From: Pisolithus tinctorius
Lineage: Eukaryota; Basidiomycota; Agaricomycetes; Boletales; Pisolithaceae
Length of the DNA: 64,000 bases
Direction: 5' to 3'
Assembly: GCA_024663395.1 (NCBI GenBank)
Contig: JANFAH010000006.1
Location: 1,674,001-1,738,000 of the forward strand
Position 1 is the stretch's first letter; each line of letters opens with the position of its first letter. The notes under the pieces are model-generated. The model searched no databases, had not been told where the DNA came from, and saw only the letters and a list, made by a program, of their open reading frames with translations. Made by a program: the position numbers and the translations under genes. Positions 1-64,000 of this stretch are shown here, piece after piece.

Positions 1-1
1 G

Positions 2-1931
2 GCATCCCTGCAACAAGTAGTCGAGCGACTTGCACTTGCCGCTTCGAGTTTCGATCATACCGTTGCGGTCAATGGTACTACTTCCTCATCTCTGTCCGGT
101 GGTCCCCTTCAACGGCTCGCCGTCATTGCGTCGATGCTCGCGTCGACGTCCGCTCTCCGAGATTGGGCGTTGCTGCTAGTCATCGGGAGTCTCTTTGAAG
201 CAGCACGCAGAGGTTTATCCTCCTTCTGGATTTCTCTTGTTGACGCATTCTTCATTACGGCCGTGTTCGACGAGAACGACTCTAGCTACCGTGAGTCATG
301 GTTTGACCATACCGCTTTGTTCTTATGTCTGACCCCCGTTTTAGAATGGATGTTAGCTTGGCTGTCAAAACAGCCATCCTGGCGTATGTTCTTACAGTGA
401 GAATTCTATATTGTGCACTCACTCCCTCAAAAGGGCATGTGCGACACGTCGAAGTCAGCACGAACTCGATATATTCGGAGCCTGGTTACTCGAACAGGGA
501 CTCAATTTCGAAGGAACCCTCCTATAAACCGGCAGAATCGCAATCGTACACCCTCTGGTACAAAAGTCGTTGGATGAGGGTCACCCGTGTATCCGTGTCC
601 AATCCCGGAGGCTGGTCCAACAGGGAATCGCTACAGCTGAGGTATGCATGACGTATGGGGATAAACTGTGCCTGTGCGGGAACGCTGACTCGCGTATCCT
701 GTAGAGTCTTCAGTGGGCGTCAAAGGATTCTCAGTGAGATAATTGATGAAGCTAAGAAAGATTGGCTTGAAATGCAGAAGGATTCCCTCACAGTTTGGGT
801 ATCTAGCAGGCATGTTTGGTAGTGAAATATACATTTGCCTCTGAGGCTGATCAATGTCCTACAGCGACAACGATTGGGTCCGGCTTGCAAAGCGGCTCAA
901 GCGTCCTCTTAGCTCGATTGTACTCGACCCCGGTGTTCAGGAGCTCCTAGTGGAGGATGCAAAAGACTTCCTTGCCAGCAAGGCCTGGTACCAGGAACGC
1001 GGCATTCCCTTCCGTCGCGGTTATTTGCTTGTGAGAAGTCCTTTTCGATACTCCAAGCGTTAGTTTAACAATTGGTTCTATTCAGTACGGTGCTCCTGGA
1101 TCGGGAAAGACTTCCATAATTCAAGCCATTGCTGGCGAGTTGTGTCTTGATGTCTATGTACTTACTCTCTCGCGTTCCGGGCTTGACGACACAAGTCTTG
1201 CTACATTGTTGTCGGGTTTACCATCGCAGTGTATCCTCCTCATGGAGGACATCGACGCTGCCTTTCACCACGGCCTCAGTCGTGAATCTGGATCACCAAC
1301 AGCTACTTCATCCCCCGAGACCAGATCTCGTGATGGGCCAAATGGATCATCTAATTCGGGTGACTCTACGAGCAAACTGTCTCTTAGTGGTATCCTGAAC
1401 GCCATAGACGGTATTACTGCTAACGAAGGTCGCATTCTGTTTGCGACTACTAACAAGTACGACGTGCTCGACCCCGCGCTCTGTCGGCCTGGCCGCATGG
1501 ACATTCGTCTCGAGTTTCACCTTGCAAGCAGGTACCAAGCCAGGGAAATATTCAAGCGTTTCTTCGCGTCTTCCCCTGTGCAGGCATCAGAGAAGAATGA
1601 TATCACTGGTGACGGGGAACCTCATCTTATCGACCTCACATCATCCGCCAAGTCTCAAGAATCGTCTCAGCCATCATTGGAGCCCTCTGAGAAGTCTTCG
1701 CTGCTACCACCTTTAGTATACTCTGGGCTTTCCCATCGTTCACGTGCCCCCAAGCTATCTGTCAGCGAGCTCTCCGCGCTTGCGGATCAATTCGCTGCTA
1801 GTGTGCCGGAGCGGCGGCTAACGATGGCAGCTTTGCAAGGTTATCTCATGATGTACAAGGCAACGCCGTTCAAGGCTGTTGCAAACGTTTCCGCTTGGGT
1901 TGGGAAGGAACTTGCGGAGATGAGTCACTAG
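2..1931 (+). CDS. BCS1-like mitochondrial AAA ATPase (5' partial)
   Basis: AAA ATPase of the Bcs1 family. Bcs1 acts in the mitochondrial inner membrane to insert the Rieske iron-sulfur protein into complex III; fungi also have many paralogues of unknown role. The reading frame is open to the left edge, so the true start lies outside. Exons that keep frame are 2-290, 345-383, 434-641, 705-818, 865-1030 and 1086-1931, giving 553 visible residues. The N-terminal part has the BCS1_N signature (WLSKQPSWR, then EVSTNS), followed by RPLSSIVLD and GIPFRRGYLL. The Walker A motif GAPGSGKTS starts the last exon and Walker B is CILLMEDIDAAF, with a CRPGRMD sensor/arginine-finger region after it. A Ser/Pro-rich insert of about 60 residues precedes the C-terminal helical lid. 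The donor at 819 is the least certain. Several Agaricomycete Bcs1 paralogues look like this, so I do not assign the true BCS1 orthologue. Confidence 0.9.
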
Positions 1932-2489
1932 ATTTAACTACTGGACAATAGTTCCGTCCAATGCTTTGCGAACTGAAACAGGAGTGGTAGAAATAAGCTT
2001 CACAATCGTAGGATTACATTAGGGTCATTTGTGAATACCCTTTTTGATTGTAGGACTCACTAGCACCATGAGATCAAATCTGATCATCAGTTATGTATCA
2101 CGCAGTACGTTCTTGCCAGTATGATGGAAATGCGTGATCCGTGCGCCCGGCATTGGTCGCAGAACGTGTATGTACTTACGTACCGAGTTTACTTCAAGCG
2201 GCATCCAGCGGTTTGGTTGAGGCACGATAGAAGAGGCTCTAAATACAATCACTCGGCCAAGGAAATTTCCCCGAGGACAGCTTTCCGATCAGAACGTCCA
2301 GCGGATAGGACAGAAGTCCCCGAAACTACAACATCTATAATTGTCACGTTCACGCACGCCCACCCCTTACTGTAAACAAACGAGCATTATAACAAAAGGT
2401 ATCATGATATACAATCCGTCTAAGTAGCCCGGGTTAATGACTGCAATGGCAAACCCCCCTCCAACGATGTCTTAATAATGAATGAAAAA

Positions 2490-4134
2490 TTACGCCTTCG
2501 GTGCGCGCGCGTACTTCCTACGGAATTTACCGTCAACCGACTCAAGGTAGTAAGCTCCGGGCCAGATGTTATCAATAGAACCTTCGGGGGTATAGTTGAC
2601 CGCGTTGTGATTCTTTTCGCGAAGCTGTATTGCGGCAACGCTAATGAATTACCAAAACCGCTAAGAAAAACGGGGAGACTTACAGCCAGTGCATCGACGT
2701 ATTCCTGGCAAGGGACCACTTTCATGTTCTTAAGCCGCTCCAAAAGATCCAGCTTCTCCTTGATTTCCGACGTGTCACCCTTGACACGCAAAGTGAAGAA
2801 GCTCGCAGCGCAGCCACTGCCAAAACCGAACATACTGAGCCGCTTGCCTTTGAGCTCCGAGGGCTCGACAGCAGACAGAAGGGATGCGAGGCAACCGTAC
2901 AAAGATGCGGTATACATGTTACCCAACCGTTTCGAGCAGTGCATGGAAGGTCCGACCTTCTTAGCATACAAAGCTTTGGAAGCGCCGATGAATGTTTTCT
3001 CAAGGTTTTTGTCGGTCACAGATGCAGAGTAAGACATAGCAAGGATAACCTCTGGAGAGGGTATGTTGGCAAATTGAGGCGCAGATGGGGACGCCACGAA
3101 GTCATTGTAGACGAGACGACCGAATGCTTTTTGAACTTGCTTTCCGTATGGACTGTGGAAGACAGTGTAGTCAACATCGTCCAACGAGAAAGCACGGTCA
3201 GCGTCGCCATTGGCGGACCCATTGGCGGCGCTGCCGTTGAGTTGTGCCTTTTTAGCTTTGGCAGTCTTTTCACGGAAGCGTGCATATGTAGCATCAAGGG
3301 CAGAGATATAGGTGGTGACAGAGACTGGCCCGTCAACTTCGGGATATTCCGAATCTAATCGGGGCTTGTAGAAGTCGTAGGTATTGGTCATGTGGTTGCC
3401 GTGAATGGCTGGAAGATCAGTGGGAGTCAGGGGGAGAACGGAGATCAATATACATCGAACTCACGCTCGACTACCACCGGCGCATTTGGACCGATGAGCA
3501 TTGCACAAGAGCCAGCACCACCAGCAGGACGTGCAGCGCCTTCAGCGTAGATGGCAATGTCACCGGCAACGACAATTGCATTCCTGCCGTCCCATGAAGT
3601 AGATTCGATCCAATTCACGGCATTGAAGAGAGCGGCGGTAGAGCCATAACAAGCGTTTTTCGAATCGATACCTTCGATGTCAAAGTTGCCCGAGTCTGCA
3701 AAGAGATCCATGAGGGTCGTCTTCACGGACTTCGATTTATCGATGATGGTTTCGGTGCCCACATCAATGCGACCGATGGACTTCGGATCGATGTTGTACC
3801 GCTCTAAAAGGCCAGCGACGGCTGCGAAAGGCGCGTTAACCCGTGAGCAGCGGGCGGCGACACCAAGAGAACTAACCATTTAAAGCGAAGGAGTTGATGT
3901 CTTCGCGATCATCACAGCAAGCCATGTACTCCTGACCAAGACCTATAGTGTATTTCCCTGCGGAGACGCCGTCGAAGACCTCAAGGTCCGCTTCGGAGAT
4001 GCACTGGAAGACGCTCTGTAAAATGGATGGATGCGCTGCTGGCACTGTTCGCTCACTCTGTAAGGGAAGTAGACCTCCATAGCAAGGATTCCAACATCCT
4101 TGGGACGAGGCATTTCTGGGGTGGTATTGGTCAT
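2490..4134 (-). CDS. ERG13: Hydroxymethylglutaryl-CoA synthase
   Basis: Cytosolic HMG-CoA synthase, which condenses acetyl-CoA with acetoacetyl-CoA at the second step of the mevalonate/ergosterol pathway. Five exons in transcription order, 4134-4057, 4003-3877, 3821-3465, 3408-2684 and 2624-2490, give a clean 473-residue protein, the usual length for the family. Motifs seen are [12 protein letters not shown] at the N-terminus, [17 protein letters not shown], the nucleophile cysteine in [34 protein letters not shown], the active-site histidine in [13 protein letters not shown] (most relatives have Cys where this Gly is), and the conserved C-terminal [14 protein letters not shown]. The acceptor before [12 protein letters not shown] was chosen over a closer AG because it restores the family consensus. 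The start is the first ATG in frame, followed by [14 protein letters not shown]. The gene converges on the BCS1-like gene, about 560 bp away. The approximately 2 kb upstream should hold its promoter. Confidence 0.96.
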
Positions 4135-6144
4135 GGTACTACGGATTGAAAAAAGATGCAAGAAGGAAGGGCGCGATAGGGACGATGAAGGGGCAGGTCA
4201 CTTTTATAGGTTGGGCCGAGGAGAGACCCTCGATTCCATTATATAACCGCTTCTGTTCGCGAAAATTTATGATACGATATGTGGCATCCGAAATGTTGTC
4301 CGACAGACTTATCAATCTCGACTCACATGTACCGTCTTGTAGACTAATATCTGCTGAGCATACCCCTGCCACGCCGTGTGCGTGTGCATCGCCAACGGCA
4401 ATAGGGGGTTCTTCTTCCCGGCGAACCGTTTTCAACGTTGATACCACGGACCGCATCACTGATCCATTCTCCTCCCAGAAAACGTGTTGGGTCGCGTTAC
4501 TCGGATCGATTGACATGCTTGACGTCAAAGAAACGTCCACAACCAACGTTTTCAGTCTGGCCTCATGTGGACACCACCCGCGCATCCGATTTCCATCTCG
4601 AGCACATATCCTTTCCTCCCCATGGTTATCCCTACATCGGAGTGGCTGTAGGTTTCATCTAGTCTCAGACAGCGACAAGTCTCACTTGTATCCGGCGCGT
4701 CTACTTAGTTTGAAACCCCTCCTCATCATTCCCTTGGCCCCATCTGGCATCTTCGGCTGCCATATTGATTCTCTGTAGATAAAATCTACCCGTTATCTGT
4801 TAATTAACGTTACCTTCCCAGAATATATCCAAAACGATAAGAACAGTGGTCCCAAGCCCTCGCGATTCCTGGCGGTCGAGAGCTTCCTTTCCCCCCATAT
4901 TTATTTTCTTCCAACAGCTCCGGCCACCCGAACGCGTTGCCGTCGTTGTAACTGTTCGGATCCATCTCGATTGCAAAGGGCACAGGTCCTCATCAAAAGT
5001 ACCAGATATCATAAGTTGACGCCACCCCTAGCCGTACCTGGGTTAGCCACACTGAGTCGAACACTGGCACAGATTGTACAACAATCCACCGGCGCAAGTA
5101 CAGCCACGCAACATTCCTCAAATACTCACAAAGACCCGGCCACCCGGAGAACGTGAGACACCGCTTCTAGGTCGTGTTCATGCGCAGGCAGCGTTTGATC
5201 ACAGCAATTACATTTCCCAAAAAATCTTATTCCCCTCCCCCCCGCGGCTTTACGAGACCTTGCTAGGCAAGTAATTAAGGACGAACGTCGCCGAGAAAGT
5301 GGCTGCTTTAACCTGGGATGGGTCAACCCCCCGAACAGCCACTGCGTGAAATTTCGTCTGACACCGCATCTAGAACGAATCGGTGATTGAGCGTACTTTA
5401 CCTGCAGGAATATGGGAAAGTACCCAACTACTATATATTGAAGGTACGGTTTCATGACTGCACGGCGTGGGATTACCCCTAGCGTCTGTGCCTCTCGTCG
5501 TGATCGATAAGCTTGGCGATTACAATTTTCGTGGGTCTGCTCCAAGAGCACCAAGCGTGGATGTAGCCTGATGTAGCCGAGATATCTACAAGGCCGGCGT
5601 CGTGCACGCGGCGTCCAGTACAATTACCTATACAACCACCCGTGACTCCACTTCCGCGTCCCCGTCGCACGATGTACAAAGCGGTGCACTTCCACAAGCT
5701 CCAACGAAAAGTGGTTTATTGTCGTCACGTCCTGTCTGTCAATACAGATGGATCCTGATATGAAATCGCGAAGGAGATTTGGGCGAGGCGTGGCTCCATC
5801 ATGGGAGTACTTCACGAAAGATCAATCTGCGTAACTGGTACCGATACGGCAGGACGTCTTCAACAACAGCAGCTGGAACCTAAGGTGACTTGGGCTGCAT
5901 GTCATCTCTGCTCTAAAGTGGGTTTTTTGGGGATTATTGATCGCAGGTCGTCATTCAAACGTTCGAGATCCATATAAAAGCATGTGTCCAATGCACGATG
6001 ATCGACCGTGTCTCCGTGCCGTGCTACCCATGCGCACAGCTGGCTTCAAACCTCGTGTAGGCTACGTGGATTTCCACCTGGAACCCAGTTTATATCTGCA
6101 ATGAAGGACCAGGTAAAACGCATCTGCTAACCTTCAGTCCCCCC
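4135..6144. other. Intergenic region, no supported gene
   Basis: About 2 kb between the divergent HMG-CoA synthase and first BTB genes. Short open frames occur on both strands, but none has a recognisable domain, a credible start context or splice structure. It should contain the promoters of both neighbours. I saw no repeat, tRNA or element end in it. Confidence 0.6.
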
Positions 6145-7185
6145 ATGATCATGTCACAGATCGTAGTTGATCTCGCTCCTCTCACTCTTGAAGTTTCCCC
6201 CTTCCGAGCCCCCTTTGACGACAACGACGCCAATCTGGTCCTGCATACATCTGATGGAGGTAGATTCGCTGTTCACAAGATTTTCTTGACCCTTGCTTCA
6301 CCTCTTCTGAAGCGCTCTTTGATGGCGGGTTCAATGTCTCCTTCGCCCCAATTCTCGGGAATCGTCATTAAACAAGAGAAAGGGCGCGACATCATTGAGA
6401 TCGTCGAGGACAGTTTAACAACAGAAAGGGTTTTGCAGTATTGCTACCCTTTCACGAACCCTGTGCTCGAGAATCTGGATGATGTCCAGAACGTATTGGC
6501 GATGATGAAGAAATTCGGGATGAGGGGTCTGATGGATCGAGTGAGGGGTGCCCTTGTACAACCCTCGTTCTTGGAGGAAGAACCCTTGCGTGTATTTGCC
6601 ATCGCTTACCGCTTCGGATTTGAAGCGGAAACTCGTCTCGCAGCGAGGAACACCCTTCGTCACCAGATCTTTGGCCCTTATGTCAAGGAACTAGAACATA
6701 TCCCCGCCTCCATTTACCACAAACTCCTCCAGTACCACCGCAGATGCAGCGTTGTGGTGTGTGGACTTACCTCCGACTTTTCATGGTTCCCTGGCTTCGC
6801 GTCGCGCTGGGTCTGGTTCCAGTGCGACGACTGTGTGCACCATTCTCTTTCGTGGCCACTGTCTGATGGGAAGATATACGAGGTAAACGCATGGTTTATC
6901 GAGTACATGGAACGTGCGAGAACTGCGCTGCGGGAGCGACCCTGTGGAAAGGTAGTCAGCGACCCTCTGCTGATCATGGACGCTCTGGAAACGGCAGCCC
7001 ACTGCCATACTTGCCGGCCAGCTGCCTACCTGGACATGAGTACGTTCATTGGAGAGCATTTTTCGGTAGAGGTGGAGAAAGCGATTGATACGGTCAGTGT
7101 GGAAGATCAATTGATCACCCTTTGACCTAATGCTAAACGTGCACTCCAGGTGGACTTAGACATACCCTTCCATTCTCCTGCATAG
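6145..7185 (+). CDS. BTB/POZ domain protein 1
   Basis: Fungal BTB/POZ protein of the large Agaricomycete family. The BTB fold mediates dimerisation, often with cullin-3; no specific partner can be read here. The domain starts near residue 25 with NDANLVLHTSDGGRFAVHK (the family's DVIL..SD...F.VHK signature), then IFLTLASPLLKRSL. The conserved RVFAIAYRFGFE and YHKLLQYHRRC blocks follow, and a cysteine pair (CHTC) is near the end. I read two exons, 6145-7092 and 7150-7185. The small last exon encodes VDLDI, matching the V-x-L-E tail of the other two BTB genes here. If the intron is not removed, the frame stops at 7125. A second in-frame ATG lies two codons downstream. It is tandem with the next gene and probably a paralogue. 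Confidence 0.85.
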
Positions 7186-7508
7186 TTAGGATAAATGCCA
7201 TCCCAACTTTGCAGCGAATGAAGGGGGACGGCTGCACAGTCATGGGATAGTATCGATTACTAGTCTGAATTGACAGTATCACAATATGAATTCTTGTTGC
7301 CAGCTGTCTTCGCGCGCTGTATTGAAAATAGTCTGTGTTTCAGGGGGCTTTTTTTGGGAGAGCGTAGATCTCTGGACAACAAGGCATCGGCCGGTCATCA
7401 TAAGAAGTACATCCAAACACAAGTTGTCTGCACGTGCCCGATCTTGCATCCATCTTATCTCTGGTGGACAAGTTCTAAACCAGTTATCGTCCTTTTCGTC
7501 CTTCCACC

Positions 7509-8466
7509 ATGAAGTCCGAGCTGTCGACTTCCACAGCTAAACCTCCGTTCGATCGCGTCGATGCCGACGTCATCCTTCTCTCTTCGGATAACGTCGAGTT
7601 CTGGGTCTTTAAAGTGATCCTGTCGCTCTCATCTCCTAATTTCGAGAACATGTTTTGGTTGGGCAGCTCACAGAAGAGCCATTCCGAGACATCCCTGCCC
7701 ACTTTCGAAGTCTCGGAGAGCAGTACCACCCTAGATACCTTGCTCAGACTCATCTATCCAACCACCACTCCTACTTTGCATTCCTACGACGACGCAAAAG
7801 ATTTCCTGAGAGCCGTTGCAAAGTATAACATATCTGATGATGCTTTGCCTCGCGCCAAGGAATTGATCGCGGCACAATACTTGGAAGAACATTTCTTGTC
7901 CATTTACGCTCTTTCCTGTCGCTATGGTTGGAAAGATCTGGCCCAAAGAGCGGCAATGGAGAGTCTTCGGTTGGATGTACTGGATAGGAACGTTCCCTAT
8001 GTCGAGGAGATGGAAGAAATGACGGCAGCAACCTACCGCAGGTTGCTGTCGTATCACAGAGCCTGTGCAGCCGCGGCTCATGATGCGGACACAGACGAAG
8101 GGTGGTTCCCGCCTACGGATTATGGACGCAGATGCTGCCGCGACGTTGGTAGATCCGGGATCAATAATTATAGGATTGCCTGTAAGGAAAGGTTGCTGCG
8201 ACGGCCGTCTCCGTCAACGATTTCCGCACTTGGAATACCTGATGACGTGGCATCGACCTGGTTTGCGTCGTCCATTCGAAGCCCTTGCCAACATCAACCA
8301 CAGTATTTCCAAGAATTTCGGAGAGCATACGTCGCGGAAGTGAAGAGAGTGATATCAAACGTGAGTGTTCTCCTGGCACGATGTGGCCAATACGCAGCTG
8401 AATTTGGGACGTGGACGTGCTATTTCCTGATAGGTAAAATTGGAATTTTCCCGACAAGGAGCGTGA
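7509..8466 (+). CDS. BTB/POZ domain protein 2
   Basis: Second BTB/POZ protein, about 320 bp downstream of the first and on the same strand. ADVILLSSDNVEFWVFKVIL near residue 18 is the BTB start; SSPNFENMFW, RLIYPTTTPTL, ALSCRYGWKDLA and YRRLLSYHRAC follow in the order usual for this family. Two exons, 7509-8360 and 8434-8466, give 294 residues ending VKLEFSRQGA. Without splicing the frame runs on to 8615, past the start of the next gene, which argues for the spliced form. Function unknown; a homodimerising or cullin-adaptor role is inferred from the domain only. Confidence 0.83.
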
Positions 8467-8589
8467 TGAACGGGGAGAACATAAAAGTGCCCGCAGACAC
8501 AATAGCCCCTGTGTACGAGTGTTTACATATGTATGAGTACGGTGTCACTGGTCGATTGATTGGGTTGGGCATTAAATTCGCGCTTGGCC

Positions 8590-9707
8590 ATGTCCCCATC
8601 GCTATTCATTCGTAGCGTCGTTCTCTCGTCTCGATTAGCACCGTGCATTCGCCCTCTCAAACGCTATTATGTACCCACGTTGTTATCCGGGCTTGGGGCT
8701 TCCTCCCTTTGGTCGATTTCACGTCGTTCTTTCAACACAAGCCTTTGCGCACGGTTTTCGCGTTTGCCCTCTGACAAAAGCACCAACAAGCTAGGAGATA
8801 CTTTGGGCAGCGACAAAGTATCGCATCAGAACGTTACTCTTCGAGAAGATATTTATACCATCCCGAACCTTTTGACCGTGTCCCGTATTCTAGCTTGCCC
8901 CGTGCTGGGGTGGTCAATACTGCAGGACAACTTCTACCTTGCAACCGGATTACTCGTCTACGCTGGATTATCAGACTGGGTAAGTGAGCTCGTGCCTCGC
9001 AAGTTGCGGTTTATCAATGGTAGGAAGGTCGATGGGTTCTTGGCTAGGCGGTTCAACATGCGCTCTGTACTGGGGACAATATTAGACCCGGCCGCTGACA
9101 AAACACTGATGACGACTTTGACGGTGACATTAACGATGAAGGGTCTGCTTCCAGGTGCATACTTCTTTGTTTGTGGTATAGCGAGATCGGAAGTCACACC
9201 TTGAGTAGTTTCACTGGCAACTATTATCATCGGAAGAGATGTGCTCCTGAGTCTCTCTGCATTTTACATTCGTTATTCCTCCCTACCTCCACCGGTAAGT
9301 ACTGTTTGGAACAACCAGGAGCCATATTTTGATCGACTTTCGCCAGAAAACCTTGGCCCGGTATTGGGATTTCTCGATACCATCAGCCGAGGTAAGGCCA
9401 ACTACCATAAGCAAGGTGTGTAAATTCTTTTTTTGCGCCTTGTTGCATACCTAAATCACTGCGTAGTTCAATACCGCTGCACAGCTGGCTCTGATGTTTG
9501 CAACAACGGTCGCTCCTATTGCTCCTGCATTCCTGATTGTATATCTTCCTGAGATGCAGTAAGTGGACTCTTTATTGCTTCCAGAATACCGTTCAGTTCA
9601 TCGCTATTAGACTCTTAGTGGCCGTTACCACGATATGGAGTGGTCTGTCTTATGTGTTCTCCAAGGATGCCGTCCGGATCCTATCCGAAACGCGAGAACG
9701 ACGGTGA
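8590..9707 (+). CDS. CRD1: Mitochondrial cardiolipin synthase (CDP-alcohol phosphatidyltransferase)
   Basis: Joins CDP-diacylglycerol to phosphatidylglycerol to form cardiolipin in the mitochondrial inner membrane. Exons 8590-8979, 9028-9154, 9209-9294, 9347-9415, 9467-9558 and 9611-9707 keep frame throughout and give 286 residues. The first 90 residues are Arg/Ser-rich, fitting a mitochondrial targeting sequence. YTIPNLLTVSRI opens the catalytic domain. The full CDP-alcohol motif D-x2-DG-x2-AR-x8-G-x3-D-x3-D is rebuilt across intron 1 (SDW joined to VDGFLARRF, then LGTILDPAADKTL). Later blocks IIIGRDVLL, IPSAEVRPTTISK and FNTAAQLALM match eukaryotic cardiolipin synthases rather than PG-phosphate synthase. 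Hydrophobic stretches around the motif are the membrane helices. The first ATG is 8590. The 3' end lies 70 bp from the 3' end of the convergent coiled-coil gene. Confidence 0.93.
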
Positions 9708-9776
9708 GGCCCATGAAGGGATTGGTGTGGAATACTGCACATGGCTGAGGGTGAGATTACAATACACATTACAGGC

Positions 9777-12700
9777 CTATTCGTTATGTATTTCAGCTGT
9801 CGCCCTGCGACGGCGCACTTCCTGCAGTGCATCTGCAATGGCTTGCTTATTTGCGCAAGCTTGCCGCCACATATCACTGGCACACCTGTATAACGGTGCT
9901 TAGTTTGACGTCGAACGGGGTGGCGGAAACTCACTTAATGCGATGTGCGAAAATAACGCAGAGCGCTACGCTCCTAAGGTGGCGTATTTTCTTCTGAAGT
10001 ACTGGCGCAGGTTGTGATTGTTTGGGGTACCCAATGCGTGCTATGCAAGCTAAAATCCGCTTGTCGCTGGAATCCTGGTCGGTAAACAAACAAGCTATAG
10101 CAAACGAGAGACCCACCTTTCTTCGAAGTTGGCCAACAAGACAAGGAGGTAACGCTTTTGGTAAGCAAGGTCATCTCGCAGCGTGGATTCACGGGTAAAT
10201 TTTGCCTTCAGGTAACGTATCTGGACTATGAGACCTTTGCATTCCTGCTTGTGTTGGACTTTGAGTGCCTCTAGCTTCTGCTCATCCCTGAACAATAATG
10301 AGTTAATGCTAATGGGCGCACGAAGTAGACGAAACGTACGCAGGACAAACGTGTCGCAAGAGATCTTCTCTAGCTCTCTTCGCTTTGGCCTTATGACTCT
10401 CAAGTTGTTCAGTGAGGAGTCGGATTTGGGCCTGACTCTGTTTCTTCGCGCGCTCAGCCTCGGCTGCTTCTTCTTTATGTTTCTGTTGTATTTTCTGCTT
10501 TTCCGTTTTGAGCGCTTTCAGGTCGAGTCCAATCGCCTCGGCGTCCTTTCTGACTCGTTTCAATTCAGCTTCCAGAGCGTCAATGGTCCGTGCGATACTA
10601 GTCTTCTCGATAACGATGCGATTCTTTTCTTGTTCTGTGCGTTGAAGCTGATCGGTTGAATTTGCTAGGGCGCGACGTAGTTCATCGATTTCGGTAAGAC
10701 AGGCATCAAGTTCCTGCCGTCGGCTGTCGTGCGAGTTTTGCGACGCAGCATATTCAGCCCGCGCTTTGCTAGCACGCTGCTCGAGACCATCAGGGCGGGT
10801 TAAATACGGATGACTTCCCCCATACCTCAGAGACCTCGGTAAACTGGCGTTGGAGATCTTTGTAGTCGCGAGCTAGGAGTGAACGCTCTTGCCGGAGTTG
10901 TTCGATGGTCTCTGCGTTCCCTCGCACCTTGGCCTCCAAAAGACACGCTTTCTGTTCCACGTTGGCGTTCTCTGCGGAATTCTTCGTCAGACATCCCCAG
11001 TTACATGACACCATCTTTCCTACCTCGGAGTTCATTTTCAAGCTCACGGTTCTCCTGTTTTGCTTTGTGCAACTGTCGCTTAACGTCTTCAATGTCCTAA
11101 ATGAGGACGTGAGCTCATGAACGCGACTATCACGCTGACATCTATACCGCTTCCGTGCGTTGCAATTTACGAGCAACTTCTTCCGTTTCTCGTTGAAGGC
11201 GTTGGTAATCAGTAGACATCTGCCCCAGCCGCATTCGCTCAGCCTGCAGTTCAGTCTCCAGGTCACTTATGGTCGCTTTCGCCCTTTCTACCTCCTGCAA
11301 TGGAAATATGTTGAGTACCAGAAAGTTTTGAGGGCAAACACGAAAATACCTTCTGACTGTCTGCCTTAGATTTACGGCCAGCATCATTAGCTCTCTTGGA
11401 CTCTTCCTTGGCATTACGGGTTTCCACCTTCATGCGATTGGCCTCATCCTCAAGGACGGCCTTTTCGCCCAGCAGGCGGCGCTTCTCTTCCTGCCATTCT
11501 TGCTTCATTGCGTCGAGTTGTGCATAGACGCTCTGTAGGTCGACTTGGAATGCCTCACTGGGGTTTGTAGCAGGTGATGTCAGATTCGAGGGAAGTTCAC
11601 TTTGCGATATATCTATCGAGCTAGTCTGATGGTTAGCGAGAGCACTTCAAGTAACGTAACTCATCTTACCTTTCGTTTGCATCGATTATCTTTTCCAGCT
11701 GTCCTGGGTCGGTCTTCACCAAGCATTTTTGGCATCTGAGCCTCTCCAGGCGACGGAGACGCCTCTGTTCTCTCCGTTGCAACCTGGAAACTTCCCTCTC
11801 GGAGGCGGCTAGCTGTTCACGGGCGTCCTCGAGACTTTTGGTCAGACCAATAACGTCGAGTCCTGCTTCTTCGAGTTGGTTCAGCTTCTGGTCGATGCTC
11901 TCGTTGGCATGGTCAAGTCGAGTTTGCAGCCTTGCGATCTCTGCTAGAAGAGGGGAGACAGTGGGGTCAGCCGTAGTGGCATTTAACCAGGAAAGCTATT
12001 ATCTATCGTCAGTCTCGAGCCGGAACCAGCACGCGCGATCCGGGGAACTCACGTCTCGAAGTGGTGCGCCAGGAGTCTTCGGACCTTTCATTGACATCGA
12101 CAAGACATGCCGGTGGATTGGTGAAATCCCGTTCATGTTAAAGACCTTGCTCGGAGTAGCCAGATCAACAGGGTTCGTTCTGAGTGCTTCTTTAACTTCG
12201 TTATGTGTAGAACGGTTGCCAGGAGCTGGTTGATGCTCCTGTTCGCACTCCAAGGTGATCAGTTTGCTCTTTAGCCCTGATATAACTTCCTCGTCAGCCC
12301 TCATCCTTTCTTCCGCAACTTCCAAGGCTTGTTCCAATTGTCTCGCCAGCTCTGATGTTCTTTCTACCTCCTTCTCGAGCATATCTATGCGATCGTTGGC
12401 CAACTCGTGTTCGCTCTCCAGACGTTCGCGAACTCTCTCTGCTTCGCGATTCAATTTGGCAAGTTCTTCTACGGCCTCCACTCTCCCACTTTCAGCTTCG
12501 TCGAGTCGTTTTTCGAGGTCACTAACGATATCCGCAACTCCCTTCTCTACTTCTTGCATTCGTTCCCGCCACCGCTCCTTGTCTCTCGCCCGCTCGTTGT
12601 GCTCGTCGTCAAGGTCTTTCTGCAGCTGAATTTTGTCTTGATTCAGTTTATCGAGATCCTCCTCCATCTTCTGCAAAATCGCCTCCAATTCCAGTTTCTC

Positions 12701-14797
12701 TTCTGCCCATCTCTCAGCACCAGTGTCTTCTCTTACATTACCCAGAGTGCCACCAGCGATTTCCGCAATTTCCTCCTCTACATCTTGCATTCGCTCCCGC
12801 CACCGTTCCTCGTCTCTGGCCCGCTCAATGCGCTCGTCGTCGAGCTCTCTCTGTAGTTGAGCTCTGTCTTGATTCAGTTTATCGATATCCTCCTCCATTG
12901 TCTGCAAAATCGCCTGCAATTCCAACTTCTCTTCTGCCCATCCCTCAGCACCGGCGTCTTCTTCTACATCACCCAAGGCGCTGCCAGCACTGGCTCTCCG
13001 ACCTTGCCCCGAACTCGCAATACTTAACCGTGGGCCCGACTTTACATCCTCGTATTTCCTCAACCTCTCGACCAGTGCGATGTTTTCGTCCTGTAGTCGT
13101 CGGTTGAGTGCGTGCAGGTATGTATTTAACTTCTGCGCATCGAAGCGACCGGTCTTCCCTCGTTCACCAAGACCAACGGCTGGATCATACGACGCGTTCG
13201 CCCGTACATGCGCGACGAGGTCATGAGAAGATGCCGTGGAAACGAAGGACATGCGTTCGCCCGCTGAATCATAGGGGCTGTTGGTGTTTCCACCGCCAGC
13301 GTGCGATGGAGGCTCAAGGCTCTCTGACCTGTAGACCTGTGCAAGAGGATGTGACAGGCGGCCCCTGCCAGGACGGGGTGTCGCACCCGCAAACATCTTT
13401 CGAAGTGGAGCAGCAGCCGTTACCTGACCGTCATCTGAGGATTCTTCACCTGCGTTAAGAACGGCGAGGCGTCTGGGATGGGGAGTGGGAGCTTTCAAGC
13501 GTGGCCGAGCGGTTGAATTGATGACGGATAATAAGAAAGACCGCCGGCGTGTACGCGGGGTTATGGGGTCGGAGTCGAGTTCTGCTTCTTCTTCCACGTC
13601 TAGGTCTCCAGATGTTTGAGGGATATTGAATCGAGGGCGAGGGCGGGGCGCGATCGCAGGTGTCGGAGTGAAAGCTGAGGTGGGAGTCGACGAAGAGATA
13701 CCCGGAGTAAGAGTTAGAGGTGACTTCCCGACTTGTAGGATGTTGTTCACGGGATGATTCAAGTCAGACGACGAGGTAAATGTAGGTTCGTGATCGTCAT
13801 TGGCAGTCCCCTCGGGCTCGGATGTCTGGTTGGGTTCGTGTGCATCACGGCTTTCGTTTCTGAGGTTAGACGATTCCTGATCCTCGTCACTGGAGCGCGC
13901 TTCTTCGTCCGGTGATTGGAAAATAGCATTAGACAGGGACCTAACAGCGGGAGATGCCGATGTTGACCGTGGCAACGGAATATGAATACCAGGGGTAGGT
14001 GAGGGCATTTCCCTAGGAAAATGAGCTGAGTGATTGCTTCTCGGCGTGGAGTTGGGAGGTGAAGACGCGGGTGAAGGTGTGGTTCTTGACAAGGAGGGTG
14101 TTCGTGTGCGAGTGAGTGGCTTGCGGAAAGCTACATTGCGGTACTTGTCGAAAGGGGAAGGCTGAAAGATGCCTTGTAGTAGTGTCTAGACCCAAGTGGG
14201 CAAACTCACCTTGGGCTCCGATCGCAGCGACACGGAGTAGTCGTACTTCAGCCCCTTCTTCGGTGTGGGCTCCTCCGCTGGGAAATCGGGAGGCAGGGGA
14301 GAGCTTGACCGACTTACAGACTCTAGAGCATCGGCGAGAGACATGTCTTCACCATCGTCGGCTTCCACTGGAGGAAGATAAACCTCCGGAACGCTGTTCG
14401 CGCTCTGGGAGAGTGGTCCTTCGTCCATATCTTCGCTGTCATGTGGAAGTGAGGTGATAGCACTGACATCGAAACTTTGCTGGGGGTTTCTGATATATCC
14501 TTGAGAGGCCGATGACTTGACAGACACGGACCGTGATGCAACCGAGGTTGCAAATCGGGCGGTACTGGAGGTACTTGACTGTAGCTTGGCTGTAGTGGCA
14601 GTTATATGTGACGATGGAGCCACCGGTGTAGAATGAACAGGGAGAACCAGATTTTCGTCTTCTGACGATGATTGATCAGAGGTCGTTTCTGGCACCATCG
14701 AATGTTCGAACCCCGGGAGGGAGGGCAAGGAGGATGGCTCCCGTTCGTCTTGGATCCTTCGCCAAATTGTAGACGGTGTCTCAAGCAAGGCCGTCAT
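9777..14797 (-). CDS. Pericentrin/Spc110/Pcp1-like spindle-pole-body coiled-coil protein with PACT domain
   Basis: Large multi-exon coiled-coil protein, roughly 1,400 residues. Exon 1 (14797-14210) starts MTALLETPSTIWRRIQDE and is low-complexity and acidic. Exon 2 (14161-12053) has a Ser/Pro-rich, phosphorylatable-looking stretch, then LNTYLHALNRRLQDEN and two near-repeat coiled-coil blocks (AEEKLELQAILQTMEED and AEEKLELEAILQKMEED). Further exons, 11995-11670, 11620-11350, 11294-11148, 11096-11024 and on towards 9777, continue the coiled coil. The C-terminus carries the key evidence: LRDDLAYQKRYLLVLLANFE, ILACIARIGYP, RSVALCVIFAHRI and W-x4-ANKQAIADAL have the order and spacing of the PACT (AKAP450/pericentrin) domain, which anchors such proteins to centrosomes or spindle-pole bodies and binds calmodulin. 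The last exon was joined by hand across an intron and ends at the TAG at 9777-9779. Family membership is fairly sure; the one-to-one relation to Pcp1 or Spc110 is inferred. Some internal splice sites are uncertain. Confidence 0.78.
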
Positions 14798-15449
14798 CGT
14801 AGAATCGGATTTCCTGCATAAACCGGTGTTGGCGAAGAACAGTACTACCAAGGACTAGTTCGTCCTTTGATCCCAGGTGTTCACTCGTCGGTATCACGCG
14901 ACACCAACCGCGTTATGTCTCAACCACGTGACCGCGCGTCCCCGATTGGACAAGTCACCTTGTATACAAGGTCACTGCACCTGGAAATTTGTCACTCATT
15001 TTTCAACATCCACAATTTTCCCCATAAACAAAGTCTGATTCAAGTCACAGTGGCAGTGAATTGTAGATTTGGAATTATGTGGCTCAGCCTGTCCAAGCTC
15101 AATGCCAATGCACTACTGTGCTGCAGAGACAGAGGAGTTGACAATGGAGTGATGGGTGGTATATGATCTTTAGACATCAAAATCTTGCATGTAAATTAAG
15201 GGGATCTATGTTGCATCTGTAAACAAGGTGCCTGCTATCCCCAATGGCCCTATCTTCTAGTGAATTTATTATGAGTCTGGTTCTACATAATAGTGTGGCT
15301 CAAAGTCACCAGCAGTTTGGCTGTGGAGTCAGGTATTTTGATGTAAGTTTTTGGCCAAGAATGGCAGAATTCAAACTCTGACCACTCTCTGTTTCACTCT
15401 CATCACTTGTTGTCAGCAGCCTGTTGCCCATGGAGTCTAATTCCTCTGG
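14798..15449. other. Gene-to-transposon boundary region, no supported gene
   Basis: Upstream region of the coiled-coil gene. From about 15,000 the sequence turns AT-rich and CpG-poor, like the neighbouring old elements, but I find no element end or coding motif before the Gypsy A target duplication at 15,450. Confidence 0.5.
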
Positions 15450-15454
15450 TCCCC

Positions 15455-16379
15455 TGTGAAGTATGGGTTTACCCTCAGGTGACCGGGCTTCAAGACCAGG
15501 TGACAGGGGCTAAGTCCAAGTAACCAGAATCAAGGCCGGGAGACAGGGGCCAAGTCTGGTGGGACCGGAGTTAAGGCCGGAGGTCAGGGGCTAAGTCCAG
15601 AGGACCAGACTTAAGGCCGGGAGTGCAGGAACAAGACCGGTAGCATGGGAAACTGACTGGTCTTGGGGTGCACACAGGGGGGAAGCCAGTCCGGGGTTGG
15701 ATCTACCTCCCTTGGTCTCAGCTTATGTGCTGTACCCTTATGCAAGCCGGGGAGAGGTCTGGGACAGGGGCCAGGGATAGCTTAAGGCTTGGCCTTAGCT
15801 ATGGAGTAGTCTCAGGGTGTAGTACAGGAGTTGAGGGTAATACTTAATTGATATTCTGACTGAGGGTGCTATGAAGTATGTACAGGGGTTAAATACATGA
15901 GGCCGGTCTGGGATAACGAACATAGAGCTGGACTTGTTAATAAGCTATTAGCAAGAAGATTAGCAAGAGAGTGGATAGCCACAGTGGCTGTGCCAAGGCT
16001 AATAGCCAAAGTCCAGGTGACTGGCATACCGGGGTCAGACACAGGATTTGTACAGTAAGCAAAGTCAGATGAATGGGTGAGACTAAATATAGTATAAACA
16101 AAGGGAAACAGACCGGAGATATGTCTGGGTGACCTGGACATAGACCTGGGAGGACCGGGGTGGAGCAGCACAAGGCTGGGAAGCCGAAGTGGACTGGAGA
16201 TAGGGGTAAAACACCGGACTTAAGTTATTTAGACTGGAGTTGGGTTTCCTAGGGCTGGAGTTGAGTTCTCTAGGCCAGAGTTAGGTTTTCTAGGCTGGAC
16301 TAGGACTGGACTTGACCGGAGATAGGGGCTAGGGGTCCAGACTGGACTGGGACCAAGTCCAAGAGTCATGGATATGACA
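15455..16379 (-). repeat. Gypsy A 3' LTR (left)
   Basis: Long terminal repeat of 925 bp, the same length as its partner at 40234-41158 and alignable along its whole length, with scattered transitions. It has TG...CA ends and is rich in GACCGG/CCGGAG words, many decayed to CCAGAG or CTGGAG. The adjoining internal side begins with the polypurine tract. Confidence 0.9.
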
Positions 16380-17560
16380 GTATCCCCCTCTTAGGAACCG
16401 AACCCTTGAGGTTCCATAGGGAAATATGTTCAGAGGGTTATGCAGTGAGGTCGCATGACTCAGAGTGAGTCCGAGTGCACACACAGTGCCAAGGGAGAGC
16501 CCGAGGGCTGGGAAACAGGACAGCGATGACCAGAGGTCCAGTAGTTCGGACCAGAATGGCATAAGCTGGGTTTGGGGTCAAGGGTCAAGTCTGAGGAGTG
16601 TTCCAGGAACCTGAGACCAGAGAAGCAACAACAAGGAGGGTTGGAGACCGGTCTAGGAGGCTGCCAGATGGTTCCACAGGCCAGGACAGGGCAAAGCCGA
16701 GTCTGGGAGTGACTAGACCAGCTGGACAGGAGTTTCCAGAGACAGTGAAAGCTGAGGCTGATGTCTCAGAGGGCCAGAGTTGCACTTCGGAGCTGGGTTA
16801 AGGCAAACTGAAGGCTGGGAATGACCAGGTAAGGCCTAGGGGTGTGCTTCAGGGCCAGGTCAGGGAAAGCTGGAGACTGAAGATGTGCAGGGGACCAGTA
16901 ATGTCCAACTAATGTACCAGGAGTGTGCCACTAGGGCCAGAGGTGTGCCTCAAAGCCAGTTCAGGGCAACATGGAGGCCGAGAGGGTCCAGAGAGGTCCA
17001 GAGATGATCAAAAGATGGTCCAGGGGTGTACCAGTGTGCTGCTGAGTGACAGCAGAACGACACAAAGGCTAGGTGGGTGCCAGGAAGGCTGGAAAACTGG
17101 TCTAGGAATGCACCAGTTGGACTGGGACTGCACTGCAGGGATACAGAGGGTCACAAGAAGTGCCAAGAAGGCCAGGTTAGGTCCAAGGTCTGCTCCAGGG
17201 GGTCACGGGGTCTGAAAGTGTGTATCTACAGAAAAAGAAAACAGATAACAGAAAACCAAGAAAACATATAACAAGGAAACAGGAAACCGAAGCCAGAGAC
17301 AGGGGTCAAAGCCGAAGGCTGAGACCAAGGGTGGCTTAGGCCAGGAGTGGCCAAAGCCAGAGACCAAGACCAGGAGTGGCTGAAGCCTGTTGTGCTAAAG
17401 TGAGTGGTCTGGTGAAAGCAGCCAGACTGAAGACCGGTCAAGGGAACAGAAGGCCTGGAAGGCTGGGAACTGGTCTGAGGGTCAGAGAGGGCTTGAACAG
17501 ACAGGTGGGGACCAGTCTGGAGCCAGAGAAGACCAGAGGCCATCAGGAGACCAGTCTGTA
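16380..17560 (-). mobile_element. Gypsy A internal remnant (3' part)
   Basis: Sequence between the 3' LTR of Gypsy A and the left end of element T. It is G/A-rich on the plus strand with endlessly varied GACCAGAG/CCGGAG-like words. Open frames in it are translations of this word pattern and show no domain. It should correspond to the 3' end of pol plus downstream region, but nothing is recognisable. Confidence 0.6.
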
Positions 17561-17650
17561 TGGAAAGCCAGACGGTCACGCTCAGGTACATAGTACGAGA
17601 TGTGCCGTACACCTACTGTATTTGGTAGTCGGCCACCTTGGGACCCGGGA
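17561..17650 (+). repeat. Element T left terminal inverted repeat
   Basis: The outer 25 bases match the inverse of 34570-34594 at 23 positions, both mismatches being C/T or A/G. After an unmatched stretch of about 35 bases, a second block at about 17622-17650 matches the inverse of about 34501-34530 (TTGGTA, CCTTGGGACCC). The two-block design resembles a transposase-binding subterminal site; that role is inferred. Confidence 0.7.
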
Positions 17651-17743
17651 CAGCCCCAGAAAAATACACGCGGGTGTTTATAGGTATTTATGCAGACTCT
17701 GCCAAGGTTGAGTCCAAGTAATGACATTCTAGTTACTGTAGTA

Positions 17744-18870
17744 CTACATATGTATCAAGTACCACAGGTACTCACCTTCTACTAATACCATGCCTTGCTG
17801 TGAGAGTGTCAGTGCAAAAGTGTGCTCGGAATCACTGCTATTCAGGGCATCGATGATCATATCAATAGCAGAATGTGTATATCCGTGCACTGCAAGGTAT
17901 CGGGCGGCATGGGCACCGAGCGTGTGGATGCGACAGTGTGTCTGTGCGGGTGGAATGGAGTAGAAATACTGAGTTTGTGCAATGCCACGCAGAGTCCGTG
18001 TGTGAGAATAGATGATTGGGGAGTGCGTGTCTTGATCCCAGCCCACAATCTGCTGAGTCATTGTCGAGCTGGCTATTTAAAGTGTTAATAACAACGTAGG
18101 TAGCTGGAGTAATGTCATACATACCAGGCACAGAGGCAGGCAACGGTGTTGCGCTCAATTGTGATGCTTGCACAGCAGGCCTTGATGTCACAGTACGTGG
18201 TGCTGTCGAGCTGGCTATTTAAAGTGTTAATAACAATGTAGGTAGCTGGAGTAATGTCATACGTACCAGACACAGAGGCAGGCAACAGTGTTGCACTCAG
18301 TTGTGATGCTTGCACAGCAGGCCTCGACGTCATAGTACATGGCTCAGGCTTCAGTGGGCCTGGCGGCTGCCTTGGCGCTGGTGGGTGGCTTGGATTGGGC
18401 TGTGCACTGGGACTATCATGAAGCTGGATGCTCGCCAATCTGTCCATGAGACTCCCAACGCTCGTAGTATTACTAGAGCAGCCTGTGAGCAATGATTAGT
18501 CGATTCATGATAGTAGAACAGTTCTAGACAAATGTTGCTTGCCAGGTAGTGACGGCAGAGGGCTGCAACTCGCACTTGTAGCTAACATTGCTGGCATGCG
18601 ATCATCGATACCTTTGACTATCAAATAAGCCAAAGCTTCCCAGAATGTGCATGACTCTCTCCATTTGGGATAAGCAAACGATTGTTCTGAGGTCGTCACA
18701 CTATCTCTAGGATGCTAGAACTTGAGACAACCACTACACAAACATAAGTCATGCCAATAACCTTGTGCGATGAATACCAGCGGGTGCACCCACAACTACG
18801 GCATAAAATGAACCATCGGGAAGTAGGTTTCATACAGCAGTCAAGTTGCTGAATGCTTCAAGCAATTGTG
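17744..18870 (-). pseudogene. Viroplasmin / RNase H1 N-terminal-like gene of element T (degraded)
   Basis: On the minus strand near 18,820-18,780 the frame reads FYAVVVGAPAGIHRTR. After a probable intron, SFAYPKWRESCTFWEALAYL follows. This order (F/Y-Y-x-V-V-x-G-x-x-x-G-I/V, then an aromatic and E-A-L-x-Y-L) is that of the viroplasmin or RNase H1 N-terminal domain, which binds RNA-DNA hybrids or dsRNA and is frequent in fungal mobile-element proteins. Downstream exons encode GSLMDRLASIQLHD and a Pro-rich stretch, then AARYLAVHGYTHSAIDMI. A 142-bp tandem duplication interrupts it. The start and several splice sites are not resolved, so it may be broken. The family call rests on pattern alone. 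Confidence 0.4.
18063..18346. repeat. 142-bp tandem duplication inside element T
   Basis: The segment from GTCGAGCTGGCTATTTAAAG (18063) recurs at 18205 with a period of 142 bp. About ten point differences are visible, nearly all transitions. It duplicates part of the viroplasmin-like gene, including a putative exon edge. Confidence 0.85.
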
Positions 18871-19937
18871 TAGGGCTTGGGTTTGACTGTGTCGCGGTTA
18901 CGGTGTCTAACACATGCTGCAATGTTGATTGGACATGCTCGGCCTCGTTCGTTGAGAAACACTGTACAGCTATTGGTAGGGGGGGTGCAGATCGCCCACA
19001 TGGAATGTAGGGGCTAGAAGTTTAATAAGTGTAGAGTAGCATGTATATATATCTTCATGTGACGCACCAACTTCGGTGTATGCCTGGGTTTCTACCACCA
19101 ACCACAACCCAGCAGGGTTCCATAAAGTGAGGGCTCGGGATAGGATATGGGAACCAATGTCATTGAAATCTACTAGTTTATAGCCTACACGATCCAGTCG
19201 TTACATGCAATGGAAAAGGAAAAGGCACTACCTAGTCATTGTCACCTCGAGTCTCCAAAGTGGCACTGGGCACCTTCTCTCGAGAACCAGTGGTGTCGAT
19301 CCTGAACGGCTGCAACTGAAACCCACGCCACTGGCAAAACGAGTTACACATGTGTTCTGTCTCAAAACATTCCACTCCAATCTCCAAGTTTCCCTCGCCA
19401 AATAAGTCTCTACCCTTTCCCACAGAGCTAGGCAACAGTTAGACACATTGAGGTAACAATACAGATGTGCAACGCACGGATGTGTTAAGATCTGAGGGTC
19501 AGTGAGCAGTGTTTGACTCCCTGTGTAATAGAATTAATATCGAAGCCATGCCGCATGTCACAAATGAACGCATACCTTGATAGTCAGCTATGTAAACAAG
19601 CCCCTTTGTCTTGATGTATTGCACGTGTTGAGTAAAGCAGAGAAACTCCACGATATCATACCCTTCCTCATCCAGATCGAGAAGTGGAATGCAATCGCAA
19701 TTATGAACAAATTTTGTGAAGTCACCGTCGCATTCAATTTTCTCCTCCAAAAGGTAAGCACCGGTCATTCGGGTCGAGCTTCTTGATAAGCTTGCCGAAA
19801 CGCTTATGGACTCCAGAGCCTGGGTATATGCAAGGGCAAGTCCAGCATCCACAAAACGGAGGCGAGGGATCAGAAATGGTGGTGGAGTTGGGGAAGCTGC
19901 AATAGCATGGTCAATGAATTTGTAGGTCATCTTCATG

Positions 19938-20651
19938 TGTCAAGTCCGGGCCTACTCCGACCAACTCCGACGCTTAATAAGGTCTAGAGGAGGGTCCGGA
20001 AGCAAGTCCAACACAGAAGAACAGAACTCCGACTAGCAGAGTGTCGGCAGGAACGAAGTCCGCTGAGACAAAGGCGGAGCGGAGTGAGGGCGTCGGGTTT
20101 AGCTCGTGTGCTACCCCCTTGCACGATCTCAGCCCTCGTATTTCAGAGGGAGAGTACAGACGGAGAGTCGGAGATAACTCCGACAGACAGAAGACGGAAT
20201 CAGAGGGAGTAGGAACTAAGTTGATATTCGTACTGAGGAACAGCGGAGTACAGTACATGTCTTTATACTGCTACGGAGGTACAGTAACCGGAATCGGAAC
20301 TGACATACGGAGACTCATAAGTTTTCAAGTAAAATTTCCTGGACGACGAATGAAGGGTAGACGGAGGACATACGAACAGGTAACACAGAACATCCAGAAA
20401 AGGAAGCAGTCCAGGCGCTGGACCATGCGGTGAGCGCGCTGCGGAGTACCTGACTGCGAAGGTAGTCACATGACACCTCAGAGAACGGACCACTCGGTCC
20501 GGTAGGAGGGCAACACAAGTCCGACAGCAGTCGGAGTGGAGATGGTTCGTAACCAACAGAAGTTGGGCGGAGTTGGTGCGGAGTGAGTGAATGACCGGCG
20601 GAGTGGAGCGCGGAGTGAGTAAGGGCTTAGTGTGAATGCACGGTTATGACA
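19938..20651 (-). repeat. Gypsy B 3' LTR (left)
   Basis: 714 bp, TGTCAAGTCC...GGTTATGACA. Differs from the other LTR at nine positions that I can find, all transitions and eight at CpG dinucleotides. Contains more than a dozen CGGAG words. Confidence 0.95.
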
Positions 20652-20654
20652 GTG

Positions 20655-20664
20655 CCCCCCCCTT
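20655..20664 (-). promoter_or_regulatory. Gypsy B polypurine tract
   Basis: AAGGGGGGGG on the element's sense (minus) strand, four bases before the 3' LTR: the expected plus-strand DNA priming site. Confidence 0.75.
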
Positions 20665-20846
20665 AGGGCCTGAACCCCTGAAGGCCGCATGTACGGAACG
20701 AGATCAACACGAGTTGATCATTTGAAATTATTTTGATGCCTCGAGGATAATGGGTTTAGCCGCGGCGGAGCTCCGTCGGAGTTCAAAGTACCGCTTAAAA
20801 ACACGTGTTAGGGTACCGAACCCTCGTACCTTCCTCCCTCATCACC

Positions 20847-22061
20847 ATGTCCTCTCAGCGCGAGAACACAACCCCCCAGCCAACCCCAGGCCACTCCCGC
20901 AACTACTCCCAAGTTGCGGACGACGTGCTGGTCGTCCTTACCGACGACTCGACCGACACCGAGCGCGAGAAGAACGCGGAGAAAGCACGTCGGCGAGCGG
21001 AGGCGGAGCAGAAAGAGAAAGAGCGCGAGGCGGAGCGCAAGGCCAAATGGGAGCAGGCCAGATGACGAAAGGCGGAGGAAGCACGACTGGAGGCGGAGCG
21101 GAGACAGAAAGAAGAGGAGGAAGCGCAGAGAAAGAAGGCGGCGGAGGAAGAGGCCGAAAGGCAAAGGCAGAGAGCCTCTCAGGAGAGGGCCCAGGCCAGG
21201 CGGGATGAGGCCGCGCAAAGGTGAGTGACAGGATCCTACGAGCCAGGCGGAGCTGACTTGTATTTTTTTTATTTCAGGTTAAGTGGCGCGGTCTACGACG
21301 TCAACACCGCCCAGAGGGTCCCTGGGACCTCTGTGGTGGTCACCGCGACCAGGCGGCCCCCCTGCACTCGCTGCATAGCGAGTCTGACGGCAGGTCAGTG
21401 CGAGCCAGGGCAAGGTAAGACCAGGGCTTGTGTGCCCTGCCACAACAAGAAAAAGACCTGCAGCTGGACGCGGGAAGAGGTGGCGGCGGGACCCTCGCGG
21501 AAGAGGGCAGGGACAGGAAGCTCCCGAGGGGAGAAAAAGAAGAAGCCGCGAGGGAAGGGGAAGGCAAGAGCGACGGAGACGGAGGAGGCTGACGACGAGT
21601 GGGAGGCAGGCGGAGAAGACGACGAGCCAGCGACCCCGCTCGAGGGTCCCTCGGGTGCGGGAGTCCACACGTGGTGGGCGGAGTGGGAGCGCGAGCGACA
21701 GCTGCAAGCCATGGAGAGGCAGGCCGAAGCGCACGAGACCGCTGCGCTGGCCTTCGAGAGGATGGCAGAGGCAGCGGAGCGGATGGCGGAGGCTGCAGAG
21801 CGGACCGCCGACGAGTGGGCGCTGTACCGCGCCTGGGCAGAGTGGGCGGAGATGAGGAGAAGGGAGGATGCGCGTGAGGCCAGAGTGGCCGAGTTCGAAC
21901 GTGCAGGAGGAGGATGGAAGAGGCCACAGTCGGAGGCGGCGGAGGATCAGCGAGAGGAAGCGGACGAAGGTGCGGAGGGGGATAACGAGGAAGAAGTCAA
22001 AGGAGAGCAGGAAGGCGGTGAAGAACAGGAGGGTGGCGGAGAACAAGCGATGGAAGAGTAA
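20847..22061 (+). CDS. Antisense gene of Gypsy B: coiled-coil protein with zinc-cluster-like Cys motif
   Basis: Runs opposite to gag-pol between the pol end and the 3' LTR. Exon 1 from ATG 20847 encodes MSSQRENTTPQPTPGHSRNY, then an Arg/Glu/Lys-rich coiled coil. A TGA at 21063-21065 (likely from CGA) interrupts this copy. After it the frame continues to 21220. An intron with GTGAGT donor and pyrimidine-rich TTTCAG acceptor (21221-21277) joins exon 2, which has RRPPCTRC and then ACVPCHNKKKTC. The Cys spacing is C-x2-C-x8-C-x9-C-x2-C-x6-C, like the fungal Zn2Cys6 cluster but with one longer loop. An acidic Ala/Glu-rich coiled coil (MAEAAERMAEAAERTADEW) and a Glu/Gly-rich tail end at 22061. DNA or RNA binding is inferred from the Cys motif and basic residues. 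Strand, splice signals and domain pattern support a real gene rather than a shadow. Confidence 0.72.
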
Positions 22062-22083
22062 AGTAGTTTTGTTTTCTTTCTTT

Positions 22084-22085
<2 letters not shown>

Positions 22086-22114
<29 letters not shown>
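22086..22114. repeat. T29 homopolymer (A29 on the retrotransposon sense strand)
   Basis: 29 uninterrupted T residues just after the antisense gene's stop codon and 160 bp beyond the end of pol. Read in the direction of the retrotransposon it is an A tract following pol. It may be an imprint of a poly(A) tail or simple slippage. Confidence 0.8.
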
Positions 22115-22275
22115 GTCTTTAGTTTGTATATTTCTGTACTACTACGAAATAGACTTGTGACTTTTGTTCGCGACTCTGAGAAGTGAAATAGACAAGCGGA
22201 GAAAATGCTAAAGTACTTAAGGTAGTTCAGTGAGTGGCGGAGTTGGCCAGCGGAGGAAGGTTATGTGGGCGGAGT

Positions 22276-25200
22276 TTATGGCGGAGGTTGGTACGGGCCA
22301 GGTTTGTGTGGATAGCGTTCATGGAAAGCGGACACTATGTCGGAAGCGTGATCCAGCTCAGTTGCAAGCAACCAAGAGGTTTCTTCGTCGGTGTTCTCGT
22401 AGCCAGCCCAGTGGACTAGGTACAAGAGTTGACAATGGCGGCAACGGCGGTCCACCTTAGAGTCGAGTATCTCTGATACCTCGTACTCAAGGTCACCATC
22501 AACATCCACTGGCGGAGGCGGAGGTTGTTGTCGGTTTGGGAAAGGGTTAGCCGCTGCGGCTTCCAGTTGTGAGACATGGAAGACCGGATGTACCAAGCGC
22601 ATAGAGTCAGGGAGCTTAAGGGTGACAGAATGCGTACCTGGCCTGGCCAAGATGGTGAACGGACCTAAGTACTTTTCGGAGAGTTTTTCCGAAGGACGAG
22701 TTGAGCGGAAGTACTTGGCTTTGACGTAGGCCTGTTCTCCGACCTTGAACTCAGGTGGAGGTATGCGTTTAGCATCTGCTGGACCCTGGTAGCGCTGTTG
22801 AGCGGCGGACATTTCGGAGCGGAGGAAGTCATGAAGGGCGGAGAGCTCAACGACATAGTCATGAGCCCTTGGGGAAGTGAAGTCTTGGTCAGGGACCACA
22901 GACAGGTTTGGATGGTATCCCTTGTTAGCGAAGAAGGGAGAAACTCCAGTCGTCGCACTTGGTGCGTTGTTGAAGGCGAACTCTGCTAGAGGTAACAGCT
23001 CAGCCCAATTGTCTTGTTGGTAGTTACAGTAGACACAAAGGTACTGCTCGAGAGTCTGGTTTGTTCGCTCGGTCTGGCCATCGCCTTCTGGGTGGTAACC
23101 CGAAGTGAAGTGAAGACGCATATTAAGGGCCTTTCCTAGAGAGCGGAAGAAGTGCGAGACAAACTCAGGACCTCTGTCGGAGGTGACATTAGCTGGTACT
23201 CCGTGCTTGGAGAAGACATGGGTTAGGAAAAGCTTAGCGAGTTCGGCGGAGGTGACGGAGTCGTGGGTGGGGATGAACACCGCTTGCTTTGAGAGGCGGT
23301 CCACTACCACGAGTATGGCGGAGTAGCCATCGGAGTTGGGGAGGTGTTCGATGAAGTCCATGGAGATGGAGTTCCAAGGTCTCTCTGGGACGGGGAGTTG
23401 CTTCAGTAGACCATAAGGGCGGTGACGCGGAGTTTTGCTCCGTCCACAGGCGGTGCAAGACCTGACGTATTCTTTCACGTCGGAGCGGAGGTTGGGCCAC
23501 ACGTAGTCCCTGCGGACGAGTTCTAGGGTGCGGTTTTGCCCGAAATGGCCTGCCAGAGGATGATCATGCTTGAACCGAAGCACTCGAAGGCGGAGGTCAT
23601 CAATGTCAGGGACAAAGATACGACCGTCAAGGCGGAGTAGACCGTCGGAGTCCAGGGACCACCGAGGCTTAGTCGGAGTTGGAAGATGGCTGGCGGAGAC
23701 AGGATCAGATGGTAGGGCGGAGATGATGTCGGAGTGCAAGCACTCAACATTGAAGACCATGGCGGCGCGGAGCACAGGTGCCATGAGGGTGGTGGTTCAG
23801 AGGGATGACGCGAGTTGCTCCTGTGTAAACATAGGGCGGAGATTGTGAGGATTTACCTGCGCGTAGTCCCTATCCCCCCCTTTTGGGTAGACGTCCCAAC
23901 GTCGCGTAAGTGCGTCGGGTTTGGCTCCTAAGCGGCCAGGTCGGAAGCGGATGGAAAGATTAAACTGGGAAAGGTACTCCGACCAGCGGGCCTGTCGACG
24001 GGTGAGAACCTTAGAGGTGGAAAAGTACTCAAGGTTTTTGTGATCCGTCACCACGTCGACAGGTAAGGCGGAGCCTTCTAAGTAATGCCGCCAATGGCGG
24101 AAGGCCTCGAAGATGGCCAACAGCTCCTTGTCGTGGGTATCATAATTGAGTTCTGGCGCGGTCATGGTGCGGGAGTAGAAAGCGACCGGGCGGAGTTCAC
24201 CGTCGGAGCAGGTGATCGACAAAATGCCAGCAATGGCATAGTCGGAGGCGTCGGTTTCCACTGTAAGCAGAGCGTCAGGGACCCAGTGAGTGAGAATAGG
24301 GGCGGAGCTGAAGGCATCCTTCAGGCGGAGGAAGGCGGAGCGGCACTCCTCGGAAAAGTTCCAAGGAGCACCCTTTCGCGTGAGGCGAGTGAGCGGAACA
24401 ACGATGTCGGAGTAGTTATTAATGAATCGTCTATAGAAATTTGCAAAACCAAGGAAAGACTGGATGTCTCGCACCTTCCGCGGCTCAGGCCAGTCGTGGA
24501 CTGCCTGAACCTTCTCAGCAGACATGGTGAGACCGGAGGGAGAAAGAACATAACCGAGGTACTCGACGGAGTCGGAGTGGAACTCGCACTTCTCTGGCTT
24601 GGCATAAAGACCATGCTTTCGAAGGCGGTGGAGTACCTCTTTTACGTGTTCGCGATGCGACTCCATGTCCTGCGAATAGATTAAGATGTCATCGAGGTAT
24701 ACCACGACGCAGACATTGAGCATGTCTGCAAAGATGCTATTAACAAACCACTGGAAGGCCGCAGGCGCATTAGTCAGACCGAACGGCATTACCCGCCACT
24801 CGTAGGAACCATATCGAGTGCGGAAAGCTGTTTTCCATTCATCTCCGTCTGCTATGCGGACCAGATGATAGGCATGGCGGAGGTCGATCTTGGTATAGAC
24901 TTTAGCGCGGCTTGGGGAGTCGAGTAGGTCGGAGATGAGCAGCAGCGGATAGCGATCTTTTTTCGTGATTTTGTTGAGTCCTCGATAGTCTACACAGAGG
25001 CGGAGTGAACCGTCCTTCTTTTTCACAAAGAGGACAGGGGCACCGTGAGCGGAGGTGGACTGCTTGATGAAACCGTAGCCAAGATGCTCGTCAATGAAGG
25101 TGCGGAGAGCTTCAAGCTCTGGCGGAGAAAGAGAGTAGATTGTACCAATGGGCGGAGAAGCTCCTTCCTCGAGGTCGATCTTGAGATCGAACGAGCGGTG

Positions 25201-26001
25201 TGGCGGAAGTTCAGTGGCCTTGTCTTTACTAAAGACGTCGGCAAACTCGTGATACTCAGAAGGAACCGAGGAGAGGTCAGGAGGCGGAGATGAAGCGGAG
25301 GACGCACGAAGCTTCACATCATCAGCGGAGAGCTGTAAGCGGAACTGTCTAGAGCCAGGGAGAGCACAGGCTCTGACATACGCAGCAGCATTGATGAGTG
25401 AGACGAGCGGAGCGGAGTGCGGCGAGTCGGTCGGAGATGCAGTCGGAACTGCAAACGGAGCGGAGGGTGTCGGATCCGGAGCGGAGGTCGCAGCGGAAGG
25501 TGACGAAGGCGCCTGGGGCGTCGGCATTCCCTGTAGCGGTGGTTTGAACGATATACTGCCCAGTACCCAGTCAATCGACGGATTGAAGCGGGTGAGCCAG
25601 TTGTGTCCTAATACCAGCGAACAAGAAGAATCCAACGGAGTAACATAAAACGAAGCGGAATTGACATCGCCGGAAGGGAAGCGGAGGGAAAGATCTACCT
25701 CTTGGGAAATGACAGCATTTGTACTACCATCAAACAAGCGGAGCGGAATTGGCGGAGAAACGGAGGAGACAGGAATGTCATATTTTTTGATTATAGACGG
25801 ATCTACGAAGCAATGAGAAGAACCAGAATCGATCAACGCAGAAACAGTATCAACAGAATAATCCAGAAGAGTTACAGACGGAAGTAAAGAATTGGGACTA
25901 GAAAGAGCGGACGCGTTGAGTCGGATGTCCGGTTGCGCACAGTTGGGTTCAACGCTTCCTCCAGGCTGTGCGAGCTCCCTGGAGGAGCGGACTAATTTTT
26001 T
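22276..26001 (-). pseudogene. pol: Gypsy B Pol: protease, RT, RNase H, integrase, chromodomain (one in-frame TGA)
   Basis: Frame is open from the gag/pol slip site (26001) to 22276 except for one TGA at 23799-23797. The residue at that place in relatives would be Arg, so CGA to TGA is likely. Domains in order: aspartic protease (ALIDSGSSHCFVDPS), RT (LCVDYRGLNKITKKDRYPLL, then VVYLDDILIYS), RNase H (VETDASDYAIAGIL, then THDKELLAI), HHCC integrase (H...H, CTACGRSK), core with SMDFIEHLP, TSDRGPEFVSHFF and a later Glu, and a C-terminal chromodomain (YEVSEILDSKVDRR, YLVHWAGYENTDEETSW). The chromodomain makes it a chromovirus-type gypsy; such domains can steer integration to heterochromatin. The sense strand is unusually rich in CTCCG words. 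Confidence 0.95.
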
Positions 26002-27278
26002 GACTCTGCCTTCTCCGCAGGCGGAGTAGGCGGAGTTTCAGCCATAGCTGCACGGGCTTTGGCTGCGCGAGAGGTGGACTTGGGACAGTCATTGGCGGAA
26101 TGGCCAGCCTCACCACAGAAGAGGCAGAGGTTATTCTTCATCCTGCGCTGGCGTTCAGCGGAGGTGAGTTTGCCATCCTTGCCCAGAAGATGGGCAATAT
26201 TGGACTTGGACACGTCAGACTTGGGCGGATCTTTCTGTTTGCCCTTGCCCTTGGCGTCGGACTTTGGAGCGGAGGACGAGGAGGACGACGATTTAGTTTT
26301 GTTGTCGGAGTTGGAAGACTGCGACTTGTCGGAGGCGGACTTGGTGGTACGTGAGATCTCTGCTTTACGCTCCCAGTAGCGCGCATCGATGGTCTGAGCG
26401 AGTTCGCGGAGTTGTGTGAGGGTGGAAGGTTTTCCGACGCGAGCAATCTCGTCCTTGATGCGGTCTGGAAGTCCGCTATAGAAGCGGTGGCGGAGCACAC
26501 CGACACCATAGTCCTTGACCTGTGAAGCCCAGCGATTGAACTCCACGACGTATTTGGTAATTCGAGACCCATCCTTCATGGTGAGGTTCTCGAGTTGTTG
26601 GACGGCATCCGCTATGGCATCATGCGGACCGAAGTTAGTTGTGAGCTCTTGTAAGAACTCATGGTAGTCGTCCATCCAGAGTGGGCGGTCATAGTTGTCG
26701 GGGTTTAGCAAATCTGGCTCGAACCAAGCCAGGGCCATACCCTTAAGATAAGATTGAGCGAAGGTAACCTTTGCTCTGTCGGAGCGGAATGCGCGAGGGC
26801 GGTCTTGGAAGTTCAGCTCGCATTGAACGAGGAACTCGCGGAGCTTCTTGGGGTCGGAGCCGTCGAAGGTGTCAGGCTCGCGGACTTTGGTTTTCGGAGC
26901 GGAGTCCCCAGTGCGCGAGCTAGACCGCGCAAGTGCATGGACAGCTCTAGCAAGAGCTACGAGGGGATCCTCTGGCGGCTCAGCCGGGTCTTCGGGAATA
27001 TCCCCGTCACCGCTGCCCCTGCCGTCGGGATCACCGTCAGGATAGTCAGGGTCGGGATCAGGTCCATCATCTCGGTTACGAGGAGACGGAGTATGGAAAG
27101 CTGATGGGTGGGGGTCGGAGCGACCAGCTTGCGAAGCGCTTTCGCCTTCAGCGCGAGAGCGGTGTCGAGCGGAGAATGATTGGAACTGTTCGACGACGGA
27201 AGGGAGTCGACGCGGATTAGCTAGCGCAACAGCGAGGTTCTCAGCGACCTCTCTCTGGGATTGAGCTCGAGTTCTCAT
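25992..27278 (-). CDS. gag: Gypsy B Gag
   Basis: 428-residue Gag-like protein starting MRTRAQSQREVAENLAVALA, with a Pro/Asp-rich segment (DDGPDPDPDYPDGDPDG), then the conserved retrotransposon gag fold (FDGSDPKKLREFL, FAQSYLKGMALAWFEPDLL, GLPDRIKDEIA). A Ser/Lys-rich linker leads to one CCHC zinc knuckle (CLFCGEAGHSANDC). It forms the particle and packages the RNA. The TAG stop (25994-25992) directly follows a shift-prone heptamer. Confidence 0.94.
   Translation of the reverse strand: MRTRAQSQREVAENLAVALANPRRLPSVVEQFQSFSARHRSRAEGESASQAGRSDPHPSAFHTPSPRNRDDGPDPDPDYPDGDPDGRGSGDGDIPEDPAEPPEDPLVALARAVHALARSSSRTGDSAPKTKVREPDTFDGSDPKKLREFLVQCELNFQDRPRAFRSDRAKVTFAQSYLKGMALAWFEPDLLNPDNYDRPLWMDDYHEFLQELTTNFGPHDAIADAVQQLENLTMKDGSRITKYVVEFNRWASQVKDYGVGVLRHRFYSGLPDRIKDEIARVGKPSTLTQLRELAQTIDARYWERKAEISRTTKSASDKSQSSNSDNKTKSSSSSSSAPKSDAKGKGKQKDPPKSDVSKSNIAHLLGKDGKLTSAERQRRMKNNLCLFCGEAGHSANDCPKSTSRAAKARAAMAETPPTPPAEKAESKN
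25995..26001 (-). promoter_or_regulatory. Candidate -1 ribosomal frameshift site between gag and pol
   Basis: Minus-strand A AAA AAT, in gag frame TCA AAA AAT TAG, so the heptamer sits exactly on the A-AAA-AAU slip pattern just before the gag stop. Pol lies in the -1 frame, and that frame is open from here into the protease. I did not identify the downstream stimulatory structure. Confidence 0.7.
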
Positions 27279-27339
27279 AACGGTGTAAGTTTTTTGGAAG
27301 ACAGAAAAGGAGATCGTACAAGTGCGAGTACGAATATAC

Positions 27340-28053
27340 TGTCAAGTCCGGGCCTACTCCGACCAACTCCGACGCTTAATAAGGTCTAGAGGAGGGTCCG
27401 GAAGCAAGTCCAACACAGAAGAACAGAACTCCGACTAGCGGAGTGTCGGCAGGAACGAAGTCCGCTGAGACAAAGGCGGAGCGGAGTGAGGGCGTCGGGT
27501 TTAGCTCGTGCGCTACCCCCTTGCACGATCTCAGCCCTCGTATTTCAGAGGGAGAGTACAGACGGAGAGTCGGAGATAACTCCGACAGACAGAAGACGGA
27601 ATCAGAGGGAGTAGGAACTAAGTTGATATTCGTACTGAGGAACAGCGGAGTACAGTACATGTCTTTATACTGCTACGGAGGTACAGTAACCGGAATCGGA
27701 ACTGACATACGGAGACTCATAAGTTTTCAAGTAAAATTTCCTGGACGATGAATGAAGGGTAGACGGAGGACATACAAACAGGTAACACAGAACATCCAGA
27801 AAAGGAAGCAGTCCAGGCGCTGGACCATGCGGTGAGCGCGCTGCGGAGTACCTGATTGCGAAGGTAGTCACATGACACCTCAGAGAACGGACCGCTCGGT
27901 CCGGTAGGAGGGCAACACAAGTCCGACAGCAGTCGGAGCGGAGATGGTTCGTAACCAACAGAAGTTGGGCGGAGTTGGTGTGGAGTGAGTGAATGACCGG
28001 CGGAGTGGAGCGCGGAGTGAGTAAGGGCTTAGTGTGAACGCACGGTTATGACA
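27340..28053 (-). repeat. Gypsy B 5' LTR (right)
   Basis: 714-bp partner of 19938-20651, followed by the target duplication TCATG at 28054-28058. Drives gag-pol on the minus strand. Confidence 0.95.
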
Positions 28054-30359
28054 TCATGAGTGATTGGGACCAGTAGAGAACATTGGCTTCCCAAAAAAGC
28101 TTCTCAAGTTCCTGCTGAAGGACGTAGCGGCCAATTTGGATTGTGGACTTGTCCTTCAGGTTGCCGTCACCAGTACTGTGGTAAGGTCGCTTCATGACGA
28201 CATCGTGACGAGGGAGTGATCCAAGGCCAGTGGGTGCTGGTGGGGTAAGAATGAGCTGCGCTGCATAAGCCATCTTAAACGCACCAACTCCCAGGAGAGA
28301 TTCCGTCGAAGTATTGAATATCAGTTGGCCAGGATGCGATGTGCATGGGTTGATTTGGAATGAATGCTTGTTGGAATTCTCTAAGATATCCTCCAAAGGC
28401 AGTGTAGGTATTGGATAAAAAACAACGGATTCGAGTTTCATTTTCAGGACTGTGACCAATCGTTAATTACATGCAGAAGTGGCAGGCCACAAAGACAGCA
28501 CATACCTTTCTTGACATCCACGTCTGCAGCGCCACCACATGCAAGCACTTCAATCACTTTGTTGCGATCGGGGGAGGGTACCGGGGGGTGTACAACCTTC
28601 TTCCTAGGAGGGGATATGGTAATAACACTTGACACACTAATGGACGCTCGGTAGTTGTGCTTGCTTGGGGTGCATTGGTTGGTCGTTGTCGGGGAAGGTG
28701 ATGGCTGATGACGAATGAGACAAAGTACTTCAAAAAATGGTGATCACATACATTATCGCATTTTTCACTGTCGACAAACAACTGGTTACCACTAGACGCC
28801 TGTGACTGAGACTGTGCAGGAAAGATTAGTCGGCCACTAGGTATCATCAAGGTAAAGATGACAGCGACTTACTTTGGCCTCAGCAATGCGGACATCATGA
28901 GATATGGGCCGTTCCGCTACACTGCTGAATGAATCGACAAGGCGAGCCCGAGTGCTGGGCAAATTGACGACTGGTTGATGAGGCTTGGTGGCATAGTCCA
29001 TTGACACAGTCTCAATGAAGTTTTCGTAATCCTTCCATTGCACGGCAGGAACGACAACATAAAGAGAAAACTGCTTTGACTTGAAGACCAATGACTTCGC
29101 ATTTTTACGAGTGCCTGGCTGAACGCATTCTCCATAGAAATATGGACGGTTGCGATCTGGATGGTCCAGCAAGTTCACCCATGACGTGTCGCGGACAATG
29201 AATTCATCGTATTTCCATCGGAACCCCGGACAGAATGCATGAATCTTGGGAACAATCGTGGTAAGTGCGATGGACACCAGCTCAGGAGCAGTGATGTGGG
29301 CATCGATATCCTTTTTTCCCTCACAAATACTCTGATGAATGTCAATGCATTAGTTCTTGCATTGTACAAAGAAGCGATAACTTACACTGAAGGGGGTGCC
29401 ACGGAGGCGGCTTCTCCTAGAACCACCCTCATATAAGGCTGAGATATCTAGCGTAATTGTCTCTGCAGGTGGGGTACAGTATGCAAGGCGTGCCCATCAT
29501 TCACGCTCGGATCCATAGAGTGCATGGTTGGGAGTATAGCCACATGGTACCGCTGCTACATTCCGAGGAGGTTCGGAGTGCACAGGGGGCCTGGAGTCCT
29601 GAAAATTCCTCCAGGATGATGGAACGTGAACATCAGGTCCTGTTTGCTTCTGGGCTGCATTTCTCGCTGGAGGGAGAGCAATCACTTGCGGTGGGTTAAT
29701 GGTAGCTTTGATCCATTAGTTCGTGATGACCCTTAGTGGATCAGAAATTACACTCACTGCCACGTTGTGCAGTGTTCACAGCCTGCTGTATTACTTTTGG
29801 ATCAGGGAGATGGGCAGTAACGACAGGTCGGGGGTTAGAAGCCACATGGCCTTGAATGCCATCCGGTGCCATAGGCGTATCTGGAAGTTCTTATCAGCAT
29901 CAGGAAGTATAAATCAGGTATGGCCATACCTATGGCTTGCACGGACGCTCGCACAGTCATGGTTGGCTTCTTGCTGTACCAATCATAGCACGACTTACAT
30001 ACATAACGGCCAGACTTGGATGGGTTGGCAGTAGAAATGTAGAAGTAAGGAGCCCCTTTGGGAATGAATGCGCTGCATGCTGATCGTTGACAGATCATAT
30101 CGTTTTCAGCGACATCATCTGTAAACTGAGACACAAGCTCGATATTTAGTCTTGTCATAGTATCGAGAATCAAGTAGCGTTTGAGGATGGCGGGGAATTG
30201 GTGTAGTACATTGATCCAAGGTCTGCTTAAATAGTGGCCAGATTGTGGAAAGTGAAGCGGTGAGTCTACAGCTGGCAGGTCGCACCAAAAAACGCCCCAT
30301 CTCAGATCCCAGTCTATCTGTGGTGGATAGGTGCAAGTCCGCAGGCAAAACTGAATCAT

Positions 30360-30910
30360 TGGTAGTCGGAAATCGTGTTTAGATGACGTGACTGAAACGA
30401 GGTATCAGAGAATAACCATGGGTTGTCAGGATGGTACACTACCGAGTGTCTGATGAAGGCCCGGATCACCCAAGAAAGAAAACTCGAGGTCAGTGCTGCA
30501 AAAACGAATCAACGGCAGCCAGAAATCGTGTTCAAAAGACATGAATGAGGCGATGTATCAGGGGCAGTCAAAGGGGTGGACAAGATGTTAAGTTCCGAGT
30601 ATCTGAAGAAGGCATTGATGAGGATACTTCAGGAAAGCGAATGAACATCAGTATCACCTTCAGTTACTCATCGCAAGGAGGAGCGGAAAGGTTCGGAAAA
30701 TGTCGTATCAAATTCTAGTTATGGGAAACCACAGCCGAGGCATGAGGCTTCAATTCAATTAGCGACCTCAAGGCTTCGAAGCTTAGGTGCAGAGGCAGAC
30801 CTTGGGCATTTAACAACATACAAGAGTACGCTAGGTCATTGTGCACCTCCCTGTGTATTTTGCCCTTCAGCCTGAAGGCCTCAAGTCGAGTTGATGCCTA
30901 ATCAACATAC
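30360..30910. other. Shared 5' region between the alpha-kinase and integrase genes of element T
   Basis: About 550 bp between the first recognisable kinase exon (minus strand) and the foldback insertion in the 5' part of the integrase gene (plus strand). It probably contains a two-way promoter and the first integrase exon(s). In the last 30 bases a frame reading PNQH joins the integrase frame KPLRMSVHNV across the insertion. No other motif seen. Confidence 0.4.
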
Positions 30911-32482
30911 AGTGAGGGACAAAAGTGTTGCAATGTTTGTGAGGTGTGAATTGTTGCTGATGTAGCTTGGGCTATTCTGCACAGATAATCATGATACCTA
31001 TACCATCGGAAAGGGGTGACTCTATGCTTTCCAGAGAACTAAGGTTCAGTCAAAACAAAGCAATACATGCTGAGATACACCCTATTCTTTCCAAAAAGTG
31101 CATTGCAACGCTTTTGTCCCTGACTGGTGAAATCATGAAATGTGACCTTTTGATGGGATTGAGGGCATGGAGGATGGGAAAAAATGCTTACATAATAAAC
31201 CACATGATCATCCAGATGATTTGTCAGCATGTAAACAATGACAAACATTGGACTTGTACCATTAATCCTCCCTCTTTTACCACAACTCATGAAATCATCT
31301 CTCTAGCTCACATGGTCATTTTCTCAAGGAATTCTTATCAAATACTGGTGGCCACCACAGTGCCATCAGTATAACATGCTCTCAGGACCATCAGTCCCTT
31401 AAAAAACCTGCTGTCAGTCATTTCCTGGACCATTTCTCCCCCCATGCCTGATGTGTTCTGGGACTAATCAGTACTTGGAAGGCTGAAAATGTTATGGAGG
31501 TCAATCTGGCACTTCAGAACATGATGTACAAACCAGTCCCCTCTCAACCAATGCATTTCTGGCACAGGAACACTGATATGGAAGTTGGGGTGGGACAAAA
31601 CCTCCTTGTGCTCTGAGCACCATAAGAGGGTTCACTAGATCTTGCTCTGATCTGAACTGTAGATGACTGGGGAAGGATTATTTGGTCATATGTGACCAAA
31701 GGCAATATTCAGGGCCAGATGGAAGCACAGGATTCTGCTCCATGGCAGTTCAGTGGCATATTCTTCTGATGACAGCCAGGGGTAAAGAGGATTTTGTCTT
31801 GCCCTAACTTCCATACCACTGTCCCTGTGCCAGAAATGCATTGGTTGAGAGGGGACTGGTTTGTACATCATGTTCTGAAGTGCCAGATTGACCTCCATAA
31901 CATTTTCAGCCTTCCAAGTACTGATTAGTCCCAGAACACATCAGGCATGGGGGGAGAAATGGTCCAGGAAATGACTGACAGCAGGTTTTTTAAGGGACTG
32001 ATGGTCCTGAGAGCATGTTATACTGATGGCACTGTGGTGGCCACCAGTATTTGATAAGAATTCCTTGAGAAAATGACCATGTGAGCTAGAGAGATGATTT
32101 CATGAGTTGTGGTAAAAGAGGGAGGATTAATGGTACAAGTCCAATGTTTGTCATTGTTTACATGCTGACAAATCATCTGGATGATCATGTGGTTTATTAT
32201 GTAAGCATTTTTTCCCATCCTCCATGCCCTCAATCCCATCAAAAGGTCACATTTCATGATTTCACCAGTCAGGGACAAAAGCGTTGCAATGCACTTTTTG
32301 GAAAGAATAGGGTGTATCTCAGCATGTATTGCTTTGTTTTGACTGAACCTTAGTGCTCTGGAAAGCTTAGAGTCACCCCCTTCCGATGGTATAGGTATCA
32401 TGATTATCTGTGCAGAATAGCCCAAGCTACATCAGCAACAATTCACACCTCACAAACATTGCAACGCTTTTGTCCCTCACTG
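30911..32482. mobile_element. Foldback element 1 (mariner-like TIRs)
   Basis: Nearly perfect palindrome of 1,572 bp with arms of about 780 bp around 31,697. Outer ends are CAGTGAGGGACAAAAG, a Tc1/mariner-type terminus, with TA on both sides (30909-30910, 32483-32484). Each arm contains at its outer end a 216-bp unit with the same terminus inverted at its inner edge (31101-31126 and its mirror near 32266), so the element looks like two small MITEs in opposite orientation joined by a spacer. No transposase; the mirrored open frames are not genes. It interrupts the integrase gene of element T. Confidence 0.88.
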
Positions 32483-32484
32483 TA

Positions 32485-34397
32485 AACCGTTGCGTATGTC
32501 AGTTCACAATGTATTACACCACCGCCCTGATTTTGGAACAGCACCGATTGAGCAGATTACCCCCCATGTCATGCAGCTGTGGAAGGCCTGCCGCACAGAC
32601 AAGGAGATGCTGGAAGAAGTTCTCAAGCACATCAACACTGAGGAATATGGAATCGGGTACGCAGCTACGTTTTCCTCTGTTATCCATGTCCCATTAACCC
32701 TGATCTGAAATTACCAGCCTGACGAAATTCAAGGCCATTCGCAAAAGCTTAGGGTTGCACCGTACTCGCCAGCAGGGCCACACAACTGAATCGATCCGTA
32801 GTGTTATGGTCCATCTGTGCGAGATGTACCCCAAGGCTGGAGTGTGCAAAACAATAAGTTTATTGTTCCATGAGATGGACATGTCTGTATCTCGGTAAGT
32901 TCTGATCGACCATCCCATACATCAACTTACTCCGCTGCAGCAGCATTGTCCATGAATACTTCACCACCTACGAGCCCAATCTTGTTCGACAGCGGAAGGC
33001 TCAGCATCTTCAACAGCGGCGATTCTGGGCTGCTGGTGTGAATGATATTTGGGCGATTGATCAGCACGATAAATGGCTTTGGTTTGGCTTAGCTCTCCAC
33101 ACAGGTATAGAGCCATTTTCAGGAAGAATAATGTGGATGCACATCTGGCATTCAAATCGTAACCCTCAACTAATCCTAAGCTATTATCTCGATGTTGTTG
33201 ATGAACTTGGTTGTAAGTAATTAACCCTAGGCATGCTGTGGGGACGCTCATACCTGCCGCTTCCTTAACAGACATTCCACTTGTTACACAGAGCGATCCA
33301 GGTACAGAAAACTTTGGGATCGCCAATGCCCAAACTATGCTGCACCAGTGGCATGACCGTAGTTTGCTTGGTACATTGCAACACAGATGGATGCGAACAA
33401 AGAAGAATGTCATGCCCGAAATCACTTGGTCACAACTCTGGCGCCGCTTCACACCTGGCTTCGAGTCTCTTCTGGATTGGGGTGTGGAACAAGGCTGGTA
33501 CGATTGTGACAACACATTACAGCAGTAATTTGATCACTTTCTGAGGAGTACCATACTGACTTGGGATTTTTGAATCTGTCAGGCTCATCTTTTATTGGGT
33601 GTTCATCCCCTGGCTTCAGTGCAAACTCGATGCGTATAGGAACTGCGTGAATTACACTGCAAAGCGTCGTGATCGAAACAAAGTGGGTAATTTACATTAT
33701 GATGCACTTTTCAATCAACCACTAAACAATCCAAGGTATTGCCGCATGGTGTCCCTGAACTTATCCACAGTGCCGCTGAAGATTATGGCGCGCTGGACTT
33801 CAAGGTATGGAATACAGATTTAGATACATGTGATGTGTCCTGACTTATGGATTACAGGTGATCGTTGACCGTGCTGCAATAGAGCATGTACGCAAGGTGT
33901 ATATCAATTCCGCTCATCCCATGTTTGATCTGGTATCCCCTGCATTTGGCGCCTTCCTCGAAAAGTGTTACACTATGTTGCAGCGTCCTCCCGTTGGTTG
34001 TGGCAACGCATGGACAGTATATCATGAAATGTTGGCCCTCATTCAGCGACAAGAAGAGGCACAGGCTCTCCATGAATCAATAATGGACGTTGAAATGCCC
34101 GCAGAGCACCTCCCCCTTATTGAAGGCTTGGAAGATCTCCCTTTCAATGAGACAGATGGAAACTACTACATGGGTGGTGTAGGTGGTGGCCTTGGACTAC
34201 GTAAGTTGTCAATGAAATTTTTGTTAACTAGTGGCTAAGTACGAGCAGAGGAAGATCACATCCGGGTATTGGATAACCTTGATGACGAACCCAATGTTGA
34301 AGGTGGTGAGACAAGTGATGCTGGAGCTGGCGTTGTTATTTCAGCCTTTTCTGATGATGAAAGTGATGACGACGACCCATTCCTAGACAAGTGGTAG
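32485..34397 (+). CDS. Integrase-core domain protein of element T (5' end displaced by foldback element)
   Basis: Protein of the integrase-core family common in Agaricomycete genomes. Exon sequence in order: KPLRMSVHNVLHHRPDFGTA, ITPHVMQLWKACRT, LTKFKAIRKSLGLHRTRQQG (helix-turn-helix-like N-terminal part), then FWAAGVNDIWAIDQHDKW with the first candidate catalytic Asp. GIEPFSGRIMWMHIWHSNRN and TQSDPGTENFGIANAQ (second Asp) follow, and RTKKNVMPEITW may hold the Glu, 41 residues on. After that come YTAKRRDRNKV, LPHGVPELI and an acidic tail DESDDDDPFLDKW ending at 34397. About six short introns fit. I saw no stop in the exons, so apart from the foldback insertion the gene looks intact. Role as T's transposase is inferred from its position between the inverted repeats. 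Confidence 0.75.
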
Positions 34398-34499
34398 ATA
34401 CTATGTAGTACATCAGGCTCGTATCTACATTTTCGTGGTTGTTTTTCATGATTCATTATAATATATACAAGGCCGTTAAATTGCATCTCGGGTAGGTTT

Positions 34500-34594
34500 G
34501 CGGTGTCTTGGGTCCCAAGGGGGTCGATTACCAAGTTTAGTATTTGCGGGCGCCTCGCCCACCACCTTTCTGAGCATGACCGTCCGGCTTTCCA
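34500..34594 (-). repeat. Element T right terminal inverted repeat
   Basis: Inverse partner of the left end: the outer block is 34570-34594 and the inner block about 34501-34530. The flanking TA at 34595-34596 and the return to Gypsy A-type sequence mark the boundary. Confidence 0.7.
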
Positions 34595-34596
34595 TA

Positions 34597-37500
34597 AGTC
34601 TGGTGGTCAGGACAGGCCAGAAAGGCTAGTCGGAGACTGGTTTGGACCTGGGAAGGGCTGGAAGGCCAAAAATGTCAAAGGGAGACCGGTCTGGGGTTGG
34701 GCAGGGCTGGAGTGGCTGGCTGGAGGCTGGTCTGAAGGTGTTGGAGGAGTTTGGGGTAGTCAGAGATGACCTGAGGTGCTATCCAGCTAGCAGGCTGATA
34801 ACAGGAGGCCAAAACAGTGTAGGCCAGTGGGCTAACACTGAGACCGGGGTAACCAGGGGTAGCAAGGTGTAACCCTGAGGCTGGAAGTGGCAAGCCCAAG
34901 TGCCGAGCACCTTGGAACAGGCCAGACGAGCCTCTGGAGGACAGTGAGGGACCAGGGGCTGTCTACAACAGCTAGAGTCTGGTCTGGACAAGGACCAGAG
35001 GACCTGACACAGCCAGGCATGAACCAGGGATCAGCAGGCCATGAGACCAGTTCAATGAAGGCCTAGGGATGTCAGCAGGAGGGGAGTCCAGGTGTTGAGT
35101 CCAGTTTAGGGGTGTCTGGAGTTGGTTGGAAGTGGGTTTTCTGGTGGTGAGAAGCCCAAAGGCCAAAAGGGCCACTGGAGGACTGGTTCAGGGGGTCTGG
35201 AGACCGGGTGAGGCCTAGGGGTTGTCCAGCTGAAAGGCTGACAACAGGAGGCCGAGACCGGTGAGACCAGTGAACACACAATCACTGAGGCTGAGAACCA
35301 TTGAGACAGTGAGACCAGAGTACCAGCACAAATGTCAGGGGCTGGGAGCAACCCAGGGCAGGTGGTTCGGGAGTGCTTCAGTATGCAAGGACTGGGCCAA
35401 GGAACTGGGAACTGGTGTGCAGGGACCGAGTGGGGTTGTGCTGAGGGCACTGGAGAGGTAGCAGACAGGAGTTTGGAAGAGAGTAGGTCACTAGCAAGGT
35501 CCCTTATCCCCCTCTTAGGGTAGACTTCCCAAGTCTACAGGGGTATGAGGTATGGGCCAGGATCATGGAGTGGAGTACTGGATGGGTAGTAGGAGTACTA
35601 CCACCAGAGTTGTAAGTCCGAGTACTGAGAATGCTGAGACCGGCTTAACAGGTGTTAAGACCAGTTTTGGGAAGCTTTTTCAAGGCTGGAAAAGCTTTAA
35701 AACCGGAGATACAAGGCCACCAGAGCAGGCCGGACTGGTACAGGGATAGTAAGGAGTGTCGGAGTCAAAGGTGAGGGTATGGAGGCTGGAACCAGAGCCC
35801 AAGGGGAAACCAGAAGGCCGGTGAAGACCAGCAGGCCAAAAGACAACTGGTAAGACCAGAGTCAGGAGAGTGGGTAGGACCAGAGTTCCAGAGTCAATGG
35901 TGGGGTGACAGTGGCAATGGTTTAGGGGAAGGTGAGGGGTTAGCTGGTACCCAAAGGGGCCTTGTGAACATACAAGTTCTGGGGTGAGTGGGTGAGCTGG
36001 GAAACAGACCGGCAGAGTCAGGGGTTTGTCAGATGGGCCAAAGCCCAGGGTGTCTTGCAAGCAAATTCATGCTCCAAGGCAGGGTTGATGTCAGGGGGGT
36101 TAGCAAACTTTTAGTACTAGGTGGGGATAGGTGACTGCACTGCACTCGGCCACCAACGGGTGCCTATTGAGTGGGCTAGTCAGTTCCCTACAACCAAGAT
36201 ACTTCAGTTCCTAACGGGTTGACAAGGCCAATTAAAACAGGGGTTGGAGACCAAGAGAGAACCAAGGACCAGAAAGAGGTGCTAGGTCAAGACCATAGCA
36301 TTGGGGTAGAGGACAGGGGTAGTTCTTGGAGGAGGGAGAGGCCTGAAGGCCAAATGAGTGACAGGGGGAGTAGCATAGAGCTACCCAAGGGGCATCAGAG
36401 GCTGAGGAAGGCCGGAGATGGGAGACCAGCCAAAGAAACAAGTCTGGAGTGAGTAAGACTGGTCAGGGACCATGAGGAAGTCCAGAGATGAGCACCAGAA
36501 AGAGAAAGGAGTCTGGAGTCAGCAAGACTGGTTAAGGGCTATAAGGAAGTCCGGAGGTGACAGGCCAGACAAAGGCTGACAAGGCCTAGTGAAGGAGGGA
36601 AGACCAGAACTCAGGAGTCCGGTCATAAAGGAGTCTGGAGGCAGAAAAAGCGGACACAAATAGGGGGACCGGAGTTAGCAAGTCTGGTCCAGGGCTGAAC
36701 AGCCAGGTGAGTCCAAGGGAAGTTGGGGGTCCAGCAGGGTTCAGCAGGACAAGCCAGGGCCACAAGGGGACTGGAGCTGGCAAGTCTGGGCTGTAAAGCC
36801 TGGCGAAGCCATGGGTCTGGCAGGACAAGCCAGGAGGACTGCTAAGGGGACTGGAGTGTAGCACTAATTGATTTGTCTCTACCAAGACCACCAGTTTTGG
36901 CTTCTGGTGTACCAGAGTACCAACTTGTTGACCCAGTTAGGATCCTGGGGTAGACTCTAATTGTTTTGTCTCAACTGAGACCACTGGTTTTGGCTTCTGG
37001 AGTACAAAGCTACCAACTTGTTAACCCAGTTAGGATCCTGGGGTGGACAGAGGACAGGGAAAGGCCTGGAAATGAGGTCAGGGACCAGGATAGGGGCCGG
37101 AGGACCAGCAGACCGGTCCTAGACTGAAGACCAGGGCCAGGAGCAAGTCCAAAGGACTAGCATGCCCAGGGGGTGCCTCCAAGTGAAAAGAGAGGCCAGA
37201 AGAGAGGTCAGGGACTGGGCTGGCAGACCGGTCCTAGACTGAAATGGAGGTGTCATGCACTAGCCAAGACCACAAGAGCTGAGGCCTGGTGCAAGTCCAA
37301 AGGACAAGCACCACTCCAAGGCTGAGGTGACTAGTGCAGGACCAGGACAATGGACAGGGGACCCAGGAGGGGTCTGAGAGGAATAAGAGGGTCTGGGGAA
37401 AGCCAGGACCGGTCCAAGACCTAGTAACAGGTCTAGACAAGTCTGGGTGAGGTGGCTGAGTCAGACTGAGGCCAGAATGGCCAGTAATGAAGGGCAGGAG

Positions 37501-37650
37501 GCCGAGAGAAGTGGCAAAGTGGCTTCAGACAAGTCCAGGTGAGCATGGACAAGTGAAACCAAGGCCAGACAGGCCAGTTACAGACAGTTTGGAGACTGGA
37601 AAGGGGGTCCATGGCTCCAAGGTCGGTGTAGCAAAGGCTGAGGATGGAGA
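34597..37650 (-). mobile_element. Gypsy A internal remnant (middle part)
   Basis: Continuation of Gypsy A between element T and repeat X. Dominated by CCAGAG/CCGGAG/GGTCTGG word variants. Near 35,505-35,545 the minus strand preserves a degenerate copy of the Gypsy B segment around its RNase H/integrase boundary (AAGAGGGGGATAAG), now with a stop. Frames elsewhere give only Pro/Ser/Leu/Trp-rich low-complexity translations. Confidence 0.6.
36865..37045. repeat. 93-bp tandem duplication in Gypsy A
   Basis: Two copies ending CCCAGTTAGGATCCTGGGGT (about 36,934 and 37,027) with a period of 93 bp and scattered transitions. Confidence 0.75.
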
Positions 37651-37654
37651 CCAG

Positions 37655-39525
37655 TGTCACACACCAAAGGTGTTGTGGACATGGTTACAGCTGACTCTGC
37701 CTAACTCGTTGACGAGTTGCGCACAATGCCCAAGCATGCAGATGAAGACTAAAGGCCTCATGCGTAGAAAGACTGTTGGACGTGAACAGTCATCCTTCGC
37801 ACAAGAACGAGTCGTCAGTGCTAAAGAGAAAAGAGGAAGCGAGTTAAGCGCGCATTAAAGGTTTTTAGCGCCCGTGTACGGCATTCCGGTTTTCGTCATA
37901 TCTCCACCATTTCCAAAGATATCGACTCCGTTCCCATGCTCGCTTAAAGTGCTCAGCCCCACGATTCTTCCTTCCAAATTTGGAGAGGATCCTCGCACCC
38001 TGCATGTTTCTACAGCACTCTGTCTGTCAGATGCTCATTTCGCTAAGTCCATCAATCATGGCCACCTCTTTGTTGATCATCTTGCTTGTCTCATTTGCCA
38101 GAGACAGTGGCTACGTATATCTGCCAGGTGTTCCCACCAGCTTCCGTCCTGAAGCCCCCTGGTTCATCCCGTCATTGTCAGCCCCATCTCATCCCATGCA
38201 GCTTGGTCAGCGTGTTCTCCTTGTCATTATGACTTCCAGAAGGACGTTCTTTGGTCGCCTCAGGTCTGTCGCTCGGTTAGAAAGGTCTTATGTGGTCATT
38301 TCAGTCTCCCCAGTTGATGAAGCATATGGATCGTTCCTCCCTGCTCCTTGCACCATCTTTATTCCAGTCTCGTCCATCATTCTTCCTGCATTGCGACAGC
38401 TGCAGTATAATCTACTGTCCTCCAGCCTCCCTGATTGCATTCATGATGAGTATGACATGCATCTTGCCTTCTTACTGCAAGATCCAGCAGAAGACGTTCC
38501 CCCTTCTCCACCTCCTCCGTCAGAACCCCATTCATGAAGTTTTTGTTAACTTCGCTGAGAGGATGGAAGGGTGGGAGACACGATCGCATATGCTCTCATT
38601 GCCCCAGACCCCCAACACCCTAGCCCCCTTTGACACCTGACTCATGCCCTTCAATTCTGGAATTAATACTTCCCTATCTGGAAACACCATCCATCTGTCA
38701 TGCCGTCTTTGGATCTAGAGATGTCTCCACCGAGATCTAACTTGCATTGCCACCCCCTAATGTGATATCAGTGTGCTTACTCGGTTTCTGATTCTGTTTG
38801 ACTCGTTTTGTGATATTTTGACTATCCTTGACTCGTTTATTGCCAATACTTACCAATCTTCTTTGCTTGCTTACTTTTCATTTCTCGCTTACTTATCATG
38901 ATTACTCAGTCCTTACTCATTACTTACCAAGTGTTTGTGCCTTGTTTGTCACAAGCTGTGCTTCCCCCTCAGTATATAAACCCCCATGTACTTAGCTACC
39001 CACAATCAATCAGGAATCAATCAAGAAGCAATTCAGAAGAAGTCCAGCAATCAGTTCAGTGCCTATCTCGTCATCAACAGTTGAGGCTCCACGAAGGGGT
39101 CTATCTGTCATCATTCATATACTTGGTAGTTGAGGCTCATTCGGAAGAGTCTATCTACCACCATTCATTATCTGAAGCTCCATCCACACTTAGTCAGCAA
39201 GTCTTGCTTAGTCATCCTCCCACTCCTGCATAACTCGTCATCGACTTGTGCAAGGAGCACGTTTCCTTGAAGTCCATTACTTGAAGTACCTTTCAGCTGA
39301 ACACCTTCACTCTGTTCAGCATCCCCCATCCAATCATCACTCATTCATCTTCTCCTGCATAACTTGTCGACGACTTGTGCCAGGAGCACCTCTCCTTGAA
39401 GTTCCCCCCCCACATTCAGGTTTCTGCCCTCCAGGTTCTGTGGAGGCACACCACCACTCGCTCTACATTTGTCTTTTGTGTTGGTTTTGGTTGGTTTTCA
39501 CCACCTTTCCACACTTTGACTCACA
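37655..39525 (+). mobile_element. Repeat X copy 1 (LTR-like, 1.87 kb)
   Basis: Begins TGTCACACACCAAAGG and ends CTTTGACTCACA (TG...CA ends). Flanked by CCAG (37651-37654) and CCGG (39526-39529), a possible 4-bp target duplication with one CpG transition. It lies in Gypsy A internal sequence. Contains an open frame at 37980-38537 and, near 38,970, CCCCCTCAGTATATAAACCC, which looks like a TATA region. Two other copies lie at 41405-43206 (rearranged) and 44460-47757. It could be a solo LTR of an unusually long-LTR element or a non-autonomous element. Confidence 0.6.
37980..38537 (+). CDS. Hypothetical ORF inside repeat X
   Basis: 185 codons, including GYVYLPGVPTSFRPEAPWFI, TSRRTFFGRLRSVARLERSY, ISVSPVDEAYGSFLPAP and DEYDMHLAFLLQDPAEDVPP. 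Large parts of the same reading frame remain open in the other two X copies, with amino-acid differences. I do not recognise a family. The ATG is preceded by open frame in other registers, so the start is uncertain. It may be a real repeat-encoded protein or an accident of low stop density. Confidence 0.35.
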   Translation: MERILAPCMFLQHSVCQMLISLSPSIMATSLLIILLVSFARDSGYVYLPGVPTSFRPEAPWFIPSLSAPSHPMQLGQRVLLVIMTSRRTFFGRLRSVARLERSYVVISVSPVDEAYGSFLPAPCTIFIPVSSIILPALRQLQYNLLSSSLPDCIHDEYDMHLAFLLQDPAEDVPPSPPPPSEPHS

Positions 39526-39529
39526 CCGG

Positions 39530-40233
39530 ACCCAAAAACCACTGAAGCTGAGTGCCAATGGGGAACAGGGAAGGTGTTGAGGAGCAGGACTGGCCAAGTC
39601 CAGGCCTGGGGGCTGCACCAGAGGTGCACAGAGGTCCAGAGACCAATATCAGGGAGTCAGGAGGTCAAATGAGTGATGAGACCCCAGTGTTCAGTACAGT
39701 AGAACTGGACGAAGACAGCTGGGCTAGAGTGCTGGGACAACTGAGGTAAGGACTGTGGTGAAGACCGAGGTGACCAGCCAGGGGTCAGGGGTAGCTCAGG
39801 GGAGCTGACAGAAGTGAGTCCAGTTGTTGAGGCCGACTCAGTGGCAAGTCCAGAGGGTAACTCCGACCTGGAAGTGGGCTCAGGCAAGAACCCAGGTTGG
39901 TGGTGAGTCCAGATGGTGAGTCTGACTCAGGGGCTGACATGGCCGGTCTGGAGTCAGGAGAAAATGAGTGGCAGGCAGGGATCAGGAGTAAGGGAATGGA
40001 TGCATTAAGTTTTGACCACTAGAGACATAGTGTCAGGGGTAATGCAACCCAGGGGTGTGCAGAGTGCCAAGGGTCACTGGCTACCTCTGCTTTAGCAGAG
40101 ATCTCCAGGTTGGGCTCCAGAGTCAGATGAGAGGTATTCTGATGAGTCCCAATGGGCAAGGTCATGGGTAGGGGCTCTAGAGCAGGACCTAGACATGATG
40201 AAGTGACTTGCACAAGTGTGAGTCAGAATATAC
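39530..40233 (-). mobile_element. Gypsy A internal remnant (5' leader and gag region)
   Basis: Lies between repeat X and the 5' LTR of Gypsy A. Its last bases (GTGTGAGTCAGAATATAC) closely resemble the leader next to the 5' LTR of Gypsy B, so this should be leader plus the beginning of gag. Frames on the minus strand are Ser/Pro/Leu-rich without a recognisable gag fold. Confidence 0.55.
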
Positions 40234-41158
40234 TGTGAAGTACAGGTTTACCCTCAGGTGACTGAGCTTCAAGACCAGGTGACAGGGGCTAAGTCCGAGT
40301 GACCAGAATCAAGGCCAGGAGACAGGGGCCAAGTCTGGTGGGACTGGAGTTAAGGCCAGAGGTCAGGGGCTAAGTCCAGAGGACTGGACTTAAGGCCAGG
40401 AGTGCAGGAACAAGACCGGTAGCATGGGAAACCGACCAGTCTTGGGGTGTGCACAGGGGGGAAGCCAGTCCAGGGTTGGATCTACCTCCCTTGGTCTCAG
40501 CTTATGTGCTGTACCCTTATGCAAGCCGGGGAGAGGTCCGGGACAGGGGCCAGGGATAGCTTAAGGCTTGGCCTTAGCTATGGAGTAGTCTCAGGGTGTA
40601 GTACAGGAGTTGAGGGTAATACTTAATTGATATTCTGACTGAGGGTGCTACAAAGTATGTACAGGGGTTAAATACATGAGGCCAGCCCGGGATAATGAAC
40701 ATAGAGCCGGACTTGTTAATAAGCTATTAGCAAGAAGATTAGCAAGAGAGTGGATAGCCACAGTGGCTGTGCCGAGGCTAATAGCCAAAGTCTGGGTGAC
40801 CAGCATACCGGGGTCAGACACAGGATTTGTACAGTAAGCAAAGTCAGATGAATGGGCGAGACTAAATATAGTATAAACAAAGGGAAACAGACTGGAGATA
40901 TGTCTGGGTGACCCTGACATAGACCTGGGAGGACCAGGGTGGAGCAGCACAAGGCTGGGAGGCCGAAGTGGACTGGAGATAGGGGTAAAACACCGGACTT
41001 AAGTTATTTAGACCGGAGTTGGGTTTCCTAGGGCTGGAGTTGAGTTCTCTAGGCCGGAGTTAGGTTTTCTAGGCTGGACTAGGACCGGACTTGACCGGAG
41101 ATAGGGGCTAGGGGTCCGGACTGGACTGGGACCAAGTCCGAGAGTCATGGATATGACA
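40234..41158 (-). repeat. Gypsy A 5' LTR (right)
   Basis: 925-bp partner of 15455-16379, followed directly by target duplication TCCCC (41159-41163). It retains somewhat more CCGG words in places than the left copy; the differences are mainly transitions. Confidence 0.9.
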
Positions 41159-41404
41159 TCCCCCCCCAACAGTGCAACCCTTCATATTGACAACAAAAGT
41201 GGTGGTACCTCAAGTTCTCTGGGAGAAATCCTATGCTGCACAGACCAATTGCCTTATTAAGTGGTGCAGGACCAATGAAACAGAATGAAAGGAGCTCTTT
41301 TTGGACTCTATACAAGATGCTTGAGAGGAAGGTAGGAAATAAGCAGCAAATGCAACATGGGAGGGGTGCCATCTATGTTGAGATCATGAAGGCAATCTTC
41401 TCAG

Positions 41405-43206
41405 TGTCACAAACCAAATGTGGACATGGTTACAACTGACTCTGCCTAACTTGTTGATGAGTTGTGCACAGTGCCATGAATGGAGATGAAGACTATAGCC
41501 CTCAGGTGTAGAAGGACTGCTGGATGTTAGCAGTCATCCTCTGCACAAGAATGAGTGATCAGTGCCAGAGAGAGAAAAGAGGAAGTGAGTTAAGCACCCA
41601 TCAAAAGTTTTTAGTGCCTGATGTGAGTTAAAGTGTGGTTCAGTGGTGTAAACCAACCAAAAGGCAATGAAAGCAAGTGGTGGTGTGCCTATGCAGTACC
41701 TAGATGGCAGAAGGTCTTATTCAGGTGGGTTTTTGTGAGTTCCAACACTCAAAGATAAGTGCTGAGGGTTGGGGGTGCTCCTGATGAAGAGGGAGAAGGA
41801 AAGTGAGAGGAAGTGATGGGGTAGACTGCTGTCAGCCTACAGAAGGATGGAGGACAACTTAATTTGATGTTATAGGCTATTCTGAGCCCAGGAAGGGCTG
41901 AATGCAAAGATAATTGATGGTAGGCATCAATAGGCAAAGTAGATGATAGTTAGACTCTTAATAAAGCCTCAACTAATGAGGCTGATGAATGAATTACTGA
42001 GAGATGATGAAATGTGAGCAAGAGGGGCTCTCTGATGTCTTCATATTGTCAGCTATCTAAGTACAGTGATTTATATACAGTACAGGGATGTTGCCTATGG
42101 AAAACAAGGTGCAAATGCTTGGTAAGTGATTGGTAACTGATAAGTAAGGAATGTAAGTGGTGGGTAATTGACTTAGAAAGCATTGGTGAGCATTAGTAAG
42201 AATAAATAAGCCAAAAAGCAAAGAATCTGTAAGCAAAGTCAAAAGATTGGTAAGTATTGGCAATAGGTAAGTCAAGGACAGTCAGAATTTCGAAGTATGG
42301 GTCAAGCATTGTCAGAAACTGAGTAAGCATGCTGGAATCACATTAGGGGGAGGCTGTGCATGTCACATCTCAAAGGAATCACTTCTAGGCCAAGGTGGGA
42401 TGACAGAGAGGCAGTGCTGATCTGATGCCAATATAGGACATCCAAAAGGGGATAGCAGGTGTCAGGTGTCAAAGGGGGTCAAGCTTTGGGGGTCTGTATG
42501 CTTCTTGGACTGGAGAGACTGAAACAACCACATAAGAACTTTCTAACCAAATGACAGACCTGAAGCAACCAAAGAACATCCTCCTGGAGGCCATACTGAC
42601 AAAAAGAATGCACTGTCCAAGCTGGATGGGCTGGGAGGGGGCAGCTGAGGATGGGATGTACCAGGATGCTTCAGGACAGAAGCTAGTAGGAATTCCTAGT
42701 AAATATACATAGCCATGGTCCATAGCAAAGGGGATAAGCAAAATGATTGAGGTGGAAGCAGCCATATCAGAAGAATTGGTGAAATGAGTGTCTGCTAGAG
42801 AGAGTGCTGTAGAAACATGTGGAGTGTGAGGATCCTTCCCAATTTTGGAAGGTAGGATTGCATGGCTGAGCACTGTAAGTGAGTGTGGGAATGGTGTTGG
42901 TATCTGCAGAAATGGTGGAGATATGTTGAAAACCAGAATACCATACACAATGTCACACACCAAAGGTGTTTGATGACTTGGACATGGATACTGCTGATGA
43001 ATGGAGATGAAAGACTAGAGCCCTAATGCATAGAATGACAGCCAGGAACATTGGCAGTCATCCTTTGCACAAGAACAAGTCATCAGTGCCAAAGAAAAGA
43101 GAAGGAAGCAGGTTAAGCACCCATGTATGGCATTCTGGTTTTCAATGTATCTCCACCATTTCTGCAGATACTGACAGCATTCCCACACTCACTTATAATG
43201 CTCATT
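41405..43206. mobile_element. Repeat X copy 2 (rearranged)
   Basis: Three blocks: the first about 227 bp of X in plus orientation (41405-41631), then most of the remainder in minus orientation from its 3' end (41632 to about 42950), then the start of X again in plus orientation (42951 to about 43206). It is heavily CpG-depleted. The frame corresponding to the X open frame is partly kept on the minus strand (about 42,960-42,480). Inversion or recombination between two X copies would explain the order. Confidence 0.6.
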
Positions 43207-43248
43207 GAACTCCCATGGTTCATCAATGTCATGATCTAGGTCAGAAAG

Positions 43249-43760
43249 TTGCAATCATGTGAGCAAAGAATTCCAGAACCTTGGGGGGAACCCCTCCAGG
43301 AATTTCTCATTGATATAATCCCCAGGGAGTTTCTTCTTCTGAATGAGGCTGAAGATGCATTTGAATTCACAGACATATTTTCTGAGATCTTCCAGCAACT
43401 CCATAGGTTTCTGAACCTGATGGTAGAGTAAGGTTTTGAGGTTGGCTTTGGTATAGCAATGGTCTTTCACTGAGGCACCAGGGTAGTAGTTCAGGAATTC
43501 TTTTGTGAATGCATCCCAGTCATTGAGGCCATCAGTTGCAGCATCTGAGGTGGGCCAAAATTCTGCCTCATTGTGGTCTGCATAGCAAATTACCCAGTGG
43601 ATTTTCTAGGTTGAAACCTCCAGGAAATGCTGGGTAAACCAATGGGGACTCTTAACTCCAGAAGATCTCATCTAGGCCAGGGTCTGAGTCTGATGAGTGT
43701 GGCTCTGAAATGTCTCTGGGATTAGCTACTGGGATTAGGATTTCTGATGAGGAAATAGAT
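43249..43760 (-). pseudogene. Retrotransposon gag remnant
   Basis: Minus strand reads ASVKDHCYTKANLKTLLYHQ, ELLEDLRKYVCEFKCIFSLI, then NEKFLEGFPPRFWNSLLT and a stop. The pattern (tyrosine/aromatic helix, then a FLEGFP or FVRGFP block) is that of gag in Basidiomycete gypsy-like elements. Only a fragment remains, in CpG-poor decayed sequence; no LTRs could be assigned. Confidence 0.5.
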
Positions 43761-44459
43761 AGTCTGTGGAAGGGCTCTAAGAGCTCTTTGAGTTCAGTTC
43801 TTTGGTGGGTGGGTCATAAGGATCTCCTTTCCAGATCTACAGACCCCTCCTGGTGGGCTCCAAAACAATGTGGGACATGACTTTGTTACATTTTTCCCCT
43901 GTTCTGCCTGCTGTATGCCTCCTTCCTTTCTTGTCAGGTGTACTGTTCCTTTTACAGCCATCTTCTCTTTGTTCTGACAGCCTTCTATCTCCACCAGTAC
44001 CACTTACCCCTCATGCCTCATTGCAAACATGCATCATTATTGTTCAACCAATAGCATATTTACCTATGGACATGCAGTCACCTCATGGTCCATTTCTTGT
44101 ACAGTACTTAGACTCCCAGCTCAAGTCCTGGAACCCCATACTTGAGCTGCTCAATCATACACAGCATTCCTCAGAACTTTGCCCTCAGTGTCCCTAACCA
44201 GGACCACTCTTACTGGTGTTGCCAAATCCTCTGTCATTTACAGAGGTTACTGCAGCTGTTGCTCAGTAGAAACCACAGTCTGTGACTGAGCTCAACTTAT
44301 GCCTCAACTTTGGTCTTAGTGTAACAGACTTCTGGGAAGCATGCAACTAGGGGAAAGCTGTGGGGAAAACTCCCTAGGGTCATCCCAAGGGGTGCTGAGT
44401 AGGAAGGAGAAGTAGAGTACATTGCTAGAGGCATATGGGCAGATACATGAGACTTGTGG

Positions 44460-47400
44460 TGTGAGTCAAAGTGTGGAAAGCTGGAGTGAACCAACCAAAA
44501 CCAACACCAAAGACAAATATGAGTGAGTGGTGGTTTGACTCCACAGAACCTGGAGGGCAGAAAAATCTGAAGTGGTGTTTTTCAATATGAAGTGCTCATA
44601 GCACAAGTCATCAACAAGTTACAGTGAGGGACAAAAGCATTGCAATGTTTGTGAGGTGTGACTTGCTGCCAATGTAGCTTGGGCTATTCTGCACAGATGA
44701 TCATGATACCTATACCATTGGAAAGGGGTGACTCTAAGCTTTCCAGAGGACTAAGGTTCAGTCCAAACAAAGCAATACATGCCAAGATACACCCTATTCT
44801 TTCTGAAAAGTGCATTGCAATGCTTTTGTCCCTGACTGGTGAAATAGTGAAAAGTGACCTTTTGATGGGATTAAGGGCATGAAGGATGGGAAAATATGAT
44901 TACATAATAGACCACATGGTCTTCCAGATGATTTGTCAGCATGTAAACAATGACAAACATTGGACTTGTACCATTAATCCTCCCTCTTTTACCACAACTC
45001 ATGAAATCATCTCTCTAGCTCACATGGTCATTTTCTCAGGGAATTCTTATCAAATACTGGTGGCCACCACAGTCCCATCAGTATAACATGCTCTCAGAAC
45101 CATCAGTCCCCTAAAAAACCTGCTGTCAGTCATTCCCTGGACTGTTTCCCCCCATGCCTGATGTGTTCTGGGGACTAATCAGTACTTGGAGGGCTGAATA
45201 TGTTATGGAGGTCAATCTGGCACTTCAGCACATGGTGGACACACCAATCCCCTCTCAAAAAATGCATTTCTGGCACAGGGACACTGGTATGGAAGTTAGG
45301 GCAAGACAAAATCCTCTTTATCCCTGGGTGTCATCAGGAGGATATGCTACTGAACTGCCATGGAGCAGAATCCTGTGCTTCCATCTGGCCCTGAATATTG
45401 CCTTTGGTCACATGTGACTGAATAACCCTTTCCCAGTCATCCAAAGTTCAGATCAGAGCAAGATCTAGTGAACCCACTTAGGGTGCTTGGAGCACAAGGA
45501 GGTTTTGTCTCCACCCCAACCTCCACACCAGTGTCCCTGTGCCAGAAATGCATTGGTTGAGAGGGGATTTGTTTGTTCACCATGTGCTGAAGTGCCAGAT
45601 TGACCTCCATAACATATTCAGCCCTCCAAGTACTGATTAGTCCCCAGAACACATCAGGCATGGGGGGAAACAGTCCAGGGAATGACTGACAGCAGGTTTT
45701 TTAGGGGACTGATGGTTCTGAGAGCATTTTATACTGATGGGACTGTGGTGGCCACCAGTATTTGATAAGAATTCCCTGAGAAAATGACCATGTGAGCTAG
45801 AGAGATGATTTCATGAGTTGTGGTAAAAGAGGGAGGGTTAATGGTACAAGTCCAATGTTTGTCATTGTTTACATGCTGACAAATCATCTGGAAGACCATG
45901 TGGTTTATTATGTAATCATATTTTCTCATCCTTCATGCCCTTAATCCCATCAAAAGGTCACTTTTCAGAAAGAATAGGGTGTATCTTGGCATGTATTGCT
46001 TTGTTTGGACTGAACCTTAGTCCTCTGGAAAGATTAGAGTCACCCCTTTCCAATGGTATAGGTATCATGATCATCTGTGCAGAATAGCCCAAGCTACATC
46101 AGCAGCAAGTCACACTTCACAAACATTGCAACACTTTTGTCCCTCACTGTATGCAGGAGTAGATGAATGAGTGATGACTGAGAGGGGGATGCTGGCTAGA
46201 GTAATGATCTTCAATAGAGAGTGTTCCTGGTGCAAGTTGATGCTGAGTTACACAGGAGTGAAAGGATGACTAAGCAAGAGTTGCTGACTAAGGGTAGATG
46301 ACACTGCTGATGATGAATAAAGGTAGATAGACCCTTTCAAATGAGCCTCAATTAATGACAACAAGTTACATACTTCTGAGCTGACTGACTCGATTCATGA
46401 GTGACTTCTGATCCATTACTGCTTTGTAGCTAAGTACAGGGGAGTTTATATACTGTGGAGGGGGAGTGCAGCCTATGACAAATGAGGCACAAATGCTTGG
46501 TAAGTAATGAGTAAGGACTGTAAGCAATGAGTAACCATGATGAGTAAGTGAGAAATGAAAAGTAAACAAGCAAAGAAGATTGGTAAGTATTGACAATGAA
46601 CAAGTCAAGGACAGTCAAAATATCACAGTATGAGTTAAAGAATGTCAGAAACTGAGTAAGCACACTGGTATCACATTAGGGGGTGGCAATGCATGTCAGA
46701 TCTCAGTGGAGACATCACTGGATCAAAAGATGGGATGGCAGATGGACAGTGTTTCCAGATGGGGAAGTATTAAATCTAGAAATGGATGGCATGAGTCAGG
46801 CATCAAAGGGCTTGGGCATTGGGGGTCTGTGGGGTAATGGGAGCATAGGTGATCACATCTCCCACCCATTCATCCTCTCAGTGAAGTTAACAAAGCACTT
46901 CATGAACAGGGCTCCAATGGAGGAGAGGGAGAAGGGGGGACATCTTCTGCTGGGTCTTGCAGTAGGAAGGCAAGATGCACATCATACTCATCATGGATGC
47001 AATCAGGGAGGCTGGAGAACAGCAGACTATACTGTAGCTGTTGCAATGCAGGGAGAATGATAGACAAGATTGGAATAAAGACATTGCAGGGAGCAAGAAG
47101 GAAGGATCTGTGTGCTTCATCAAGTGGGGAGACTGAAATGACTGCATAAGACCTTTCTAACTGAGTGACAGACCTGAGGCAACCAAAGAATGTCCTTCTG
47201 GAAGTCATACTGACAAGGAGAACATGCTGACCTAGCTGCATGGGATGAACCAGGGGGCTTCAGGACAGAAGCTAGTGGGAATGCCTGGCAGATATATGTA
47301 GGCCATTGTCTCTGGCAAAGGAGGCAACTGAGATGATTGATGTAGAGGCAGCCATATCTGATGGACTTAGTGAAATGAGCATCTGATGTATGGAGTGCTG

Positions 47401-47757
47401 TAGAAATGCATAGGGTGCAAGGATCCTTTCCAAACTCAGAAGGCAGGATTGTGTGGCTGAGTACTTTAAGCAAGTGTGGGAATGGAATCAATATCCTTGG
47501 AAATGGTGGAGATACAATGAAAACTGGAATGCTGTACACAGTCACTAAAAACTTTTGATGGGTGCTTAACTCACTTCCTCTCTTCTCTCTAGTACTGACA
47601 ACTCATTCTTGTGCAAAGGATGACTGCTAATGTCCAGCAGTCCTTCTATGCATGAGGACTATAGTCTTCATCTCCATTCATGGCATTGTGTACAACTCAT
47701 CAATGAGTTAGGCAGAGTCAGCTGTAACCATGTCCACAACACCTTTGGTGTGTGGCA
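44460..47757 (-). mobile_element. Repeat X copy 3, split by foldback element 2
   Basis: Inverse orientation: X start (TGTGTGGCA inverse of the X 5' end) near 47757 and the X 3' end (TGTGAGTCAAAGTGTGG inverse) at 44460. Removing the foldback element at 44622-46149 and one TA rejoins CAACAAGTTA with TGCAGGAG, matching copy 1 near 39,350. Net length is about 1.77 kb. The X open frame is still largely readable between about 47,240 and 46,900. Confidence 0.65.
44622..46149. mobile_element. Foldback element 2 (mariner-like TIRs)
   Basis: Second copy of the foldback family, 1,528 bp, with CAGTGAGGGACAAAAG at both ends in inverse orientation and TA on both sides (44620-44621, 46150-46151). The arms are homologous to those of element 1, but the right arm has lost a segment (near 45,960) and more CpG has decayed. 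Inserted in repeat X copy 3. Confidence 0.85.
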
Positions 47758-47924
47758 GCAGAATTTAATTCCAGAGACTTGTGGGTGTGCAAAGAGCAAA
47801 CAGACTGGGTATATGAAATCCCAGATGAGGACCTTCACACAAAGGGGGGAGGTTACTTGATGATGAAGAAGGGGACTGCACTTATTGGCATGGAGGACTC
47901 CAGAGGAAAGGGAGACACTGGAGA

Positions 47925-47990
47925 CACTGTTAGCACTGTAGACACTGTTAGCACTGTAGACACAATAGACTCTTTAGACACTGGAGACTC
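47925..47990. repeat. Short tandem repeats of a GACACTG/TTAGCACTGTA unit
   Basis: GGAGACACTG, TTAGCACTGTAGACACTG (twice) and TTTAGACACTGGAGAC follow each other in a 65-bp stretch between repeat X copy 3 and the copia element. Confidence 0.6.
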
Positions 47991-48077
47991 ACAGACTCAC
48001 AAAAGACCAACAGATAGTGACTCCAAAAGTGGGTGGTAACACTACAGCAGAATTTATATAGTATATGGAACATAGGT

Positions 48078-48369
48078 TGTCAAGAATGTGATCTGGAATT
48101 ATGGTAGCATCCTGGAGTTTCACCCAGAGGGCTTGGAATTTCTCCCCAACCCTTGGAATTAAATTCTGATGTCATTATGCTTACTAATTATGGTACTATA
48201 AATTTTCCACACTGTTCTTTTCCACCTCAGTGGTTACTTCATACACTGAGGTGAGTATAGCTAGGTTCCTGCTTGTTTACTTGGTACTGACATAGTGTAG
48301 AAACTCATACCTTCATTAGGTACTAATATAGTGGTTACTTTGTACACTGAGAAACTCATACCTTCATTA
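48078..48369 (+). repeat. Copia 5' LTR
   Basis: 292 bp. A few differences from the 3' LTR are visible, mostly C/T (for example GATCTGG against GATCCGG and TTCATTA against TTCGTTA). Confidence 0.92.
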
Positions 48370-48381
48370 GGTTATGAGCCC
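48370..48381 (+). promoter_or_regulatory. Copia primer-binding site, initiator-tRNA anticodon type
   Basis: GGTTATGAGCCC directly after the 5' LTR. This is the complement of GGGCTCATAACC, the anticodon-arm sequence of eukaryotic initiator tRNA-Met, as in Drosophila copia, where a half-tRNA primes reverse transcription. Confidence 0.7.
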
Positions 48382-48433
48382 CACTCTCATGCTCTAATTC
48401 CAAAAGAGTTATTACACAGCAACACTACCCACT

Positions 48434-51400
48434 ATGATGAAAGACAATCATTCCTTACAAGTCCCAACCCTAAATGTGGATGGAAGCAACTGGCTATATT
48501 ACAAGGCTTGGGTTGAATGGGCTGTCAGTTCAAAAGGGCTGATTGGACACCTGACCAGCTTGGATGCGAAACCAGAGGACCCTTCAGCAGGGAAAGACTC
48601 CTCCTGGAAGCCCACAGCTGTGGAGCAAAAACTTGTTAATGAATACCCAGAAAAACTCCAGCAATGGGCTAAGGATGACAGATACATCAAGCAAGTGATC
48701 ACTGTGTCACTCCTGGAATCTCTGTTCCTTTGAGTCCTGAAGGAAGAGACTGCGAAGAGTGTGTGGGGTGTCCTCACTGATCTTTTCCAAAATCACTCTC
48801 ATGTCATTGCAATCGACCTGCAGAGAAAACTCCAAGAATCCCACTGTGTGGAAAAAGGTGATGTCTGCGCTCACTTTGACAAGATGCATGCACTGTGCGA
48901 ACAACTTGCTGCACTTGGACAGTCAATCACAGATGATGACTTCGCAGCTATCATTCTCAGCTCACTTCCTGCTTCATATGACTCCAACCTTGCAGCTATG
49001 ACATCTTCAGCCCTAGTCATGCAAAAGGACCTATCTCCAGACTTCATCATCAAAGTAATTTCTGATGAATATGATAGGCACCAAATGCAGACAAAAAGGG
49101 GCAACTCTGGAAACTCTGGAAATTCTGAAGATGTGGCTTACTCAGCAAAGGACAGAAAGAAGCCGAATTGTGAAAACTGTGGAAAGAAAGGTCATATGAA
49201 AGACCAATGCTGGGAAGAGGGTGGTGGAAAAGCTGGGCAAGCGCCCAAGTGGTTCCAGAACAAGGGAAAAGGGAAAAAGGAGAAAGGCACCAGAAAAGCA
49301 GCCACTGCAGCCAGCACATCAGCCAGTTCAAGTGCGCAGACCAGTGCTGACTCAGAACCTGACAGAGTTTGGCTAGCACACCTGCAGGATGACAACTGGC
49401 TCACAGAAATTGTGGAGGAAGAAATTCCAAACCCCCAGGATATTGTTACTGACAAAGAAGATGCATATATGAACAACTATGACCATGTTCTCCTTGCAGG
49501 TGAAAATCTGAATTCTGCAGAAGAGACCATCCTGTTCGACTCTGGCACTTCACATCATATGTCCTCCTACTGCAACAAATTCCTCAATTACAAGCCAATT
49601 GTACCTAAACCTATCACTGCTGCCAACAATCACACCTTTCATGCCATCAGAAAAGGCAATCTTGCAATCTCACTCCCAAATGGCACTACCCAGACCCACA
49701 TTCAACTCAAGGACATGCTCTATGCTCCCAAGATGGGAATCATGCTCATTTCTGTCAGCAAACTTGACATTGCTGGGTATGTGGTGTTATTCTGTGACAA
49801 GCATTGTCAAATCTTTGATGCTTGGAAAAAGAAAGTAGCAGAAATTCCAATGCAGAAGGGCCTCTACTGCCTCAAACGAGCTCATTGTGCCTTTGCAGGC
49901 CTAGCCAAGGCCACAGAATCCTTAACCATGGAGGAGATTCATATCAGGCTTGGCCACATCGCTCCTGAAGCCATCCAGTGCATGCTGAAGGATGGCACAA
50001 TCAGCAGAATTAAACTGGACAAAGCACATTCCACCATGGGCACATGCAATTCATGTGAATATGCCAAAGCAACTTGAAAACCCATCAGGAAGGAGTGTGA
50101 CCCACCCCACTGTGAACACCTAGGTGATGAGGTCCACACAGATCTCTGGGGACCTTCTCCAGTCCAAACCCCAGGCCACAATCAATACTATGTCTCATTC
50201 ACAGATGACCACACTCATTGTACTACCCTATTCTTGCAGAAGACCAAGACCAAGACCTTCAAGTCATACAAGGCCTATGAAGCATGGCTGAACATGCAGT
50301 TTGACACCAAAGTCAAGCAACTTTGCTCAGATCAAGGGGGAGAGTATCTTAGTGTGGAATTTTCAGAATATCTGAAATCCCAAGGCACAGAACAACACAT
50401 AACCATCCATGATACCCCTGAACACAATGGAGTTGCAGAATGGCTCAACAGAACACTTGTTGAGTGTGTGTGAGCAATGATTCATGCCAGCAGCTTACCC
50501 AAGAACCTCTGGGGGGAGGCCATTATGCACACTACTTGGCTCAAAAACTGCTCATCGACTCACCATCTAGGCACAAAAACTCCCTATGAAATGCTCTACC
50601 AAAGACCACCTGACCTCTCAAAAATTCTGGTCTGGGGATGTCATGTCAAGGTCCATGACACCTCTGGCTCCAAACTAGACATGCAAGCCCAACATGGACA
50701 CTGGGTAGGATTTGATCCTGAGAGTGATGGCCACTGCATCTACTGGCCCAACACACAAGCAATCAGAATTGAAAGAAGTGTCATTTTCGAGCACCAGGAT
50801 GTGTCCATACCACATGGTGTGCCACTCAAGGGGGAGCAGGGGAATTCTGACACCTCAGAAAGAAATTCTGAAGCCTCAAAACAAAATTCTGAAGCCTCAG
50901 AATGGAACTCTGCAGCTTCACAGGGAAATTCCGAGGCCATGCAGATAGTCAAGCAACCCACCGAAGCAACTTTGGAAATTCCAAGACTCATTTGGACCCA
51001 CTTGAAGACAATTTTGAAACACCTCCACCTCAACTTCATCATTCCACTCGCCAGCACTTCAAATCAGACTATATGAGGTGCCTACATGCAGGGGAAGGTA
51101 CTTGTGATGGACACATCCCTCTTGACTTTGTAAAAGAACTCCAAGAGAGTGATAGCAACCCAAACAGCCTGAAATCCCAAGAAAATGCTACCTATGTATT
51201 TGACAAAGAACTAGCTACTGATGAAGATGACACCAACATTGTGTATGCTATGGTGGCAGGGATGGCTGAAGCCAAAGGGCTGGATCTGTCAACAGTACAG
51301 GAGGCAAAATCCCAAGCTGACTGGCCGAAATGGCAAAATGCCATAAATGCGGAATTAAAGAGCCTAGAGGAAGCACATACCTGGGATGTCATTGAGTGCC

Positions 51401-52850
51401 CCAAAGGTGCAAACATCATAGGATGCAAATGGGTCTTCAAGATCAAATGCAACACCACCAGAGAAATCAAGAAGTACAAGGCCCACCTAGTCACTAAGGG
51501 CTACTCTCAGATACAGGGCATTGACTACGATGAAACCTATGCTCCTGTCACAAGACTCGCATCTCTCCACACCATACTAGCAATTGCCGCACACAATGAC
51601 TGGGATATCAATGTATTTGATTTCCACTTGGCATTCCTCAATGGCAAACTCGGAGATGGCAAAGACATCTACATGGAGCTCCCTGAGGGCTACACTGTAG
51701 GGTGGAATTTTTCCCATCCAGTTGGGAAGCTAAATGTAGCATTATATGGCTTGAAACAAGGCACGCTTTGGTGGTACCAGAAGCTATGTGCTACTCTCAT
51801 GGATCTTGGGCTCACCAAAGCACATGCAGACTGGGGAGTGTTCTATGGTCACATAGGATCAGAAATCCCCATCCTTGCCAGCCATGTCGATGACTGCACT
51901 GTAACAGGCAGTTCCCCATCATTAATTCACTTGTTCAAACAGGAGATTGGCACTCATTTTAAAATCTCTGACCTAGGGCCCATCAGTTGGCTACTTGGGA
52001 TGAAGGTGACACAGAACAGAGAAGCCTGCATCATATCCCTGTCACAGCAGTCCTACATCAAGGCCATCCTGATGAAATATAACCTCACTGACTGCAAGCC
52101 TGCTGCAATTCCAATGGACCCCAGCATAAAACTCTCCCATGGAGAAATTCCACAGCCAGCCAAAGAAGCTGCATGCATGAAGAACATACCCTACCATGCT
52201 GCTGTTGGCTCCCTCATGCACCTTGCCATTGGAACATGCCCTGACATTGCATTTGCTGTCTCCACAGTTGCACAGTTCAACAATGCACCCAACATGACTC
52301 ACTGGGAGGCTGTGAAACAAATCTACAGGTATATCTCAGGCACAAAAATGCTTGCTTTAACATTTGGAAATTCAGAACAAGGCCTCGAGGGCTATACTGA
52401 TGCAGATGGAGCTTCTCAGGAGCATTGACGTGCTATAAGTGGATATGCCTACCTACTAGATGGTGGAGCTGTCAGCTGGGCTTCATGGAAACAAGAACTC
52501 ATAACACTCTCAACCACTGAAGCAGAGTATGTCACAGCGATTCATGCAGCCAAAGAGGGCCTGTGGCTTTGATGACTCATCAGGGAAGTTTTCCAACCAC
52601 TCAAACATCCTATCCCACTGTATTCTGACAGTCAATCTGCCATTGCACTCACCAAAGATGGCAGCTATCACACTCACACCAAGTACATCAATATACAATA
52701 CCATTTCATTTGTTTCACTGTGGAAAACCATTCCTTTCATTTAATTTATTGTCCTACTGATGACATGGTCGCTGATACCCTTACCAAACCTTTACCTAGC
52801 ATCAAGGTGAAACACTTCACATCTGCACTTGGACTTTGTTCCGATTGAGG
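48434..52850 (+). pseudogene. Copia Gag-Pol polyprotein (five TGA codons, one frameshift)
   Basis: Starts near 48434-48437 (MMKDNHSLQVPTLNVDGSNW, the copia gag N-terminus). Then gag with CCHC knuckle (CENCGKKGHMKDQC), protease (LFDSGTSHHM), GAG-pre-integrase (IHIRLGHIAPEAI, CNSCEYAK) and integrase core (HTDLWGPSP, CSDQGGEYLS, NGVAEWLNRT with D, D and E). RT follows (GCKWVFKIKC, then SHVDDCTVTGSS, with His in the x-V-D-D position) and RNase H (GYTDADGAS, ITLSTTEAEYVTAIHAAKEG). Stops are TGA at 48731, 50075, 50471, 52426 and 52570; at each, Arg is expected from relatives, so CGA to TGA. The frame changes between about 50,945 and 50,990, in the linker before RT. Confidence 0.95.
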
Positions 52851-52855
52851 GGGAG
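52847..52855 (+). promoter_or_regulatory. Copia polypurine tract
   Basis: GAGGGGGAG immediately before the 3' LTR, the expected plus-strand priming site. Confidence 0.75.
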
Positions 52856-53147
52856 TGTCAAGAATGTGATCCGGAATTATGGTAGTGTCTCAGAGTTTCA
52901 CCCAGAGGGCTTGGAATTTCTCCCCAACCCTTGGAATTAAATTCCGATGTCATTATGCTTACTAATTATGGTACTATAAATTTTCTGCACCATTCTTTTC
53001 CACCTCAGTGGTTACTTCATACACTGAGGTGAGTATAGCTAGGTTCCTGCTTGTTTACTTGGTACTGACATAGTGTAGAAACTCATACCTTTGTTAGGTA
53101 CTAATATAGTGGTTACTTTGTACACTGAGAAACTCATACCTTCGTTA
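52856..53147 (+). repeat. Copia 3' LTR
   Basis: 292 bp, same ends as the 5' LTR, followed by TAGGT. Confidence 0.92.
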
Positions 53148-53152
53148 TAGGT

Positions 53153-54587
53153 ATGAGTTGGAATTAAGTGGGGTGGGTAAACTAAAGCTCTGGAAAATAA
53201 AGGTGGACATGTCAGCTGTCAGTGAAATACGGGAGCATGTGAAAGTAGACTGAAAGGTAGAAAAATAAAAGGAAAAAGGGGTGCATGGGTATCTTCCACA
53301 AGAACAAAGGTATAGCATACTGTGGTGTAAAGGGGGGAAGGCAAAGCTAGTGGGGAAGGCAGAAGCACCAAAGGGCAGAGCATATGGGTACAGAGAAAGG
53401 CTTGCAGGATTCTGGGAAACAGGGGTAACCAGAGTTTTTTACTGACATCTGGCAAGATGGTGACTCTGGTCAACATGTTGTTGGTCAGGGAAAAACTCCA
53501 AAGCCAAAAGGGGGTAGAACAAAACATGATGCAACAAGCAGAAAGAATTCCATAAGCAAGGAACAGGGAGCATTGATAGGGCTTGCCTCAGAGTCAGCAG
53601 AATTAACTGACAGTATCTTGTTTCAGCCTCAGGGAGTATACAGCTCCCTACACCAGGAAAATTAGTTTATCTGGCTGCAAATTTCCCACTTTTCATTAGC
53701 TAAGAGCATAGATAAATATAGCTAGGATGTCAACAGAGTTCCTTGGCATCCTCCTGAGCCATCCTGCCTGAAACCCTGACATTGTGATGCCCAGCAGGGC
53801 CCACCCAAATGCTCAACCCCCTCTCCTGCCCTGCCCACCTGATTGACAGCAGCATTTCCCTTTAAGGCAATTCACATGGCATCACCACCCACAAATTTTT
53901 CAAACTAAGTCCACTAAAATGAGTGGCACTGGCTGTGATTGGCTGGGACACTCTTATTTCATGCAGAAATGTGAAGTTGAGAGAGAATGCTGGAATAAAC
54001 TGACTTATGAAGTTTTCTGATAGAAAAAGAATTAATTACATGAGGCTTCAAAACATGTTTTAATATGAGCAGGGCAAGTGATATGAGGTATCACATGCCA
54101 GTAATAATGACCACTATTTTAGGGTAGACTCCTAACAGATATACTGGGTCTTATGGCAAAGTGTGATATGGCCCCCATCCATTGTGCCAAAACAAGGGTG
54201 CTTTGCATTCAATGGGTGAAGATAGGAAGGTGCAAAAATGCTAATAATTAATGTTGACATGCATGAAGTATTATTTTGTCTAGGAATGGTGATTATGCAG
54301 GTATGACAACTGGCTTCAATGTAGATCTTGATTAGTCTTGCAGAATTTCTCAAACATTTGCTGTTTGATCATTCATGTAGTACCTAGTACTATTAAAATA
54401 TGAATCATGCATTTTCATCCTAATACTTGGCAATCTAGAGGAGTCTGTAACAGTCTGTGTAATTGTATGTTGTACTGATAATGATACTACTGTTCCAGTA
54501 GTTGCTACACTGCCCCAGCCTGTAGTGATGCTGGAATGGACTGGGACACTCTGGTCAGAGCTAACCAGTTAGGTACCTTGTTGGGTA
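53153..54587. other. AT-rich, CpG-poor decayed sequence
   Basis: No reading frame with a recognisable domain on either strand and no clear element ends. Composition matches the old elements, so it is probably unrecognisable transposon debris. Confidence 0.5.
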
Positions 54588-55150
54588 CTAAGGTAATGGG
54601 ACTTCTGGCCAGTGCTGTCCAGTACTGTCCAGGGGGGAGCTAGTTTGCTGATGTCCCAAGAAGTTGTGCCCCACACCAAGGTTAGTCACTATTTCATCAG
54701 CAGAGTGTGGAGGTCTACATGAGTTACTCTTGGATAGGTACATCATCATGTCATCTGCATACAAGCTAACAACAAGTTTTTCATTCATTCCTGGAATGTT
54801 GAAGCCTTTCAGCATTGGAGAGTGTGAGAGTAAGCATGCCAGTGGATTGATGATGATGTCAAAGAGGAGGCAAGCTTGGAGGGGGTTTCCTTGCCAGACA
54901 CTGTGGGTGACATCAGGGGAGCTCACCACTCCATTGATCATGACTGTTGTTGTGTTTTTATAGAGTGACTGAACTTTGGCAATAAACAGGTTGGGGAAGC
55001 AGAGTTCTTTCAGGGCAACTAGGAAGCGAGAGTGGTATATACCTTCCCTTGGTCCAGCATGATGATCATTCCATATTCCTCCATGAAGTCAACATATGTA
55101 CATAGGGATTGATTGCAGTGGATAGGGTCAAAAATAAGGGATGAAACCTG
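54588..55150 (-). pseudogene. LINE-type reverse transcriptase remnant
   Basis: Minus strand reads TVMINGVVSSPDVTHSVWQG, QGNPLQACLLFDIIINPLA and GFNIPGMNEKLVVSLYADDM. This has the order of non-LTR (LINE) RT motifs: R/W-QG-x-PLS-x-LLF-x-x-x-x-x-P, then the catalytic YADD box. Upstream (towards 55,150) are further decayed RT residues. No 5' or 3' end could be found. The Arg of RQGDPLS is replaced by Trp (CGG to TGG), again a C-to-T change. Confidence 0.75.
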
Positions 55151-55404
55151 TTCAGTTGGGGTATACTATGGTGTGCATATGTGATGCAAGTCACATGGAC
55201 AGGATTTTCATAAGTTTATAGCCTGTGTTTGGGTTGGCAGTTTTTTTTCTTGTAGTCCCCCCACCCGATTCTACATGCAAGTTACAACGGCAAATAAAGT
55301 ACATACATCAGAGTAAGATTCAAAACTACAGCAGTAATCCGCACACTATGTACACAGTACCCTGTAGGCATACACCAATGTTACAGCAGAGAATTCCAGG
55401 TCAA

Positions 55405-56414
55405 TTAATAGGACTTCAATTCAAGACGGATCTACAAGAGGGTTAGCGAGACAGTGCAGGGCTGTCAAACAAGGAACATACCTCGGAAATGATCTGTTCT
55501 ACCGGAATAGCAAGTTCCCTCACATACTCCGCCAACTTCCTTGGGACCCTCTCCCTACAATTCTGGCAACTTCCTGCCTTGCGGACCATGGTATCGATCC
55601 ACTCCCGCCTCAATAGTGTTTCGACACAGGGACGAATACGCAAAGCCTCGATGACAGAATCCTGGTATTCCTTCTGTGACAATCGGGCAATACCCTGCTT
55701 TCTACAAAACTTGCAATCCAACGGTGGTAAAGGAAAGGTGGTCCATAAGTGCATGAGTTGGGTGATGGCTTGACCGCAGTTTGCGTGATACTTGACCAAG
55801 CGCTGGTAGTCTGAGCCAGAGATGAAGTCAAGCTCAGCGACATAGGTTGGCTCCCACACCGCGAAGCGCAGCATGTACCTGGCAGCCATCGTCGTCTCCC
55901 CCTCGGCCCTATACCGGCAGGCTATGGCAAACACTCGCATGGGCTCTTTCTCCAGGAACTGCGGAGCAGTTATCATCTTGACAACGAATTCACCGACCCG
56001 CTTCATATCATACTTGTCCGCAGCGTCCAAGACCGACATGACAATGTCAAGACTCTCTAGCACAGGCACATCCGTATCATATATGGGGGAACAGAAACTC
56101 AAAAGCTTCCGCAAGATAGCACTGTTTTCGGAAACGGGAATAACGGGCAGTCCATATTTCGTTTGGTCAGCTGAGCTATCCAACGGTGGAGGCTGCGGTA
56201 GTGCGAACATGTTTGCGAAGAACGGGGATGCAAGGGAGAGCAATAATTTATAGAAGCGAAAGTCAACGTTGTCGACGGTTCGCAGGATGACGTCTGCATT
56301 TGGCCGGTTGAAAGGAGCGTCAGCATCCACCGGTTCGGTGGAAGAAGGGTCAATGGCGTGTTGGGTTGCGTTGTGCTCGGGAAGCACGTCAGCTGGTAAC
56401 ATCCAGGCATCCAT
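55405..56414 (-). CDS. BTB/POZ domain protein 3
   Basis: Third BTB/POZ gene. BTB signature NADVILRTVDNVDFRFYKLL near residue 38, then LASPFFANMFALPQPP, the RVFAIACRYRAE block, YQRLVKYHANCGQ, and Cys pairs (CKFCRKQG, CQNCRERV) that may bind zinc. Two exons, 56414-55482 and 55431-55405, give 319 residues ending IRLELKSY, the same short last exon as in the two BTB genes of the left flank. Without splicing the frame ends at 55443. It is the first gene right of the transposon block. Function unknown. Confidence 0.84.
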
Positions 56415-57014
56415 GTTAATAGGATGGCCTCCGACGGCGACGAGTGAGACTTAAAGACGGTAAGCAAAGCCAGGAACCTTTACTGATAGACTGTGCCCCC
56501 GTGCTGTTACAAATTACGGTAGAACAGCCTGTTGACAACGAGAGCCTCCGCCACCTTTTTGTCCTGAAACAGGCTGTCTTATCTCCAACGGCAGACTGAA
56601 TGCACGTGTGATATACTAATTGTCCCGTAGAGCCGCCGGACTAGCAAAGGTCACGAAGGAAAGAGCATCACCAGGTACTATGGAAGTATCGATAAGGATA
56701 ACGGCAGTTCTCATCAGTTGGTTGTCACCTGAAATCGTTGACGTGAATCACACGCCAGTAACATTTCTCATGGGTATTCAAGTCACCCCCAGATTCTAAG
56801 AATCGAGCTCGACACAGATCCATTGGTTGTCAAGGATGCCCATCCTCCCAAAGCAGTGCCAATCGAGCATGGGACAATAACACAAGGCTCTAGGGTATCG
56901 TTATAATATACAAATTTGGATAAGACGGTCGTAAGTCAAGAAAATGTAAATTCAAGGTACAACACACGCAGAGTCTCCATATGACATAGCCCCCTAGACT
57001 TGTTATTCGTCATC

Positions 57015-57875
57015 CTATTCATTACGTGGGGGTCGTCCAATATCATGTACGTCGGAATGTCGGCTGACCCGTTGTCTTTTAGACACCAGAGGGACATTGG
57101 GCACATCAGAGTGTCGCGCAGAGCGGTGCGGCCGTGATTTTGGGAGTGCGCGCTTTGGTCGTAGTTGTACTGGAAGGGCGGCGTTATCCAAGCTAGTAGT
57201 TGCGTCGTTATTGTGGCTACTGCGGCTTGGACCAGGTGAACTGGTTGCAATAGTATTGCGGCTATAAGCTGTAATCAAATTGGGAATAGAGCAACGTGAC
57301 CAACCAGTGGGTTTCCGTGCACAAGGCTACCATGCTGTCGTACTTGTAACTGAGTTCCTCGTATTCATTCTGCAATGCGCGCATCTCTATTCGAGTGGCA
57401 CGCTCCGCCTCAGCAAAAGCTTGAACCTCGCGCTCGAGGCCGTCACAACGCTCGTCCAGGAGATCAATCTCTTTTGAGAGGTCCTTGACTTGGGTTTTGA
57501 GCGAGTTAACCTTTTTAACCAATTTGGAAGTCGAGGGAATATCAATATACAGCTTGCGGATCGTAGGCAGGATAAAACCGTGGTATTTTTCAGGGACGAC
57601 AGCCAAGTCGGGTGTGGCTACTTGTAATTCAGACGATGGACTTGGCACAGCGTAGAAAACACACCAATATGAAATTCTCGTCGGCATGTAGGACATGTTG
57701 ATTTTAACGCGTCGTTGCTAGAGACAATGTAGTTTCTGAGGCACGCCTCGCAGTGAACATGGCCTGTTCGCGAGTAAATTGTAACACCACATAATCTGTA
57801 AACTTCTGTAAACTTACCGCAGGGAGTGGACACCGGCTTCTTCAAAGCTTCAAGACAGATGCCACAGTCAGCCAT
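57015..57875 (-). CDS. RING-finger protein with coiled coil (putative E3 ubiquitin ligase)
   Basis: The C3HC4 RING is assembled across an intron: MADCGICLEALKKPVSTPCG (exon 57875-57818) plus HVHCEACLRNYI and CPTCRREFHI (exon 57763-57665). Exon 3 (from 57620) encodes KYHGFILPTIRKLYIDIPST and a coiled coil (LKTQVKDLSKEIDLLDERCD), followed by a last basic exon with SRPHRSARHSDVPN ending at 57015. RING proteins of this layout usually transfer ubiquitin from an E2; the substrate is unknown. An upstream in-frame ATG (57944) would add 23 basic residues; I prefer 57875 because the RING follows directly. The donor of intron 3 (about 57,300-57,330) is uncertain. Confidence 0.8.
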
Positions 57876-58142
57876 CCTTTGCCTCGAACGAACAGTAACA
57901 CGGAGAGATGGCCCAGAGTGTCGTTTCACGTGACCGCGTCTCATTAGTGGCCAAACAAAGGTAAATATGGACCTCCAACTATACTATTTGCAAATTTAGC
58001 CAAGGGAACTACGCGAACGTATACTACCACCGTAGCTGCTTCAAGCAGCTTTTCGACTTCGTCACTGATCGACTTTCACTAAGGCTTCGTTCTTTGGGCC
58101 GGGACGGGTTGACCTTTCAGCCTTTCGTTTCCCCGCCTTTGG

Positions 58143-59946
58143 ATGTCTAGCCCACACAATTCGCCTTTTTCTGCCGCTCGTCCGTCTTCCAGGTCTTCGT
58201 CGCGGAACTCCGTGCGTTCCGCACGCGCGCCAAGTCCTGCTTCTTTAAACGATCCAGGTATTTTTCTTCAACATCGTTGATTGTGAACTTGTGGTCAATC
58301 CAAACTACGTGGTTCGTTGTGTTTCATCCAGTGGCTATCCGGAATCAGGTGTCAACCCTGAAACACTCTATTCGACAGCGGCAGGCTCAGTTACATTCTT
58401 TAGAGAACGTCATTCTACGTGGACCTCGCCCACTCCCACCCGGCTTCATGACTTCTTCCACTCATTCTCGCTATTCTTCTGAAGATGTCTTGGACATCAG
58501 TCACCCACCCGTTGCCTATAATAACAGCTTCTCCACCCCAAAGATGCAACGGCGATCCAGCTTTGACGTCTTGCACGGGTTAGCTGGTCCTGAGTCTAGT
58601 CTTCCTCTCCCGAAACGGGAAAGTATTACCCCCATCTTAAAAGTAGCGGATGGCATTCGCGAAGGTATTCCTATGGAATTTGGCGGCAGCAGTTCGCCTC
58701 ACAGAGATTTCTTAAAGCGAACGTCGAGTCCTACCCGTACTCTCAGTCGTATGTTCTCTCCCATTATGAGTGATACACTCGCCAAAGTGATCTAATGTCG
58801 AACGCTCAGGTATACCAGTAGCCTCCGTAGGTCAGTCTCGGTCTTTCCGAGATGCTTTCCCCCTAAGTCTATTCTTCACACTTCATGTAACTCAACGCTC
58901 ATAGGGAATGCCCGGGCATTAGCCGAAGACGGTCCGTCTCCGGACCGCATATCGCCAACAGATGCCAGTGCAATAAACGACGCCGTAGACCCCAATGCTT
59001 CGTCCTCGTCGCTTCATGCTCCCGCAACTCCGAATCGCCGAATTTCGCTTACCCCTGGTGGGACCACGAAAGTTTTGGCAGATCTTCAAGCGGGAGTAGT
59101 AAATGCTCGAAACGCACTGGAGAATACGAGAGCTCAGCTTCGTCTTTCTCAACGTACTGTGGCTCAGCTAACTCGACAGACGGAAGACTTGAAAGAAAGT
59201 CGTGAGCGACTTCGACTTGAAAACGAGGGCCTGAACAACGTGGTCGCTCGTAAAGAAAGGTTACTACAAGAGGTAAGTCGATGTTCTTTTCTAAATTCCC
59301 CGGTGTTCATACTAGCTTCAAGGTCTTGGAGCGAGCGCGAAAGGCCGAAGCTGAGGCCACCACGCTCAAGTCCCAACTGAAGACCGAGACTGCGACATCC
59401 AAAAAAGCGCTTCGAGAAATGGAAACCGCTCTGGCAGAATCGACCGCATTGTCCCAGAAATGCGAAAGAGAATATATCACGTTGCGTGACAGCATCAAAT
59501 CTATGACAGAAAGTTGGAAGCACGATACAGATAGACTTAGAGACGAAATGCGCAAACGCGAGGACAGGCTTAAGAGGGAAGCAGAGTCGGCTGGTAAAAA
59601 GTATGCGCAGTTGGTGGAAGAAGTTAAGGCAGCCCAAGAACAGCAAATAATTGTCAAAGATCTTCGCGAAGAGAGCTCCAAGATTCGACAGGAGGTCGAG
59701 GACGAATTCCGCGAAGAGATCAAGAAGCTGAAAGGCCAGGTAGAATTACACTCCCGGCAGAGTGACGAGGCTACCGACACTGCCAGGTTAGTACGATCTC
59801 CTGTTGGAAGTACCTCACGTTCGTGACAGGATTTTCTTAGGATATTGTCAAGCGAGCTGGCCCGCCTGCGTCGGCTCATGCAAATCGGAACACAGTCACC
59901 TCAGTCATTTGATGACGATTGTCAGGATACAAGCTCACTATCATGA
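58143..59946 (+). CDS. She3-like coiled-coil protein (SWI5-dependent HO expression protein 3 type)
   Basis: Exons 58143-58257, 58332-58748, 58810-58830, 58905-59272, 59323-59786 and 59841-59946 keep frame and give 496 residues. The N-terminus is Ser/Arg/Pro-rich (MSSPHNSPFSAARPSSRSSS). Then AIRNQVSTLKHSIRQRQAQL and, after a long disordered stretch, a coiled coil that starts AGVVNARNALENTRAQLRLS and runs LTRQTEDLKESRERLRLENE through QVELHSRQSDEATDTARILS. Basidiomycete proteins with this coiled coil are generally named after yeast She3, the adaptor linking mRNA cargo to myosin; that role here is inferred from the name and family only. Exon 3 has just 21 nt. Confidence 0.75.
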
Positions 59947-61067
59947 AATTCCTGCATCTTACATAGCTACCCCACTGTGGTTCACTCCTTTTAACTATCA
60001 TTGTGGTCTGGACTACGTTCATTTATGTACCTCATACACTCCTCTTTCTCTACATAATTCTCTCTTGTAGATACCCAGGGTATACTTATCACATACGTGT
60101 GCGCTACCTGACCAGTAATGACAAAGTGCTAGAAGGCGTTTCAAGTTGAAGATCATTCTATACCTACAACGTCTTGAATTGGGTTTCGAGTCGCACCCGA
60201 ATGTGAACACGTCCTCAGTAGTCCTACCATCTGGCAGTAGTATTTGGCCGAGGCAATTGACCCATCCACGATTCTTGTCACAAGACGCCCATCTCATGGT
60301 AGTACGCCAGTTTAACGAATATCTAACTAGCGATGTCGATCAGTGCTACCCCCACGACCATCCCGATATTAGAGTTAGTTACGTCCTGCAGAACTTGGAG
60401 GCCGAAATCGTTTAATGAGAAGAGATCGGGGGGTTTTGTTCAGACCATAGAAGGTGCTTCCGACGAAGGCCATTTGTTGCTTGTTAAATGTGTCTTGTTA
60501 CTAGGGAGCTCTCTTTCCGAGAATACTCATGGATCCAGATTCCAGGCCAGTGAAGAAATACCCTCGCACGTCTTCCGAGCTCTCGAACGGCTTGCGGGCG
60601 AGGGGTGGTCGATGAGCCGCGTCTCAGAAAGGTACTCCCATGAAAGCATGCGAGGCTACGATCACTGTAATAGCGATGCGAAGTTATAGTACTTGCAGCG
60701 ACAACATACTAGGAATTCACCATCTAAGCATATGGTCGACAGCGTCGGTCCGAATCCTTACAATCCCCCTTCCAGGGTACAAGTCAGTAAGTCAGTAAGC
60801 AACCGGTGGCGGGAATGGGATTCTACAATCGTTGCTTGGGTCAGAGCACTTCGAAGTTCTTTGAGGGGTAGCGTGGTCAGTGCAATGTCGGGATAATAAT
60901 TACGTATGTGCATAGCCGGTATTGTCAGGTTGCCGGAGCTCTGCCGACAATCACGAGCACTAATCATTACCTGACTATCATTGCAATAGCCTGAGTAACT
61001 CGGTTACCCACCCCTACTTGAAAGACACCACCAACTCGTCGTCTCTCTGGTCGATCCACTGTTCGTT
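59947..61067. other. Intergenic region, no supported gene
   Basis: About 1.1 kb between the She3-like gene and the flavoprotein gene. Short open frames exist on both strands, but none has a recognised motif or convincing splice structure. Should hold the 3' region of one gene and the promoter of the next. Confidence 0.5.
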
Positions 61068-62410
61068 ATGGCCACCATTACCACACCCGTCACCGAACTT
61101 TTTGGAATTAAGCACCCCGTATTACTTGCGGGTGAGTATTTCGTAACTAGCTACGTTCTGTGCGATAGCTGGATCGACATCTTCAGGTATGAATGTTGCA
61201 GCCGGGCCTGAGTTGGCCGCGGCCGTTACAAATGCCGGTGGGTTGGGCGTCATCGGCGGCCATGGCTATACGCCGAAAGTGCTTAGACAACAGGTAAGAG
61301 CTTCACATGATGAGCGCGCAACATTCTAAATATTGGTTCGGTGCTGTCCTAGATACGAGCGGTTAAACAAGATTTGAAGGTCCCGAGCGCTCCATTCGGA
61401 GTCGATCTCCTCATCCCTCAAGTGGGTGGTAACGCTCGAAAGACCAACGTACGTTGTCCTTGCTTTGCGGGAACGTGCAATTCCGTGTTGAAAGACCATC
61501 CTCCATCCTAGTACGACTACCAGAAGGGACAGCTCAACGAATTACTCGACGTAATCATCGAGGAGAAGACGTCGTTGTTTGTTTGCGCTGTCGGTGTACC
61601 CCCACAGCATGCAGTCGAGAAATTGCACAAGGCAGGGATCCCAGTCATGAATGTGGGTACATTCTCAGTTTTGTACAGTAAGTGTATGCAGCAAGTAACG
61701 CATGGCCTTATAGATGGTTGGACACCCAAAGCACGTCGCGAAGGCCCTTGCTGTAGGGGTAGATCTGATTTGCGCACAAGCTGGAGAAGGAGGTGGCCAC
61801 ACAGGTGACATCCCTGCGTCGATTCTCATACCCGCCTGCGTGGACGCTGTGAAGGGGCACACTTCGCCACTCACTGGCAAACCTGTCTACGTTATTGGAG
61901 CTGGTGCTGTGTATGATGGCCGAGGTCTTGCAGCGAATTTGGCATGGGGTGCACAGGCAGTGTGGGTAGGAACACGCTTCGTCGCTTCGAAGGAGGCAGG
62001 TGCACCGAAAGCCCACAAAGACGCATTGTTAAGCGCGGGCTACGAGGATGCCATCACCACCCTCATTTACACAGGACGTCCCCTACGTGTCCGCAGGACC
62101 CCGTATATCGAAGACTGGTGAGCGCTGCGCCGGAGTGGTGTGCCCAGGCTCATTACTTTTTCATGTCAGGAATAACAATAGACAGAAAGAGATCCAGGAG
62201 TTAACGTCGAGGGGGATTTTACCATGGGAACACGACATTCAGCAGCATCCAGAGAAGTCGATGGAGACTCGGCCGTGGCTGATTGGGCGAGTTGCAGCAC
62301 TGATCAATGATGTCCCTCCGGCTGAACAGATCGTGAACGATATGGTGTCCGATGCTGCCAAGATTCTATTGCATGGCGCATCTCTTGTAACTGTTAAAGC
62401 AAAGCTATAA
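61068..62410 (+). CDS. Nitronate monooxygenase (2-nitropropane dioxygenase family flavoprotein)
   Basis: FMN-dependent TIM-barrel oxygenase that oxidises alkyl nitronates; members often detoxify propionate-3-nitronate. Exons 61068-61131, 61187-61293, 61353-61448, 61512-61652, 61714-62117 and 62170-62410 keep frame and give 350 residues, normal for the family. Motifs: TELFGIKHPVLLAGMNVAAG, AGGLGVIGGHG, PFGVDLLIPQVGGNARKTN, FVCAVGVPP, then VDLICAQAGEGGGHTGDIPA (FMN phosphate and active-site region), VYVIGAGAVYDGRGLAANLA and WVGTRFVASKEAGAPKAHKD. The donor at 61653 (GTGGGT) was selected because it yields MNMVGHPKH. Start is the only ATG close to the conserved N-terminus. Confidence 0.93.
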
Positions 62411-63122
62411 TTAAGGGCTTTCCGATACTGCAACTCGTCATGGAGGTGTATTCCAAAGGCAGACTCTTTATCATAATTTTTCTATGTTCAACAAAGTTGT
62501 GTCTGGGACGTGCCCAGGTGTATTTATCACTGCAACGGCTCAGTAGACTCGACATTTTCTTTACCATTGCTTCCATCGTCAGAGACTGAATGTGTTCATG
62601 AATGGAATGGGCAGTTAGACAGTCACTCACCGCACAACCCGTTCCCACCCTTCCTCAATATGCCGACCGTCAAAGTGGCAGTTGGATATATCATCGAACA
62701 GCATGTCATGAAGGAACTTCTGGCTGACATAGAGACACCATGGATAACAGATGATGAAGAGCTTTCCGAGTCGGACTCGGAGGGAGGAGAGGTCGTGACT
62801 GTGAATCCCGTCATTAGAATGGTCAATATGTAGGCGAGACTTCTAACCAACGAGCAACGAGCTCGGACTCCTCGAATCTTATGTTTGTTCGCCTTACAAT
62901 CTCTAATAGCACTCATGCTAATATCAATATCTTTTAGACTATCTCCTCGATGTCAACGCCGGTTTATGACGCTGCATCTGTAACATTAAACAAACAAAAA
63001 TAAAGTAGCCGATTGCGCGACTTTTGCAGCACTGCGCAACTTAAAAACAGTGACCCGCAATTTTTGCAGTCACCCCTCCATTTTTTTTTTTTTTTTTCGA
63101 GTGGATCAATAAGACGTTTTTA
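62411..63122. other. Intergenic region with poly(T) tract, no confident gene
   Basis: Contains one short acidic open frame on the plus strand (about 62,660-62,833, TPWITDDEELSESDSEGGEV) that I cannot assign, and a T-rich run near 63,080-63,097. No RNA gene or element end seen. Confidence 0.45.
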
Positions 63123-64000
63123 TCATAATATGAAGATACCCATACTACAGCTCAGAGATCTGACTACCTCGAGTAGACCTGTGGCAGATGGAGGTACAAG
63201 TAGGACAAGGAAGAACGTGGGGGGCGTGTCCTCAGAGCCTTGCGTTAACTGCGTGGAGGACGCATTCTCTGCGCCGCGCTTCTCGTACACCTTCTGGAAA
63301 AGGCCTAGCGAAGCTTGTTGAGTCTCGCCGATCTTCTCCTTGATTTGCTCGGCAGTGACAGAAGCATCGCTGGGAGGCCTTTCGAGGCCAATTCACTAAG
63401 TTCGCCAGCGAGTTTCGACACCTTCTCCCTCTCGGCAGCATCAAGCTGTTCCTTGAACTCGTTCAGTGCTATCACAGGTGCGAATCAATGCAGGAAAGTG
63501 AAGCACCATGTAGTAAATACGTACCCTTCTCTGTGTCAACACAGACTGACTCGCCCTTGTTTGCTTCCTCGATGAGTTCCCAACGGGCCTTATCCACATC
63601 AGCATACTTCTCAGCGTCGGAGATCATGCGCTCAATGTCCTTGTCGCTCAGACCCGACAAAGACGCGATCGTCATAGACTGGTCCTTGTTGGTTGCCTTA
63701 TCCTTGGCGGTGACGTGGACGATATCATCTACAAGGGATGAGGAAATTATCTGAAGACCTGTATAAGAGACATACCAGCATCGATGTCGAAAGTGATCTC
63801 AATTTGAGAGACGCCCTTCGGGGCCAGAATACCGACGAGATTGAAGTTGTCAAGGAGTTTGTTGTCCCTGACGAGTTCACGTTCACTCTGGAAAATCTTG
63901 ACCTCGATGGCGGTCTGGCCATTGGCAGCGGTAGAGAAAACTTGCGACTTCTTCGTTGGGATGGTCGTACTGCAGTTGATGAGTTTTGTCATGATACCAT
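63123..64000 (-). pseudogene. Mitochondrial-type Hsp70 (Ssc1-like), 3' part, apparently damaged
   Basis: C-terminal half of an Hsp70 running off the right edge: [20 protein letters not shown], then [39 protein letters not shown] and ANKGESVCVDTEK. These are substrate-binding-domain blocks of mitochondrial DnaK/Ssc1. Exons: 64000-63776, 63728-63525 and from 63468. Compared with relatives there are unusual changes (Gly to Asp in DIDADDIVHV, a missing Pro in NLVGI, Arg/Lys to Trp in KARW). Near 63,371-63,381 the frame changes: ELASKG continues as SDASVTAEQIKEKIGETQQA in another register, with no room for an intron. The tail after KVYEKRGAENASS is also not the usual Hsp70 end and stops at 63123. 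A decaying paralogue fits best; a sequencing error could explain the frameshift alone. Confidence 0.7.

Follow-up and report, generated by a model that had tools for sequence, protein, structure and literature searches.

An alpha-kinase gene paired with the transposase of a probable IS3EU-type DNA transposon in Pisolithus tinctorius and other Boletales

Analysis of a 64,000-nucleotide stretch of the Pisolithus tinctorius genome (contig JANFAH010000006.1, positions 1,674,001 to 1,738,000; hereafter the window) revealed what is very probably a decayed IS3EU-type transposon, whose alpha-kinase is inherited with the transposase and probably acts as an accessory factor in trans. The two genes have stayed together across several subfamilies and in many Boletales. 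The pairing itself has already been published (Kojima 2025, PMC12730594), mainly from rust fungi; what is new here are the TET-free elements of Boletales, the evidence for co-inheritance, and a conserved third gene. A brief published remark is thereby turned into a tested pattern, in which the Boletales transposase and alpha-kinase are inherited as a unit.

Results and Discussion

Structure of the element in the window

The transposon occupies positions 17559-34596 and is bounded by two-block inverted repeats of ~94 bp. The window copy is decayed, its kinase and integrase genes both being interrupted. Its features are as follows (window coordinates; gene limits are approximate).

17553..17558, unstranded: target-site duplication, left copy, AGTCTG
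17559..17652, plus strand: left terminal inverted repeat, two blocks, starting TATGGAAAGCC (repeat search and copy alignment)
17747..18960, minus strand: third gene, several exons, with weak likeness to the ribonuclease H1 N-terminal / viroplasmin domain
19233..30158, minus strand: alpha-kinase gene, several exons, split by a retroelement into a C-terminal part (19233-19937) and the remainder (28054-30158)
19938..28053, minus strand: nested LTR retroelement within the kinase gene, foreign to the transposon; repeats 19938-20651 and 27340-28053, 5-bp duplication TCATG
30894..34397, plus strand: integrase-core (rva_4) transposase gene, ~8 exons, the first split by a foldback element
30909..32482, unstranded: nested foldback element, foreign to the transposon; two arms of 700 nt each, complementary to 98%, with ends CAGTGAGG.. 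and TA on both sides
34504..34596, minus strand: right terminal inverted repeat, ending GGCTTTCCATA (repeat search and copy alignment)
34597..34602, unstranded: target-site duplication, right copy, AGTCTG

The inverted repeats originally predicted at both ends consist of two paired blocks: the outer block (17559-17606) pairs with 34549-34596 at 75%, and the inner block (17614-17652) with 34504-34542 at 79%. The prediction had also taken TA for the duplicated target. This is rejected, since the TA belongs to the terminal repeat (TATGG..CCATA, ends found in the window element and in four compact subfamily copies) and the 6-bp duplication AGTCTG lies outside it. The target, called Gypsy A sequence in the prediction, is a repeat with many other copies in the genome, some of them empty (unoccupied) at the insertion site; comparison of the filled site with these empty copies gives a duplication of 6 bp, not TA.

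Copies in the Pisolithus tinctorius genome

A clean, uninterrupted copy of 7,342 bp elsewhere in the genome (L021) aligns with the window element in three blocks at 96.7-97.0% identity, in agreement with the net size of about 7.3 kb that had been estimated for the latter. Eight compact full-length copies (7.3-8.1 kb) were found in four subfamilies, together with copies of 3-5 kb that keep both ends and have 6-bp duplications, with no kinase stretch remaining. The core pattern of the repeats yielded 12+8 matches in the 92.5-Mb genome against none for the reversed control, and there are 106 occurrences of the 14-mer TATGGAAAGCCGGA and 67 of TATGGAAAGCCAGA (control, 0). Identity over the outer 41 bp was 0.90-1.00 in all 20 terminus pairs, two of which lacked matching flanks. 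An exact 6-bp duplication was present at 26 of 30 insertions, two more having a duplication with one mismatch and two having no duplication. The right end assigned at C18:541624 is doubtful. When the integrases of this genome are placed in a tree, two of five multi-copy subfamilies (C and E) do not fall on one side of a branch.

Polinton/Maverick elements possess a protein-primed DNA polymerase and an integrase, measure at least 15 kb and generate 6-bp duplications. It is highly improbable that the present element is the remnant of a larger, self-synthesising element of this type: it shares the 6-bp duplication and the integrase-core gene, whereas its full copies are small in all four subfamilies, its termini are TA..TA, and no match to a DNA polymerase or capsid was obtained in the ten L021 reading frames scanned. 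This candidate was accordingly rejected.

The encoded proteins

The integrase core of L021 matches rva_4 at 47.9 bits (cut-off 26), and the window's integrase exon is 92% identical to it. The L021 kinase scores 24 bits against PF02816 (cut-off 21.3) as a single exon and 55.7 bits when its exons are joined by hand, covering 3-185 of 185 positions; the two kinase pieces of the window match this copy at 91% and 86% identity. Hence, both protein identities proposed for the window are confirmed by way of L021. In the case of the third gene, the prediction of a viroplasmin-like product stands in part: the gene exists and is conserved between subfamilies, while its match to PF01693 is weak (18.2 bits against a cut-off of 21, in two stretches, the best covering 2-44 of 44), and three shorter single pieces of the gene gave no match to this domain.

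In A1, K539, G508 and H682 are invariant and D696-G699 nearly so, while the H-x-C-N-x-x-C end is absent from three of 23 kinase rows. The catalytic and zinc motifs are retained in most kinase relatives, including some whose identity to the reference kinase is as low as 29-46%. The element kinase aligns structurally to TRPM7; its middle domain is tentatively ubiquitin-like, and its N-terminus contains Cys. It has the fold and the catalytic and zinc motifs in common with TRPM7/ChaK, myosin heavy chain kinase A and eEF2 kinase, at 15-21% identity in structural alignments; unlike these proteins, it is transposon-borne, and the flanking domains differ. The predicted transposase structure is of low confidence near the second and third catalytic residues, and a Foldseek search with this model returned zero matches at E 0.001; no solved structure for the transposase was found by sequence.

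A genome search with the element's kinase exon, which favours element kinases, yielded 41 stretches, 13 of them with stop codons. Eight of the 41, in six places (C167, C4:3097878, C50, C35, C18:381002 and C2:2062607), have no element integrase within 60 kb. A Pfam search found eight kinases, four belonging to the element and four others (C25, C36, C22:348256 and C11) that the exon search had missed. The proposal that the gene pair explains the expansion of alpha-kinases is therefore supported in part, and for this genome only: 41 stretches from a biased search stand against four of eight Pfam kinases. The 'alpha-kinase expansion' of mushroom genomes may partly or largely reflect transposon copy number.

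Pairing and co-inheritance of the two genes

The original prediction named two findings that would speak against it, namely that the genes are not neighbours elsewhere, or that the terminal repeats do not flank them at other loci. Both were looked for, and neither was encountered. The nearest kinase is divergent at all 26 integrase loci found in the genome, and at least 18 of these 26 pairs lie between exact termini less than 35 kb apart (167 of 173 termini used), so that the divergent arrangement between inverted repeats described for the window recurs. By comparison, only one of 53 other integrase loci (those among 150 scored of 464 candidates, minus three element integrases) has a kinase within 20 kb. 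The pair at C2:2127846, where the kinase is 51 kb away, is doubtful.

Pairing extends to other Boletales. With 102 of the 120 integrases listed out of 386, and 89 of 91 kinases, at least 21 pairs were recovered across assemblies, where placement on the same contig was judged by equal contig size and a common locus-tag prefix, not by coordinates; five pairs have consecutive locus tags, and six are on contigs below 200 kb. Trees were built from 20 pairs of 14 Boletales assemblies, one of which is another P. tinctorius (Marx 270); the window genome's own pair, P0020/P0180, was left out. The integrase and kinase trees have 12 of 17 splits in common, against at most three in shuffles, with no conflict among splits of support ≥85. 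The suggestion that the two genes travel together is thus supported by their pairing at other loci and by similar trees, and co-inheritance makes it possible to test directly what a DNA transposon gains from bearing a protein kinase.

Could segmental duplication or an assembly artefact account for the spread of two unrelated families that happen to be neighbours? Two copies, L022 and L025, have common flanks, implying that a larger stretch containing them was duplicated. As a general explanation this is next to inconceivable: 24 other insertions are flanked by an exact duplication of 6 bp whose sequence is particular to each, empty sites exist, and pairs occur in 14 other assemblies. These observations refute a chance neighbourhood as well, and an inverted-repeat DNA transposon bearing both genes is what they support.

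Relation to described transposons

The 6-bp duplication, the TA..TA ends with repeats of more than 30 bp, and the rve/integrase-type DDE transposase make membership of the IS3EU type very probable. The claim that no family with this pair has been described does not hold, as Kojima (2025, PMC12730594) already reports kinase-bearing IS3EU elements: in the portions of that paper available, TET-carrying IS3EU of rust fungi and Tuber indicum have an oppositely oriented transposase and alpha-kinase, the latter mentioned twice, in the Discussion only. These elements resemble ours in their 6-bp duplications, repeats of more than 30 bp and opposed genes, and the TATGG..CCATA ends fit the TAYGG..CCRTA of the rust families. 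In contrast, they carry a TET/JBP gene between transposase and kinase, and Boletales are not named among their hosts in those portions. No TET/JBP gene was detected in the eight compact Pisolithus copies, with 150 of 186 candidates scored and coordinates compared by eye; three of the candidates scored fall within spans with nested insertions, measuring 26, 35 and 78 kb.

IS3EU/GingerRoot elements in general (Kojima 2023, PMC10045372) share the TA..TA termini, the usual 6-bp duplications and an rve-type transposase without an HHCC motif; unlike in the Pisolithus element, a kinase is not mentioned in the available text of that description. Styx of Zymoseptoria (~7.9 kb; PMC10853768) likewise has an IS3EU-like transposase, several accessory genes and a 6-nt target duplication, printed CATAAG. 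It differs in that, according to the part of the report available, it has four genes, with GATA, CCHC and DUF3577 accessory proteins and no kinase. IS3EU is also mentioned in genome papers on Phlebopus (Boletales) and Ganoderma (PMC12411881, PMC8955403) and on Colletotrichum (PMC11645255), with no link to a kinase made in the available text. Searches of open-licence PubMed Central gave no title relevant to an alpha-kinase with a transposase besides Kojima 2025, and nothing on an alpha-kinase with an integrase-core transposon or on alpha-kinase expansion in ectomycorrhizal fungi; the sole match for alpha kinase and transposable element in Agaricomycetes concerns Microbotryum.

Role of the kinase

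The likeliest role of the kinase is that of an accessory factor. By analogy with its superfamily, the DDE transposase would bind the TATGGAAAGCC repeats, excise the element and join it to the target with a 6-bp stagger. The kinase and transposase starts, an estimated 0.5-0.9 kb apart, may have a common divergent promoter region, in which case the kinase would be made whenever the transposase is. The kinase would act in trans, its most probable substrates being the transposase itself or nuclear proteins of the host involved in repair, chromatin or silencing, and would thereby allow transposition to proceed. The third protein might bind nucleic acid, provided that its weak resemblance to the RNase H1 N-terminal domain is genuine, and the non-autonomous 3-5 kb relatives with both ends are presumably mobilised in trans. 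A transposition assay could now be designed from the compact copies, their defined ends and the non-autonomous partners.

Alternatively, the kinase may be passenger cargo that an ancestral element acquired on a single occasion, of benefit to the host or to neither party, with the transposase alone sufficing for transposition. Stop codons in 13 of the 41 kinase stretches agree with this, as do the kinase-less 3-5 kb copies with 6-bp duplications, which imply that the kinase is dispensable in cis, and Styx, as described in the accessible part of its report (PMC10853768), implies that a kinase is not essential to every IS3EU. We nevertheless consider cargo unlikely, given that all 26 integrase loci have a kinase in divergent orientation, the similar trees of 20 pairs from 14 assemblies, and the motifs retained at 29-46% identity, where a neutral cargo would be expected to be lost or swapped. 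A bolder version of the accessory role can be put forward tentatively, somewhat short of calling it probable: the kinase would be a core, required part of basidiomycete IS3EU, serving transposition control or the disarming of the host, and most mushroom alpha-kinase genes would be transposon-borne and not host genes.

A narrower accessory role, anti-silencing, is suggested by analogy with the TET genes of other elements, for which the available text of Kojima (PMC12730594) proposes such an action on host methylation or chromatin. It is a possible, if rather unlikely, reading for the kinase, which is element-encoded, fast-changing and co-inherited, as counter-defence genes are, and whose tentatively ubiquitin-like middle domain and Cys-bearing N-terminal part would be in keeping with it. 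Against the main reading, distances put the rate of change of the kinase at about double that of the transposase exon. Values of pN are below pS in 275 of 276 kinase pairs (means 0.33 and 0.68) and 268 of 276 transposase pairs (0.17 and 0.72), with pS near saturation in both. Among the 26 closest pairs, the kinase dN/dS ranges over 0.21-0.81 apart from a single pair at 1.07; for the short transposase exon, eight of the 26 have values above 1.

Insertion and Target Sites of the Element

The host genome (92.5 Mb in 221 contigs, with the window at C6:1674001-1738000) contains elsewhere a copy without interruptions, 7,342 bp long (L021:507-7848), in agreement with the net size of about 7.3 kb that had been proposed for the window element. 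The latter aligns to L021 in three blocks of 96.7-97.0% identity, and the two gaps in this alignment correspond to a nested LTR retroelement and a foldback element. The window copy is an interrupted copy, with the following features:

17559-34596: transposon with two-block inverted repeats at both ends
In the kinase gene of the window copy: nested LTR retroelement of ~8.1 kb, with a 5-bp duplication, TCATG
30909-32482: foldback element of ~1.57 kb in the first integrase exon, with TA flanks

The arms of the foldback element measure 700 nt, are 98% complementary and have the ends CAGTGAGGGACAAAAG.

The original prediction took TA as the duplicated site. This was wrong: in all ten insertions with both ends, the window included, the same six bases flank TATGG..CCATA on the outside, and these bases vary among the ten, save in two copies with common flanks. 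Among 20 further terminus pairs, 16 exhibit an exact 6-bp duplication, two a single mismatch and two none. Furthermore, a query in which the window flanks were fused over a single AGTCTG returned 44 matches, 23 of which are unbroken and lie in further copies of the repeat that flanks the element (query 1-4 to 233-244; 92-96%). These are empty sites, while the filled window site matches the query at 1-123 and 118-244, with a six-base overlap. Past mobility, the ends and the duplication are established.

Gene Content

Profile searches with the hand-joined exons of L021 identified the integrase core (PF24764, 47.9 bits) and an alpha-kinase with conserved motifs (PF02816, 55.7 bits, covering the full profile). 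The two genes are divergent in four compact copies, their starts lying ~0.5-0.9 kb apart as estimated from alignment start points. Four subfamilies have a third gene in common, which L021 carries on the kinase strand; the viroplasmin-like character ascribed to it is possible, since it matches the family of the RNase H1 N-terminal (viroplasmin) domain below threshold. In the subfamily of C1:1831181 (-1839276), C23:348456 and C46:284412, this gene is found at the opposite end, on the transposase strand, and the kinase lies ~0.6 kb from the left end. The N-terminus of the kinase protein carries conserved cysteines, and its middle domain (residues 202-324 of the kinase P0131) bears a weak likeness to ubiquitin-like folds.

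Linkage of Integrase and Kinase

Searching the genome with a single exon per gene yielded 26 loci for the integrase and 41 stretches for the kinase. The nearest kinase was divergent at all 26 integrase loci, with 2.57-3.26 kb between the matched exons in 19 pairs; the other seven, at 4.4-51 kb, look like nested copies, the 51-kb pair being doubtful. With 167 of 173 termini included, 18 of the 26 pairs are enclosed by exact termini at a spacing below 35 kb, and the flanks read for 17 of these revealed an exact 6-bp duplication in 13, one mismatch in two and none in two. As a control, we employed 53 other loci matching the integrase-core profile rva_4 (150 of 464 candidates scored), none of which the element-exon search had picked up and most of which score better in Pfam. 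Only one of these 53 has a kinase within 20 kb, and none a TATGGAAAGCC terminus within 10 kb. The suggestion that integrase and kinase travel together is supported.

The control loci represent a second rva_4 integrase set in this genome, unlinked to element termini and kinase-linked at one locus. Four alpha-kinase matches (C25:753691, C36:467606, C22:348256 and C11:236993) have better Pfam scores and were not returned by the element-kinase search; none has an rva_4 integrase within 20 kb among the loci listed.

Proposed Assignment to IS3EU

IS3EU elements are described as having TA..TA termini and usually 6-bp duplications (Kojima 2023, PMC10045372), those of rusts having TAYGG..CCRTA and 6-bp duplications (Kojima 2025, PMC12730594). 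In all families of TET-positive IS3EU, the TET gene sits between an oppositely oriented transposase and alpha-kinase (Kojima 2025, PMC12730594); the integrase-kinase pair, believed to belong to no described family, was thus already known. Since all testable features of these descriptions are shared except the TET gene, we file the element, by its features, as one IS3EU family that has the kinase partner already described. Unlike the TET-positive elements, the eight compact copies are without a TET gene (150 of 186 TET/JBP candidates scored). TET/JBP dioxygenase matches are very many in this genome.

Co-Inheritance, Constraint and Possible Role of the Kinase

In trees of 24 pairs within the genome, with six subfamilies named from the kinase alignment, all five multi-copy subfamilies form single groups for the kinase. 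Three of the five do so for the integrase (C and E do not), in a tree of ~100 residues with weak support. Kinase and integrase distances are correlated, with r=0.80 across 23 pairs and r=0.66 (p=0.006) across eight representatives.

Between species, 21 integrase-kinase pairs lie on a common contig, as judged by equal contig size and locus-tag prefix rather than coordinates. Locus tags are consecutive in five (two of Chiua virens, and one each of Melanogaster broomeanus, Suillus luteus and S. lakei) and two apart in Boletus reticuloceps. For 20 pairs, drawn from 14 assemblies that include another P. tinctorius, the two gene trees have 12 of 17 splits in common, as against at most three with shuffled labels (2000 trials), and no splits with support of at least 85 conflict. 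The four S. subluteus pairs fall into three separate clades beside pairs of other species, identically in both trees; therefore, the agreement follows element lineages and not just species. Paired inheritance is evident.

Long-range constraint is clear: across all 276 pairs, with pS close to saturation, the kinase exon averages a pN of 0.33 and a pS of 0.68 (pN<pS in 275), the transposase exon a pN of 0.17 and a pS of 0.72 (pN<pS in 268). Among the 26 closest pairs, dN/dS is 0.21-1.07 for the kinase and 0.24-2.11 for the transposase (above 1 in eight), weak constraint being expected among young copies if many of the copies are dead.

The transposase probably moves the element by cut-and-paste, the divergent spacer would drive co-expression of both genes, and the kinase probably acts in trans for the element. 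The main alternative is that the kinase is functionless cargo. Styx, an IS3EU-like element reported without a kinase (PMC10853768), shows that some such elements manage without one; the long co-inheritance of kinase and transposase disfavours this alternative, and we consider a passenger kinase, useful to the host or to nobody, rather improbable.

Non-Autonomous Relatives

Five stretches (L022:636-3690, L023:564-3956, L024:675-3740, L025:4971-8027 and L028:525-5438) are non-autonomous relatives that retain ~308 bp of one end and at most 250 bp of the other. Their interior is unrelated DNA with a 1.08-kb inverted repeat, the arms of which are 99.9% alike in L022.
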